A DNA stretch of 64,000 bases, taken from Daphnia pulex. Taxonomy: Eukaryota; Arthropoda; Branchiopoda; Diplostraca; Daphniidae. Made by a program: the position numbers and the translations under genes. Below, piece by piece: positions 1-64,000 of the stretch (positions are counted from its first letter, which is position 1; each line of letters starts with the position of its first letter). The stretch spans positions 8,387,501 through 8,451,500 of the forward strand of contig NC_060018.1 in the NCBI RefSeq assembly GCF_021134715.1, read 5' to 3'. The notes beneath the pieces were generated by a model that made no database searches, had not been told where the DNA came from, and saw only the letters and a list, made by a program, of their open reading frames with translations.

Positions 1-62
1 GGAATTATTTTTATAGATTGTATTCTTGTTTCTGCTGCTAACTTTCATATTTTTTTTGCCAG

Positions 63-1647
63 GGAGAGGCGTTTCCTTCAGTCAACCTCGGCCCAGAAAA
101 AGCAGATACAAGCTCAGGATTCGTTGGTCTAGAACAACCTCTGCAAATGCTGAAAGCCGTACCATTTTTTGACACCCCATTGCAGCCTTCGGACGAAGAG
201 AAAATTCGCGTCTCGGTTCATAATTATACTCGCGCTCTCAAACGAAACCGTGGTACATATTGCATTTCTTTTTTAAATTAAATAATTCGTGTTAGGCATA
301 ACTTTGCAGACGAGCGTTAAAAACTGTACAGATAGGAATAAATTAATACTATAGGCTTTCCTGTTTGGGAATAACAATAGAAATGCTACGCAATTCGTTA
401 CATTGTAATTCTTTTCATTTTTACATTTTCATACTTCTGGGAAACTACCAAACTCATTTCGTTACTCGGGATCGAGGCGGTGTACCATAGTTTGAATATT
501 TAAATGAATTTCAATTCTCCGGCGGTTTTTTTAGGTCGTTCTATCATGAAAATAGACCGAAAAATTAACACAGAATAATCAATCAAAATCCCGTGAGCTT
601 TAAAACATTTGATGGTCGATATATTTTTATTCTTAATACATTTATTAATATGCAATGCTATTATGATTTTCTACTAACGAAAAATAATCATTTCTCGTTT
701 CCATTTTTTGCGATACAAACAGTCCAGAAGAAGAAGTTGTTAGACTCTCAAATGGCTATGGCCAAAGAAGAAAACTTTATGAAGCTGGACATTAAATTGG
801 CCGCTCGATGGTGGCTTGCTCCAGGTGGCCGTAACTTTGGACTGGCGATAGAAGTAGAAGACACAGATGGTCAGCGCAAGCCAGTTACTCGCTTTTTCCG
901 ACCACGTAACTGCTCTTCTGAAATTGAAGGTAACAGATCATCGATTTTTGTTTGTTGTTGATTTTTTTGTGCCACACAGATCCCCATTTGATGTACGGAG
1001 GGATATCCTATTAAAATAGCATATATGACTTTACCTGTTTGCGCACAGGTTCCATCCGATCCGACGAAATTTTAGACCCAACAAACGTCGTTTCGCCTGT
1101 TCTTGAGCTGACAGTCATTGAAATGCCCGAAGGTAGGAGTGTGTTCGAGATACCATCAAGTGTCATCAAAGGCCGATTTGAAGAAACGGAAAGCGTTGGA
1201 AGTGAATATATCGACACACTGAGTGAAATAATGGAAGAGCCGACATTGCGAAAGCATCGACACCAGCACTCGAGTCGTATTATTCACACTTCCCAGGAAG
1301 AGCAGGCGGACGAAGCAGTTTTCCGAATAAACAACAAAACATTGAAGAGTGACTTTGCGTCCAGCCCCACCACAGTAGGGAAGCACAGGACTTCACATCG
1401 CACGAGCAATCAGACACCAAACCATCGTCCGACCTTATCTCCAGTACCGACCTTAGCCACTCTGGAAGATCATGATCTTTTACGAGAGATTGAAGAAGAA
1501 GAAACGATTTGGCCCGAGGTTGACGAGTCACGCAACCTGTTACGCTCTACCAGCATTTTCTTGCAGAGAATGATGCAACAGCCACCACAACAGCATAATT
1601 CGAAGATGACACATTTTTCCCGGACTAAAGACAACAGAAAACAATAG
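63..1647 (+). CDS. Partial gene, possible TGF-beta-propeptide-like protein
   Basis: Exons are inferred at about 63-253 (5' incomplete), 723-929 and 1049-1647. Exons 2 and 3 join cleanly in phase (GAAG|gtaaca ... cacag|GTTCC). I could not place the exon 1/2 join in phase, so another exon or splice site may be missed. Exon 2 encodes a stretch around ARWWLAPGGRNFGLAIEVED. Its pattern (hydrophobic-W, then N-F/H-G-L, then alternating hydrophobic residues and D-G) resembles TGF-beta/BMP prodomains. Exon 3 adds a beta-strand-like segment (PVLELTVIEMPEGR), then polar, His/Glu/Gln-rich sequence to a stop. No cysteine-knot mature domain follows before the stop or in the next 4 kb. This may therefore not be a ligand, or it may be a truncated one. 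The family call is tentative; that the ORF is coding is more secure. Confidence 0.35.
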
Positions 1648-4600
1648 ATATCTAATTCACTTGATTCCCCAGTGACTCGAGACTCGATTCTAGAAAGAAT
1701 GATAAAAGAACAAAAAGAAAATAGAGTTTTTTTTTGGAAAGCGCCATGTAAAAATATAAATTAGACTTACTGGGATGGGAATCCTGGTATCCACTATCGA
1801 AAAAAATCCTCACATCCCACTCCTCGCCTGCCTGCTTTAGAACGTTCCCGTCTTGTCCCATACCTCTTAGAAATCATATCCCTTAATCAGATACCCAAGT
1901 TTAAAGTTCCATGTAAAAAAATACAAATACAATAGTAATATATAAGTAAATAATAATAATAACAATAATAATAAATAAAAATAAAAATAGATTTTAATTT
2001 GACTCGTTGTAACCGATTTGTCGACTATGGTTTATCTTTTGCCCATACCATGTAAATCAAATTTTTTTTCGAATGGCAAAATAAGTGTCGCACTTACTAC
2101 ATTAACTAAAACTACCATCTGCGTCCTAGACTAGATTGCAACTGTTTAAAAACCGTGGCCAACCATTCCTTACCTAATAGGTATTCTCTCAATATTTTAA
2201 AACCCAGATAGTCTCGCGAATAGATTATGCCAAACGCCATTGATGGCTAAGATTTGACGATTTATTTTCCCCAATAGTTCATCATTCTTCATTATATTAT
2301 GATATTCTCGACATTAAATATCTGGTTTGATTTGTTATTTTGTAATGCCATAGAGATAACGTACAACCCTAATTGCGCTGTACTGAAATTGAGCCGCTTC
2401 TGTACCACACTATTTCATCTCATCTACACTCGCCACAGCCTTTTCAAATTTATCAATTGAACAGATGTTGGCTATGTACATATGTCAAGAAAATAATTTG
2501 CGAACAAGGTATTGCGTGTTGCCCTATGATAATTTATATACAAAACTTAAAAAGATTAAATAATCCAAATCGATTTAATGAATATTGTCTCTTCAACGTT
2601 ACGTTCTTGTAAAACTTCTTTCTTTCACAATCCCCTAGTTCTTGTTACTTATTTGATATTGTTGTACGGTATTTTTATGTGAATAAACGTCAAAACCTAC
2701 ACTTTAAATATTTAAAACAATCATTAAAACTCTTACTAATTCCTAAAAAAAGTAATGTCTGTCTTTTGGGTATTCTGGGAAACTCAAAAGTCTGTGTTTT
2801 GTGTGAATCAATCTAAATGGAATTATGGAGTAACAGCCACAATCTTCACTCTTAAGAAGCAATCTATCCCTCAAGTGTCCTAAGTCCCCTCTTTTTGGTG
2901 TAGGATTTTTCTGGAAAAGAATCCCGAAAGGACTAAGGCATTCCGGAATGGGTTAATTAGTTATATATAAAATAACACATTGTGTTTATTTCGAGAATTT
3001 GATTGATCAAATTGCAATCGAAAGATTTCGGGATTCGTTTCAAATTACTACCTAGTTTTGACAAATAAAAATTGATTCGGCTTTTTCTTTGGTATAATAC
3101 CTCTCCCTTAAAACCACTTAAAACCACAGGTCCATTTCACGATTTCATTTTGTGGAAAAATAGCTAGTAAAATTTGAAACCAGGTTGCCAACAATAATGT
3201 AAAAATTGCCATTCGAATTTGCAGTCGTAAAAAATGCATAGAGAACTTTATTGCTTCGTCTTCTTGTAACGTGTTCTTTAAAACCTGTAACCAAAATGGT
3301 TCTGTCAAGATTTGAGATTTGACGTGACCATATAAAATTGTTGACTACAACTCCGGGGCTGTATATAAAGGGGAGGATCGCCTGTCTCAAGGCAAGTAGA
3401 TCATGGTAGGGTTCACAGAATTATACCTGGTTACAGCAAGAATTCGTCCAACAAATACAAATTAGCTTAAAGTTTTTAAGATGATTAGCACTTAATCGCG
3501 GTACATTCAACAATGGTAAAAAAGCCCATAAATTCTGCGTTGAGTGATGTTATTTGCTACGTTACTTTGTTTAGTTGCAATTAAATAAAATCTAGAAATA
3601 TATTTTGTGGGGAATTCTGGTAAGGCATAAAAGGAATATTTTTGACAGTCTAGAACCAATAAGCGTGGCTTAAGCAGAAAATTTTTAACGTCACTTAGTC
3701 GCACAGTAGTCGAGTAGCAAAAAAGTTAAACTGTTTCTTAACTTTATTTTTTTCTCAACCTTTGACGTCTTCAAATTTTTAATAATACCATTCAAAAGAG
3801 AGTAGATTTCTCGTTCTAACGGTACCAACTTTTGTATTAAAAATTACTTTTTTAGATACCATAAAATCAATAACACATTTTTTCCAAAATACCACGTCAT
3901 CTTTTTAGAGACAGAGAAAAAAGGCGTTTTATTTTCATAATAATATTTAAATAATAAATAAATAATAATATAAATAATACTTTAATGAAATTAAATTTTG
4001 AGTCCTTGTTCTTTTTTTCGAGAAGAGCAGGACGTACTTTATTCGATATGATTTTTTGGACACCAAACCAGTCTAACAATTTTAAGAGTGATCGTTGCAT
4101 CGATGCATCGAAGTTATAAATGCATTTTTATCATAGGACGGCCAAGATATTTTATGGTCGACGGCAACATTTTACTGTCTATTTCAAATATCTCGACTTC
4201 CACAATTAATCTTCTCTATTTCTTTGGACGCGATGTTAGTATTTTTCTTAGCAGTCCACAAGTAGACTTTTTTAAAAGTAAACGTAGTTTTTGCATTAAA
4301 GGGTGTTGTCGGTTGGGTAGGTGTGTTAGACGAAGGAATTCTTTGGTGTGTAGAAGTTGGCTGCAGCCCATTTGAAACGAATCTTTGTGCTATTTTCCTA
4401 GTACAAAATTGATAGTGCACAAACAGTAAAATGTTTGATTATCATGTAGGGTTAATAATCAATGAAAATTGTCTACTTCAATTCAAGGAAATAACTTCTG
4501 GAAAAAAATGTACGAGCCTAGTCTCCTTCGAAATAGCACTGTCATCGTCACTAATTTCGCAAACAGACGACAGTGCCCAATACTGAATCAGACACAGGTT

Positions 4601-6520
4601 CCACTCAGACAGACAGTCAGTACACAAGAACCTACAGGAATAGAGGGGGGTTCATTTTATATATGGATTCAATGTGGCTTTAATATTTTGTCATACGTCT
4701 TTAATAGTCGTCAGCTTAGCGTCATTTCTTAGGATTATTTCGACTATGGGGCATTCAAGCAAAACCAATCGTGACAATATTATTCATTACCAACTTTCGT
4801 TTTCAACAATGATTGTCCTTCAGAACTTCAGTTTAGTGGTTGATTATTCTCTTTTCATAGTGGATGTTATGCTTCATATTGATTGCCATACATCTCGGTC
4901 AAAACCAACAATGATCAAGGTAATTCGGCAAGACGTTTTTTTCGTGTCCAAGTCGTCCAAAATAATGACCCAATCAAAAATTTTGGTCAACTTGGCATTT
5001 GTCAAAACTTAAATGTAAAAAAATTGGGCAACTCGAGCAAATGCAGTTTAAATATTTTTTTTATTATAAGACCTTAGTGACGAAAAATGACAAGAAAAAC
5101 TCGGTGAAAAATATGCAAGACAGAAAGGCGGAGTAATTTCATGTATAAATGTATAAAAATTAATAAGTTATCGAAATTGCAGTAGTCTGGATCCAATCTT
5201 TGATAGACTAATCTACATTTTTGTAAATTTAAATTACCACAACGAACTTAGGAAAGTTTTTAAAGTAAATCCTTTGTTGCACAAGGTTCTTCCAACTTGA
5301 TACAAAATATTGCCAAGTAATTAGATTGAAAGAATTCTTTGTTGCAAAAAGACCATTGCAACTGCGATCCATGTTCTTTATATAAATTATACACGCCATT
5401 CCCAAGAAGACATTGCAAACAATGAAACCCACGCTCTTTGATAGTCAAACCCGGAAAAACTTCTCGTAATGCCCACATACATTTTCTTGAAGTCGCCCAT
5501 AACTTCTTGCAAGGCAAATTATTTTAATGAATGTCATCTTTTATAAATTCCAAAACGGCTTTTAACCCCCCCCCCCTCACTGCCCTTCTGCTCATGAGAA
5601 CCTAAGGCAAAGCCATTTGCTTTTATTCGTACTACTTTTTCTTGGCATTCTAAACTTTAAGAAAGACACGGATGCCAAAAGTTGCATTGGCTTTTTGACG
5701 ACGAGTCTCGATGCACCGTTAAGGTACCATCTCTTCATCATTCGCCTTAGCAATTGCAATTGTTTTCATACTTGGCAAAGACTATTTTTTACATATGGCG
5801 ATATTAAATTTGCATATACAAAATGGGCAGAATGAGAAAAAAATTATTGTTCTCTAAGGCGTAATTCGAGAGAGTAATTGCCAATCGTTCACCTGCTATA
5901 ATAAATAAAAAGCGAATTGTGAAAATTATTATTATTTAAATAATCCCACATAAAGAAATTGGTCTGCGTAAACTTTAAAGGTTAACCCTTGCGATGATAT
6001 TGAGAATAAATTGAATAAACTTATTCACAAGATTTATGACAAAATGTTTACCTCCTAGAATGCTTTGAGACTCATTCATGTCCAAATGTTAAATGCTTTA
6101 ACACTTTCTTTATTTTCCTGTGTATTATAAATCCGAGTCTATAACCGACTTGTATGTAGACTGATGTTAAAGGGGTAACTAAAATAATTCTTTGGAAATT
6201 AACATAAAAAAACATTTCTTGTAAGCTCTAATGTGGCCAAGAGTAAGACTTAATCAAACATTATAGCCGTGCTTTTGTCCTAAATAAAATTTAACGCATT
6301 CCATTCTGTTTCAGAATTTATATTACTTAAATACCATGAAACCACAAGCAATATTACACTTTTATTGTTTCAAATAAATACTGAGACATCGAATAATAAA
6401 TAAGAACAGCAGATATTTGAAAATTCTGCAATTCTTGTTTTTAGCCGTTGTCTTGACTACGGAGCAGTTTTATCAATGCTACAGACAAGCAATCAAATAA
6501 ATATTATTTTTCCAAACATA
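1648..6520. other. AT-rich intergenic region, no supported gene
   Basis: Only short ORFs occur, none with a recognisable motif. An A/T simple-sequence tract (AATAAT and AATAAA units) lies near 1930-1995 and a run of ten C at about 5567-5576. A TATATAAAG box near 3362-3370 is followed by an ATG at 3403, but the reading frame closes after about 20 codons and no convincing second exon was found. Confidence 0.5.
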
Positions 6521-6823
6521 TTAACCAAACAGCCATCCAGGAAATCTATTCCTCTTTGCCATCATCTGAGATTCAACGTCACGACTGAATCTAGTTATGC
6601 GATAATTGATAATGGGATAGTTTTCCGTGTACTCATGTTGTGCTGATACCAATAGTACACATACGGCAACGAAGACAAAAAGAATCAACATACCCTATTA
6701 GAGATCAAAAAATTATTATTTGTTGTTACAATATAGCTCTAATAATGGAATTAGGTATATAAATTCTTATATCTATGACAATAATTAAAAGCGAAAAATT
6801 TTCTAGTCAGTTACCTTGATCAT
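6521..6823 (-). CDS. Small secreted peptide, putative amidated neuropeptide-type precursor
   Basis: A two-exon gene too short for ordinary ORF calling. Exon 1 (6823-6815) encodes only M-I-K and ends AAG|GTAACT. A 120-bp intron ends in AG at 6696-6695, and exon 2 (6694-6521) runs to TAA, giving 60 residues. The N-terminus (MIKGMLILFVFVAVCVLLVSA) is a typical signal peptide. The 39-residue remainder is polar and has no cysteine. It ends MMAKRNRFPGWLFG-stop: a dibasic Lys-Arg followed by eight residues and a terminal Gly. That is the classic layout for prohormone cleavage and C-terminal amidation, predicting an amide of NRFPGWLF. A TATA box lies upstream on the same strand. I do not recognise the peptide family. 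It could instead be another small secreted, for example cuticular or immune, protein. Confidence 0.6.
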
Positions 6824-9800
6824 GTTGAAATTTTTTGATTATTTTCTTCTGTTTAGTTGATTAGTATTGCTAAGCCAACTGATGTCTGGTGATGAAAAGC
6901 GAAATTTTACGCTCTTTATATACACATCGCCGTTAACGTATCACCCGCACAAACCCTTTCTCTCATTTTAAGTGACAATTATTTGATTTTTTAAGGTCTG
7001 GAATTTCCAAGTTAGTTGAAGGACAATGGGATTACCCAACAGATATAGTCAATTGCTGAATGCAACTACGAACCTATGTTAGCGATATTGTGACGTAGTA
7101 GTTGTTTATCTTTCAAACCTGTTTTGAAATGAGTGACCCACTTATTTGGGTTTTCCCAATATGCTGTTTGAACATAGACAGAACTACATTTAACTCCAAT
7201 TGAAGAAATTGTAGTATCATCGTACATTTTTATCAAACTAACTACCTACTATACCCAAAAATCTTCAAGAAAACCTATTTTGGCATTATGTCTTATCACT
7301 GAGCATACAATTCAATCTTAGGTGAACCGAAGGTTTTCAGTTTCCGTATTTGAAACCGCTTTAAGGCAAACTTAGAGGTTGCATATTTGGGGAAAATTTC
7401 GCAAATCCGATGTCATTATAAATATACCACAAAATAGATGAAAATATGCTTAACTTAATGAACACTTAACACACAACTTAATGAAAGACAAGACATAATT
7501 CGAACTTGTTTTTACTTAACCAGTCCTCATTTTTTAAAACCCGCTTTGACAAAAAAGCCGTAGCTTTTCCAAACGGAAACGTTGCATTACCTACCCAGGT
7601 ATTTAGAATTTCGTTTTACTTTTCTAGTTAGTGATTTTACATTGCATCTAATGTTTCAGTGTGATTAACTATTTTGAATATTCACTGATGCGATGAGTTT
7701 TTCTTCCTTTTACTTTTTCAAAAATGAATTTCCTAAAATTACGGCTTTAGACTGCTGCATTGCTGATTCGATTAACAATCTTCGGAATTCTGCTCGAAGA
7801 AAAAAAAACAGGAGAGATATTGGGAAATGACAAAAAGAAATGAAGAATGTGTTAAATACAAACGAGTCAGAAGAGGCCCCATTTATGCAACTGGTTGTAA
7901 TTCATTCCATTTAAAATCACTGTGGAATTGTTTGTATATTTGGAATAAATTTTAACACAATTTTCAGCTTCAGTATATTTTCTACCTAGATTTATATTCG
8001 TCCACCCTTAATTTTGAAATTGATTGATACTATTTGCTGGCGGCTTGTCTCTGAAAAATTTAAGTCTGACATGGTGTAAAAGTCACCATTTGAAAATTGA
8101 ATTCGTATTAAATGCATATGAAACAAATTGCATCTTCTGCTTGACACGTGTTATTTAATTTTTGAAATATTACCAGTAACCAAAATGACCCAGCCTACAT
8201 TCAGGCAAGGAGGGTAAGAGGTGACTCAGCTACAAGTCTCAAGGCATGGAGCTTCATGGAACAAGTGGCCTTCAGGCTGGGCTCCACAAATACCATTTCT
8301 ACCTATTAGCCACAGAAAGAATTCCTCCTATGAATACATATTCAACATTATTCGTTTTACACACTGCTGGTGCATTCGTCAGAGTAAATATCAAAGTTTT
8401 ACTCAGTTGTTAAACACAAAGTTTACCTTCAATACTTGTTTCAGACCAGGGTCATCACAAGCCTTGGATGGGGAGCTCAAAGAGAAACGCTTCTGTCCAA
8501 ACCTAGCGTCTGGTTCTTATAAGGAACCGAGGGCAAAGAAGGCAAAACCAAAATAATAGAAAAAGCAATGTGAGCTTTTCAAATCAAATTGCAATTAGCA
8601 TATGTGGACGATTGACGACTTTTAACAAATGTCCGGCTTGAGTTTGTTCCAGTCCCCCCCCAAACGCGTTGCAGACAATTGCCCCCAACCAATGCCTCCC
8701 GAAATTCATTAATTAGTCCCACCACAGAAAAATACCCGGTATTTAAATCAAATAGCTTGATTAAAATTATAGAGAGGGTGGTGTGATCACCCCATAGGAT
8801 TTGGCCATAAGATTTTGTCCTCGGTTATGCATACTTATGGTAGTGACACTTCTTTTAAAAGAAGAACAAAACCAAACAGTGTTGCTAAAAAAAAAACAAT
8901 AATTTGAATTTGTAATAAAAAATTTTCATTGAAAAATAGAAAAAACCCGGAAGAAGAAGCACGAAGGAAAACTTCGACTCAAACCCAAGACTTCAGAAAG
9001 GGTATATCCGCCCGAAAAAACTTAACATCGACAAGGCCTCGGCATTACTCTAAATGAAAGCATGCGAAATATTCGGAAAGAGGCTAATTCTCCAACCATT
9101 GCCCATCTTAATTCCATCCCTTTGCCGGCCAATGTTACAATTAAGACGTCAGACAAGGACGTTTTGGCATCTTAATCGGGAATACATCAAATATCCAGGA
9201 AGGTGTCCACAGCTGACTAGAAGTTGGCACACAAAGCAAAAACAAACATTGTTTTTTAGACCTTAATTTTACATGTAAGAACTTGGAGAATCACTGTAAA
9301 AAGCGAATCCTGCTTTACATGTCTTCACTGGATGCGACTACACCCCAGCTTTTTCAAGAAAAGCCAAAACTCGTCCTTTATCCATTCTTGAACAGAATAT
9401 TAAATTTCAAGAAGCGTTTTCTCGCTGGGTCAAAATAAGATTATAAAGAAAACGCGCTCAAGATTATAGAGAAATATGTTTCATGGCGAATGATGACGAG
9501 TCAGATGGTTTCTTGTCCGTTTACGGCAAATTTACGAAAATACGCCGTCAGGCTTACAAATCGCTGTCTGATTACATTAAAGCCTCAGAGTTTCATGCCT
9601 GATTTTATCTAAACTGATTCTATTTAATATTATTTAAATTTTAAGCTTAGTTCTTGAGTTGATTTTTATGAGGTAAATTTTCGAAAAAATCGATAATTTT
9701 CCCGATTTTTTATCTCTTTCTGCACCCAAACGCCCCATCACCCATCACCCAAAAGTTATGCTTATGAGGTAAATCTCTTTCATTGTGGCTCCCGGACTAC

Positions 9801-10214
9801 ACTTTTGATACTATACTCTCTCAGTGAAGCTACATAAACAAGACTTGTTTGTGAAAATTGCACTTACATACACAATATACACAAACATAACACGCATAAG
9901 AGACCTTAATAATGAAACGAATAAAACAAAATGTTGCAAACATACAGAAAGATGTTTTAAATAATGGAAGATGATGGAGATGAACCAATCTCAACTTCCA
10001 TGAAAATGAGAAGCAAATCTTGACATCATGGCATAATTTTTTATTTTGCCGGATCGCGCTTTTCCTCTTCTCTTTTGAGTACCAATCTATGCTTCTCTGC
10101 GAATCCCAAGGCCGCATGATATGATTTTATTTTCATATTTCAACCGTTAATATCTCGGAAAAAAAGCCACAAATAATGAAACAGTTTTGGATAACTGTAC
10201 GTAGAGGGGGAGAT
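6824..10214. other. Intergenic region, possible decayed coding remnants
   Basis: No gene is supported. An ORF of 111 codons (8221-8556, plus) and discontinuous protein-like stretches at 8180-8720 and 8940-9600, interrupted by stops in every frame, look like decayed coding DNA, possibly an old retroelement. I could not assign a family. A 40-codon ORF starts at 9484 (MANDDESDGF...) with no recognisable motif. Confidence 0.4.
6911..6925 (-). promoter_or_regulatory. TATA box of the small peptide gene
   Basis: On the minus strand the sequence reads TATATAAAGAGC. About 40 bp downstream is an arthropod-type initiator (ATCAGTTG, around 6883-6876), followed by an A-rich 5' leader of about 55 bp to the ATG at 6823. 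This supports a focused pol II promoter for the two-exon peptide gene. The TATA-to-initiator distance is slightly longer than the usual ~31 bp. Confidence 0.5.
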
Positions 10215-10281
10215 CACCCAGCCGCCAGCGCATACACAACCAGTCAACCATACACAATTTGTATGCGGCGGCGGCTGGGTG
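10215..10281. repeat. Short inverted repeat (hairpin)
   Basis: CACCCAGCCGCC-A-GC...CATACACAA at 10215-10239 is matched in inverted orientation by TTGTATGCGGCGGCGGCTGGGTG at 10259-10281, with a spacer of about 20 bp. The arms share the word AGCCGCCGCATACA with the terminal inverted repeats of the 164-bp element at 11912-12075, so it may be a related minimal MITE. Confidence 0.65.
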
Positions 10282-10435
10282 AACTATAGCGTAATCGGTG
10301 ATTTTGAAAAACTGAATAACTTAATAATGCTAAAACATATTGGCAAACAAATTTTACAATCTTAAACGTTATTTTACTATTTTTGTAGACCAATATAACC
10401 ATTTCCGTACATAACGTGGAACAATGAATTTACTT

Positions 10436-11742
10436 AGGGACTGTCCGCCATAAGGGCTTTTGTAAACAGCTTTCGGTGACTTGACAGATGTTAAGCATAG
10501 TCCCTCACGATTAATTGTATTATAAGAACATCGTTCATCCCATCATCTTTAAACTTAGCAGTATGATTATGAAGATGATCAGGAACATTTTTTAGTTGTA
10601 AAAATAATGTTTTTCCCGTAAATTCATTAGATTGTGCTACTTTTTCCAAATTTTATATTTTATATTGCTGCATGTTTGTTGAAATAGTAAATATTAATAT
10701 TTCCAAAAAAGGTTTTGATTTTTAAAAGGGTCTGTTAGGGTGGTATCCCTCATATTGTCATCCTACACCGTCATCCATCGAAAGGGAGAAAAGGAAAGTA
10801 TGAAAAAAGGGGGCTCCGGAAGTATTTCCAAGTAGTTCTCCCCCTTCAGGGCCGGCCCAACCGCTAAGTAAGGCAAAGCTTCCGAAGCTCGCCGAAAGGA
10901 GCAGCGCAGTCAAATTCGTCGTCTTAGGAGGGGGAAAAATGTCGACTGCTGGACTTTACACAGAGTAACCCATCTCCTTATCTCTTGTTGCTCCCAAAAA
11001 GGGGTTATGATTAGCAATTTTATGAACGGAAGTAAGCGAATGGCAACTTGGTATAGCGGATTAGCGTTGGATTCTCATGTGATTAGTCGTAGATTCATGT
11101 CAATATAGTTTATATTCTTTTTTTTTCAAAAATGTTTCCTTGTTTTTTCTATATTTTTAAAGCGAAATAGATGGAATGCCAAGATTCTGTAAAAAATGCG
11201 AGTTTTTTCACACATTTTAAAACAAAATCTGAATTTGTTTTCTTTGACGAGGACCTGTTAGAACGTGTTCAAACATATTTCTTGAAAAATCCGCAAGTTG
11301 TCACTCATGCATGCATATAAGGGAGAGTATTCGGATGAAGCCTTATGGACATTTCCTATTAGTGGAGTCAAGATATGAAAAAAGGGGGGTTACCGGGAAC
11401 AAATTGCAACACCAAATATTTTTCATGAGCTTTGTTATTACTATAATTTTAGATTTGTTGTAAAAACCCTCCTCAGAAATAATAATTTTTACTTTAAAAA
11501 ACTAGAAAACAAAATGTAAAAATTAGAAAATGTATTAGAACTGTGATAAGAAATAAAAATAATTTTTTTTACAGCAAATAAATATTTCCCGTCTTTTTAT
11601 TGATCAGAGTTTCAATTTTTAATGTTATAGCTTTAACGATGTTTTAGTAATTAAATATGCTGTGAGGGACCATGCCTCAAATTTTATGAAATCACCAAAA
11701 GGTGTTTAGTGTTTACAAGGGACCTTATGGCGGATAGTCCCT
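10436..11742. mobile_element. MITE-like non-autonomous DNA element with ~75-80 bp terminal inverted repeats
   Basis: The left end (10436-10509) reads AGGGACTGTCCGCCATAAGG..., then TGTAAACA, GGTGA and ...TAGTCCCTCA. The right end (11662-11742) carries the same words in inverted order: TGTGAGGGACCATG..., TCACC, TGTTTACAAGGGACCTTATGGCGGATAGTCCCT. Each terminal repeat also has GGGAC-type words at both of its own ends, so each arm can partly fold back on itself. No transposase ORF lies between the ends. No unambiguous target-site duplication was seen, so superfamily and exact ends remain open. Confidence 0.7.
11041..11105 (+). repeat. tRNA-like (SINE head-like) segment
   Basis: GGTATAGCGGATTAGCG resembles a pol III A box. 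About 35 bp downstream, GTAGATTCATGTC resembles a B box. The spacing fits a tRNA-derived SINE head, but the sequence does not fold as an intact tRNA. It lies inside the inverted-repeat element and may be a nested SINE fragment. Confidence 0.3.
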
Positions 11743-11911
11743 CCGTAAACTCATTATATCTAGTCATGTAGTTGTCCTAAAATTTTGATCTTTTGTACAA
11801 AATTAGTTAAGATATCAATTTTCCTAAATTTAAAAGTCGTTTTTAAAAATATTTAATAGCTCTTTAGTTTTTTATTGAGAAAGTTCGCAGAAAAAAGTTA
11901 TTTGCCGCTAT

Positions 11912-12075
11912 GGTTCATAAAAAAGCCGCCGCATACAGGTGGCGTTTCGTTTCACGTTTCGTAAAGAAAAACCAAAAACCTTTCGGTGAAGAAGACGGTT
12001 CAAGAAAACCAAAAACCTTTCGTAAAGAAACAAACAACCAAACGCCATCTGTATGCGGCGGCATTTTTATGAACC
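11912..12075. mobile_element. 164-bp MITE with 36-bp terminal inverted repeats
   Basis: GGTTCATAAAAAAGCCGCCG... at 11912-11947 is matched in inverted orientation at 12040-12075, with only two or three mismatches over 36 bp. Between the arms is a partial tandem duplication containing ACCAAAAACCTTTCG twice. An apparent 72-codon ORF across it is a by-product of the repeats. No clear target-site duplication was seen. Confidence 0.7.
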
Positions 12076-12561
12076 AGAGGGGAGAAAAATTGTTTTCAGC
12101 CTCCTTTACTTTCCGTTCTGAGTTTTAAGAATTTTACAGGGGCGATACTGGTCTCTGAGTTATCAAACAATTTAAAAAATACCGCGCTATGATACAGATC
12201 GATTTCTATCAAACAAATCGACACATAGCTTCTCGCAATTTCTCCAGGCCTAGGTCGCGATACTTCATTGATTTACTTTTTTAACTCAATTTTATTGGTC
12301 TCTTATTTTGGATCGATTTACAATCAATAAATGTATGGCAGTTCTTGAAATAATAGCTGAAAATTGGTCCGACAAGTTTATTAAATTACTATTTTATCTG
12401 ATCTTATTTAATAAACGACATAGTTCTTTAATGCTCTGAACATCGGAAGAATTCAACGTCGACGGCCAAAAGCACAAAAGAAATTGTGTCTTGTGGATTT
12501 TGAGAATTTTCCACTTCTGTACGGTTAATATTGAGGGACGAATCAAACATGACGGCAAAAA

Positions 12562-15500
12562 TTACTGCTCTCCACGCTTAGTTAACATTTTACGCTTTTC
12601 CAGAGTTCGTAGAGCATATTTGGCCGCGGTACACTTTGCTATGCGGTAATTCCGCCCGATGCCTTTGAAAGTTCCTTTGCCGATGACGTCAACAGTAACC
12701 CTTAGACGGCCATCTGGTAGACGTTCAGCTTTCCTGTTCATCCAATTGTATAATCGAAATTAGTGTTATGTGGAATGAAATATTTTTTTAATTTTCTTAC
12801 CCAAACTTTACTCGGTCGGTTTCCAATTCCAGCAGTTCTCTTATAGGAGACTTCGGAACATTTTTACTAAACTCGTCTATGGATGAAGCATTATTTAGAA
12901 GAGTATAACAGTTAATCTGAAAGTTACAAGAAAAAACTTACCGATTTCTTTTTTCATCATGTTGTAATACACTCTCCAAACTGCATTCAAAGACATGTGG
13001 GAATCAAGATAAATGGCACCAGCAACCGACTCAAATACATCGCCAAGAACTTTAGGTACTTCTACATCCTCAGCTTCTATCATGTAATACTGCAGAGGAA
13101 AATGAAATTTATTTATTTTTTATTGGGATGACATTTTAAAAAATCTGAATTTTACCTCTTCATTGATGGAATGTCCGTTTTCTTCTTGAGCTTTGATGAA
13201 CTTGTCCATAATTTGATTCAAAGAAGGAGATAAATGTTTGAAATAGCGATGGAATTCATAACGTTCTGCCAAAACGGCAAAAGTCGTATTGTTCACCAAT
13301 GCCGAACGCAAATCAGTCAGAGCCCCAGGTGGGTGACGCGGCAAATTTTCATATAAATATCGCGTTATGAGGTAATCTACAGACACGAAACAAAAATATA
13401 TTAATAGTTTTCAATATATTCACTTTGGTACTGTACAGTACCTAAGACGGCATCACCGAGGAATTCAAGCCTTTGATAGCAATCGGTCAGTCGGTTGAGA
13501 TAGTAAGAGGCGTGGCTAAAAGCCTGGAGTAAGTAAGAACGGTCATTAAATTTGTAACAGATCTTCTCTTCAAAAGACTCAAATCCTGCCAACATGCGAT
13601 CCAGTTCTACATGTATATCCAAGGGTTGGTCAACTAAAGGTGAGATCGGCGGAGTCCAATATCCGTAAGAACCTTCGTTGATGACAGGAAGTACTTTGAG
13701 TCCAAGCCAGGACATGAAAAGCAGTGCCCCCCGCGGACCACAAGCTCTGAGATAGGCTCCAATAAGAGCCTCTACACAATCGGCAATACTCTTATCGGGG
13801 ATACTGTGCTGCGTTAGTAGATTGTAAGGGACGAAGCGAGGTAAATCTTGGGCATGAAATATGTTTCCATCCATAGCCACTTCTTCGACTGATGGAATCT
13901 TGCCTCCGAAACGCAACATTATCTGTTCCGATTTCTCTTGAACTAAGGCCTTTACCTGTTCGCTTGACATGTGTTCCATTCCCTAGGTTACGGTAAAATA
14001 ATAAATTACATTAAACGAGTAAACATGGCAAAAATAATACAAACAACAAAATATTTATACACATTAAAAATAAACAAAACACAAAAACTAAGAACTAGAA
14101 ATTAAAACAAACTATCGAGAAAACCAAGAAACAAGAAATACCTGCAAGTCAACGACATTCCAGTAGTTTAACGGAATTCCGGAGGAAATAAGTGCTTCTT
14201 CTAAGGCATCGGGGATGACATAACCCGGTGGTAACCAATTTTCATGCGGATTGAATTTCGTTGCAACCATACAACCACCAAAGAGTTTTTTTTTTCCTAA
14301 CTGATAAAGGTGCAGATTGGATACTTGTCGCGAGCGCAAATGGCTGAGCTCGCCCTCATGAATGCTGCTGTATTTGCAGTACAAGTAAGTGGTGATGGCA
14401 TATTTCAAAAACGAGTCGCCTATAGTTTCTAGTCGTTCTAAATTAATTCCGTCATTTGCACTGGACATAGTAAATGCTTGCAGAATCACACTCGGAGATG
14501 GTCCCGGATGGCTTTCCAAACCTTGCTGCTCGTCAAAACTGAAGGGGAAATCTAAACCAGGAACGGTGAGTTCTGTGATTACTAATCCAGTGTCGTCCTT
14601 TTTGGGAAGGATTGGAGTTTCTCGAATTGGTGGATCAGGAGAAGGCTCACTGTCATTAGAACATTCACTGGTATATTCTTCGAGTAACAGACGAGTGAGT
14701 TCCAACATATGTGAACTTTCGGACGCTAGTCTACGATTTGGTTTGGCTGCTGGGCCAGAGGGATCCAATGGCTTATTGCACTCCTCCGGAACTAGTGTGC
14801 TATTCTCTGGATTTTCCGTGATTCGATGAGTGAAAGGCGTCATAATAGGGATGTCTTTATCCATGGGCACAACTGATTGATCAACAATCAGTGCTTTGTG
14901 CAGTCTTAGTAAATTTTCACATTTGACTTCCAAATCCCTATTGGGAATATCAACGTTCCATTGCATTTTCATACTAAGAAGATCTTCAATGTTTTCATAA
15001 GGTTCATCGTCTTCAGTCAGCTCCTCTTCTAATTCTTCTTCCTCGGGACTTTTGAATTTTCTTGCTTTAAGGTTAATGGGTTCTTCAATTGCTTCAGCAG
15101 TATCGCCTCTGCAGACAAACTTTGGTCCAAACTCTTTTACTTTACAACCGCTTTCGTCTTCCTCGGAAACATCGTCCGTATCACTGTCGTTCGCGCTTTG
15201 ACCGCTATTGTATGAGCCATCTGAAAAATTGCTAATTAATTCAGAAGGAGACTGAGGGCGGTACTGAGAGAACTGCTTCGTTTTGGACTCGCCCCAAGGT
15301 TCAAGATAGCTTTGCGGTGTGGGGACACCAAATGCAGGGAGAGATCCATCATGCCCAGTAATATCCACCACTGGTTTGGACCAATCAAAATCCAGTCCGC
15401 TATCATTGGTAAGCAGGGCTACCGCTTGTAGATCGTTGTAGTCGTAGTCTTCATCAGCTGTTTCTGTGTTTCTGTCTGGGATTTAAAAAAAAAAAAAAAA

Positions 15501-18500
15501 ACAAGCATCAACTATATAATGTGACTCATAATCAAGTTATGACATACTATCGCTCTGATTATTACTGCCGTTGATTGCATCTGGGTTCCACACGCCTATA
15601 TCCAACAAAGAAGCTCCTGCACTTTTTTTCCCTTCTTTGATTTCCCTTTTGGGAACTTTTGAGGAGGATTTACTCGCATCGTTTTCTTCAGGGCAATCTT
15701 TCAGTTTCGTGTCTTCCACTTTTTTAGCAATACTTTCTCTCTGTAAAGGTGGTAACGCAGGATCTGAAGACTTGCATTTCCAATCAAATCGTAAAGCGGG
15801 CCAGCAAAAACCTAACAAGGTAAAGGATGCAAAGATAAATACGGATTACATAAAACGAATTTGATGACTAACCAGGTTCCAGCTGACTCCTCCCCAAAGA
15901 AATCTCGGTTGCTACTTTACAACGGAGTTGTTCTGCTAAAAGAAGTCCATTCAGTCTGTAAAGAATGCAAGGAAGACTAACGAAAAGACAAAATTAACGA
16001 ATAGAACCAATTCATTTTTTTTAAATGTCTTTTAATGTTTAAATTACCACACTGCTTGTCTCCATAGTGAGGCCGAAAAAGGATGAATGCTACACAATTC
16101 CGGAACAAGTATTTGTTTTTGTTGCAGACTTTCTCGCTGTGTTTTCTTTGTATGTTCCGAACTGGTTGGTAACATTACTCCTTTGCGGTTGACGTACCTA
16201 TAAATTTAGAAGGATCATAAAAAAATATATATAATAATCATATTTTTTTTTTCAACTTTCACTAAACACATTTTCTTTTGCCCACCTTGGTGTTAAAAAA
16301 TTGAGTCTGGCTGAGGTATGATCGACGTCTAACAGTGGCTGCTTCAGATTCTGAATTTGGATTCCATACTTGTGGCGATAGTATTTTTCAAATGTTGGAT
16401 AGTTGTTATCAGGGAACTTAGATTGAGGGTTAAGTTCGTAGAATATCTCGGCCACATAGAAACATTGTGGGTGTTCTTGATCACGATACCATTTCATTAC
16501 GACAGCATCAGAGAACAATCGAGGGTCAAAGACATATCCAGATCTGACTTCTTCGGCTATCAATTGGGGCTTCGAATCTCGAACGGACGAAATTAAATCG
16601 ATGAATACAAAATCCAAGCTTAATTTAGAGTGTTCCGAGAATGAACTTCGTCTTAAAGGAACGATTAGATAAGAACAGTCGGCGTTGTATACATCTAACA
16701 ACATAGGATCCTTTTCCAAGGAAAGTACGTTTCGAAAAATGTAGCGTTGAAAATCAGAAATTTGTTTCAACTGCCCTTCGGTCACTCGGATGGCATCAGA
16801 AATTTTTACAATTTCCACTTCCACCTCGCCTGAGCGAGTGAAAATAGGGAACGGACAGATTTGAGAAAGAGGTTTGCTGTTTAAAATTCCCAGACTTTGA
16901 ATAGAAGTCTCGGGTTTGTAAATTTTTCTTCCACGCGTGTTTTGCTCCTCAGGTATAGGCTCACTCAATACCTAACAAAAAATATCAACTATTATTACAG
17001 TAATTTTTGACATACTAATACGAATACCATTGTGATCGCGTACAAATAGCAAGGCTGATCAGGACGTGGAATACCGTTAATAAACGGATCAGCTACTTGT
17101 TTATAATAGTACTGTCTTCGCTTGGTAGTGCCTGGGCGTGGTAAGTTTTCTGGTACATTTTCTTCTTCCAAATCGGCATTGTAATCCTCTTCCTCTTCAA
17201 GCCGAAGGTTTTCCTTCCCCGTTGGATAGAAATGATCGTCCAACTCTTTCTTTTGGTGCAATAACCGACATGCTTCTAGTGCCGCAGATCGTTTGGCCGT
17301 TACTTTTGATGGCATAGGTTGACTTAATACAGTCTTTCGCAGAGGAGAATTAATTGGTAACTGCAACGAGCATATGTATGCTACGTCCAAGAAAACGTTT
17401 TCTGTTGCACCACTATTTTTAAATAGTCCAATCCATTTATCCAAAACAGATGGTTCAATTAATTCTCGTTTTATGGTACGTATCCTCCACACAGGGGTTA
17501 AGCGTGTGAAACAATCGCTAGGCAACTTTGCGCAATATCTACAACAGAAATTTTTCATGAAACCTAGTTTTACAGAATTAAAAAAGTATGTGATACCTGT
17601 TAATTATAGAAATCGCGTTTTGCAAAGATGCATACGAATTAGAAGTTTCATCAGAAGGGTAGGGAGCCTGAATGCAATTAAGCATATCTTCGTTGTGGTT
17701 GAAAAACTCAGCAACCGAATTGTGATACCCGCTTTTACTTAACAGAATTTGTTCTGTTGCATGAAAGTGAGATAAATCCACTAAAAACTCATCCATGCGC
17801 TCATTTTCGACCATGAGGATGTAATGTGCTTTTTTAGCGCGAGCTCGAGCTTTTGAGTGAACGTAAGCCCGGTAGGATTGTGGTAAATCGTAACGAATAA
17901 CCAGATGACATGCCGGAACGTCAATTCCATCCTCTAATACGCTAGTGGCTACAAGAATGTTACAATCACGACTACGAAATCGTTTCATGACGTCTTCTTG
18001 CTTTCTTTCTTCATTCTCCATTTCTTTGACACTCACGCCTTCCATTCGGTCAACCGTATACAACGGGCTTAGATAAGCTAGTTGTGGATCACAACGACTT
18101 GCATCCTATAAAAAAATGTAAATGAATATTCGGCATTAAATATTACATAGCAATACGAGAATTTTGTCGTTGTGGAACCTTTAAAAGATGGTAGAGTAAT
18201 TTTGCTGTAGTACGTCTTTCAGTGAAAATCATCCCACAGAGCTGGTAAGCATCTTCTCGATTTCGGTGATGGCGATTTGAGAAATCAGGACGCCGCCGTC
18301 GACTAGTGTGTCCTGGTTGAGTTGTCGATTGACGCAAAATCGCTGGACCGTTTTCAATTAATTCTGCGGTTTGCGACGTTTCGGTTGCCAACTTTGGGGT
18401 CTGAACAGTTTGCCCTTCGGACGAAACTAAAGAATCGCTTACTTCTACTAATTCAGCACTTGTGGGCAGCACGGAAGGTATCGGCGGTCGGTAGATCCGA

Positions 18501-20118
18501 AGAATGTCCAACAGGCGAAGAACCTTGGGATGGCTAAACTTCACGATACGTTCATATTCAGAGTATTTCTGAAACTCTTCTTCGCACAATGATCTAGAAA
18601 GTAAATATATATATATCATGTATACAAAGTACGTTGAAATGTGTACTTTAAAAGCGCAAACCTTATTTCAAGTAAAACAGTGAAGACAAGGCATAATAGA
18701 AGATAGTGTCTTTCATAAACTGCTTTCGTTTTCAATTTTTCTAAATGAATGAGGTATACCAAAGCAGCACGGTCTGCTCCCCAAGGACCTAGGTCAATTA
18801 TATTGTATTAATTTTTAAAATCGTCTAACGTAAACTTCTAAAAATAAATAAAAAAACTTATAAAAATATTTGTGATTATTCACCAAAATTTTGAATGATT
18901 TGGATGTATTCTTCAAGTAGATCAAGAGGTTCATGACATGGATTAGGAATCTCTTTTAGATAATCTTGTTCCCCATAGTACTCAGCGGGATCATATCGAT
19001 GATCTCGCAGATAATCATTCAATAAAAGAATACGACCCATTATTTCTTGCTGCAGCTCTGTGGCTTCATACTTGGACGATATTTCACATATCAATTCTTT
19101 GGGTCGAGTTGAATGCCTAGATTAAATAAAACATTAGAAGAGTTAATTTTCCACAAAAGTAGTCAGCAAGCAGATAGCATATTGGACTTCATCATGCCCA
19201 CACTAAATGAATTAATCACCATATACTTACTGCAAGGCTGACAAAACGTTGTTGGAAGTCGAAATAACCGATTTTAATTTTGTTTCCAGAATAGTTATCA
19301 ACTGAGACAGTTCCATCGGCTTGCATATGTTATTTACAATAGATGCAGTTAATCCAAGGATTCTTGGATGTACACTACTTGCTGCATTTTCATAGAGAGT
19401 TAAAACTCCTTTTAAAGCTTCATTGTTCATAACATTATGGCAGTCATCCAATATCAACAAATTAAGCTTGTTCATTTTGAGAAAGTTTTTGTGGATGACT
19501 TCTAGAAATATGGAATATGTCATGACAAGCACCTGACTTTTCCCCAACTCCTCTGTCCATCTTGAATAATACATATTAAGTGTTTTACAGTTAATTTTAT
19601 CCATAAAATACTTCTATAAAAATTTACCTTTCAGAACTCCACTGCAATACACCTTTTTTCTCATGAAAAATTCCTACTTTCAATGGAGTGTGATGGCGCA
19701 AGTAAGCTGAACGCTGAAGTGCCAATTTGATTGTTGGGGTAAGGTAAACTGAGCAAAAACCTCCCTTGGGTAAGAGCAGAGAACTAATTAAAACAGTAAG
19801 TAAATTAATGAGTTAAAATTTTACATCACTTCATAACTTACTTGCACACTTCAAAAGCTTTTTCTCGAATTAACATTACAGCAATGAACATCTTACCCAA
19901 GTCAGCTTTTAAACATGCAATAGTATTTTTAACTTTTGCAGATTCAAAAAGTTCAACCTAAAAAAATGTATAAACAATATTTCTTAACTAAACATGGCAA
20001 TCAAATATAAATTTGTTAAAGAATAAGTCTAACAATAGTATGGAAATCCTATACAAACCTCAAAATCTCTTGGAGTAAAATTATCATTTGATGATAAATC
20101 CATCATTTGAGGTAACAT
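12562..20118 (-). CDS. Dcr-1: Dicer-1-type endoribonuclease (miRNA Dicer)
   Basis: Cytoplasmic RNase III enzyme that cuts pre-miRNA hairpins. The ATG at 20118 opens a chain of exons, including 20118-20059, 19957-19842, 19783-19628, 19560-19231, 19116-18884, 18788-18662, 18593-18147, 18105-17597, 17538-17028, 16971-16286, 16197-16048 and 15976 onward, ending at TAA 12562. Domain order is complete. It starts with a helicase N-lobe ([20 protein letters not shown]), then the C-lobe ([20 protein letters not shown]), a Dicer dimerisation region, and a PAZ region (16971-16286). RNase IIIa follows ([22 protein letters not shown]), then RNase IIIb ([23 protein letters not shown]), and a C-terminal dsRBD ([16 protein letters not shown]). 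All acidic RNase III residues are visible. The helicase nucleotide motifs are degenerate ([14 protein letters not shown]). This matches the Dicer-1 branch, in which Drosophila Dcr-1 works without ATP. Confidence 0.93.
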
Positions 20119-23079
20119 TTTAGCGAATAAAACGAATGGACATAAGAGGAAACTCGAGAAAATTTCTGAAGCTTAGTAACAACTTAAGAACATCAGAACT
20201 CAGATGTAAAAAGTTTTTTGTTTACAGGTTTACAGCATGAGGATGACTTAAACAACGATGCCATATTAAAATATCACATGGCCGTGAAACTCCCTTTTGC
20301 AGGGTTAACCGGGGGGTTGATTTAACCCTGAAGGGGAATTTTGCTTCATCTAGCGAGGAAAAGACACACATATTTAAATCATTACTTTGTCTGATTGTTT
20401 ATTAAAGAATGTATAGTTGTATACGATGTTAGATATCATCGGTAACTCTACAGCATACAAGCATATAAACCTAAATCATACGTAGATTTTTTCATATATA
20501 ATCATTTAATTGTTTTTTAGTATTCTAGATATGTCGAACAATACGGAATTGTTGGTGTTCGCGCTTGCAAGATGATGGGGCCTAACGGCCTTCGTTATGT
20601 TATCGTCAGCATCACGCATCACCATGGGTTTTCATTCCCCACATCTACTTTAAATTTTTATTAATTATAGTGTTCTTGTTATTATACATCCATTTCAGTT
20701 TTCTCTCGTTCTGCGAATTTTAACGTTTTATAACAGAAATGTGAATTCGACGACTGCCGACTGCGGAGCACCTGGTCGCTGTAATTGAGGTTGGTGTGGT
20801 CAGTCTGAGGAGGACGTGTGAACGTTGTAGTTGTATGCCTACCGATCGGATTCAGCTGAAGCCGAGATCGGTCGCTAAGATAATGCAAATAAAAATGAAC
20901 AAGGCAACTTGGATACAATTTTATGTGTCATTGATCGTGAGATGAAAATGAACTGTAGGACTGTAGATCTCTATCATTGGTTTCCTGTTTTTAATTTAAT
21001 TTTTAATTCATTTTAACGAGTGCTTTTTTTTTCTCTTGTCTTTCCAAGAATAGTTTAGTCAAAATACCGATGACAATCATATCAATCATTTCTGAATATT
21101 TTGGGTTAAAGTCACAATCGGGTTGGATTAAGAAAAATCCGGTTTCAACATTTTTGGATAACAACGATACAAGGGCAATCACCCAACTGTCTATTGGTGC
21201 AGCAACAAAATCCCAAAGGCGGACACCCATTGGCCTTTTTTTAAATAATAATACACTAGTCGCTAGATAAGAATAGCTAAGGCTAGGAAAATAAACCAAT
21301 TAATGTGTAAAATAACTTATGATAACTCTAGTAATCTCGACCGCAGAAAGATCATTCACCATAACTAGACTGTTCATTGTTTTCCATTTTTCAACAGCGT
21401 TTTCACGTGTTACGCACCCCTATAAGTTTTCTGGTTCAAGCAGCGGTTTTCAAATTTTTAATATACCTTCACATTGCCTTCCACACACTACGGTTGCTTA
21501 AACCGAAAAATGTAACATAGTAGGAATGTTGTTAAAGCCATCTCTGGTTAAAGCATATTACGCAGTTTAAAGGTCACATTTTACAACAACCCATTATATT
21601 TAAGACCTTGCTAAAATTCTATAATTTCTGCTGCAACTTTTAGTTGTGTGTTTCACTGATAGTTCAATGTACTGCTTGCAGTCTCACGTGTATTTTCGGT
21701 ATTTTTAAGATGCGTTTTACTAATGAGGCGATGCTTCTAAACAGTTTAAGTAGAGTGCGAATCCGTTCCTGCGAGACGCAGCCCTCAAGGCTGACGAGAG
21801 CCACATTCAACGTGTTTTCAGCACTCATATACAGCAAGGCTGAAAAAAGCTATAGAAAGGTATTTTGTCTGTGTATGCGCTGCTATCGAGCTCTTCCTTC
21901 CACTTGTTTTTCCATCGCCAGTGGGAGAAATGAGCAACTGGTATGGTGTTACCCCCCTTGAGCCAGGTGGAAAAGCTCAGTCAGTTGGTAGCGTTGGTCG
22001 ACAACAGACTCGCTGTGTAGTCGTCCTTTTATTTATTATTAAATTGTTTCAGTTGGCGTTCCTTTTTCCCCCCAATCCGTGTTCTTATTCTATTTACCAC
22101 ACTCGAAACAATCTGTTAAGTGTCTGTTACTTCGTGTAGTGTTGCTTGTTGCTTTCCGGCTGGATAATTTGGTCTTCCAGCACTAGACGAACGACGAGTC
22201 ATTGGCGCCATCGCAACCTGTCTTGCATCAATTGGCATTCTGCAGTGGGGAAGTAGTAAAAGTACAGGATAGGGCATCAGCTATCATTACAGCTGGATGA
22301 CCGAAGAAGTGATCCGGTTTAAGAAAACAGAAGGCGGAAGTGAAGAGGCAATACACATGCTATACCTGCCTTGCCTATACACGCCTCACAGACAAGCCAA
22401 CCAAAACAATTAAACTAGCCAGAGAAAAATCTTTCCGAGGTGAACGTCCCATCGCGCTGAGATCTAACGGTTGTCGACGATTTTTTTTCCTCCAGCCGTC
22501 CTCGGTGGGAAATCTTTCACCATATCGGATTCTCGTCAAATCCTCTAGACTTGTGCAACTTGTTCTGCGAGAAGATTGAAAAAAGAAACGGAGTCAATTT
22601 GTTGGCCTCTCACTCAACGCATTCGCCGAATCGAGAAAGAACAACAAATCACAAAAGAGATTTACCTATTGGCTCATTACCTAATAGTGTCAACTCTAAG
22701 AAGGGAATGCGGCCAACTTAGGTGAGTTTGTTTGTAGTACTACGTAGTATTTTCCCCCATTTTGATTTTTACTGGATGGGTCAAGCCATTTGCTGCCAAG
22801 CATTTTCAAAAGTGACAGCCCAGATTTATATGAGTAAGTCGTTTTGTCATAAGGCAGCGAAATACGATAGACCACCGGAGAGATTCACAAACATGGTACA
22901 ACAACAACAACAGGTGGTGATAAGGTTATTCACCCATCTGTTTTTGTTAGTGTAATACCCGGTTTCTCGTAATCAAACTGGGATTTCATTTCATTTGTAT
23001 ACGCGCCATTCAAAGGCGTTCATTCAACTTTGTGACTATATTTTTATTCTGCATAGTGTACAAAAGAGTCTGCACCAAG
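20119..23079. other. Intergenic region with probable 5' leader of the downstream protease gene
   Basis: No gene is supported between Dicer and the protease. An ORF of 98 codons (21299-21003, minus) has hydrophobic stretches but no recognisable family. A non-coding leader exon for the protease may start near an initiator-like TCAGTT at about 21981 and end at a donor near 22721 (TTAG|GTGAGT). The coding exon acceptor is at about 23056 (GCATAG). Confidence 0.35.
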
Positions 23080-26000
23080 ATGATTACGTTCTTCTGGCTG
23101 TGGCTCCTTCTGGCTGCTTCACCTCTCCTTGCAAAATCTATTACGACTACGGTAACCCAGTACCAAGAAGGAGAAGGTAATGTGTGTAACTTCATGACGT
23201 TGCTGGCTTTCTAATTTCTACATCCTGAAAACCGCTTAAACACGCCATTGGCTCTAAAAACCGCCTTTTCGATGTTTGACCTGCAAAAGTGTCACTACTA
23301 GAAAAATAATCATCTGCCGATTGCGGGGTCAATCAACCGCCTCCATTCAAAGACCTAACAATTTTTAAAACAATTAATGTACTACGTATCATAGCATAGC
23401 TGAGAAATAGGAATATTTAAGCTCTGATACTAGCGGATCTGAACCGACATAGCGGAATGCCAGAAACAAACGACAAGATTGCGTGATGCGTCGGGAAACG
23501 TCAACCAAGTGGGGCGACATTCAACGCAAGTTAGTGAGCTATTGAAAAGAATCATGCCTCAATTTCTTCCTCCGTACGTCATTGGAATGGGAGGTCACGT
23601 CTATCCGCCGATGACCTCAATGTCAAAAGGAAGCCGTCAGAAAAGGTAGGGAGGGAAGAGGCCAAGAAACGGGTCACTGCAAACGGTGGAAAAACTACTC
23701 TTCGCCAGATATATAAATGTAGGAAGTTCAAAAACGTAGCGGAAACGAAAAGAATACAGATTTGGGAGTTCCTGGTTCGTCGGTCCCGCTAAATTCTAAA
23801 ATTCATCGATGACAATTCATGTCTCGAAATGTCTTCCACCAGGAAATGCCCTATTGACAAAACTTTCAAAAGAATCAAACTGTAAAAAAAAGAAAAAGAA
23901 GAATATGCCCTTTATATACATGCAAACCATTTCCTATTTGAAACACAAAAGGCCGAAATCTGCTATGGACATACGGTACAACCTTTGAATTTCAGGGTTA
24001 TAAAGCAAATACCCTCCTTAACATCCCGTTATTGAGTTTGACATCGTCTTTAGAATCGACACATGTAGGGAAAATTATGGGCAATACATTTTTGAGCATC
24101 TCGAAATATTTGGCTCAGGCGAAATTCCGTGTGCCACAGAAAAATTGGGAAGGTATATAATCAACGAGGTAGAAAAATGCAGGTTATCGAGGCTGTGGAC
24201 GAAATTGCATTAATCTTGTATTTTTTCTGATTTCTTTTTCATGGCAGGGGATTGCAGCGTCTGAAAATTTATAGGAGAAGAATAAGGGAGGGGGGTTGGA
24301 ATGGTTAGGTTAGCTTGAGGCCAACTTTCTATCTTGCGGATGAGAGTTGAGAACAAAAGACAAACGAGAAACAGAGAAAGAAAGAGAAAGAGGATAAATA
24401 GAAAAAAAAAATCCCGTTATTCAGGCCACTAAACTGGCACCCAGGACCCGGCCTTATTCTCCCCCAGCAGTCCCACATTCTCTTTCTAAGCCTTTCTATA
24501 CGTCACGGCGAAATGTACGTATACGAGTACATGATCGAAACACAATGGATGTATCAGCTGTTTCCGGATGCATGGATTCGGCATATCGCCATAGTGTTGT
24601 ACGAAATTGCAAAAGCTACTTCCCGAGGGAACTAATCGGATTCGCGGAACTCGGTCGGCAGCTTTCTAATAACTGACCGCGATTCCCTATAATTCTCGAT
24701 TGCCGCCCGAACAAGAGAGACTACTCGATCGTATATTACTATTCAATCGTATTACACTTCCTTATTGATAAAGATCAATCAAACCTAACACAGATGTGCC
24801 GGAGGTGGGCCGCAAGCTGTTGGCTACGAGTCGATCGTCGCCGTCGTCACTACCTGAACGGTTTTTGCAGATTGCTCACAAGAACTGCCAAGGCCCCGAA
24901 GGCCAACCTGGCACCTGCATGTTCAATTTCGAATGTCAACAGCAGCGAGGTCAAGTCGTTGGAGCTTGCCTGGATGGATTCCTATTTGGGGCTTGCTGTC
25001 ACTTGTCAACAGACCAATCGATGAATGCCGCCCTGGTTTCCACACTTCAGGCCGTTGGTGTTAGCAGTCAGTAAGTCAAACGTTTCTTCATTCCTGACTA
25101 GTATAATCTATTGATGAATGACATAGCAGACGAAATCCGATTGATTATTTGAACTGTAAGTCGACCATCTCCAATAGTCAAACTGTCGTTCTCTGCTTTT
25201 TAAGGGTCGATTCTGCTGACAACTCTACAACAAATGTGGACTTGAAAGGAGCTGCAATCAACGGTTCAGTTGACTTGCTCGCATACGGGAGTTTGCGTGT
25301 TCCAACAGCGTTCGAGGAAAATCTTCCTGACCGACATGAAGCGGCACCCGAGCTCCCACTGGAGCTCATGTTCAAAAACGGGTCGAGTGAAGCCAACAAG
25401 CTGGCGACGCTTCATCAGTTGGAAAAAGACGACGCCTCCGAATCGACGAATACCAGCTCAGGACCTCAACAGGACAATAAGGGGACAGGATCTTTGAGCG
25501 ATGGAGTCAGCCTAACCCTAACGGCACTTTCCGATAACCAGATCTCGTCGGGAGAGACGATTCCAACTACAGCCGGATCCGTTGTAGTAGAAAAGGGGGA
25601 TCCAGATCTACACGCTCAGCTGACTGCTTTGCTCCAAGCTCATACGGAATCGTCAAAACTGCCGCAGCAAGAACTGCAATCCACAGCTACGATTAGTAGC
25701 GTTACCAGTCGAGTTCCCGTGCGCATTAAAGGTCAATCAAACAAGAGGCCAAGGCCAAAACCCACGACAGCGTCCATCAAGAATATAGAAGTAACGTCAA
25801 CTTCGCCGCCTAGTGTGGAAAGCGTCATCACCAACATAACAAACGCTATCGATGAGACTAATGCTGTTGTCACAGAATCTCTGGCCGACCAGCAGGCCAG
25901 TCTCCTTCAGTTTCTCGTCAGCAATCCGCCCGCTTGGGTATTGGACGAGATCATCAACGGTTCTACTTTAACAACTTGGTATCCACTCCCTATTGCAGGT

Positions 26001-28152
26001 AAATTTTCAGTTCAGCCGGGCAAACATTATCGCAATGTTCGTAAGCACAAACCCAGTTAAATCAATAAATGCTTCATAGAAAACGGGCAAGTAAATCTGG
26101 ATGAGCAACTAGCCGAGATGGTCACTCCGTCTTCTTCCGTTACCACATCCGCCGTAACGAGGCCCTTGAAAAGAAAGCCGGTAAAACTCCGACCACAGTC
26201 GTCTATCAAAATCGCTTCGACAACCGTATCGACCGTAAACCAAATGGACGATCAGAGTGACATTAGTGAAACGACCACTACGGCTCCAGCTACGACGGAT
26301 AGTAGTACTATGACGACACCTGTGATAACTAGAAAACCGAGACCGGTTTTCGACTACACCAAAGGTATTACAATACGTAAACAATCGGTGTTTTCGATCA
26401 AACGATTTTTATTTATGAAATACTGCGAGTTGTTGAGTTCGTTGAAATAACTGTAACTGTATGCATAAATGACGCGTCTAACGTAAATTGTCAATTTATT
26501 TGAAGACTGCGGTGTGCGACCGATGGCGCCAGAAGCTCGAATTGTAGGCGGTCGACGGGCAGATTACGGCCGTTGGCCTTGGCAAGTGTTGATTCGCGAG
26601 TCAACCTGGTTTGGAATCTTCTCCAAAAACAAATGCGGTGGCGTTTTGATATCTGATCGTCACGTTCTCACTGCCGCTCATTGCCAACCTGGGTAAGCAT
26701 TCACGTTTTTTAAATTCTTCCAACGATAATAAGAAGACATTACATTTGACAATCGGTAGTTGACATTCTTCTCTCACCCCTTTTGATTGATCCTTTATTT
26801 TCAGTCAAGCACTTTTAACATAATAGAGTATAACGCATTGAGAATGTTAATTGTGAGTGCAGTTTAAGAAATACCGCACACGCTGACACATTTTACAAAT
26901 TTTTGGACTTGGCAGATTCAATTTCTTCTAAATTTACAGTGAAGCAGAAAAAAGCTAGAGATGTAGCCTGTATAATATTTAATAGTGTTATACGCCTCTC
27001 ATTACGTCAACAAATATTGTCCGAATATGTTAGGGTGTACCATCTATAATAATTATCAGCGTCCCGTGTCTCGAAAGCTTGTTAAATAGTCGACGACGTT
27101 CAACGACACCAAAACAGGCGCTCTCTGGAACGGCAATAGCCTCAAGAGTTATTCTTCCTCTTTCAACATGAACGCTTCGTAGCCAGCTGGTATAGAATGG
27201 GCCCAAACCGTTAACCGTTATCTGCTTTGTGTCTATTCACGAAGCGTGAAGCGTGAAAAAAGAACTGCTGTTTTCCCCCCGTCAATATTACGTTGACAAA
27301 AAATCCGAATCACAGGCCACTCACTAATACACAAGTTCGATGTTCATCCTCGAATAGGTTTCTAGGTTCACTCCTGGTGGTGCTGGGGGAGTTCGACTTG
27401 ACCGGGCACTCGGAACCCAACACGCCCATGGAAAAGAACGTCAAACGAGTCGTTGTCCACCGTGACTACGTTGAACGGACATTTGAGAACGACTTGGCCA
27501 TATTAGAACTCGAATCGCCCGTTGAGTTCAAGCCCTACATCGTTCCTATTTGTCTGCCTTTGACGTCGGAAGGGGACTTTGTCGGAAAGAAGGCCGAGGT
27601 GACTGGCTGGGGCAAATTGAGTCACAGTGAGTATTTTTGGATTATTATTATTATTCACTTAGCGACACGCAACACGGTTTGTTGATTACATTGATTACAT
27701 AATTGGTCATTTTCGTACAGACGGTCCAACTCCCGGCGTTCTCTACGAGGTTGACGTGCCGATCATGAGTAATCCAGAATGCCACGACATGTTCAAGAAG
27801 GCTGGTCACGAAAAACGGATCTTAGATAGTTTCCTCTGTGCTGGTTACAGCGAAGGAAAGAAAGACTCGTGTGAGGTATATGGCCTGCGGTCGCAAAAGT
27901 CGTAAAAACGAACTAAAGAAACAAAAGACAATTAACGTCCTAATTTGCGACTAACTTTTTCCTTATTTGCAGGGTGACAGTGGAGGACCTTTGATGTTGG
28001 AGCGCGATGATGGACGATGGTCGTTGGTCGGGACAGTTTCTCACGGCATTCGTTGCGCTTATCCCAATATGCCCGGAGTATACATGCGGATGACTTACTA
28101 CCGACCCTGGATCGAGCGTGTGACGGGCATCGGTGGTGCACAGTTGGGGTGA
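23080..28152 (+). CDS. flz: Filzig-like secreted trypsin-type serine protease
   Basis: Eight coding exons join in phase: 23080-23176, 24794-25070, 25205-25998, 26080-26364, 26506-26692, 27358-27626, 27721-27875 and 27973-28152, giving 747 residues. Residues 1-19 are a signal peptide ([19 protein letters not shown]). At about 64-105 is a six-cysteine Stubble/clip-like knot (GTCMFNFEC ... [13 protein letters not shown]). A long Ser/Thr/Pro-rich linker follows to about residue 480. The S1 protease begins at RIVGG and has the full triad: H in LTAAHC, D in [10 protein letters not shown] in GDSGGP. An Asp in DSCEGDSGGP predicts trypsin-like cleavage. The word [12 protein letters not shown] and the unusual insert [11 protein letters not shown] fit Drosophila filzig, an extracellular protease of cuticle and trachea. 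The gene looks intact. Polyadenylation words (AATAAA, 28437) follow. Confidence 0.88.
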
Positions 28153-28623
28153 TGAATTTGCCGTTCCTTGTCCTAACCCACTAGGATCAACTGTGATTGC
28201 TTCATTCAATCTGGCTGGGGATTCCCATCTGCAATGTCTATAAAACTAAATCCCGTCATTTCCATTCATTAGTTCAGAAAGAAGAACAACTGATAGGACA
28301 GGTCCCTATATTTTGTACATAAAGACATGATTGACATCTTCCCGGGAATTTGTACTATGTACAGTCTCCTCCGGTCCCATCCATTCTAGTTGCACTTTTC
28401 TTATAGCACATAAAAAAAAATAAAATAAAAAAGAAGAATAAACTGTGTACGATTTTAGCCTAGAAGACCCATCTGCTCTCGCAAAACGTTTATTTATGAA
28501 AGTCCCCAAAAGAAAGGTTCAGAATAATTGACACCATTAGAATAACAAAAGAAATTTGCTTTCCCGAATTTCGAGAGACGGCTAGATATGACATGTGACA
28601 ACTTACAACGTCTTGTTAAAAAG
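28153..28623. other. Convergent 3' regions of the protease and UBXN4-like genes
   Basis: The two genes end facing each other about 470 bp apart. AATAAA words around 28420-28442 serve the plus-strand gene. No other feature was seen. Confidence 0.5.
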
Positions 28624-30467
28624 TTACAATTGCTGTGTTGAGTTGCCGTTCCACGTTCCATTATCATCGCTGCTGTCCCCCGGGCTAGCGTCGGATAAAC
28701 GATGGATGTTACTATCAGGTCGCCGACGACGGACACTAAAAAAATTGCAGTGACAGAAGTTGGTTCAACATCTGATTGGTGAAAGAGTTTGTGATCAAAA
28801 TAAATCAATAATACCCTTGACTATTTGGTTGAGGCTGAGCTGTTGAATCCTGATGAGTTACACGCGGCGGAGGGTTGGCAAAAAATCCCCAAATCCAGTT
28901 CCAAATCCCAAATAGAGGTGCGAAGATTGCACTAAGCCACGTATTGCCGGCGGATCCATTAGTCTGAGGCTTAAATCCTAATAAAAATTAATATTTGTAC
29001 TTTAATGGAAAAAAATGTTCTGGAATGCACACACAAAATAGAAATAAAAATTAATGGCACTAATCATACCAGTTCCAGCAATGGGGATAATAAGAAGAGC
29101 AGCAGAAGGAGTCAGATCCAATTCCCGTAAAGTCTGTTGCATATCCGATTCATGGAACTCACGACGAGGGAATGTAGTACTAAGAGAATATGGTCTAGAT
29201 CGATAAAGAGAAATATTAATGAACGTGCACTTAAAAAATTTAAGCATCAAGAAATGTACAACCTAAATGGTGGTTTAATTTGTTGATCAATGAATTCGTT
29301 GACAGATGATAACTTGACGTCAGAAGAAAATTGCTCTGTACGGGTTGAACCGTCAGGCAAACGAAACTGCAGCCGAGAAAACGCACTACGAGCAGCTGAG
29401 GCTCTCTCACGTTGAAGTTGTTCTTGAGCACTTTGAGCAGCACGTCGTCGCTCTTCTTCGCTTGTCTGAGCCGCTTGGTATCGCGCAGCCCGATCTATCC
29501 TGTCTTGGGCAATATTTTGTCGAATTTTCTCTAAAGCTTCTTTTTCTTCTCGTTTTTCCTTCTGGCGTGAATCTGCCAGTTCACGTTGTTCGCGCTCACG
29601 TTGTGCTTCTTTGAACTGCTGAAGCTGTTTACCTAATTCCCGACGCTCACGCTCCTTAATTTTCTCTTTTTCACGTTCTTCTTCTATCTTCTTCTCACGT
29701 ACTCTGGAAAATAAAAATATTAATTAAGTGTCGAAAACTACGCCATCAAAATTAAATTATTAGTTGAAGTTATCCAATGATAAGTAATGACTATTCATGC
29801 ACTTACGCAGCTAGTAACTGATCAGCTCTTTCCAAGCGAGCTTCCAATGACAAACCAGATGGACCATCCTCACTGTTGCCAGGATTTCCACTTTCAGTGG
29901 TTTCTTCTTCCTGAGATGGTTCTATATTCTCAGATGTTGTCTGTAATACTTCCGCTTCAGCAATCTGAATTATTGAAAAAATATTTGATGAAATAATAAT
30001 AAGAAACATTTGAACATTTACTCAATTAAATACCTGTGAAGCTTGGGCAACATTTTGTTGTTCATCATGTACCTTTAAAGCTTTCTGAGCTCTACTCAAC
30101 AGTGTGGGGATATCAACAAGCCCTCCAATTACTTCCAACGGTGATCCTTGTAGACCAATCATATAAATTGCTGGTAAGACAACAAGGGGATCTAAGGAAA
30201 ATAATCAGGTTGCAATAATATTATCAAATAATTTATTTAAAAAAAAGTTTACTTACACAACTGACTAAACATGTTGGCTTCACCGCTACCACTTTTCAAT
30301 GAAATAGAAACAAAACTATTGAAAACACTTGAAACATTTTCTTCTTCTAATCTTGTCAAAAGTTGTTGTGAATCCTCATCTTCTGCTGTAACAACAACAA
30401 CAAATATACATTTTCTATTGCGGGAAGCAATTATAGCTTCCGGAATACTGCCTTGAAACCAATGCAT
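28624..30467 (-). CDS. UBXN4: UBXN4/erasin-like UBX-domain ER membrane protein
   Basis: In animals UBXN4 (erasin) sits on the ER membrane, recruits the AAA ATPase p97/VCP and promotes ER-associated degradation. Here the ATG at 30467 opens MHWFQGSIPEAIIASRN, matching the start of the family's thioredoxin-like N-terminal domain. Further exons give a linker, a long Glu/Lys/Arg-rich coiled coil (about 29700-29450), and a UBX domain. The UBX domain starts LQFRLPDGSTRTEQF, has the TFPRREF p97-binding loop and ends near LTPSAALLIIP. A hydrophobic membrane hairpin follows (WLSAIFAPLFGIWNWIWGFF). The protein ends NGTWNGNSTQQL-stop, nearly identical to the vertebrate C-terminus. Introns checked are in phase and I saw no lesions. 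Length is about 450 residues against 508 in human, mainly because of a shorter linker. Confidence 0.9.
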
Positions 30468-31503
30468 GTTTTCTTTTTCTATGAATTTGTAAACTCTCGA
30501 ATCTTGACCGACAATAAATCTGAATGATAATATTTCTGTACACTACAGCAGTGAGCAGACTACAGGTTTACTGTTTTGTGTGTTTTAACTTTTAAGGTAG
30601 GGGCCAGGGGGCGGAGCTCTAGGAGAAGACAAGCAATGATAGCAAATTGATTTCACTCCGCAATTGTGCAAAGTCAAACGTATGACCACTGACCATGTGG
30701 TAGACAAACAGACAAAGTATAAACAATTGAAAGATTATTCCTTGAAGCACTTTTAATCGTAAATCATAAATACACTAAAAAAAGTTTGAATAAAATTCGA
30801 TAATAACATACCGATATTCGATATTTAATCCTCCCCCCTCCATTCATAAAAAAAAAATAAAATTGTGATTCTTTTATTTTCATTGAAATATTCAAATGTT
30901 ATGTCAGAATTTCATATCTGCTGTTTTCAAGAGTTACAGTCCTACAACCGCACAACGTCATGTTATAAATTTTACGGTTGAATACTTCGTTAATAGATAC
31001 GTGCGCATTTCGAGCTGCTTAATCTATCTAAATCTAATCTCGTTTTTTTTTCTCGGAAAGTAGGCCTACTTCTTACTACTATTCCAGCTTAAACCTAACC
31101 ACCTTTCTCTTTTATTACTGAGAAAGATTAGGCTTAATGAGCAGCAGTTGGATTTTCGAGAAAAGCTTGCATAAAATTGCTCAGCTAGTTTTTTTGTTTC
31201 GGTCTCTTAATTTTAAACACACTAAATTTAGGGAAATAAATTTTGTAACCCAACCCAATCTGATCGAGTAACGAACTCCTTTTTAAAGAAACAAAAATGA
31301 GAAATCCCGTATGTCGTATAAAAATTAAAAAATATCAAAAGCACAGCAATAACACACATACAAGTTTACCGGTTGTAATTTTCCGTATTAGTATCAGTTA
31401 TTTGTTTTAAACAAGATATAATGCTTCGTATTACAGAATCAGATTTACTCTATTAAAATACAGTTTACAAATTTATTTTCCTACCCCACAGAGGATATGT
31501 AAA
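30468..31503. other. Intergenic region between two minus-strand genes
   Basis: This AT-rich stretch holds the 5' leader of the UBXN4-like gene and the 3' flank of the CCDC51-like gene. No coding, RNA or repeat feature was supported. Confidence 0.45.
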
Positions 31504-32550
31504 TTAAAGATTTAAAAGCTTGCATAACACCCAAGTGCAAGTTGGAATTAGAATAACACTGATGGCAAAGAGTTTATTACTATGCTGTGCTTGCTGATCT
31601 AATAAAGTTTTCATGTTTTGCTCTGCTGTACAAAAAAAGTTTTCTACATCCATAGTATTTACATTGTCCATGCTGACTACAGTATTGTTTGAGGCTTTGA
31701 ATTGCTGGCTTAGTTCTATGAGGGATTTTTTTTGGCCCTCAGATTCATGCTGTATTGTTTGTAACAAGGAACTTTTTAACTCCTTCCATTTTCCTTCTAA
31801 AACATCTTGACTTGTTTGAGGTGCTTGCAAATGTTGCTGTACAGCAGAAGAAATATGTGTTGATAGTTCTTCTGGATTCATAAGTATGTGGTTGTGTTTA
31901 GTTGCATTTTCAACCAATTCTCTGAGCTCTTTCATTTTCAAATGATTGTTGATTGTGGATCCAAGAACACCAACAATTGTACCCATAACTGATCCAATAA
32001 TTGACCAATATTTAGTTTTTTCAGCTTGTGCTCTTTCTTTTTCATGAGAATCTCTTACAGTATGTGACAAGATAGCAAAATTTTCTCGTTCTTCTTTTTC
32101 TAGCAACTGTAAGTCTTCTTTTAGAAATTTTTCTTCCTTGATCACAGAGTGTTCCTGGGTAATGAGAGCAAGATATTTATCATCCCCCCGTGGAACTCGA
32201 TCTAGTTCAATATGAAGTTCATGTAATTTTAGTTGTACAAGACTTATTTTTCTTTGTAGATCTCGTCTGTCTTCCTGAGACTTGATAAATTTTTGTTCTG
32301 ACTGAATACACATAAAAATACAGAGAATTAGACTGTGATTTAACAAATCTTAATTGGCAAACATTACCAGCAAAACACGATTCTGTGCTGCCTTTACTTC
32401 CGTCAGACCAACAATCTCCTCGTATTGTTTATTTTTAAGATATATCCAGGAAGAAACTCTCCCTTTTAGCGGCTTTACTGACAGTGACAGAGTACTAGGC
32501 AAAGACTTGACTAAACGAGTAACCTTTTCTGTCAAATTCTTATACGACAT
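31504..32550 (-). CDS. CCDC51: CCDC51/MITOK-like mitochondrial inner-membrane protein
   Basis: CCDC51 (MITOK) is the pore-forming subunit of the mitochondrial ATP-sensitive potassium channel in mammals. There are two exons, 32550-32368 and 32301-31504, joined in phase (TTGCTG|gtaatg ... ttcag|TCAGAA), giving 326 residues. The N-terminus is basic and hydroxylated with few acids (MSYKNLTEKVTRLVKSLP), as expected for a mitochondrial presequence. Then come YEEIVGLTEVKAAQNRV, a coiled coil (LHELHIELDRVPRGDDKYLA), and the family hallmark RDSHEKERAQAEKTKYWSII. The latter leads into the first membrane segment (GSVMGTIVGVLGST). A second membrane segment ends the protein (LFAISVILIPTCTWVLCKLL). The two-membrane-segment layout matches human CCDC51 (411 residues). 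No lesion was seen. Confidence 0.9.
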
Positions 32551-33340
32551 TTCCCATTTGAAATAGTTTTCACTGAATTTTTATTGTTCTTAACTAGGCC
32601 TACTGTCTATAGTCTGAATATCCGGTTCACCGGTTGTATGACAACTCAACTCAACTCGCAAGAAGGGAAGACATAATTTCATCGTCTGCTCTAACAGCTG
32701 ATCAGCTTGCTGTCAGTAGACGTATCCGCCTAGATGTTTTCTTTAGTTTTCCTGAATAAATTGGCAAAATATTGGGGTTAAAAACTATTAAAAACTATAA
32801 ATCAATCGCGATCTAGAAGTTTATAAAATATTTTGTTCGAAAACTAAAGATTCTAAGTGAGTAGGCCGCCTTCCGCCTAATCATTTTTTTTACAGAAAAA
32901 TTTCAAAAATTCGGAACTTCTTTCAAGATATTTTTTAGTTCAGGCCATTTTTGTTATTTTTATTTCATATTTTCAGCGTTATTAATAATTAGCTATTACC
33001 AGCTATTAGCCTACGCTGTTTTCAGTCTTTTTTATTATTATTTTTTGTTTATTTCTAAATTATAATATTCCTTGTTATACTTATATAGCATTCTGAAGAC
33101 TGAACGCAACTGTTAAAAAATCCGAATATCACTTTAGTCTCAAGTGCTCTGCTGCCAGATTTGTTCCATCCATCTTAACATTTCAAGTGATTTGTTAGGA
33201 AATGTAATTACATTATTATTAAATTATTTTTGCGTTTTATTTAATTTAAAATCTTTTCGAGAAAATAATATAAATTTATAATCATGTAATGGAAATTAAA
33301 CAGGGTTGTCTTGGACAGGGCTGTTGCAGACGCCCATTAG
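32551..33340. other. Divergent intergenic region (possible shared promoter)
   Basis: Separates the minus-strand CCDC51-like gene from the plus-strand DNAJC10-like gene by about 800 bp. It should contain both promoters, but I see no TATA or other clear element. It is mostly A/T-rich low-complexity sequence. Confidence 0.4.
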
Positions 33341-35914
33341 GCGGTTGGTCGATTTTTTCTGTTGACTTTTCTGATAGTTGCAAATGTCAAACAATTCAAC
33401 GCAGAAAAAGATTTCTATGAATTACTTGGCGTGGAAAAAACTGCCGACAGTCGTGAAATAAGAAAAGCTTTTAAAAAACTTGCCATCACTTCCCGACAAA
33501 AACCCAGATGATCCACTAGCTCAACAAAAAATTTTAGATCTCAAGCAAGTTTATGAGATACTCAAGGATCAAGAGACCCGTAAACAGTATGATCTACACG
33601 GGGAGAATGGTATAAAAGATTGCTTCAAAAGCAGCAAAGAATATCAAAATTGGAACTTCTACAAAAACCATTTTGGCATTTATGATGATGATCCTGAAAT
33701 AATTACGTTATCGGCATCTGATTTTGGTAACCATAATTACCTTGAACTATTGTTTTTTTCATCTTTCTTATTAAATAATTCTGCTTTAGAACAAAATGTG
33801 AAAAATTCTATGGAGTATTGGTTCATCAAGCTATATTCCCCCATGTGTTCTCACTGCCATGTTATGTCACCAAACTGGAGGCAACTTGCTCTAGAACTGA
33901 ATGCTGTGATAAAAGTAGCAGCTGTAAATTGTGAAGAAGACTGGGTCCTCTGCCGTAAGGAAGGAATCTCATCGTATCCTTCACTTGTTTTATATCCCAA
34001 TGTAAGTTGTTTTTGTGCTGTGAAATCATAGGGTTCATTTCAATTAAGTTTGATTTTTAGAAAGATAAATACTATGGGGAGAGGACTCCTGAAGACATGC
34101 AGAACTTTGTTTTGCATAAACTACCTACTCAAGCAACTGAAATTTCTAACTACAATATCCTTAAGGAACTCGTTGACGAAAAAAGTCTAGAGGTAATTTT
34201 AAGCTTTCAAAATAAACCCAACAAATATTTATGTTATCTCGTTTATAGAATATCAGGGCAAAGTTAAACGAAGATCTCGGCCAAGATTGGCTCATTTATT
34301 TTACAGAAAGCCAAGACTCGTCTCGCTTCGCCGATCTACAGTATAGACGACTGCCTGCCCTCTTACCTCTTATAAAATTAAGTCACATCAATTGTAATAT
34401 GTCTGAAGAACTTTGCAAGTACGTCAAATGTTTCTCCCATACCAAAAAAATTTATGAATAATCGATTTTTTCTTTCTAAACAGAGACAAACATTACATCA
34501 CAAAGTATCCGACATTTGCTACTTTCAAGCGAGGTGGAGCGGTAGAGATGCATGTCGGTGGAGTGAGTGTGTCTGAGGTAGTGAATTTTGCACGAAACAG
34601 CATTTGGGCACCTAATCTGGAAACTCTGAATCCGAGTACGTTTCCCAGTTGTCTCAAAGATGGACACCCTTGGGTTGTTGACTTTTACGCTCCGTGGTGC
34701 CCACCTTGTATGCGTCTTATTCCTGAATTCAGAAGAGTAAGATTATTGTGGTTTGTTGTGGCTCTGGAACTTTTGTCTTTCATTTCTATTTATTTCAGGC
34801 CAGTAGTCTGGTTGGTGGCATAGTCAAATTTGGCTCTCTGGATTGCTCCGTTTATCGCGACCTCTGTGCCTCTTATGACGTTCGCTCATATCCAACAATA
34901 ATCTTTTATAATTATTCAACTCCGCATGCGTACACTGGTCAGTTTGTCAGCCGTGATATCGCCACATTTGTTGAAGATGTTCTTCGCCCTCCAGGTATCT
35001 CGGAAATGATCTTTTGTTACGCTTTAAATCGTGAGAGAATAATGAATTTGAAAAATGTTTTATATAAAACTTTTCGCAGTGGTTGATTTGACGATCGACA
35101 ATTTCGAGTCGCTGGTGTTGAACAGACCCGTGACCGAAATATGGCTGTTTGATTTTTTCGCTTCGTGGTGTGGTCCTTGCATTCAGTTGGCACCCCAGTG
35201 GCGTTCACTTGCCAGAATGCTCGGCCCATTAACTAACATCAACGTCGGATCAGTGGATTGCGTCACCCAGGAATTGCTTTGTACCCAACACAATATTCGT
35301 TCCTACCCAACCATTCAGATGTAATGTATGTTATGGGAGGACGCTCCGGTGAAATCATGTAAGTGTTTTATCACTTTTTAATTTTCTGTGATTTTATTCT
35401 TTGTTTTTTTTTTATTAATTGAATTGTTTGTCTCGCTACTAGTACCTACAACGGCTTCCAGCGGGACGCATATTCGCTACGCAGCTGGCTGGTCAATTCG
35501 CTATCATCGTCGGTTTACGCTCTGGGCGATTACAACTTCGCGGACCTGGTGCTCCGTTCCAGTACTCCTTGGGTGGTTGACTATTACGCTCCGTGGTGCG
35601 GTCCTTGTCAAGTGTTTGCAGTGGAATTTGAATTAGCCGCCAAGCAACTGTACGATGGCCGCCGTCTGAAATTTGCCAAAGTCAATTGTGATAGCTTCCC
35701 AAATGTGTGCCGAAATGCTGGCGCTCAATCCTACCCGACTGTGCGATATTATCCGGGTAAAACGGGATGGTCGCATCAGAGTCCCTTCGGCATCCCGTTT
35801 GTCAACGACCGCAGAAAAGTGGAGGACCTCGTGGAGTGGCTCGAAGAACTCCTGGTTTCTCATTCTCCTAGTGCCTCTGATAGCAAAGTTGCTTCCAGTC
35901 GTGACGAGCTCTAA
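33341..35914 (+). CDS. DNAJC10: ERdj5/DNAJC10-like ER co-chaperone and disulfide reductase, with indels
   Basis: ERdj5 reduces disulfides of misfolded ER proteins and works with BiP in ER-associated degradation. Visible in order: a hydrophobic leader, a J domain ([20 protein letters not shown]), and a conserved [10 protein letters not shown] segment. Thioredoxin domains follow, with active sites CSHC (about 33851), CPPC (about 34699), CGPC (about 35169) and CGPC (about 35598). The C-terminus is RDEL, an ER-retrieval signal. Short introns splice in phase. Oddities are: no ATG in the first recognised exon (start may lie in an unseen upstream exon); about 5 nt missing at the HPD motif near 33484, which removes the His and shifts frame; and a duplicated ATGTA at about 35321-35330, which puts TAA in frame unless an upstream donor inside the duplication is used. 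The gene is otherwise highly preserved. Confidence 0.82.
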
Positions 35915-36403
35915 GTCACTTACCTGATCTTGTCAAAATATTTTTCCGATCAATCTCTTGCACACTCGCCAAATCAAAATCTCACTTTATACAATTTTGT
36001 TATTTTCCTAATGAAAAATGAATTGTGCTTATTGCATACTTAAGAAACGCTTTTTTTGCCTGTTATGCCCATACTTAATACAAATTTTTTTGGATTATAC
36101 GAAATTCTTGTTTATGTCTTACATAGTCAACTTTGTAGACAGATAAGAGATAATGTATTTTCCTTATTTTTTAAAAAAGATAAGAATAGAAAATATTAAG
36201 AGACATGCGTTACTTTAGCACTGAAGATTACATTCCGATGAACTAGTTTATTTAATGTTTGATATCATGATGATGTCATATTTTAAGGCATGATAGAAAA
36301 GAAAATATGCAGATCAAGTAATACGTTTGAATGTTTTTTTCATTCCTGAGATTTTACAATCCCTCCCTATGATGACATTTTCAGAAATATTTGAAAATAT
36401 AAT
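35915..36403. other. Convergent 3' flanks of the DNAJC10-like and Pax3/7-like genes
   Basis: AT-rich sequence with no ORF or repeat worth calling. The two genes point towards each other here. Confidence 0.45.
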
Positions 36404-37287
36404 TTATCCTTTTTTTAGTAATTTTTTTTTTAAGTAAAATCCGAATGAGGCTGCCGCAGCACTGTTTCCTTTGGCCAAATTATAGTTCTGGTAAGCCACG
36501 GCGGCTGCGGCGGCCGAAGAAACGCCCACAACGGCCGGATTGTGATGATGGCCGTAAGAGAAGGAGGCCGAGGCGGCTTTTCCGATATCCGCATAGCTCT
36601 GATGATGGTGATGGTGATGATGGTGACCCATAAACATTTCACCCGTGGCCAGACCGTTGTAGTTGTCGAATCCGTTGAAAGAAGCCGGAGGAGTTGTCCA
36701 GCTGGGCATTTCGGTTCCGATGGAATTGCCAGCGCTTCCGCCGCCGCCGCCGCCGGATTTCACAGCATTCCAACCGGTTTCGCCAAGGGCCCCCGGTAAG
36801 TGATGGTGCGGATGCGATGGGTATTCCACACCAGCGGATGATGCGGAAGAAGAAGTCGGAGTGTAGTTGCTTAATCCGCCACTTGGTGTAGCCGTCGCCG
36901 CGGTCGCGAATAATTGTCCGAAAGATTCCGCCGTGTTGAATGCCGAACTAGCTACGCCTCCGGTGTTTGCTGATTGCGGAAACAGGAAATTGCCACCGCC
37001 AGTGCGATCCGGCCAGCAACGATCTACATCTCAATAGAATTAACTTGTGTACTTTAAAATAAAGACTTTTATTTTGAATAAATACCTGACGTGGTTCCAG
37101 TCGATTCCGATGCGCTGTATTGGCCAATATGGGAGGCGACGGCCGGTTGGCTCTGATAAGGCAGACCGATGGAGCCGATGCTCGGCTCCGATGACGAGCT
37201 TCCTCCTCCCCCCGAGTTGGGATGTTGATGATGTTGCGACGTCCCCATGTGTTTGCGCCACCTGGCACGCCTGTTGCTGAACCACAC
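36404..37287 (-). CDS. Pax3/7 (paired/gooseberry-type) homeobox gene, last two exons only
   Basis: Exon 37287-37087 opens directly with VWFSNRRARWRK, the end of homeodomain helix 3. Serine at homeodomain position 50 (WFSN) marks the Pax class, and RARWRK is typical of Pax3/7 (paired, gooseberry) rather than Pax6. The exon starts exactly before Val-Trp-Phe, a common homeodomain intron site. It splices (CGTCAG|gtattt) to a last exon, about 37029-36404. That exon encodes a Ser/Gly/Ala/His-rich tail with an eight-His run (GHHHHHHHHQSY) and poly-Ala, as in transactivating tails of arthropod Pax proteins. The expected upstream exons (paired box, first two homeodomain helices) should lie to the right on this strand, but none are visible in the rest of the window. 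The gene is either truncated or has a very long intron. Confidence 0.75.
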
Positions 37288-37556
37288 CTATTGGAATTCG
37301 AAAAAAAAAAAAAATAATAATCCGGTTTAAGTCAAAAGGATTTTTCTTTCTTCCTTCTTTTCTTTTCGTCCGGCTGCCGAGCTGACTAGTACTAAGAAGT
37401 TGACTGAACTAGTATTCTTTTTTCCAACACACAAAACTTTTCTATTTTTACTCTTTTGGCAAACAACTGTTCTACAACGACTACAGTAATTGTTTCATTA
37501 CGAGTTTGTTGTCCCGTCATCTTATTTCAAATTTTGCATTTTCTGTTTTGTTATTC

Positions 37557-38043
37557 AGATGATTCTGACCCCAACAGAAATATTCCTCGCTTCAAGTATG
37601 ATTGGAGTATCCGATGAGGATCTTTTGATACAGGGATATTTGGATGAAGCCAAGAACACCGGCATCTTTCTACAACAAGTTGCTGCCTGCAGGGAAGTTC
37701 TAAACATCATTAGTTGGAGATTTTCAGCCTACCGAAAAGGGATTTCCAAAACTTACAAATTGCTCTGTTGCATCTTGCACAACTCTTTGCCTTTCAAACG
37801 GGTAAATTAGTAATGAAGAAGATTTGTGTAAGCTCTTTCTTAAAATTTAAAAATTCTGCAGGAACCCCCTGTCCCCTTTGGGATGTGGCATCTTTCTGAA
37901 GCTCGCCTTATGCAAATCCAAAGATCTGTTAAAAGACTCAAGTACGCAAAAGTAGGGGGGAAAAAAGGATGGAAGACTGGGAAAAAAATGAAGAAAGGCA
38001 TAAAAAACAAGCGTGGGAAGAAGAACCGGAATAAGAAGTAAAA
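37557..38043 (+). pseudogene. Unrecognised two-exon coding fragment
   Basis: After an acceptor-like TTATTCAG, one frame encodes an acidic stretch (VSDEDLLIQGYLDEAKNTGI) and another reads DDSDPNRNIPRFKYDW. Frames switch between 37560 and 37800. A second piece, after ctgcag at about 37860, ends in a very Lys-rich tail (KKGIKNKRGKKNRNKK-stop). The mixed frames suggest a decayed gene. I recognise no family. Confidence 0.25.
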
Positions 38044-38510
38044 ATTAAGAATAAGTATTGCTTTGCATTCCTTGGATTGCCACAAATATTGTAGAAAAAA
38101 TTTTATTCATTCCACACTGACCTTTTTGGACATTTTATACCTTCAAAATTTTATCGGCTAACCTTTTGTAAATTCATTTGTCGAATAGATTCCATCTATA
38201 CTTTGTGAATTTTGTTAGTCATTTAAATTGGTTCATGTAAGGTTCATGCTTCATACAGGCCTCGCATTAAAACTTGTAATCATCAAATAGCAAAAGGTGC
38301 ATTAGGATAGAATCAATTGTCGCCTAAAGCTCTGCCCCTGGTTCAACATGGACTTGTAAGTTGGAAAACTTCTGATTTCAGTTGAGGAGATTAACCCATT
38401 GCCTTGGCTAATGTCCTTTTTTGTTTCATCATAGGCTAGATGGAGAACATGTTTGTGGACCACAGTGAAAACAACACTATCAAATCAAATGTCTCCGATC
38501 CTTTTCCTAG

Positions 38511-38681
38511 ATGTGGTCCATGAAACAAGACACTTGTGTTCATGATTCGCAAGAACACAACAAGGAAATCTACACCCAAAAATGGAGTCCTACCGGCCTT
38601 GGAACAAAAAACCCAAACATGAATCTGATTTTGGTTAGCGCTTCGTTTGACTCGACCGTTCGATTGTGGGACGTTGAGCTG
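38511..38681 (+). pseudogene. Isolated TBL1/ebi WD-repeat exon
   Basis: One exon encodes [20 protein letters not shown], then [13 protein letters not shown], then [15 protein letters not shown], with a donor (CTG|GTATAT) after it. This is the characteristic insertion-bearing WD repeat of TBL1/TBL1XR1 (Drosophila ebi), part of the NCoR/SMRT corepressor complex. The preceding 75 bp ends in AG but carries stops. No other WD repeat, F-box-like or LisH segment is found in the window. I read it as a relic fragment of a duplicated TBL1 gene. Confidence 0.75.
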
Positions 38682-40351
38682 GTATATTTTCTGTTTTGAC
38701 GTTGATAAAAATATTTTGATTTGATTTGTCAATAAAAATAAGAATATGTTTTATAAATCAGTTGTCTACCACGTGTTTTATTTTTTGAAATTTCCCCCAA
38801 TTATGATTTTTAGGTGGTCTGATGTTTTATGGTATTATTAAACTGTATACTCAATAAACAGGATAGTAATTTAAAATCAGTGATTGCTTAAAATCAGTGA
38901 TTGTAAGTCTGAATAACCTCGATATTCATAGATGTCTTTCTCTCTCTTTGATGGTACCTTCAGAAGAGTCACAATCCGAGAGCCAGAAGCCAATAAATCA
39001 GTTGTTGGGTTCAGGCGCAGATGAAAACTTCAGATTCATGGCCACGAAGTACAGTTGATTTGCTGGCAGGTATCTCTACTCCTGTTTCCTCTTCCCAGCC
39101 TTCATTAAATAGTTGAAGGGAAAATAAGTAAGCAGTTCAGGGGATCAAAAAAAAGTAGTGACTATCTTACGATTGGAATGCATGGGTTCATCTCCATTGG
39201 AATTTGGTGGTTCTGTCTTTACCACTTATGGTTTCTGTTTGTTCTGTGTTTGCTGTTGACGACTTGCAACAACATCAGCAGGCATCACAGCATCAATGAG
39301 TGATAAGCTTTCCATGGGTTGTTCCGAACCATCCTGAAAAACAAAAACATAAGAGTAAAAATTTGGTGGTAGATAAATTTCATCATATTAAAATTGTCAC
39401 ACACATCTCCAACACTGATCTCAGACCCTTCTGGATGATGGAGAGAAGGGCTGCTGTTGGTACCAATTGATGTTGGATTGTGAAATATGTGACTCTATGC
39501 CAAAGGTGTAAGCAGAATGCTGAAAACCTATTTGAAAGGTAATCAGCAGCGATCATGACGCCATCAGGGTAGGCCAATCATGACGCTACCTATTCACACA
39601 AGTTGATAATAACAATAGTATTAACTAAAGATTGAAAATAACATGATAGAATTCTCTAACATACCCGAATTGAAGGTAAACGCCTTACTCCAGCGATAGC
39701 ATCCACAGACCACGCTATTGATGACGCTTGATGTGTTAGCGTCTGCTATGTGTGTGAATCGATTTGAAATGAAAATGATTCAGAATCGAATTCTTACAGA
39801 TCAAATGTAACGAAAATTGCAATTCAAATTTTAAAATGATTAAAAATAAAATGTACACATGTTGTAAAAATAAAATACACATGTTGAAGCTATTTTAATT
39901 TCCCGAAGGGATTTAGGGCGAGGCATTTTGGGGTTGGTGGGGTTGGAGGAAAAAATGGAAACGAATGAAATTCGCCTGCTAAGCTCAATAGATGGCTTTG
40001 GACTTTGGAGATGAATGAAATTCGCATGCCAAGCGCAATAGATGGCTTTGGAGATGATGAAATTCGCCTGCCAAGCACAATAGATGGATTTTGAGTTTTC
40101 TTAAGTTACATAGAACTAATTCGGGAAAGAATTTTAAGGATTAATAATTACGGATAAAAATGTTCTGCTAACATTTTTATGCCATAGCATTCCATTTGTC
40201 GTAATTATTGAATTATTTAAAAAATGAAAAAGAAATAAACGGCAGCCACAATTTCAACTTGGTAAAATAAAAACAAAGCAGACGACTTAATCTCATACCT
40301 TCTTCTTCTTTGACAACTTTTTTGAGATATCAAAATGACTAGAAGTTGCAG
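38682..40351. other. Non-coding stretch with short repeats
   Basis: No gene is supported. It contains a small tandem repeat (39963-40089) and scattered ATGACGC words around 39550-39740. The rest is AT-rich sequence between the TBL1 relic and the TBCD pseudogene. Confidence 0.4.
39963..40089. repeat. Three-copy tandem repeat
   Basis: A unit of about 36-50 bp built on GAAATTCGCCTGCCAAGC and ACAATAGATGGCTTTG occurs three times in a row with small changes and length differences. There is no coding signal. Confidence 0.65.
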
Positions 40352-40652
40352 ATGAGTGCACCGAAAAAGAAATCTATGTCATTTGACTTGGGTGCTCAAA
40401 AGAATCATTTACTGAGCACTCGGAGGTTGAAAAACTCATTGACGAACTGAGGACGTCAGCCCAACATCAGACAAACCAAACGGATATTCGTTTAGTGGAG
40501 AGAAACTGGCAAAGGTTTTCGTTCATTCTAGATCAATACCAAGAGCAACCACATTTGATCGATTCACACCTCGATGGACTACTCACTAAAATCATCAACA
40601 TCATTCGAGAGGAAGTGCTGGATTATGAGGTGAAACATGTGGGGCCTATGAC

Positions 40653-40765
40653 GTTCCGGCCCTATACCATTCCGGCCCTACCATTCCGGCCCAAATTTGG
40701 AAAATTTACGCTAGGGCCAGAAGGGTGTCCTTTCCGGCCCCAATTTTTGAAAACCCTTCCGGCCC
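40653..40765 (+). repeat. TTCCGGCCC subterminal repeat cluster
   Basis: Within about 110 bp, TTCCGGCCC occurs five times with A/T-rich spacers, plus an inverted-like AGGGCCAGAAGG. Clustered short words at one end are typical of transposon subterminal binding sites; this fits the left end of the element carrying the FLYWCH gene. A similar-looking but different cluster (CCTATTTCG, GGTCCTAT) ends another repeat at 61350-61450. Confidence 0.5.
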
Positions 40766-40858
40766 CATCTTTATATTTACTAGAAATAGTATACACAAAA
40801 TACCTTTTTATTAGTGGCAATGTTGCAAATAATGTCTAAATATTAATTAAAGGCAACA

Positions 40859-42857
40859 ATGCGAAGAACCTACCTAGTGCTTCTCTTATTCTCATTCTCA
40901 TTCTTTTCGAAAGCATGGGTACGTTAGGGGTATTCAAAACCATTCTTCTTTATTGCGTAATGTCTTGCATGGTATGCGATGAGGCGTTCGTTGGGCGAGC
41001 CCCTCAAAGCATACCTTGCCTCGTTTGTGCCGGACTCGTTTGCAGAATTTGCTACAACAGGCGGACTGGTCGTCGTCGTGACGGTAATCCGTGTTAACCA
41101 AATTGTTTGTTTTGTTATTATTAGTAAAAAAATTTATATTTATAAAGGTATTACTGCTCCTGAATTGTTAATTATGAAACGCAACAATGAGTGTTTTGGC
41201 TACCGGTGTGATCCACCGTGCATGCAAGTGGCTCCTTTATCAACAACTGGCAACGTAGCAACACCACCATTGGAACAGCTGTCAAATTTTCGTCCAAACA
41301 ATCTCCAAATTTTCCAAGTTTCTACTTCTCACCAGGTACCAGGTGTAGTTTACTTTTTAGATTGTAACAATTAGCTAACTTTCATTCCTTTTTTGTCACA
41401 GATTTTTGCTGGTGTCGAGCAACCCTTAGCCAGCCAGAGAAGTGTTTATGATGAATCTAGGCCTGCGTCTCAGGTACATTCATATTGTTTCACATTATAG
41501 ATTATAAGCTCTTGTTAAGTAATGCATATTTGTTATGTAGAGTGGTGCTGTGTGCGGTCCATTAACTAACATGCCAAGGCATGGCATTCTGGACCTCCTT
41601 CGAGGCTTGTACGTTGGACCTTCTCGTCCTGTATCTTCGATTTCACCAGTCAACCCGGTGTTATCAAACGTTGTTATCGGCTTTCTTCCGACGCCTTCTG
41701 AATGGGGAAGAGGAGTCGCAGCTATGCAAATCGTCAATGAAGCCAGCACACCTATTGAAGATGTCCACGGCCCGAGTGAGCTCTCGTACACAATACCATC
41801 AGGGAATGAAGCTTCCTCCCTACCATCAAGCGAATCTTCAAGGATGTCCGTCATTGCCGATCCGTCATTGAGTGGCTCTGCCTCTGATCCATCTTCGAGT
41901 GACTCTACGTCTGATCCATCTTCGAGTGACTCTACCTCTGATCCATCGTCGAGTGGCTCTACCTCTGATCCATCGTCGAGTGGCTCTACCTCTGATCCAT
42001 CGTCGAGTGGCTCTACCTCTGATCCATCGTCGAGTGGCTCTAACTCTGATCCATCGTCGAGTGGCTCGAATTCCGACCAATCTACAGCCAGCTCCAGTGG
42101 TTCGTTTTTCATCCGTCGGGGTGGTGAGGTAAAAAGAAAATTCCAACCTTGGTGTCGACCTTTTCCTTATGATGTTTTTACTAATTTAGGTGAAAGAATG
42201 GGTTGTCGTACAAGAAGCCGGACGCAAGTGCTCATCAATACTTATCCAAAATGGCTGTTATAAGCTAGGTGTGAAAAAAAGGAATAAGGATGGCCGGACA
42301 ATCAAGTGGCGATGTACGCGACGACAAAGAGGCGATTCCTGCCCTGCTAGGGTTACACAAGTAGACAATTCTTTCTTCGTTGACGTTCACCATTGTTGTA
42401 AGGCCGACCCTTCACTACAAGTTCATATTCCCCTTTACGCCCTTGCAAAGCAAAAGATTCGTGGCGATGTATTTGTCCCTGCAAATGATGTTGTAGAGCC
42501 CCTCATGTTTAAAGCATATAAGGCGATTCCGAGAAAACATAGAAGAAAACTGTTACCAAAAATGGGGAATGTTGGACGTGCTATTAACAGGGCTAGACAA
42601 GGCCTAAGACAAAAACCCCCACTAACTTGGACTTCACTTTTGAATTAAATCACGTCCCAAAAAAGTTTATCCGAAAGGACATCAGGTGGTTTGACGGGAA
42701 AGGGGTGTTGCAGAGAATTGTAATCATGGCGACCGACACCCAACTTAAAAAACTGAGGGTTGCAAAACGATGGGAAGTTGATGCCACATTTCAAATTGTC
42801 CCTGATCCCTTTTACCAGCTTTTTGCTGTTCACAGTTTCACACACAGCTCACCTTAA
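40859..42857 (+). pseudogene. FLYWCH zinc-finger/MULE transposase-like gene, broken
   Basis: Coding pieces with introns. A stretch starting near 41550 holds a Ser/Pro/Asp repeat (8 copies of a 9-residue unit) and splices at 42128 (GAG|gtaaaa) to 42190. That exon encodes a FLYWCH finger with the expected W-x-C, C-P-A-R and H-H residues (KWRCTRRQRGDSCPARV; VDVHHC). FLYWCH fingers commonly bind DNA ends of MULE-type transposons. In a C run at about 42616 the frame breaks (stop at 42646). The shifted frame continues with KLRVAKRWEVDATFQIVPDP, the start of a MULE DDE transposase, and ends at 42857. The rest of the catalytic domain is missing, although a short unidentified ORF (42898-43101) follows. 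Confidence 0.65.
41874..42085 (+). repeat. 27-bp coding tandem repeat (SDPSSSGST)
   Basis: About eight copies of a 27-bp unit encode S-D-P-S-S-S-G/D-S-T/N in one frame. Long ORFs in the other frames and on the opposite strand here are artefacts of the same repeat. Confidence 0.85.
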
Positions 42858-43849
42858 CCTTTACTTACTAATTGAATTGTTACACACAGAATCACAAATG
42901 GTCCCTTTCAAATCGTTTCTATTGGCAACCGATAAATTAGCAGAAAATCAAAAGAAAAGCACTTCTCATTTTACTTCTACTCTCTTTGCCTACTGGGAAA
43001 ATTTTAATACTGGGAAATATGACAGCGTCGAAACCCTGTATGAAGATTTAACAGATCTAATTTCTGATAATTATAAATACAATTTCAATCATAACATATA
43101 GTCTGAAGATGCTTAAGCGTAATGTTGTACACGTTTTATATTCTGTTTCTGTTTTGTCAAATAAAAGTACTAAATATTTAATTTTGTGGCCTTCCGATGC
43201 CTCTACTTTATATCGAAAGTCAGGGGCTACAAAGTTGTAGCAAGACATCTTCCTCATGAGGTAATGTACTATAGATTTTCCCTGTGATCTAATCGTCTAA
43301 ATCAAAATTCTTTCTAGACTGCCGATCTGGAGCCTTTGCTACATTACTTGGAAAACCAAGACCCTGGTGTGCAACTAAAATGGGAGACTCATTACGGCTT
43401 GCTTCTCTGGCTCAGCATTGTAGTTAAAATCCCATTCCACCTTCAGCGATTTGACACCAGCACTTCAGAGCCAATCATGGAAAGGTAAGAACAAATTAAA
43501 ATAATATTGATGTCTTTTGAATTAAGATGATTAAAATTTCTTTCAGAATTCTGAATGTCTGTAAGAAATACCTGGCTGGGACAACAAAAGCTCAGGACAT
43601 GGCCTTTTATGTATCGGCAATCTATCTTACAAGGCCTGATGTCAAAGATTCCTATCTACCGTGATTCATCAATTGGGCTTCTGAGGTTTGCCCTTTTGTT
43701 TTCAACTTGAAAATAACTGTCAAGCTTACTGTTTTCATTTCCAACAGGCTCTTACCAAAGATAGTGCTCAGTTCAAAAAAGGAGTTCTTTCAACGTTGGC
43801 CGGCGTATTCAAACATGGGCAAAGAGAACAAATGATGGAGCATGCACAT

Positions 43850-44140
43850 TGTAGAAAATGTAAAAGGGATGTTTCGGCGTGTCGGGCCGATTACTTACAG
43901 TTTTCAAAGTTGAATAAATTAGACACGAATCACCGTGTCCTGTTCCTCTCGTATATTTTAACACACTGATTATTGTACAGAAAAAATGGGGGGAAATAAC
44001 AATTGGGAGGAATGGAAATAATGAGCGAAGTTGGGGCCACCTATCGGGGGCCCCCTAGGCAATAGTCGCGTAGGTGCGCCGGTGTTGTTATGCGGCGCCC
44101 GGATCTCGTCGTCGTCTGTTGGAATGGAATATTCCTAACA
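43850..44140 (-). repeat. 3' LTR of the BEL/Pao element
   Basis: 291 bp, 290 of 291 identical to the 5' LTR. The pol ORF runs into it: the last 33 or so codons and the stop (44041) lie within this LTR. It is preceded on the plus strand by the CACAT target duplication. Confidence 0.96.
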
Positions 44141-47100
44141 CACTCCCCACCAGAGCCCGTAGCATCCGGCTCGACATCTTCGGCGACGTCGTCCGGTTCT
44201 TCGGTAGCTGGCGTAGCGTCTCCGACATCGAGATCGATTTCTTGTTCTGGTGTAGTTGGGTTTGGATCCTCTTCCGGCTCCTGGATCGGTTCCGGATTTC
44301 CAATTTCGACGTCTTCGGCGAGGTCTTCTCGCAGCTCTATGGGGTGAAGACATTGAATGGCTCTATTAATTAAATTACCATTTGGAACCTTGAGCATGAC
44401 AGAGCGGATGAGTCCGTCGCGGCTTGGAATCAGTTCCTTCACTACTCCGGTAGACCACATGAGTCGTTTGGAGTTTTCGTCGTGGATAACGACGACTTCT
44501 CCTAGGCGGATCTTCCTTCCGGATTTTCCTTTGGAGTGGAAGTTGTCTAGTTGGAGTAGATAATCGTCGACGAATCTAGCACAGATGTCAGCGACATATT
44601 CCCTCCTGTTCTTGTCCATCTCTTGTAGTACGATGCTGGTCGATGTTGGAGCTAGCAAGTTAACGGCTGGCTCCGGATCGGCACGAGTAGAACGTCTGTT
44701 GTTTAGAAATTGGTTTGGAGTTATCGGAAGTGGATCGTCAGCTCCTTCCCCAATATGGCTGAGTGGGCGGGCGTTGATTACGCTCTCGATTTCTGCTAGA
44801 CTCGCTTCAAGTTCCATGTAGTCAAGGCAGGCTCGACCGTTGGAGCGTCGCAGCAGATCCTTGACGCTCCTCACCATCCGTTCCCAGAATCCTCCCCACC
44901 ATGGCGCTAGGCTGGCGGAAAATATCCAAAGGGTTTTTCTGGACGCGAGGAAATCTTGAATGGTTGGATCGGCATGGATAGTTCTCAGGAATCGTTCAAC
45001 ACATCGGAAAGTTTGCGCGTTGTCCGAATACATCACTGAGACGGGTCCTCGTCTAGCTGCGAATTTTCTGAAGGCTAGTAAGAAGGAACGCGCCGTCATA
45101 TCGGGTAGTAATTCCAGGTGAACCGCTCGAGTGACTGCACACGTAAAAAGACAAACATAACTTTTAAGATGGTTCGTTTTCTTAGCTTTAGTTGTTGTTG
45201 TTAAAATGTCTTGGATTTCGACATCTTCTTCGATTGAATCCTCTTCGCCTACGATTAGAGCTTCGATTGGAGCGTCTCCTTCAGTGGGTGGCTCCTCGAT
45301 TTGTTCTTCAGTTGGATCGTCTGCTGGCGTCGGATCCTGGACGCCTGGTGGAGCTTTCCTTTTCTTCCTTCGCTGTGCTGGTTTGTACAGCAGTGGTCCA
45401 GCGAAATCGACTCCTGTAACGTGAAAAGATTGTGCATGTTTGAGTCGGTTTAAAGGAAGAGGGGCTGCTAATTCCTGGAATGGTGGTGATGTCAGCTTTT
45501 TACATTCCACACAATAAGTAAACAAAGTCTTTTTCACTTGCTGTCGTCCTTTAACTATCCAGAATTTTTCTTTCAACTCTGATAGTGTCACCTTTGCTCC
45601 TGCATGTAGTAGCGACTCGTGTTTGTCTGTAATTAAGAAAGTGATTACTATATGTGATGCAGGAAGCAAAATTGGGGGATCGATGTTTCTATCTCTTAGG
45701 GCAAGTGATACTCTCCCATGGATTCGAACGAGACGGTCTCTGGCGTCCCAGATTGGAAAAAGTGCAGCGATTTTCTCCTTGGGCTGGATTGTGTTGTCTA
45801 ACTGTAGCGATTCAAACGCCTTAGGATACCGCTCTCGTTGGAGCTGTCTGTAGATCGTTAGTTCCGCTTCATCCAGCTCCTCTCTGGATAATCTTGTAAT
45901 CCGGATAACTTTTCCACTTCCTTTTCCATCTGGTCCAATTGCCTTTATCGACTCCATTCGTTCTGGACCGGGAGGTCTGAGCTTCTTTTGACTCCTGCTG
46001 AGGAATCGTGAGACCCAGGCTGTACGTCTTAACAGTCGATTCCAGGTGGAAATTTTGTCGAGATTCCAGTCGACGGAGGCTGTTGGAATTGCGATGGCTG
46101 CTGTTGTGCTGACCGTCGTACTCCTTGCTTCCGATTCCATTTCGGACTGGATTGTTTGTGGAATTTGGTCGTTGGGAGAATCTGGCCATTCCGTTTCTTC
46201 TCCTTTGAGCCAAATCGGGCCGTTCCACCAAAGAGTTGAGGTTACCAGCGTTGGCGCTGGCGCTCCCCGCGAGGCAAGATCGGCCGGATTTTGGAGACCT
46301 GGACAGTGTCTCCACCACTCGGGCTGTGAAAATTTTCGTATCGTCTCCACTTGGTTTCGGACGAATGGTTTCCATTTGTTCGGCTCTCCTCTAATCCATC
46401 CTAGTGCAACTAAGGAGTCCGACCAGTAGATAGTTCTCCAATACTGGATTTGCATTGCGTTTTTTACAACTTCGCCTAAACGTACGGCTAAAAGTGAGCT
46501 CAGCAATTCTAAACGCGGTAAAGTTACTTTTTTCTTAGGTAGAGGTGCAACTCTCGTCTTGCTGGCCAGTAGGATGATGAGTGGATCTTCTTGTCCTTTT
46601 TGGAGTCGGGCGTAGGCTACGGCTCCATACGCTGCTTCAGAAGCGTCTCCGAAGACGTGAATTTCGTGTGAGGTGACTTTTTCGGATAGTCCGATCCATC
46701 GTGGAATTTGTAGTTCGGTGAAATCGGCGAGACCAGTCATCACTATCTTCCAAGATTTTTGGATATCGGCTGGAGCTGCTTGGTCCCAACCTATCTCCTT
46801 TTCCCAGAGCTTCTGGTAAATAATCTTTAATAAAAGTACAGTGGGAGATAAAAATCCAATTGGATCAAAAATCCTTGCCGAGATACTGAGTATCTTTCTT
46901 TTGGTGATTTCCGATCCCACTTCTTCTACTGCTTGGATGATGGATGCTGGGTCGAATTTGAACGAATCGGATCCGGTGTCCCACCGGATTCCTAACACCT
47001 TCTGTTGGCCGTCCAAGGCTGGGGAGAGTAGGCCTACGACTTGATTCGATAGTCCTTTCTCCTTCAGGTGTTGTTTTAGGTCTTCGTTGTTGGTTGCCCA

Positions 47101-49398
47101 GCTTCTCATGTTGAGTTGGGCGTCACTAAAGATTTCGTCCGTTTCGTCGACTCTTTTCTTGGCGATCGATAAATTGTTTGCTCCGCCGAGGTAATCGTCA
47201 ACGTACAAACTTTCTTCCAGCTGTTGAATAGTTTCTGGAAAACGAGACTTTAGTGATTTGAAATGTTTGTTAATTGTAACACGTAGGAGAAAGGGGCTAG
47301 AACTAAGGCCAAAGGGCACTCTCTTCCACTTGTAGGCAATTAGAGGCGATCCAGCCACTGCTGGATCCCTGGGCCATAAAAACCTGATTGCTTCAGCGTC
47401 TTCCGGCTGCAGGGCGATGTTTAGAAAAGCCTTTTCTATGTCGGCAATCCAGGCAATCTCGTACTTTCTGAAGCGTAATAGCACTGATAGGAGATCGGGA
47501 TTGAGATTTGGTCCGGTCTCCAACACGTCGTTCAGACTTGGTCCAAATTTCGTTTTTGCTGCTCCATCAAAGACGGGTCTGATTTTCGTCGTTGATTTGT
47601 CGCCTCTGAAGATCGGATGATGTGGGAGATAGGTGTGAAGCTCTTCGTAGTCCATGTTCGCCTCCTCGACGAATTTGCTGTCGATGAGCTTTTGGATTTC
47701 TGCGTGGTAATTCACCAAGTCTCCTGGATTTTTTCTCAATCTTGTTATTGTGCTTTCCACTCTTCCGGTGGCCAACGGGAGATTTTTCTGAAGTCTCCAC
47801 TTGTCAGTTGTCCAAGGGATCGGTGTACAGTATCTTCCATCTGGCCATCTCGTTATTTTTTCGTCAAAGAAATCGAAGCGATCCTCCGACTCCACTGCAT
47901 CAGCGCCTTCAAGGTTCGCGAAGTTTTCTATTTTCCAAAAAAGGGAAAGGTCGAAATTAGTAGCAACTTGTTCTTCCTTCTCAAACCATTTACTATCTGC
48001 TTCTCCGCTGGATCCGATTGGGGCATCCGAGAATGACGCTCCTATTGGTAGATTTTGGGGACTGGCCGTTCCAGTCTCCTTTTCCATTGGAATTTTGTTT
48101 GCTTGAGTTGAAAGGATTTTTCTTTTTTGGCTACTAGTCGCGAATGTTGACGTAATCTGTGGAATCGGATAACTTGACGTTAAGATTAAATTTTGAATCA
48201 CTTGAGTTCCTGTCTTCGATTTTGTTTCTTGTGATGGTCCAGCAATCATTCTTCCGAGTTTCGTTTGAAACGCTCGTAATCCGCACGGACTCTGTATGGC
48301 GGCTTCATTCGACATGATTTGGAACATCTGGTCCCTTCCAACTAAAATTCCAATTGGCTGATCTTCGGTGTGTGCCATCTCGAATCTGTCGTCGGCTAAT
48401 TTTTCGTTTTGGATCCAGAGGCTGCTTGCGAATTCGTTTCCTACGTACGGGCCGGAATCTGCAATGTGATCTGATTCTAAAGCCATTAATGTAACTTTTG
48501 GGGCGCCTTGCCAGGTGCCCCTTACTTGCATTTCGACGTTTTTTGTCATTTCGGGCTTGCTGGGTTCCTTTTTCTTGAACACTCTTGTGCTGATGTTTTC
48601 CACCGCTACTGTCTTCATATTAAGTTGCGATGAGAGTGATTTCAACACCCAGGAACGATGACTCCCGTCGTCTGCAAATAAAATCGCTCTTGTTTCGTTA
48701 CCGTTCTGGCCGCTGATGATAACTGTTGCCGTTTTCAGCATCAATTGTCCAAAGGTGCTTGCACAGGCTGTAGTTGTTGTAGTTGGACTGCTGGCCATGA
48801 TGCTTGCTGCCGTTGTTGGGTTGGGGACTCTGACGTCTCCTTTGTCGCAGAGAGAGGTGTGGTGTCTTCCTCCGCACTTGTTGCAGTTCCGGGTGGATGT
48901 GCAATCCTTCAGCTCGTGCTTTGATCCAAAGCAATTGACGCACCTTTTTAGATCAAAAATTATCTTCTTCCTTTCCGCCAGTCCTTTCGGACATTTTGTC
49001 GGCCAGTGAATTTGGCTGCAGAAAATGCAGGGCCTTTCACATACAATCCAGCTTGGGTTAAATTTAACGTTTTTACTTTTTAAGGAGGATTTGACCTGAG
49101 GGGCTGGGCTTGCTTTGGCTCCTATTGCCAGTTGTGATGCTGTTGCTGGCGATGGATTTGCCGGTTTGGGCTGTTTAGGAGCTGGAGACGATTTCTCCTT
49201 TTCCACACCTTTGATTCGGTTGAACCTTTCGGCCGCATCGATTTGATCTCCAATGAATTTGATGACCATCTCGATGTCCGTTGATTTGTTTGTTGGCGAT
49301 TTTGCCCATTCTTGTTGGAGCCTGGTAGGAATTAATTTGATTAATCTTGCTCCGAGGAGTCCTCCGAAGGAGCTTGTGGGGACTCCTAACGTTTCCAA
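44041..49398 (-). CDS. BEL/Pao Pol polyprotein (part of Gag, protease, RT, RNase H, integrase)
   Basis: A single open frame of 1785 codons. In order: the C-terminal part of Gag; zinc-binding clusters at about residues 120-184 (CERPCIFC; CVNCFGSKHELKDC; CNKCGGRHHTSLC); and a retropepsin-like aspartic protease at about 238 (LFADDGSHRSW, the family's D-D/E-G form). Reverse transcriptase follows (WIADIEKAFLN; catalytic YVDD at about 733), then RNase H (HVFGDASEAAYGAVAYA, about 913). Integrase comes next, with a His/Cys finger and a DDE core (VDFAGPLL about 1331; SDNAQTF about 1456; WWGGFWERMVRSVKDLL). A C-terminal DUF5641-type domain (LGEVVVIHDENSKR) ends the protein. No internal stop is present. 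The annotated first Met is not the natural start, because Gag sequence continues upstream in other frames. Confidence 0.95.
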   Translation of the reverse strand: METLGVPTSSFGGLLGARLIKLIPTRLQQEWAKSPTNKSTDIEMVIKFIGDQIDAAERFNRIKGVEKEKSSPAPKQPKPANPSPATASQLAIGAKASPAPQVKSSLKSKNVKFNPSWIVCERPCIFCSQIHWPTKCPKGLAERKKIIFDLKRCVNCFGSKHELKDCTSTRNCNKCGGRHHTSLCDKGDVRVPNPTTAASIMASSPTTTTTACASTFGQLMLKTATVIISGQNGNETRAILFADDGSHRSWVLKSLSSQLNMKTVAVENISTRVFKKKEPSKPEMTKNVEMQVRGTWQGAPKVTLMALESDHIADSGPYVGNEFASSLWIQNEKLADDRFEMAHTEDQPIGILVGRDQMFQIMSNEAAIQSPCGLRAFQTKLGRMIAGPSQETKSKTGTQVIQNLILTSSYPIPQITSTFATSSQKRKILSTQANKIPMEKETGTASPQNLPIGASFSDAPIGSSGEADSKWFEKEEQVATNFDLSLFWKIENFANLEGADAVESEDRFDFFDEKITRWPDGRYCTPIPWTTDKWRLQKNLPLATGRVESTITRLRKNPGDLVNYHAEIQKLIDSKFVEEANMDYEELHTYLPHHPIFRGDKSTTKIRPVFDGAAKTKFGPSLNDVLETGPNLNPDLLSVLLRFRKYEIAWIADIEKAFLNIALQPEDAEAIRFLWPRDPAVAGSPLIAYKWKRVPFGLSSSPFLLRVTINKHFKSLKSRFPETIQQLEESLYVDDYLGGANNLSIAKKRVDETDEIFSDAQLNMRSWATNNEDLKQHLKEKGLSNQVVGLLSPALDGQQKVLGIRWDTGSDSFKFDPASIIQAVEEVGSEITKRKILSISARIFDPIGFLSPTVLLLKIIYQKLWEKEIGWDQAAPADIQKSWKIVMTGLADFTELQIPRWIGLSEKVTSHEIHVFGDASEAAYGAVAYARLQKGQEDPLIILLASKTRVAPLPKKKVTLPRLELLSSLLAVRLGEVVKNAMQIQYWRTIYWSDSLVALGWIRGEPNKWKPFVRNQVETIRKFSQPEWWRHCPGLQNPADLASRGAPAPTLVTSTLWWNGPIWLKGEETEWPDSPNDQIPQTIQSEMESEARSTTVSTTAAIAIPTASVDWNLDKISTWNRLLRRTAWVSRFLSRSQKKLRPPGPERMESIKAIGPDGKGSGKVIRITRLSREELDEAELTIYRQLQRERYPKAFESLQLDNTIQPKEKIAALFPIWDARDRLVRIHGRVSLALRDRNIDPPILLPASHIVITFLITDKHESLLHAGAKVTLSELKEKFWIVKGRQQVKKTLFTYCVECKKLTSPPFQELAAPLPLNRLKHAQSFHVTGVDFAGPLLYKPAQRRKKRKAPPGVQDPTPADDPTEEQIEEPPTEGDAPIEALIVGEEDSIEEDVEIQDILTTTTKAKKTNHLKSYVCLFTCAVTRAVHLELLPDMTARSFLLAFRKFAARRGPVSVMYSDNAQTFRCVERFLRTIHADPTIQDFLASRKTLWIFSASLAPWWGGFWERMVRSVKDLLRRSNGRACLDYMELEASLAEIESVINARPLSHIGEGADDPLPITPNQFLNNRRSTRADPEPAVNLLAPTSTSIVLQEMDKNRREYVADICARFVDDYLLQLDNFHSKGKSGRKIRLGEVVVIHDENSKRLMWSTGVVKELIPSRDGLIRSVMLKVPNGNLINRAIQCLHPIELREDLAEDVEIGNPEPIQEPEEDPNPTTPEQEIDLDVGDATPATEEPDDVAEDVEPDATGSGGECVRNIPFQQTTTRSGRRITTPAHLRDYCLGGPR

Positions 49399-49462
49399 CG
49401 CGCTGATGTGCGATTGGAGATTCAGCTGGAAGCTCCTTAGAGCTGGAACGTCGTTCCCGTCC

Positions 49463-50256
49463 TTATATAGGCTGCAAGGTATCCAGTTTCTCCATGTGCG
49501 CGTCGATTAGAACGTCCGTCTTCCCGTACATCCTTTTCAGTTCGTCGATTGCGACTTGGTAATTCGCATCTGTTAATTCAAGATTGTTAACCAACAGGTA
49601 CGCCTCACCTTTAAGATATTCCTTGAGGTAATCGAATTTTTGGACGTTTGAAAGAGATGAAGAGTGGACAGCTGCGTTAAAGGATTCCCAGAATTGGGTC
49701 CATTCCAGTACGTCTCCTTTGAAGTGCTTAATTTGTCGCTGCGGCAATCGTATCGACTGTACGGCTGAAGCTGGAGCTGGTGCTGCTGTCACGTTGATTA
49801 CTGGCGCGGGAGGTGCCGGAATGGCCGCCATGATTTGTGCAATAATTTGCGCCATCTGTGCTTGACTTGTTGCTTGATTTGCCGTTGATTTGATGCTTGA
49901 TTGGATGCCTGGAAGAGCGTTAACAGTCGTCTGTCTCTTTCATCGTCCGACCACTCTTGTTTCTTCTTCTTGATGATTGATCTTGCTCCAGATACTTCAT
50001 CTTGAACTTGGAGAAAGATGTCCAGGTCCCCATCAATCTCCTCCTGCGCGGCCTTGGTCGCTATTAATTTCTCCTTGATTTCTTTTGTTGCGATTTGGTA
50101 GCTTTCGAAGAGACTTTTCAATCTTGTTTCCAAGGTTTCTAGTTCTGTTACGTCTTCTGATGCCATCACTTTATTTGCAAATCCGTTGATCCGGCCTATT
50201 GCTCTTGTTATGTGGCCTTTAGTAGCTGACCTTGTGGCTTTCATTTGCTGAACCAT
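49463..50256 (-). pseudogene. BEL/Pao gag region in two shifted frames
   Basis: The ATG at 50256 starts a coiled-coil-like Gag N-terminus (KATRSATKGHITRAIGRING) that stays open to 49798. The typical BEL capsid-like segment (DUF1759 type: LPQRQIKHFKGDVLEWTQFW, SLSNVQKFDYLKEYLKGEAY) is in another frame (49855-49463). A further shift near 49460 is needed to enter the pol frame. BEL elements normally encode Gag and Pol in one frame. The two shifts are therefore either mutations, sequencing errors in this copy, or unusual recoding. Confidence 0.75.
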
Positions 50257-50552
50257 TCTTCCTGGTTGTGTAGCTCTTCAAGAGCTGTTGACTGGGAAGA
50301 AAGAGATGAAAATAGAGAATTAATTTGATTTTTTGAACACTTATCGACTGATTTGCCCGTTTCCTTTCCCTGTTTTCCTTGGGGGTTCGTGGAACGGATG
50401 AGTTTCCGTTTTTTGTTTCCACTTTGTTTGAAATCCCTTGGATGTATCTGAAAAAGAAGAGACGATTTGAATTTGGAGCTAGGGTAATACCCAGGCTCCT
50501 CCAAAAAAATCCGGGCTGGTCAACTCAATTAAGCGAACTGGTTTGTTTTGTT

Positions 50553-50987
50553 GTTGGTGGCGCCACTCGCGGCTTTCCACTACACTGAGCGAGAGAGAAG
50601 ATAGAGTTTTGTTTTCGTTGGTGGCGCCCCTTGCGGCGTGCCACTACACTGAGCGAGAGAGGAAATTGAGCGATTTTTTTTTTTTTTTTTTTTGGTGGCG
50701 CCCCTTGCGGCGTGCCACTACACTGAGCGTGAGCGAGTAGATGGAGAGATTTTTTTTTTTTTTTTTTGTTGGTGGCGCCCCTTGCGGCGTGCCACTACAG
50801 TGAGCGTGAGCGAGTAGATGGAGAGATTTTTTTTTTTTTTTGTTGGTGGCGCCCCTTGCGGCGTGCCACTACAGTGAGCGTGAGCGAGTAGATAGAGAGA
50901 TTTTTTTTTGTTGGTGGCGCCCCTTGCGGCGTGCCACTACGGTGAGCGTGATAGAGAGAAAAGGGTTTTTTTTTTTTTTTTTTTTTC
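50553..50987 (-). repeat. Six-copy hairpin/poly-A tandem array in the BEL leader
   Basis: Six tandem copies of about 70-77 bp start at about 50553, 50617, 50692, 50769, 50843 and 50911. Each holds GGTGGCGCCCCTTGCGGCG, TGCCACTACA, GAGCG words and a T run of 9-24. On the element (minus) strand each copy reads as a GC-rich stem-loop (GTGGCACGCC...GGGGCGCCAC) separated by poly-A. The first copy is the most divergent. It lies between the leader ORF and gag. Confidence 0.85.
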
Positions 50988-51131
50988 GTTTGGATGCACC
51001 GATTTCTCGGGATCCTTATGTAAGAGGGGTTTTTTTCTTTTTTAAGGAAGGACAGATAGACAGAGAATATTCATTCAATAATTGTATTTAGCGGTTGGAG
51101 CCGCCATGTTCAAGAATACAATTAGATTTAC

Positions 51132-51824
51132 TTAAATGGTTGGGTTCCTCTGCTCCCTTCCTCTGGTATTTCTTCTTGTGCAGAGGTGGCCCGGACGGGC
51201 GTTGAAGCGGCCTCGTACCCTCCTCGCTTCTTCACTCCTGGCGTAGGCTCTCTTGAGAGCTGGATTGGCCTCCAACTCCCTTTCAAAATGGCGCCTGTCT
51301 TCGTCCGTGCTGGTATCGTCCGTTGACTCTTCTGACGAGCTTTCGTGACACAGCTGGATCCCGTCCTCCTCCGACTCACTCTCTGACTCTTCCTTTGGGG
51401 CTGCAGCAGCTGCTGCTTCCTCCTGTCTCTCCGGGAGATAGACCACTCGCCGAAGTAGACCTCTACCGACGTGCTGCTCACGGTATCGTACTTGGCGTTG
51501 TTCAATGTCGGGCGGAGGTGCCTGGATTGGCTCCTGATCAGCTTCCGGTTCTTCAATCACAACTGGCAGTAACTCTTGAGCCGGTGGTGGAACCGGTTGT
51601 GGGGCCGGTTCCTCTTCTGGCCGGTAGCGTATGTCGCCCCAAAATCTTGGACGAATCGCGTCCGCCAGCTGCTCTGCGTTGAGGTGCCTCCTAGCAATCT
51701 CCAAAATTGGTGCCAAATTAGGGGCTAGGGCACCTGGTGGCAGCTGGTCTAGTGGGATCGGCTCCCTTGGTGGTGGACGCGGTGGCGGTTCCACCCAAGC
51801 TGGCAATAGCCCCGCCTTGCGCAA
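51132..51824 (-). CDS. Extra leader ORF of the BEL element, unknown function
   Basis: A 230-codon ORF between the 5' LTR and gag, on the same strand as pol. The N-terminal third is Pro/Arg-rich (PPPRPPPREPIPL-type). The middle is Glu/Pro-rich (EEEPAPQPVPPPAQE). Then come an Ala run and a Ser/Glu acidic stretch (KEESESESEEDG), with a basic C-terminus. There are no cysteine clusters, membrane segments or motifs I recognise. An ORF upstream of gag is not part of the canonical BEL/Pao layout. The biased composition and open frame argue that it is translated, but a low-complexity artefact is possible. A second overlapping frame (51556-51128) is open too and is taken as its shadow. Confidence 0.5.
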   Translation of the reverse strand: MRKAGLLPAWVEPPPRPPPREPIPLDQLPPGALAPNLAPILEIARRHLNAEQLADAIRPRFWGDIRYRPEEEPAPQPVPPPAQELLPVVIEEPEADQEPIQAPPPDIEQRQVRYREQHVGRGLLRRVVYLPERQEEAAAAAAPKEESESESEEDGIQLCHESSSEESTDDTSTDEDRRHFERELEANPALKRAYARSEEARRVRGRFNARPGHLCTRRNTRGREQRNPTI

Positions 51825-52343
51825 CAGCGCCCTCTTGATCCTCTGCGTTCGCTTTCCTATTTTGCTGGATGATTTGGAGACCTTTCGGCTCCTCTATAAG
51901 TGTTGAGAGAGAGAGAAAAATATTATTTCTGACTCAGAACAATAAAGAAAAAAAAGGGAAGAAAACGGACACGGGAAGATGATACGCGAATAGATGGAAG
52001 AAGAGATGAGTGCCCAATTAGTAGGCTTAGGCCGATCTTTGGGCTTGAGGTTGGGTCGGCGTGGTCAATGGCCGCCCCCTCAGGCTGCCCGACAATGGAG
52101 TGCGAGAAAAAATTGAGAGAGAAAAAAAATGGATTTTTGGGCATAGGTTCCCCCCCTTTGGCCGTCTTTTTGCTTTTACAATTTAGAAGTTTGATTTGGG
52201 CAAATTTTACCCACACAACAACAACAACAAAAAAGAGAACAAAAATAACGTTTGGGGGGTCTAGAATTGTGTAGCCCCAACCGGCTTCACAATTTTGAGT
52301 TTGAGTGAGTTGAATTGAGAGGGAGGACACGTTGGTTCACTTA

Positions 52344-52361
52344 AACGGTTTCGAAGGACCA
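52344..52361 (-). other. Primer-binding site of the BEL element
   Basis: Immediately after the 5' LTR end (...CTACA) the element strand reads TGGTCCTTCGAAACCG, beginning with the TGG that pairs with a tRNA 3' CCA. I do not assign the tRNA. Confidence 0.7.
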
Positions 52362-52652
52362 TGTAGAAAATGTAAAAGGGATGTTTCGGCGTGTCGGGCC
52401 GATTACTTACAGTTTTCAAAGTTGAATAAATTAGACACGAATCACCGTGTCCTGTTCCTCTCGTATATTTTAACACACTGATTATTGTACAGAAAAAATG
52501 GGGGGAAATAACAATTGGGAGGAATGGAAATAATGAGCGAAGTTGGGGCCACCTATCGGGGGCCCCCTAGGCAATAGTCGCGTAGGTGCACCGGTGTTGT
52601 TATGCGGCGCCCGGATCTCGTCGTCGTCTGTTGGAATGGAATATTCCTAACA
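52362..52652 (-). repeat. 5' LTR of the BEL/Pao element
   Basis: 291 bp, identical to the 3' LTR except at one base. It is followed on the plus strand by the second CACAT and the resumed TBCD exon. Confidence 0.96.
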
Positions 52653-55600
52653 CACATGCTGTGCTGCGTACCATCCTGGCGATTAAATTCCAACCGTCAG
52701 AATTGCTTATACAGTTAAGAAACCGTTGGTGAAGCTGACGCAGCGAATAGGTGAGCCCCTTTTTCGATTCATTTAGCTGGAAGTAATTAAAACGTTTCAT
52801 GTATTTCTGAATGGTAGGTTTGATATTCTTGAAACCTCGAGTTGCGGGAGAGGAACAGACCTGGAGATACCAAACTTGGAGATACCAGCGGGGCAGCAGA
52901 TCATTAGCTGCCAATCTGCAACAGAGCCAACCCGTTGAGACTAAAGCAGCTATTTCGGTGAATGATGAAGATGACCACGATTACGACGTGCCGGAAGAAA
53001 TCGAAGAAGTACTTAACGAGATCCTGCAAGCCCCCCCCCCCCCCGAGACAAGAACCGTGAAGTCCAGTACTGAATTTAAATCGCTTTCATTTTTTAAAGC
53101 ATTCCTTTTTCATGAAAATCTTATTTTTTACAGGTACTCTGCAGCAAAAGGCATTGGGCGGCTGACCAGTAGCTTATCAAAGAATTTTGCCGACCAGGTT
53201 AGCTTAATATTAATATGAAGACGTAATAATAATCAGCCTTATTCATTGTTGTTGTGTGGCTTACATTCAGTAATTCATGTATCTCTATAGAAAACACTGA
53301 ACAATATAAAGCTGTACGTGATGCCGCTTGTTACCTCTGCTGGGCTCTTGCCCGATCCTAAGACCCGTCTCTGCTCCAGCCATTCGTCCATCAGTTGGCT
53401 AAAGCCATAGTCATCACCACCGTGTTCGATCGTGAGGTCAACTGCTGACGGGCTGCCGCTTCTGCCTTCGAGGAACACGTCGGTCGACAGGGCACTTTTC
53501 CTCACGGCATCGACATTCTGACCACCTGCGATTAGTTCGCTTACTTAAAAATGCCTATCTCCAACTCAAGTGAGTTTCATTCTGTTTCAAATTCATTTCA
53601 TTCTGATAACAATTCTCTTTTCTCTCCAGTCTTTTCGTGGCGCAATACGAAGAGTACCGGCCGCATCTCATCCAGCATTTAGTGGATCGTAAACGTAAAG
53701 TCATCCATTGGGACACGGTTATTCGACAGCTAACATCTCAGGTGTGTCTGAGTATGGCATGGTGGTGCAATTGAACTTTGCTCATTTAACTTCAGTTGTT
53801 AATCAGAATTTTCGTTCAGGCCTTACATCAAATGACGTTCCTCGATCCGGAGAGTATGAAACTGATTCTTTCTACTCAGATCCTTCCTCGCTGCACAAAT
53901 CCTGAACTTTATTTACGGCACGGAAGCATTTTGGCCAGTGGCAAAGTCATCAGCGCTCTTTGTCAAGTGGCAAAAGACCATCAACGTCGTCTGCCAGATG
54001 AACTTGGTCAGTTACCGCTGGTCATTTCTTACTGAATTATTTCTACAATGTTTTCACGATCCTTTAGGTGATGCCGCGATAGAATCCATTACCCAAACTT
54101 GTATCGACATCCTGGAGGAGCGTTTCTGACGGAGTTTCGGCGGCGATACAATGCGCATAGCCGTTTGCCATTTCATCCAAGATCTTAGTTCGGGGGGTTT
54201 CCTGTTGCTGGACGCTGTAGTCGACCGTTGGTTGAAGGCGTTACGAGAGTGTCTCGCTTCAGCCGATTCAAATGTCCAGCAATCGGCCTTCAGCGCCGTC
54301 ACCGCTTTCATTGGCGAATACTTCCGGCATCAGCCAGTGGAGAAACTCACTGCCTTGTTGAACCATTTCCTACCCAAGGTGACGAGCAACAACCAACAGG
54401 CGAGAGTAGGAAACGCACTAGCCCTAGGCTCAATGCCTCGCTTCCTCCTCACCGTTTCCTTGCCGGAAGTCATCCAACAGTTGTGCACCTGCGCTCTCAT
54501 CACCGACAAGACTCTCCAATGGGCCGAATCTCGAAAAAATGCTCTGACAGCTCTTTCTCTCGTCTGCACAACCGTTGGGATCGCCCCATCCAGTCCAGGT
54601 AAAATGACAGACGACCTCATTTGCATTTATTTTGAGATGAGTCTCAATTTTATTTATTATTTCACAGGTGGGGTTGATCAAGTGACACTGGCCGGAATAT
54701 TCCGCACATTGATCGACGGCCTTGAAGATTACACGGTGGATAGCCGTGGAGATATTGGTGCTATCGTCCGTGAATCCGCAATGTATTCTATTCAGGTTCC
54801 GTTTAGAATTCTTTTATTTCAAATAAAATAAATCGAAAGAAAACATTTGAAAATTTCTACAGGTTGTTTAGGTATTGACCAACACCTCGCAACCAGACCT
54901 ACTTGAAGCTGACCTGATCCGCTCCGTATTGCATGCGGTGGCTAAACAATCGACGGAACAAATCCGTCGTAACCGGTTGTTGGCCCCCAACTTCTTTTCT
55001 TCTCTCGTCTACTGGTACTTACAGAAAACAACTTAATTCTTAACTTTAATAGGCCTACCTATAACGAATTGATGTTTGTTTTAGTGATCCCACCATTCCT
55101 CACATTGAGCAGTTGGAAGAATTGCGTTCCATCATTCCACCACCTCCGCTGGAAATTCGACCGAGAAGGAATGTTTCGATTTGTGGATGAAGGTGATGCG
55201 ACTCGACACTTACCGCAAAGCCGTCATCACCGGACTTGTTTCCAGCATCGGCAGTCTCACGGAGAGTTTGGTATGCATTTGCATTTATTAAACAACACCT
55301 CGAGTATTGCTTATGACCTAACTTGTTGTCTCGCAGGTTAAAAGTTCTAGCGCTCCATTCATGAGTTACCTCCGCCAGTTGGTTGCCGAGAACAAATTGG
55401 ATGAACTGAATTTGGTCACCCGGGATATTCTAAACGTGTTTCAAGAGAATTTGAATAGTGTCCGACTGATGCCGTACATTTTCAACTTCCTGGGCCATCT
55501 CTTGTCGTCCGGATGTTTGGATTCCGTTTTCAAATCCATGTCACTGTCGCTGTTGACCTTGATCCGCACTGAGATGACCAACGGCGGTAAACCGTTAAAA

Positions 55601-55984
55601 GTATTCATTTAAATTAAATTACGAATTTAAATATTTAGAAATCTAATTTAGACTGTTGATTATCATCTTTTTTTACAGTTGTTGATATCGTCGGTGGATT
55701 TGTACTGTCACCTACTCAGAGGTGAACAAGTGACGTTCGATAAATCAATCATTCACCTGTTAAATCTGCTAGTGAATCGGTTCCTTCGCGTTCGTAAAAT
55801 CACGGCCACCAAGTTGTACGAGACGCTGCTGACTCTGACAGATATTAGCCCGTCGTTGGCCAATCACCAAGACGACATCTTGGCCATTCCCAGCGACACT
55901 GACTGGGACGAAGACGTCGAAGCTTTGAAGCCCGTCAAGACTCAGCTTCGCTCACTTTTAATTCCACCGACTTTGAATCCTTGA

Positions 55985-56957
55985 AATTCTTAGCCTTTCA
56001 TTAAAATTATTTGCTTATTTAAAATTAAAAAACCACCCGAAATTGTGTCATTAGTTTATGGGAAATACAATTTCGATTGTTTGGCTGCACTAAACCGACT
56101 AAAGCCGCCTTTTTTGGCGAATCGCAAGTCTTGCCGAGCGGGGCTTACTGATCAAGGTTTTAAAACCAAGGACATCAACTCCCGATGAAATTATGCGACC
56201 TCTATCGGGAAACTCGCGCGCACAGCAAGAGATCGGAATTACTAACACAACCATACAACAATATTTACAAATGACATTTTACACAACTCAAACGGCTCTT
56301 CCATCTATCCTCTACGAGTAAATCTCATCAAAGCTCACAATTCGACGCTTCTAAATATTGTAAATGTGAGTTTGATTGAATGCGCCGTTTTTTTTTCTTT
56401 ACACCTTTACTACAAAACCAGATTTTACAAAAAAAAAAAAGCCCTTCGGGAACCTCTCCAAGGAGCAAAGCGCATTGGTAGAAGTTTTTTTATAAGATTT
56501 CTATTTCTTATTTGTAAATTAAACGCTGAAGTTGACGATGAGCAGATGACGCCATCTTCATGACGCTATTGAACCACGCTAGTGACGCTACTATCACCGA
56601 TAGATGGAAATCTTCAAAACCGCATTTGGTATTCAACTATAATAGAAATTTCCTTTTCGTGCTGTATATTAAATCAATTAATGTATATATCATCAATTAA
56701 AAAAACAAAAAACGATCAATTTCGCCAGGATAGTTCCACACCGCTTTATGCTGTTGAGCTATTAATTTTTCTAAAATATTTTGTAAATAAAATTCTTTAT
56801 CGACATGGACGAGATTCGAACACCGGCGTTTAAGATTCATAGCCCGAGATGCTAACCACTAGACTACCCGTTGACATACACAGAGAAGGGAAAACATGGG
56901 CGTGTATGGTATGGCCCAGGTAAACCCCCCCTTTACTCACCCCTCTCCCATGAGTGC
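55985..56957. other. Intergenic stretch between the TBCD relic and the gypsy-like element
   Basis: No gene is supported. It includes a tRNA-Glu-like segment (56802-56874) and AGTGC at 56953-56957, the left copy of the gypsy-like element's target duplication. Confidence 0.45.
56802..56874 (-). repeat. tRNA-Glu-like pseudo-tRNA or SINE head
   Basis: On the minus strand GTCTAGTGGTTAGCATC closely matches the A box of eukaryotic tRNA-Glu, and GGTGTTCGAATCTC matches the B box at the right distance. The acceptor, anticodon and T stems do not pair, so this is not a functional tRNA but a pseudogene or tRNA-derived SINE head. Confidence 0.55.
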
Positions 56958-57112
56958 TGTTGTGTACGTGGCAACGTCGCTTGCAACCGCCAAGGGCTAC
57001 TTGCCGGTAAAGGCGGTTGGCTTGGCTTAGAGGCTGGAAGCAGTCGCACGATTTGTGTGCTTACCCTGAATACAATTACGATCGCCCTTAGCGACCGAAC
57101 AAAGACATAACA
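56958..57112 (+). repeat. 5' LTR of the gypsy-like element
   Basis: 155 bp, starts TGTTGTG and ends ATAACA. Identical to the copy at 59471-59625. Confidence 0.96.
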
Positions 57113-57620
57113 TGGCGCAGTTGGCTTTGCTTTCGTGATTTCACGTCTTCTCGAACCTTCAGTGTAACTTTTGTGTACTCGTGTGCGGGGAAACTATCGT
57201 TGTTACAGCCGGTGTGTACGGGCCCCACGCGGTGTTGGCGGCCATTACGGCGTCCCACGCTTTCCCCCACCATTTCCCCTCGACCAAACGTTTTCGGGTG
57301 AGCACCTCGTTCGCATTTCCGCTTGCTAGTTATCTCCTCGGCAGCTCGAATTTTTTATTTTTATCTGTGGTGACTGGCAGTGAGTGTGCCCCAGCGACCA
57401 ACTTGATATCGTGGGCGGCCATCTTTATCCACATCACGGTTGTCGCCCCTGCCCTTTAACACTCGACGTGTGTGTATGTCGACGTGCCCTTGTCGCTCAC
57501 GTGCTCTTTATTTTTCATCTGTGGTGACGGCGGCAGTGAGCTCCAGCAACCATCTCGATATTGTGTGCTGCCATCTTTCTCCACAGAGCTGTGTAGCCTC
57601 TGTCTTTTCATACTCGACGT

Positions 57621-58664
57621 GTGTTCATGTCGACGTGTCCTCGCAACTTACGTTCATCTGGCCCGGTCCCACCGCACATTCCTCCCCCGGTGCAGCGGAG
57701 GCGGAAACGCACAAAGCAGCATCCAGTTTCATCACTCGCGGGTCCTCCCGTGGTGGTCGGCAACATGGCGTCGGCAAATGACGCTATGGATGCGGCAGTG
57801 GCAGCAGCCAACTCGGCAGTGGCAGCAGCCAATCGCATTGACGCAGTCGAATTACAATTGACCGGCATCGCGCAACAACTTCAGCTATTGCTCGGTGGCG
57901 GCGGTGGCGCTGGCGGAGGTGGCGCAGGCGGCGGTGGCGCTGGTGGCGGTGGCCCAGGCGGTGGCGCTGGCGGAGGTGGCCCAGGCGGCGGCGGTGGCGC
58001 AGGTGGAGGTGGCGGTGGAGCCGGTGGCGGTGGCGCTGGCGGTGGCGGGGCTTCCCAACGCCGTCGCATCGACACCTCCTGTTTGGAAAAATTGCACGGA
58101 GACGCGTCTCTGGCCCAGCTCCGCTCCTGGCGGAATCGGTGGAATGATTTTTGCCACTTGAACCAATTGAACGCCTACCCGGTGAATGAGCAGATGGCGG
58201 CATTTCGGATGGCGCTGGATCCAGCCATGCAGCAGGTAGTGGAGGTGGCTTTGGGCATCCTTCCTACGTCGCCCTTATCGCTTTCTGACGTCATTGACCG
58301 CATCACGGATCACGTTCGATCTAAGCGGAACATCGCGTTGGACCGCGTGGCGTTTGACGAATGCCGACAGCACACGTCCGAATCCTTCGACGACTTCTAC
58401 ATCCGCCTCCGGACGCTTGCGGACGCAGCCGACATGCGTGCCGCGTGCTAGGACTCTCGGATGGCTACCCGCATTATGGCCGGCATACGAGACACGGAGA
58501 CGCGGAGGAAGCTGCTGGCACTCAGTCCATTTCCGACCGGTCAGCAGGCCATCAACATCTGCCGCAGCGACGAGTCAGCTAAGGCCAGTGAAAAATCGCT
58601 GAATCACCCGCCGTCAGTCGCACAGCTCGAGTCAACGTCCCGATACGCCATCCGACAACCATAG
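57621..58664 (+). pseudogene. Gypsy-like Gag with long Gly/Ala insert, one internal stop
   Basis: An open frame from 57621 to a TAG at 58449-58451 continues in the same frame to 58664. An Ala-rich N-terminus leads to an almost pure Gly/Ala tract of about 55 residues (57890-58050). A capsid-like domain follows (CLEKLHGDASLAQLRSWRNR; FDDFYIRLRTLADAADM; RIMAGIRDTETRRKLLAL), typical of Ty3/gypsy Gag. The long antisense ORFs here are shadows of the GC-rich Gly repeat. Confidence 0.8.
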
Positions 58665-59291
58665 ATGCGGCTCCTGCGGACGATCAGCGCACCGCGCTAA
58701 TGACCCCTGCCCAGCGACCGGTAAGCAATGTCACCGATGCGGTGGCATGAATCACTTTTCTCCATGTTGTTCGAAGAATCGCAAGCAGGAGAAGACGGAA
58801 GGGGCCGGAGCGGGTGGCGGCAGCGGCGGTCATGGCAACGGTGGCACCTCCAGTGGCGGCGCTAATAGTCGGGGCGATGCCGGCAGCAGTCGGCCGCGTT
58901 CTCACATGCAGCGCGTAGTCATCGGCAACGTCTGTGCAAAACGCCGTCGTCCTGCTCCAACCATCTCTCTACAGTGCTGTGATTCGGACGGGGCGGTCAT
59001 CACCACCGTGCAAACGCGACCCCCGACGGCGGGGCAGAAGTTACAGTGGCGGGCCTCGATGTGATGCGTGCGTTGGGCGTATCAGAAAAAGACCTCGCAT
59101 CCACGGCGTTTGACCTTGTAATGGCAGATAAGTCTACCCCCCTCTTGGCTGTCGGTGAGAAGGAGATTACAGTGTGTTATGAGGGGACAACGGCAGCGAT
59201 CACCTTTACATTTTGCCCGGAGGTTGACGGCGTCCTTCTGACTCGAAGAACACGAAGAAACAAAGTCCATTTCGAGTGTGACGGATTCTAA
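58665..59291 (+). pseudogene. CCHC zinc knuckles and protease-like remnant, frameshifted
   Basis: In a frame shifted from gag, CGSCGRSAHRANDPC and CHRCGGMNHFSPCC form two adjacent zinc knuckles, the usual end of gypsy Gag. A Gly-rich spacer follows. After another shift near 59020 the sequence reads like a retropepsin-type domain (VTVAGLDVMRALGV) to a stop at 59291. Nothing resembling reverse transcriptase follows before the 3' LTR. Confidence 0.7.
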
Positions 59292-59470
59292 CTACGGGCC
59301 CATCTTTGTCAGTCTCCTTTACTTTGTGGCCCAGATTATGTGTAAGATGCCCTTATTCTTGTGTGTGTTCCGTTTTCCCCACCTCTGCCCCGGCATTTGT
59401 TTATTCCTTTATTTTTGTTTGTGTTAAGCGGTTCGCCGCTCGTTGTCCGTCTTCACCGCTTGGGACGGGT

Positions 59471-59625
59471 TGTTGTGTACGTGGCAACGTCGCTTGCAAC
59501 CGCCAAGGGCTACTTGCCGGTAAAGGCGGTTGGCTTGGCTTAGAGGCTGGAAGCAGTCGCACGATTTGTGTGCTTACCCTGAATACAATTACGATCGCCC
59601 TTAGCGACCGAACAAAGACATAACA
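59471..59625 (+). repeat. 3' LTR of the gypsy-like element
   Basis: 155 bp, identical to the 5' LTR and followed by AGTGC. Confidence 0.96.
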
Positions 59626-59630
59626 AGTGC

Positions 59631-60211
59631 GTGCAGCCTCTCCCGCTCGACCACACTTCTGGCCGGCTTGAGCAGCACCTCGCGTCAGCCCCATAAAACA
59701 ATAAACTTAAAAGTGATATGCGTTTGTTGCTTTAAAAAACATGAAATTGTTATGGATATGTTTGAAATCATTTATTTCATCAAACATGTTCATTTCCTAC
59801 TTCACCTGAGTACTGGCATAGGTAGAGGGGGGAGACGCGTTCAAGGCTGAGCTGCTGAAGGGGGGATCGAGCTAGGGAACAAATAAATGGCGAAGAAAAC
59901 ACGGAAATTTGTTCATTTTCTTAAATTAGCGATAGTTAATAAGTGAAAACGACGTTTGTAACAAACGAATTTTACAGTTAAGATCAAGGGGAATACGTTC
60001 ATAAAAAAATAAAGACGGGAATCAGCTACCTAACATGTGGAAAACGAAACGGCAATGTGTGAATTCACTCATCGTGGTTTGAGCTACGGCAATGAATATA
60101 AGCGGTGGCGGATCCATCGTTGAATATTCCACCTTCTCGCTCATGTAGAGTATAGGTCGAATTATTTTTTGAAAATATTTCAGAGTACCTTATCTAACTT
60201 AGAAATAATTG
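59631..60211. other. Intergenic, nothing recognised
   Basis: AT-rich sequence with no ORF above background, RNA gene or clear repeat. Confidence 0.4.
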
Positions 60212-60444
60212 GGAGAAATAGGCCCACCCGTAGAAAATAAACGGCTTAGAGCAGGCTTGCGCTAGACTTGTTGCCAAGCCCAGCACAAGCTCGCGGATTC
60301 CAATCTTAAAAACTTTAACTTTTAATAATACTGTTTTTAAGCTTGGACCAAACTTGTTTATTCAAGGTTACCCCAAGCCTTTTATTTTAATGTTGTGATA
60401 AGCAAACTCCAAACTTTACGTATTATTGAAAAAAAGTTCTGACT

Positions 60445-60513
60445 TTGATGAGGTTGGAACCATCAACCACTGAAGTTGCAACCCAGCTTGCTATCCACTC
60501 AGCTATAGAGACC
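60445..60513 (-). repeat. tRNA-like SINE head
   Basis: On the minus strand TAGCTGAGTGGATAGC matches an A box and TGGTTCCAACCTC a B box about 35 bp downstream. Stems are imperfect, so a tRNA-derived SINE is more likely than a working tRNA. Confidence 0.45.
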
Positions 60514-60992
60514 TTATCAATAGAGGCAAATTGTATGTATTAATTACATCAATGGTTAATGAAATGGACTCTTGTCATTTTTTCGTTGCAGCAGAGAAAA
60601 CATTGGAGTACGTTTATAAATAAAGTAAATACGTTAAGTTTATGATAATTGTGTTGCTTAAAGGACTTGTTCTGTAAACATACTTAATTTCATTTTATAA
60701 ACATACTTATTTTTTTGTAAGCATGTTACACTTCGAAGAAGCATGACATTTTGCTTTTCAGTTTGTTTATAATTCTTACCAAAATGCTTAACGTGTTAAG
60801 TAATCTTAAAGTGCTGAAATAGGGCTAAAATAAGCATCCTACCGCTGCTGTGCAGTGCATGTTGATCTTGAAAGAAAAAATGCAACTTTAAAGTATTTAT
60901 ATATTTTTATTCATATAAGGAATTCAAATGAAACATATATGCAATATTTATTTCATAATTAGCCTATAATATATAATCAGTTAATTTGTAAA

Positions 60993-61131
60993 TATTTATG
61001 CTTGCGCCAAGGTTATTCCAAGCACAGCAAAACATGAAATGTTTGCTGTGCTTGGAAAAGCCTCATTCTGAGCAATCAATTTAAAAAGTTAAAAACTATT
61101 GCCTTGAAATAGCCTTGCGCAAGCATAAATA
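60993..61131. repeat. Nested palindrome
   Basis: Outer arms TATTTATGCTTGCGCCAAGG and its near-perfect inverse at 61113-61131 enclose an inner perfect hairpin, CCAAGCACAGCAAA with its inverse (61018-61055) and a 10-nt loop. Only simple sequence separates the inner hairpin from the right outer arm. Confidence 0.8.
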
Positions 61132-61226
61132 AAAAGGGGAAATATAATACAGAAAATAACATGCTTGGAGCGGCTTTAGTTTCAGCATTAAAAAGAAGTC
61201 CATCAAATACTTCATTGAGGTATACT

Positions 61227-61273
61227 TGGTGCAAGCTGGTTCCAAGCCTAAAGCTTGGAACCAGTTTGCACCA
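61227..61273. repeat. 47-bp hairpin
   Basis: TGGTGCAAGCTGGTTCCAAGC is followed by a 5-nt loop and its inverse with one mismatch. It shares the word TTCCAAGC with the neighbouring palindrome. Confidence 0.8.
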
Positions 61274-61450
61274 GGCAGTCGCGCTATCGGCTAAGCTAAA
61301 CTTTTTCTACGGGCACTTTGACGGAGAAATAGGACCGATTTAAAAATATTTTAAAAGTGGGCCTATTTCGTAGGGTCCTATTTCGACCGGTCCTATTTGC
61401 CGGGCCTATTTCGTCGGGGCCTATTACGACCGGTCCTATATCTCCGGCTT

Positions 61451-61732
61451 CCAAAACAACAGGTAATTTGCTCTTTTGCTTAATTTAAAATCGGTTATCA
61501 ATAGTAAATATGGTTGTTAATTTGTCTGCACCAATTCTTGACAGTGATTGATGGTCACCGCTAATGCTGCAACAGAATGTACTGGATGATGTACCTTACT
61601 CCGTCCTGTGTGACAATATTGGTGACCGAATCTAAAACAGTTTATTTCCCACCTCCTGGGAGTGAGAACTTGAAGACTCTTCATTGACACCAATAAAGCA
61701 GCCACAAGTTCCGAACAATTATCTTTATTACA
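61451..61732. other. Intron or flank of the EDRF1-like gene
   Basis: No coding exon was recognised. It ends in an acceptor (TTATTACAG at about 61732). Earlier EDRF1 exons, if present, are not identifiable here. Confidence 0.35.
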
Positions 61733-64000
61733 GAGCAACACCGACTTGAACACACCACCAGCTAATTGGTTGCTAAGTCATCCCAAGAAAATAGTTGGGC
61801 CAGCTGTTTCCAGGAATCCAAAGTCAACAGAATTTGCCAGTTTTCACATGGCTTCATCTTTTTTAGATTCCATGGGTGAAGTTGATGTGGTGAGTGATGC
61901 AGAAAATATCAAGAAGCTTTTGAAAATACCGTACAGCAAAAATGCTGTCAGTATGATGGTTCATCGTGTTGGAAACACACTGCTGCTTGATGAATTTGAC
62001 ATCCATACTCACCTACTGAGAGCAGCTGAGAACGAATGGGGTTGGCTGAAGAAGTTTTATTTGGAACACATTAGCCTCCTGTTGTGCTAAGCAAAAAGCC
62101 TCAGACAAGAAATCAAGCCGGCACAGTCGGGACTACCTGCAGCAACAAAACCTCATCTCAAAATTTCTCTATCACTGTATAGCCCTTAATGAGTCAGAAA
62201 ATACAGACCCCCAAAGTTCAGGACTGGAATAATTAAGTTCAGGTAAATTTGTGTACTATTTAAAGTGCTTAGAATTTGAATTCTTATAGTAAAACAAGTC
62301 TTTTCTAGCCTGTAATTGATCCTCTCGGTGATCCTGTTCCGGAAGAGAGTCACGTTCACGATGATGCTCTTCATCAGTTTTCTAAAAATATCATAAGGAC
62401 ATTTGAAGATTTGCGGATGTTAATCGGTACAGATATGCCTATTTTGGGCGGTGGGACTCACCCGTGTCTTTCGCTTCGCTTAAGGTAAGCTCTTAAGTCA
62501 AGCAAACTTACGTGATAGCTTAAATGAGTAATTATTTTATTTTGTCCATTGATCAGAGATATGTCAAAGCCAATTAATGTGCTTACAGGACTGGACTACT
62601 GGCTTGAGAACTTGATGTGTATGTCATATACCTGCTATTTTCATGTTTTACAGTTTGTAACCGATTTTTTAAATGATTATTTTTGTAGGCAATGTTCCTG
62701 AAGTTGTGATGTGCTATCATTTGGGTAAATAGCGTCCCGCTACGTGAAAAACTGGAAAAAGCGTTGCTAAATTCTTTAATGGTTACAGGTGGTCTGGTCC
62801 AAAAACACGAGCTTATTAAGACGGACGATTTACCACGCTTACCGGGCTCACAGTTTAAGCCGGGCATTATTAAAGATGTCGCACAAAATATTCTCTCTTT
62901 CCTAAAATCTAAAGCCACCAAGGCAGGCCACAGTTATTGGCTGTTTAAAGGTAAAATAATTTTTGCTTTGGCGATCAAGGAAATTAATGTCTTACATTTA
63001 CTTTTCGTGTCTTCTTCGTGAAACAGCAAAAGACGATGATATTGTTAAGCTTTACGATCTTACTTCGTTGCGCAATGATTTGAATGAAGACATCAACCAG
63101 AATCCATTTACGACACCAGTTGCCATACTTTTCAAGTAAATTTGTTTGCCAATGCGAATTTTAAATTGTATCATGAATGCGTATGTGTTTTTTTAGAGTG
63201 GCGCAAAATTTGAAAATGCCCAGCGACTGGAAGCGACACCAAGGCACTGTCTTAGCTCTTCTAAAGAACTGCCTATCACTTCTTGATGCAATAAAATATC
63301 CACAGGTAGCAATATTTAGTGATAATATTTCTTGGTTTTTTTTACATGTCAGGTTCAATACGTATTTTTAGGTCGCCAGGTTTGCTTTGTATTATTTATC
63401 TGACGTCTATTTACCAACATCACTCAAAGTTCCAGAAGCCGAAGATACTTCTGAAGAGGTCGAAGAGGAATGGTCTGACGAATGGGAGGAATCCTCAACG
63501 GAAGATCACTTCTCGTAATTTTATTGTGTCGTAACAAACAGTTGGAACATTATAAATAATTCACCTCTTAAAATTTGCGTTACAGTGCATCTGTCGACGT
63601 TGCGGCACTTTCGACTCCGCAACAGGTCCAGGCAGAGGAAGAGAACGTTCGTAGAAATGCGCGACCCACCGTCGGAGATAATTGGGAACAGCGCTGCCCT
63701 TTTGCACTCCAGTACGCAGTCGAAACCCTTGAATTCCTCAGCAACAACAGTGTGTTAAACCAAATATCTGAATTGGGAATGACATTATATTTGCTTTCCA
63801 TAAATAGGGGGAAAACTAAAAAAACCATCTGAAGAAGAACCCTCCTTGGCCACACCATTGAAACCCATTCCGATGCCAGCGATATCAGACATTAAAACAG
63901 CCTCCTCTCGAGTAATTAATTTAATTGATCTTCAAGTAGTTTGTCCCCACATGTCTGACTAATAATTATCTTTTTGCTCTAGTGGTGTCACTGGCTCATT
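61733..64000 (+). CDS. EDRF1: EDRF1-like protein, internal exons, runs off the window, two apparent lesions
   Basis: EDRF1 is a conserved TPR-containing protein linked to globin/GATA1 regulation in mammals; its role in arthropods is unclear. The first exon here reads SNTDLNTPPANWLLS, then VDVVSDAENIKKLLKIPYSK and MVHRVGNTLLLDEFDI. Later exons carry RTFEDLRMLIGTDMPILGGG, SKPINVLTGLDYWLENLM, CNVPEVVMCYHLGG, IIKDVAQNILSFLKS and KLYDLTSL, all diagnostic. Then comes an acidic stretch (EDTSEEVEEEWSDEWEE) to the window end. Most short introns are in phase. Near 62075 the frame must shift by one to stay coding, and a TAA lies just before the donor at about 62240. The copy may be a pseudogene, or these may be sequence errors. 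The N-terminal exons are not seen. Confidence 0.8.

Follow-up and report, generated by a model that had tools for sequence, protein, structure and literature searches.

A dispersed family of short split genes in Daphnia pulex with a conserved R-F-x-x-W-L-[F/Y]-G tail, candidate precursors of amidated peptides

Short amidated immune peptides occur in insects, the Bomanins being an example. Leucokinins are defined by the C-terminal pentapeptide F-X1-X2-W-G-amide, and the leucokinin (LK) precursor is reported missing in Daphnia, both according to PMC7913504; background on SIFamide, the third system considered here, comes from PMC4237046. We compared with these systems a split gene located in a stretch of 64,000 nucleotides (hereafter the window; C2:8387501-8451500) of the Daphnia pulex genome, which was searched at 133,188,837 bases in 13 contigs. 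On balance, we lean towards the view that this is one of at least seven related genes, scattered over the D. pulex genome, whose short secreted precursors give rise to amidated regulatory peptides.

The split gene and its surroundings in the window

All parts of the gene lie on the minus strand. A TATA box, TATATAAA, was read in the sequence at 6915..6922, and two paralogues (L002 and L003) have the same element in a comparable position ahead of their ATG; a likely start site is CATCA, about 29 bases beyond the box. The coding part of exon 1, ATG ATC AAG (MIK), occupies 6815..6823 and is followed by a 120-bp, phase-0 GT-AG intron (GTAACT...AATAG; 6695..6814), found at the same place in the paralogues. 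Candidate first exons of comparable form, M-x(1-3)-K, together with a phase-0 intron and a G-stop end, are present in each of L002-L006. Exon 2 (6521..6694; 57 codons plus TAA) holds the remainder of the leader, the propeptide, the tail and the stop, and has five similar counterparts elsewhere in the genome; a poly(A) signal, AATAAA, was read at 6361..6366. The predicted protein of 60 amino acids consists of MIK and the exon 2 product GMLILFVFVAVCVLLVSAQHEYTENYPIINYRITRFSRDVESQMMAKRNRFPGWLFG. Its predicted leader of 21 residues ends VSA|Q, with the cut placed before Q, and the exon 2 part of this hydrophobic signal peptide (6641..6694) has a best 12-residue Kyte-Doolittle mean of 3.55. Downstream are two overlapping furin-type R-x-x-R sites (RITRFSR, 6581..6601), a KR dibasic site (6551..6556) and the tail RFPGWLFG (6524..6547), whose last Gly is a candidate amide donor.

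Much of this layout had been proposed in a first-pass annotation of the same DNA. Its TATA promoter, three-codon first exon, 120-bp GT-AG intron and C-terminus AKRNRFPGWLFG-stop are all present, and its signal peptide of 20-21 residues agrees with the hydrophobic leader seen on the Kyte-Doolittle scale. The lack of cysteines, also claimed there, holds for the rest of the protein but not for the leader, which contains one Cys. Judged from its sequence, this split gene is real rather than a chance open reading frame, and it is one of a small gene family.

The window holds several other features. At 13401-18667 on the minus strand there are RNase III domain frames, one above and one just below the Pfam cut-off, with frames further on that are helicase-like by eye; we took these as a Dicer gene. 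A plus-strand DnaJ and thioredoxin frame with a later thioredoxin-like frame that ends SSRDEL by eye (33462-35914) forms an ER DnaJ/disulfide reductase-like gene, and a frame of near-exact DPSSSGSTS-like repeats lies on the same strand at 41541-42263. A long retroelement-like frame adjoining a frame with DUF1759 (44041-49939, minus strand) marks an element that we take to be probably of the BEL/Pao type.

Family members in the genome

A similarity search of the genome with exon 2 recovered the gene itself and five further genes, with E-values from 4.8e-22 to 0.019. Two of these (L002 and L003) lie on C10 near 11.72 Mb and both end in ...ALQRNRFPGWLYG; the remaining three (L004, L005 and L006) are found on C10 at 12.93-12.96 Mb, where two genes end in ...MIGSRFSRWLFG and one in ...MSSRFSRWLFG. 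Exon 2 of L004 and L005 differs in four codons, three of them synonymously, and the 5.8 kb separating these two genes gave no tblastn match better than E 0.29. Within 1.5 kb of the C10 copies, inspection by eye showed a frame resembling a serine protease next to L004 and one resembling a fucosyltransferase next to L006; these neighbours provided no functional hint.

A seventh gene, L012 (C4:241615), was identified with the pattern R-F-x-x-W-L-[F/Y]-G-stop, which gave 8 matches in the genome vs 2 in the reversed control, namely the six similar genes, L012 and a chance match (L013) whose reading frame opens at the motif. All seven genes have a candidate first exon of 3-6 codons, a phase-0 intron, a hydrophobic leader and the R-F-x-x-W-L-[F/Y]-G-stop end; at some loci the first exon was chosen among several mechanical candidates by agreement between copies. 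The leader contains a 12-residue hydrophobic core with a Kyte-Doolittle mean of 3.2 to 3.6 throughout (7/7). Similarly, Gly immediately precedes the stop in every member, six of which were found via whole-exon similarity and L012 via a pattern requiring that tail.

Protein searches and patterns over the genome identified no eighth gene with the tail, and because the searches seed loosely, seven genes is a lower bound. Another tail pattern produced 52 matches (11 in the control): seven belong to the family, 39 lack a stop because they end in TGG, and the six others that contain a stop (L029, L030, L031, L044, L048 and L013/L057) are all without a leader. A further tail pattern gave 13 matches (8 in the control), consisting of the same seven genes, L013 and five others; judged by their letters, the motif is interrupted by a stop in three of these and lacks its final stop in a fourth, while the fifth (L067) is in frame but lies in a 33-codon frame without a hydrophobic leader by eye. 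The pattern RFPGW[L/F] matched six times in both genome and control; four of the genomic matches are family members, and L058 and L061 have no leader by eye. None of 34 pattern stretches in viral contigs was confirmed. These searches also brought up a 24-mer, TTTTCTAGTTGGTTTTTCGGGTGG, that is repeated on many contigs (such as L028, L033-L035, L038-L040) and forms 8 facing pairs 806-943 bp apart, an arrangement like that of a mobile element whose ends are inverted.

Pfam and NCBIfam contained no family for the three genes scanned of the seven (the window gene, L004 and L012), whose sole Pfam match had an E-value of 0.26, far below the cut-off. The family peptide strings occurred in no paper of the open-licence literature searched, which does not prove their absence from print; the main Daphnia peptidome paper is that of Dircksen et al. 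2011, to which PMC4237046 refers.

It is very improbable that the window gene is a decaying or untranscribed copy without function. Its reading frame and splice sites are intact, as are its TATA box and poly(A) signal; over the 110 bp before the ATG it shares 80% identity with L002, and six more genes share its layout, with no stop within the matched exon in any of them.

Candidate cleavage sites, the conserved tail and its second scaffold

The first-pass annotation had treated KR plus a terminal Gly as the signature of an amidated peptide precursor, and had named a retained leader with freely varying KR...G as the outcome that would speak against it. Among the paralogues, the KR half of this signature does vary: the site is present in the window gene only (1/7) and was rejected as a family signature. 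The Gly half is constant. At this place the six other genes read LQR-N, LQR-N, IGS-R, IGS-R, MSS-R and INR-N. Upstream R-x-x-R sites are found in six of the seven genes, as two overlapping sites in the window gene, L002, L004, L005 and L006 and as one in L003; L012 has none, nor any standard cleavage site. What stands of the proposed precursor is the secreted layout with a conserved C-terminus and its terminal Gly, not KR as the defining cleavage signal.

Since R-x-x-R is present in 6/7 genes and KR in 1/7, the mature peptides may be 16-21-mers rather than an 8-mer, and the octapeptide NRFPGWLFamide given as the product in the first-pass annotation may be wrong. The simplest common product of the six genes would be a peptide of 16-21 residues ending in WL[F/Y]-amide. 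If cut at the conserved R-x-x-R, the window gene would yield DVESQMMAKRNRFPGWLFamide (18 residues), which its KR may then trim to NRFPGWLFamide. An additional R-F-S-R inside the tail of L004-L006 might be cut by a furin-type enzyme; this, the presence of KR in a single gene and the lack of a standard cleavage site in L012 count against our preferred reading as regulatory peptides.

The alignment of the six similar genes has 16 invariant columns, 5 of which fall in the last 8 positions and 11 in the other 49 of the window protein. Identity was higher in the coding exon than in the 200 bp after the stop in all five within-group pairs measured out of six (80 v 50%, 78 v 72%, 94 v 51%, 98 v 68% and 85 v 66%). 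The contrast is small in one pair (78 v 72%), and in one pair the 110 bp upstream of the ATG roughly match the exon in conservation (80 v 80%). The shuffled baseline for flank identity has a mean of 46% and a maximum of 54%; two of the 3' values are at this level, and therefore those flanks may simply be non-homologous. When the window gene was compared with L002 or L003, small counts of 2 synonymous and 1 non-synonymous differences were observed in the last ten codons (pS 0.31, pN 0.04), and in the mid-propeptide, again on small counts, pN was about equal to pS (0.21 v 0.18; 0.25 v 0.28).

The protein of L012 consists of MLYKSM from the first exon, followed by TLLVLVALAACVFAMDAEVQDQEAAEQSYRNPTGPPMTPIHGVYGPPSYQYGVNAGGDINRNRFPGWLYG, and its end, RNRFPGWLYG, is identical to that of L002 and L003 in 10/10 residues. 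In the last ten codons it differs from these two genes by 6 synonymous and 0 non-synonymous changes, and from the window gene its tail codons differ by 7 synonymous and 1 non-synonymous; assuming common descent of the tail, the binomial value for L012 vs L002 is 8.6e-5. Resemblance to the window family is confined to the last ten residues, beyond which DNA alignment revealed no convincing similarity, and when 24 residues of tail served as the query of a protein search, L012 was reached at E 0.13 only. The case for L012 rests on exact tail identity, with a chance expectation for RNRFPGWLYG-stop of about 6.5e-7 over both strands of the whole genome. Because L012 has the same tail on a different scaffold, with no non-synonymous difference from L002 and L003, selection appears to be preserving the tail itself. 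If it arose twice, its identity suggests that one particular peptide was selected for; whether shared by descent or evolved twice, it looks like the functional unit.

Strict conservation of the tail is also relevant to the possibility, which we regard as unlikely, that the genes encode secreted host-defence or gut effector peptides, like the short amidated immune peptides of insects, instead of a receptor ligand. Defence peptides often diversify, whereas this tail does not, and none of the three members scanned of the seven matched Pfam or NCBIfam. The predicted peptides carry a net charge of +1 to +3 as amides, which is in line with defence yet low for a membrane-active peptide. The number of genes, with two groups in tandem-like clusters on C10, and the short secreted product with an aromatic tail would suit such a role as well. 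Defence peptides, too, usually come one per precursor and from several near-identical genes, which counts against reading the family as regulatory signals.

The 5' part of L012 has a different affinity. Over a stretch that begins some 90 bp upstream of the ATG and runs to roughly codon 55 of exon 2, apart from a 9-residue insert, it matches a Gly/Tyr/Pro-rich secreted family of C4 (L020-L023, L025), and it shares with these proteins the promoter, first exon, intron and first ~55 exon-2 codons; the tail is all that L012 has in common with the window gene. A protein search of the genome with L012 found nine places, itself and eight others, none of these eight with the tail. Origin in such a family is unlike that of a neuropeptide precursor and counts against the regulatory-peptide reading. 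It is in line with a view that we consider quite improbable, namely that the genes encode small secreted structural proteins of the cuticle or gut lining, with RF..WL[FY]G as a tag for binding or assembly that stays on the protein and is not amidated. Cuticle protein genes commonly begin with a very short first exon followed by a phase-0 intron, as seen here, and KR is unconserved; however, the six similar genes hold little besides leader, propeptide and tail, they retain R-x-x-R, and Gly directly precedes the stop in 7/7.

The 5' module itself, made up of a TATA promoter, a tiny first exon, an intron, the leader and a spacer resembling QDQEAAEQYYRIHGVYP, precedes differing C-termini at L019-L027, located on C4 at 241-261 kb, 345 kb and 3.93 Mb and on C3 at 2.18 Mb. 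These C-termini are Gly/Tyr/Pro-rich, Cys-containing (L020) or the RFPGWLYG tail (L012/L019); L024 has the start of an M1 aminopeptidase (Pfam E 8.8e-5, yet below the cut-off), and L027 is similar by eye.

Proposed role and comparison with known peptides

According to the regulatory-peptide reading that we prefer, the signal peptide would be removed, at [A/S]|Q in six of the seven precursors, and the propeptide would be cut, most likely at the conserved R-x-x-R. Peptidylglycine alpha-amidating monooxygenase would convert the R-F-x-x-W-L-[F/Y]-Gly end to ...WL[F/Y]-amide; the terminal Gly fits alpha-amidation and is the single feature from which amidation is predicted. The peptide would act extracellularly as a regulatory signal (a neuropeptide, or a gut or tissue hormone), and its target would probably be a G-protein-coupled receptor. 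This role as a receptor ligand is our best guess.

We also put forward, tentatively and with some doubt, that R-F-x-x-W-L-[F/Y]-amide is an undescribed signal carried on two scaffolds, either by codon grafting or by convergence, perhaps with leucokinin-like recognition of F-x-x-W in a lineage reported to be without a leucokinin precursor. If true, seven or more genes of a model crustacean would encode peptides with one conserved tail on two different precursors. Orphan receptors would gain a candidate ligand, and the tail would be a clear example of a bioactive peptide that either passed from one secreted protein to another or evolved on two occasions. The gene also serves as a warning that short split genes may go unnoticed.

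Leucokinins, the kinins of insects and decapods, and the family have in common an F-x-x-W core near the C-terminus, amidated in the former and predicted to be so here. The core of L004-L006, F-S-R-W, has residues allowed at X1 and X2, while FPGW in the window gene includes residues that are not in the set listed in PMC7913504. Leucokinins end in W-G-amide, whereas in the family W is followed by L-[F/Y] and the amide donor; all seven genes read F-x-x-W-L-[F/Y]-G-stop, and we did not assign them to the leucokinins. A genome search with a single leucokinin layout, F-x-[STPA]-W-G-G-K-R, found no such precursor: its one match (L073; control 0) is a 21-residue frame without a leader.

The spacing of SIFamide and SMYamide, F-x-G-x-[I/L/M]-[F/Y]-amide, is comparable to F-P-G-W-L-[F/Y]-amide of the family. 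The genome has a separate SIFamide gene (L072), in which TRKLPFNGSIFGKR, presumably the published Daphnia SIFamide, directly follows the leader, whereas the family peptide is at the C-terminus. The family lacks P-F-N-G-S-I-F, and L004-L006 have R where SIFamide has G; the pattern P-F-N-G-S-[I/M]-[F/Y]-G matched L072 only and none of the seven genes, which were not assigned to SIFamide either. The short amidated immune peptides of insects, such as Bomanins, resemble the family in that they too are small, secreted and encoded by several genes, each of which gives one short product. Set beside these systems, this is a new family of a known kind, and its unusual point is the same tail on two different scaffolds.
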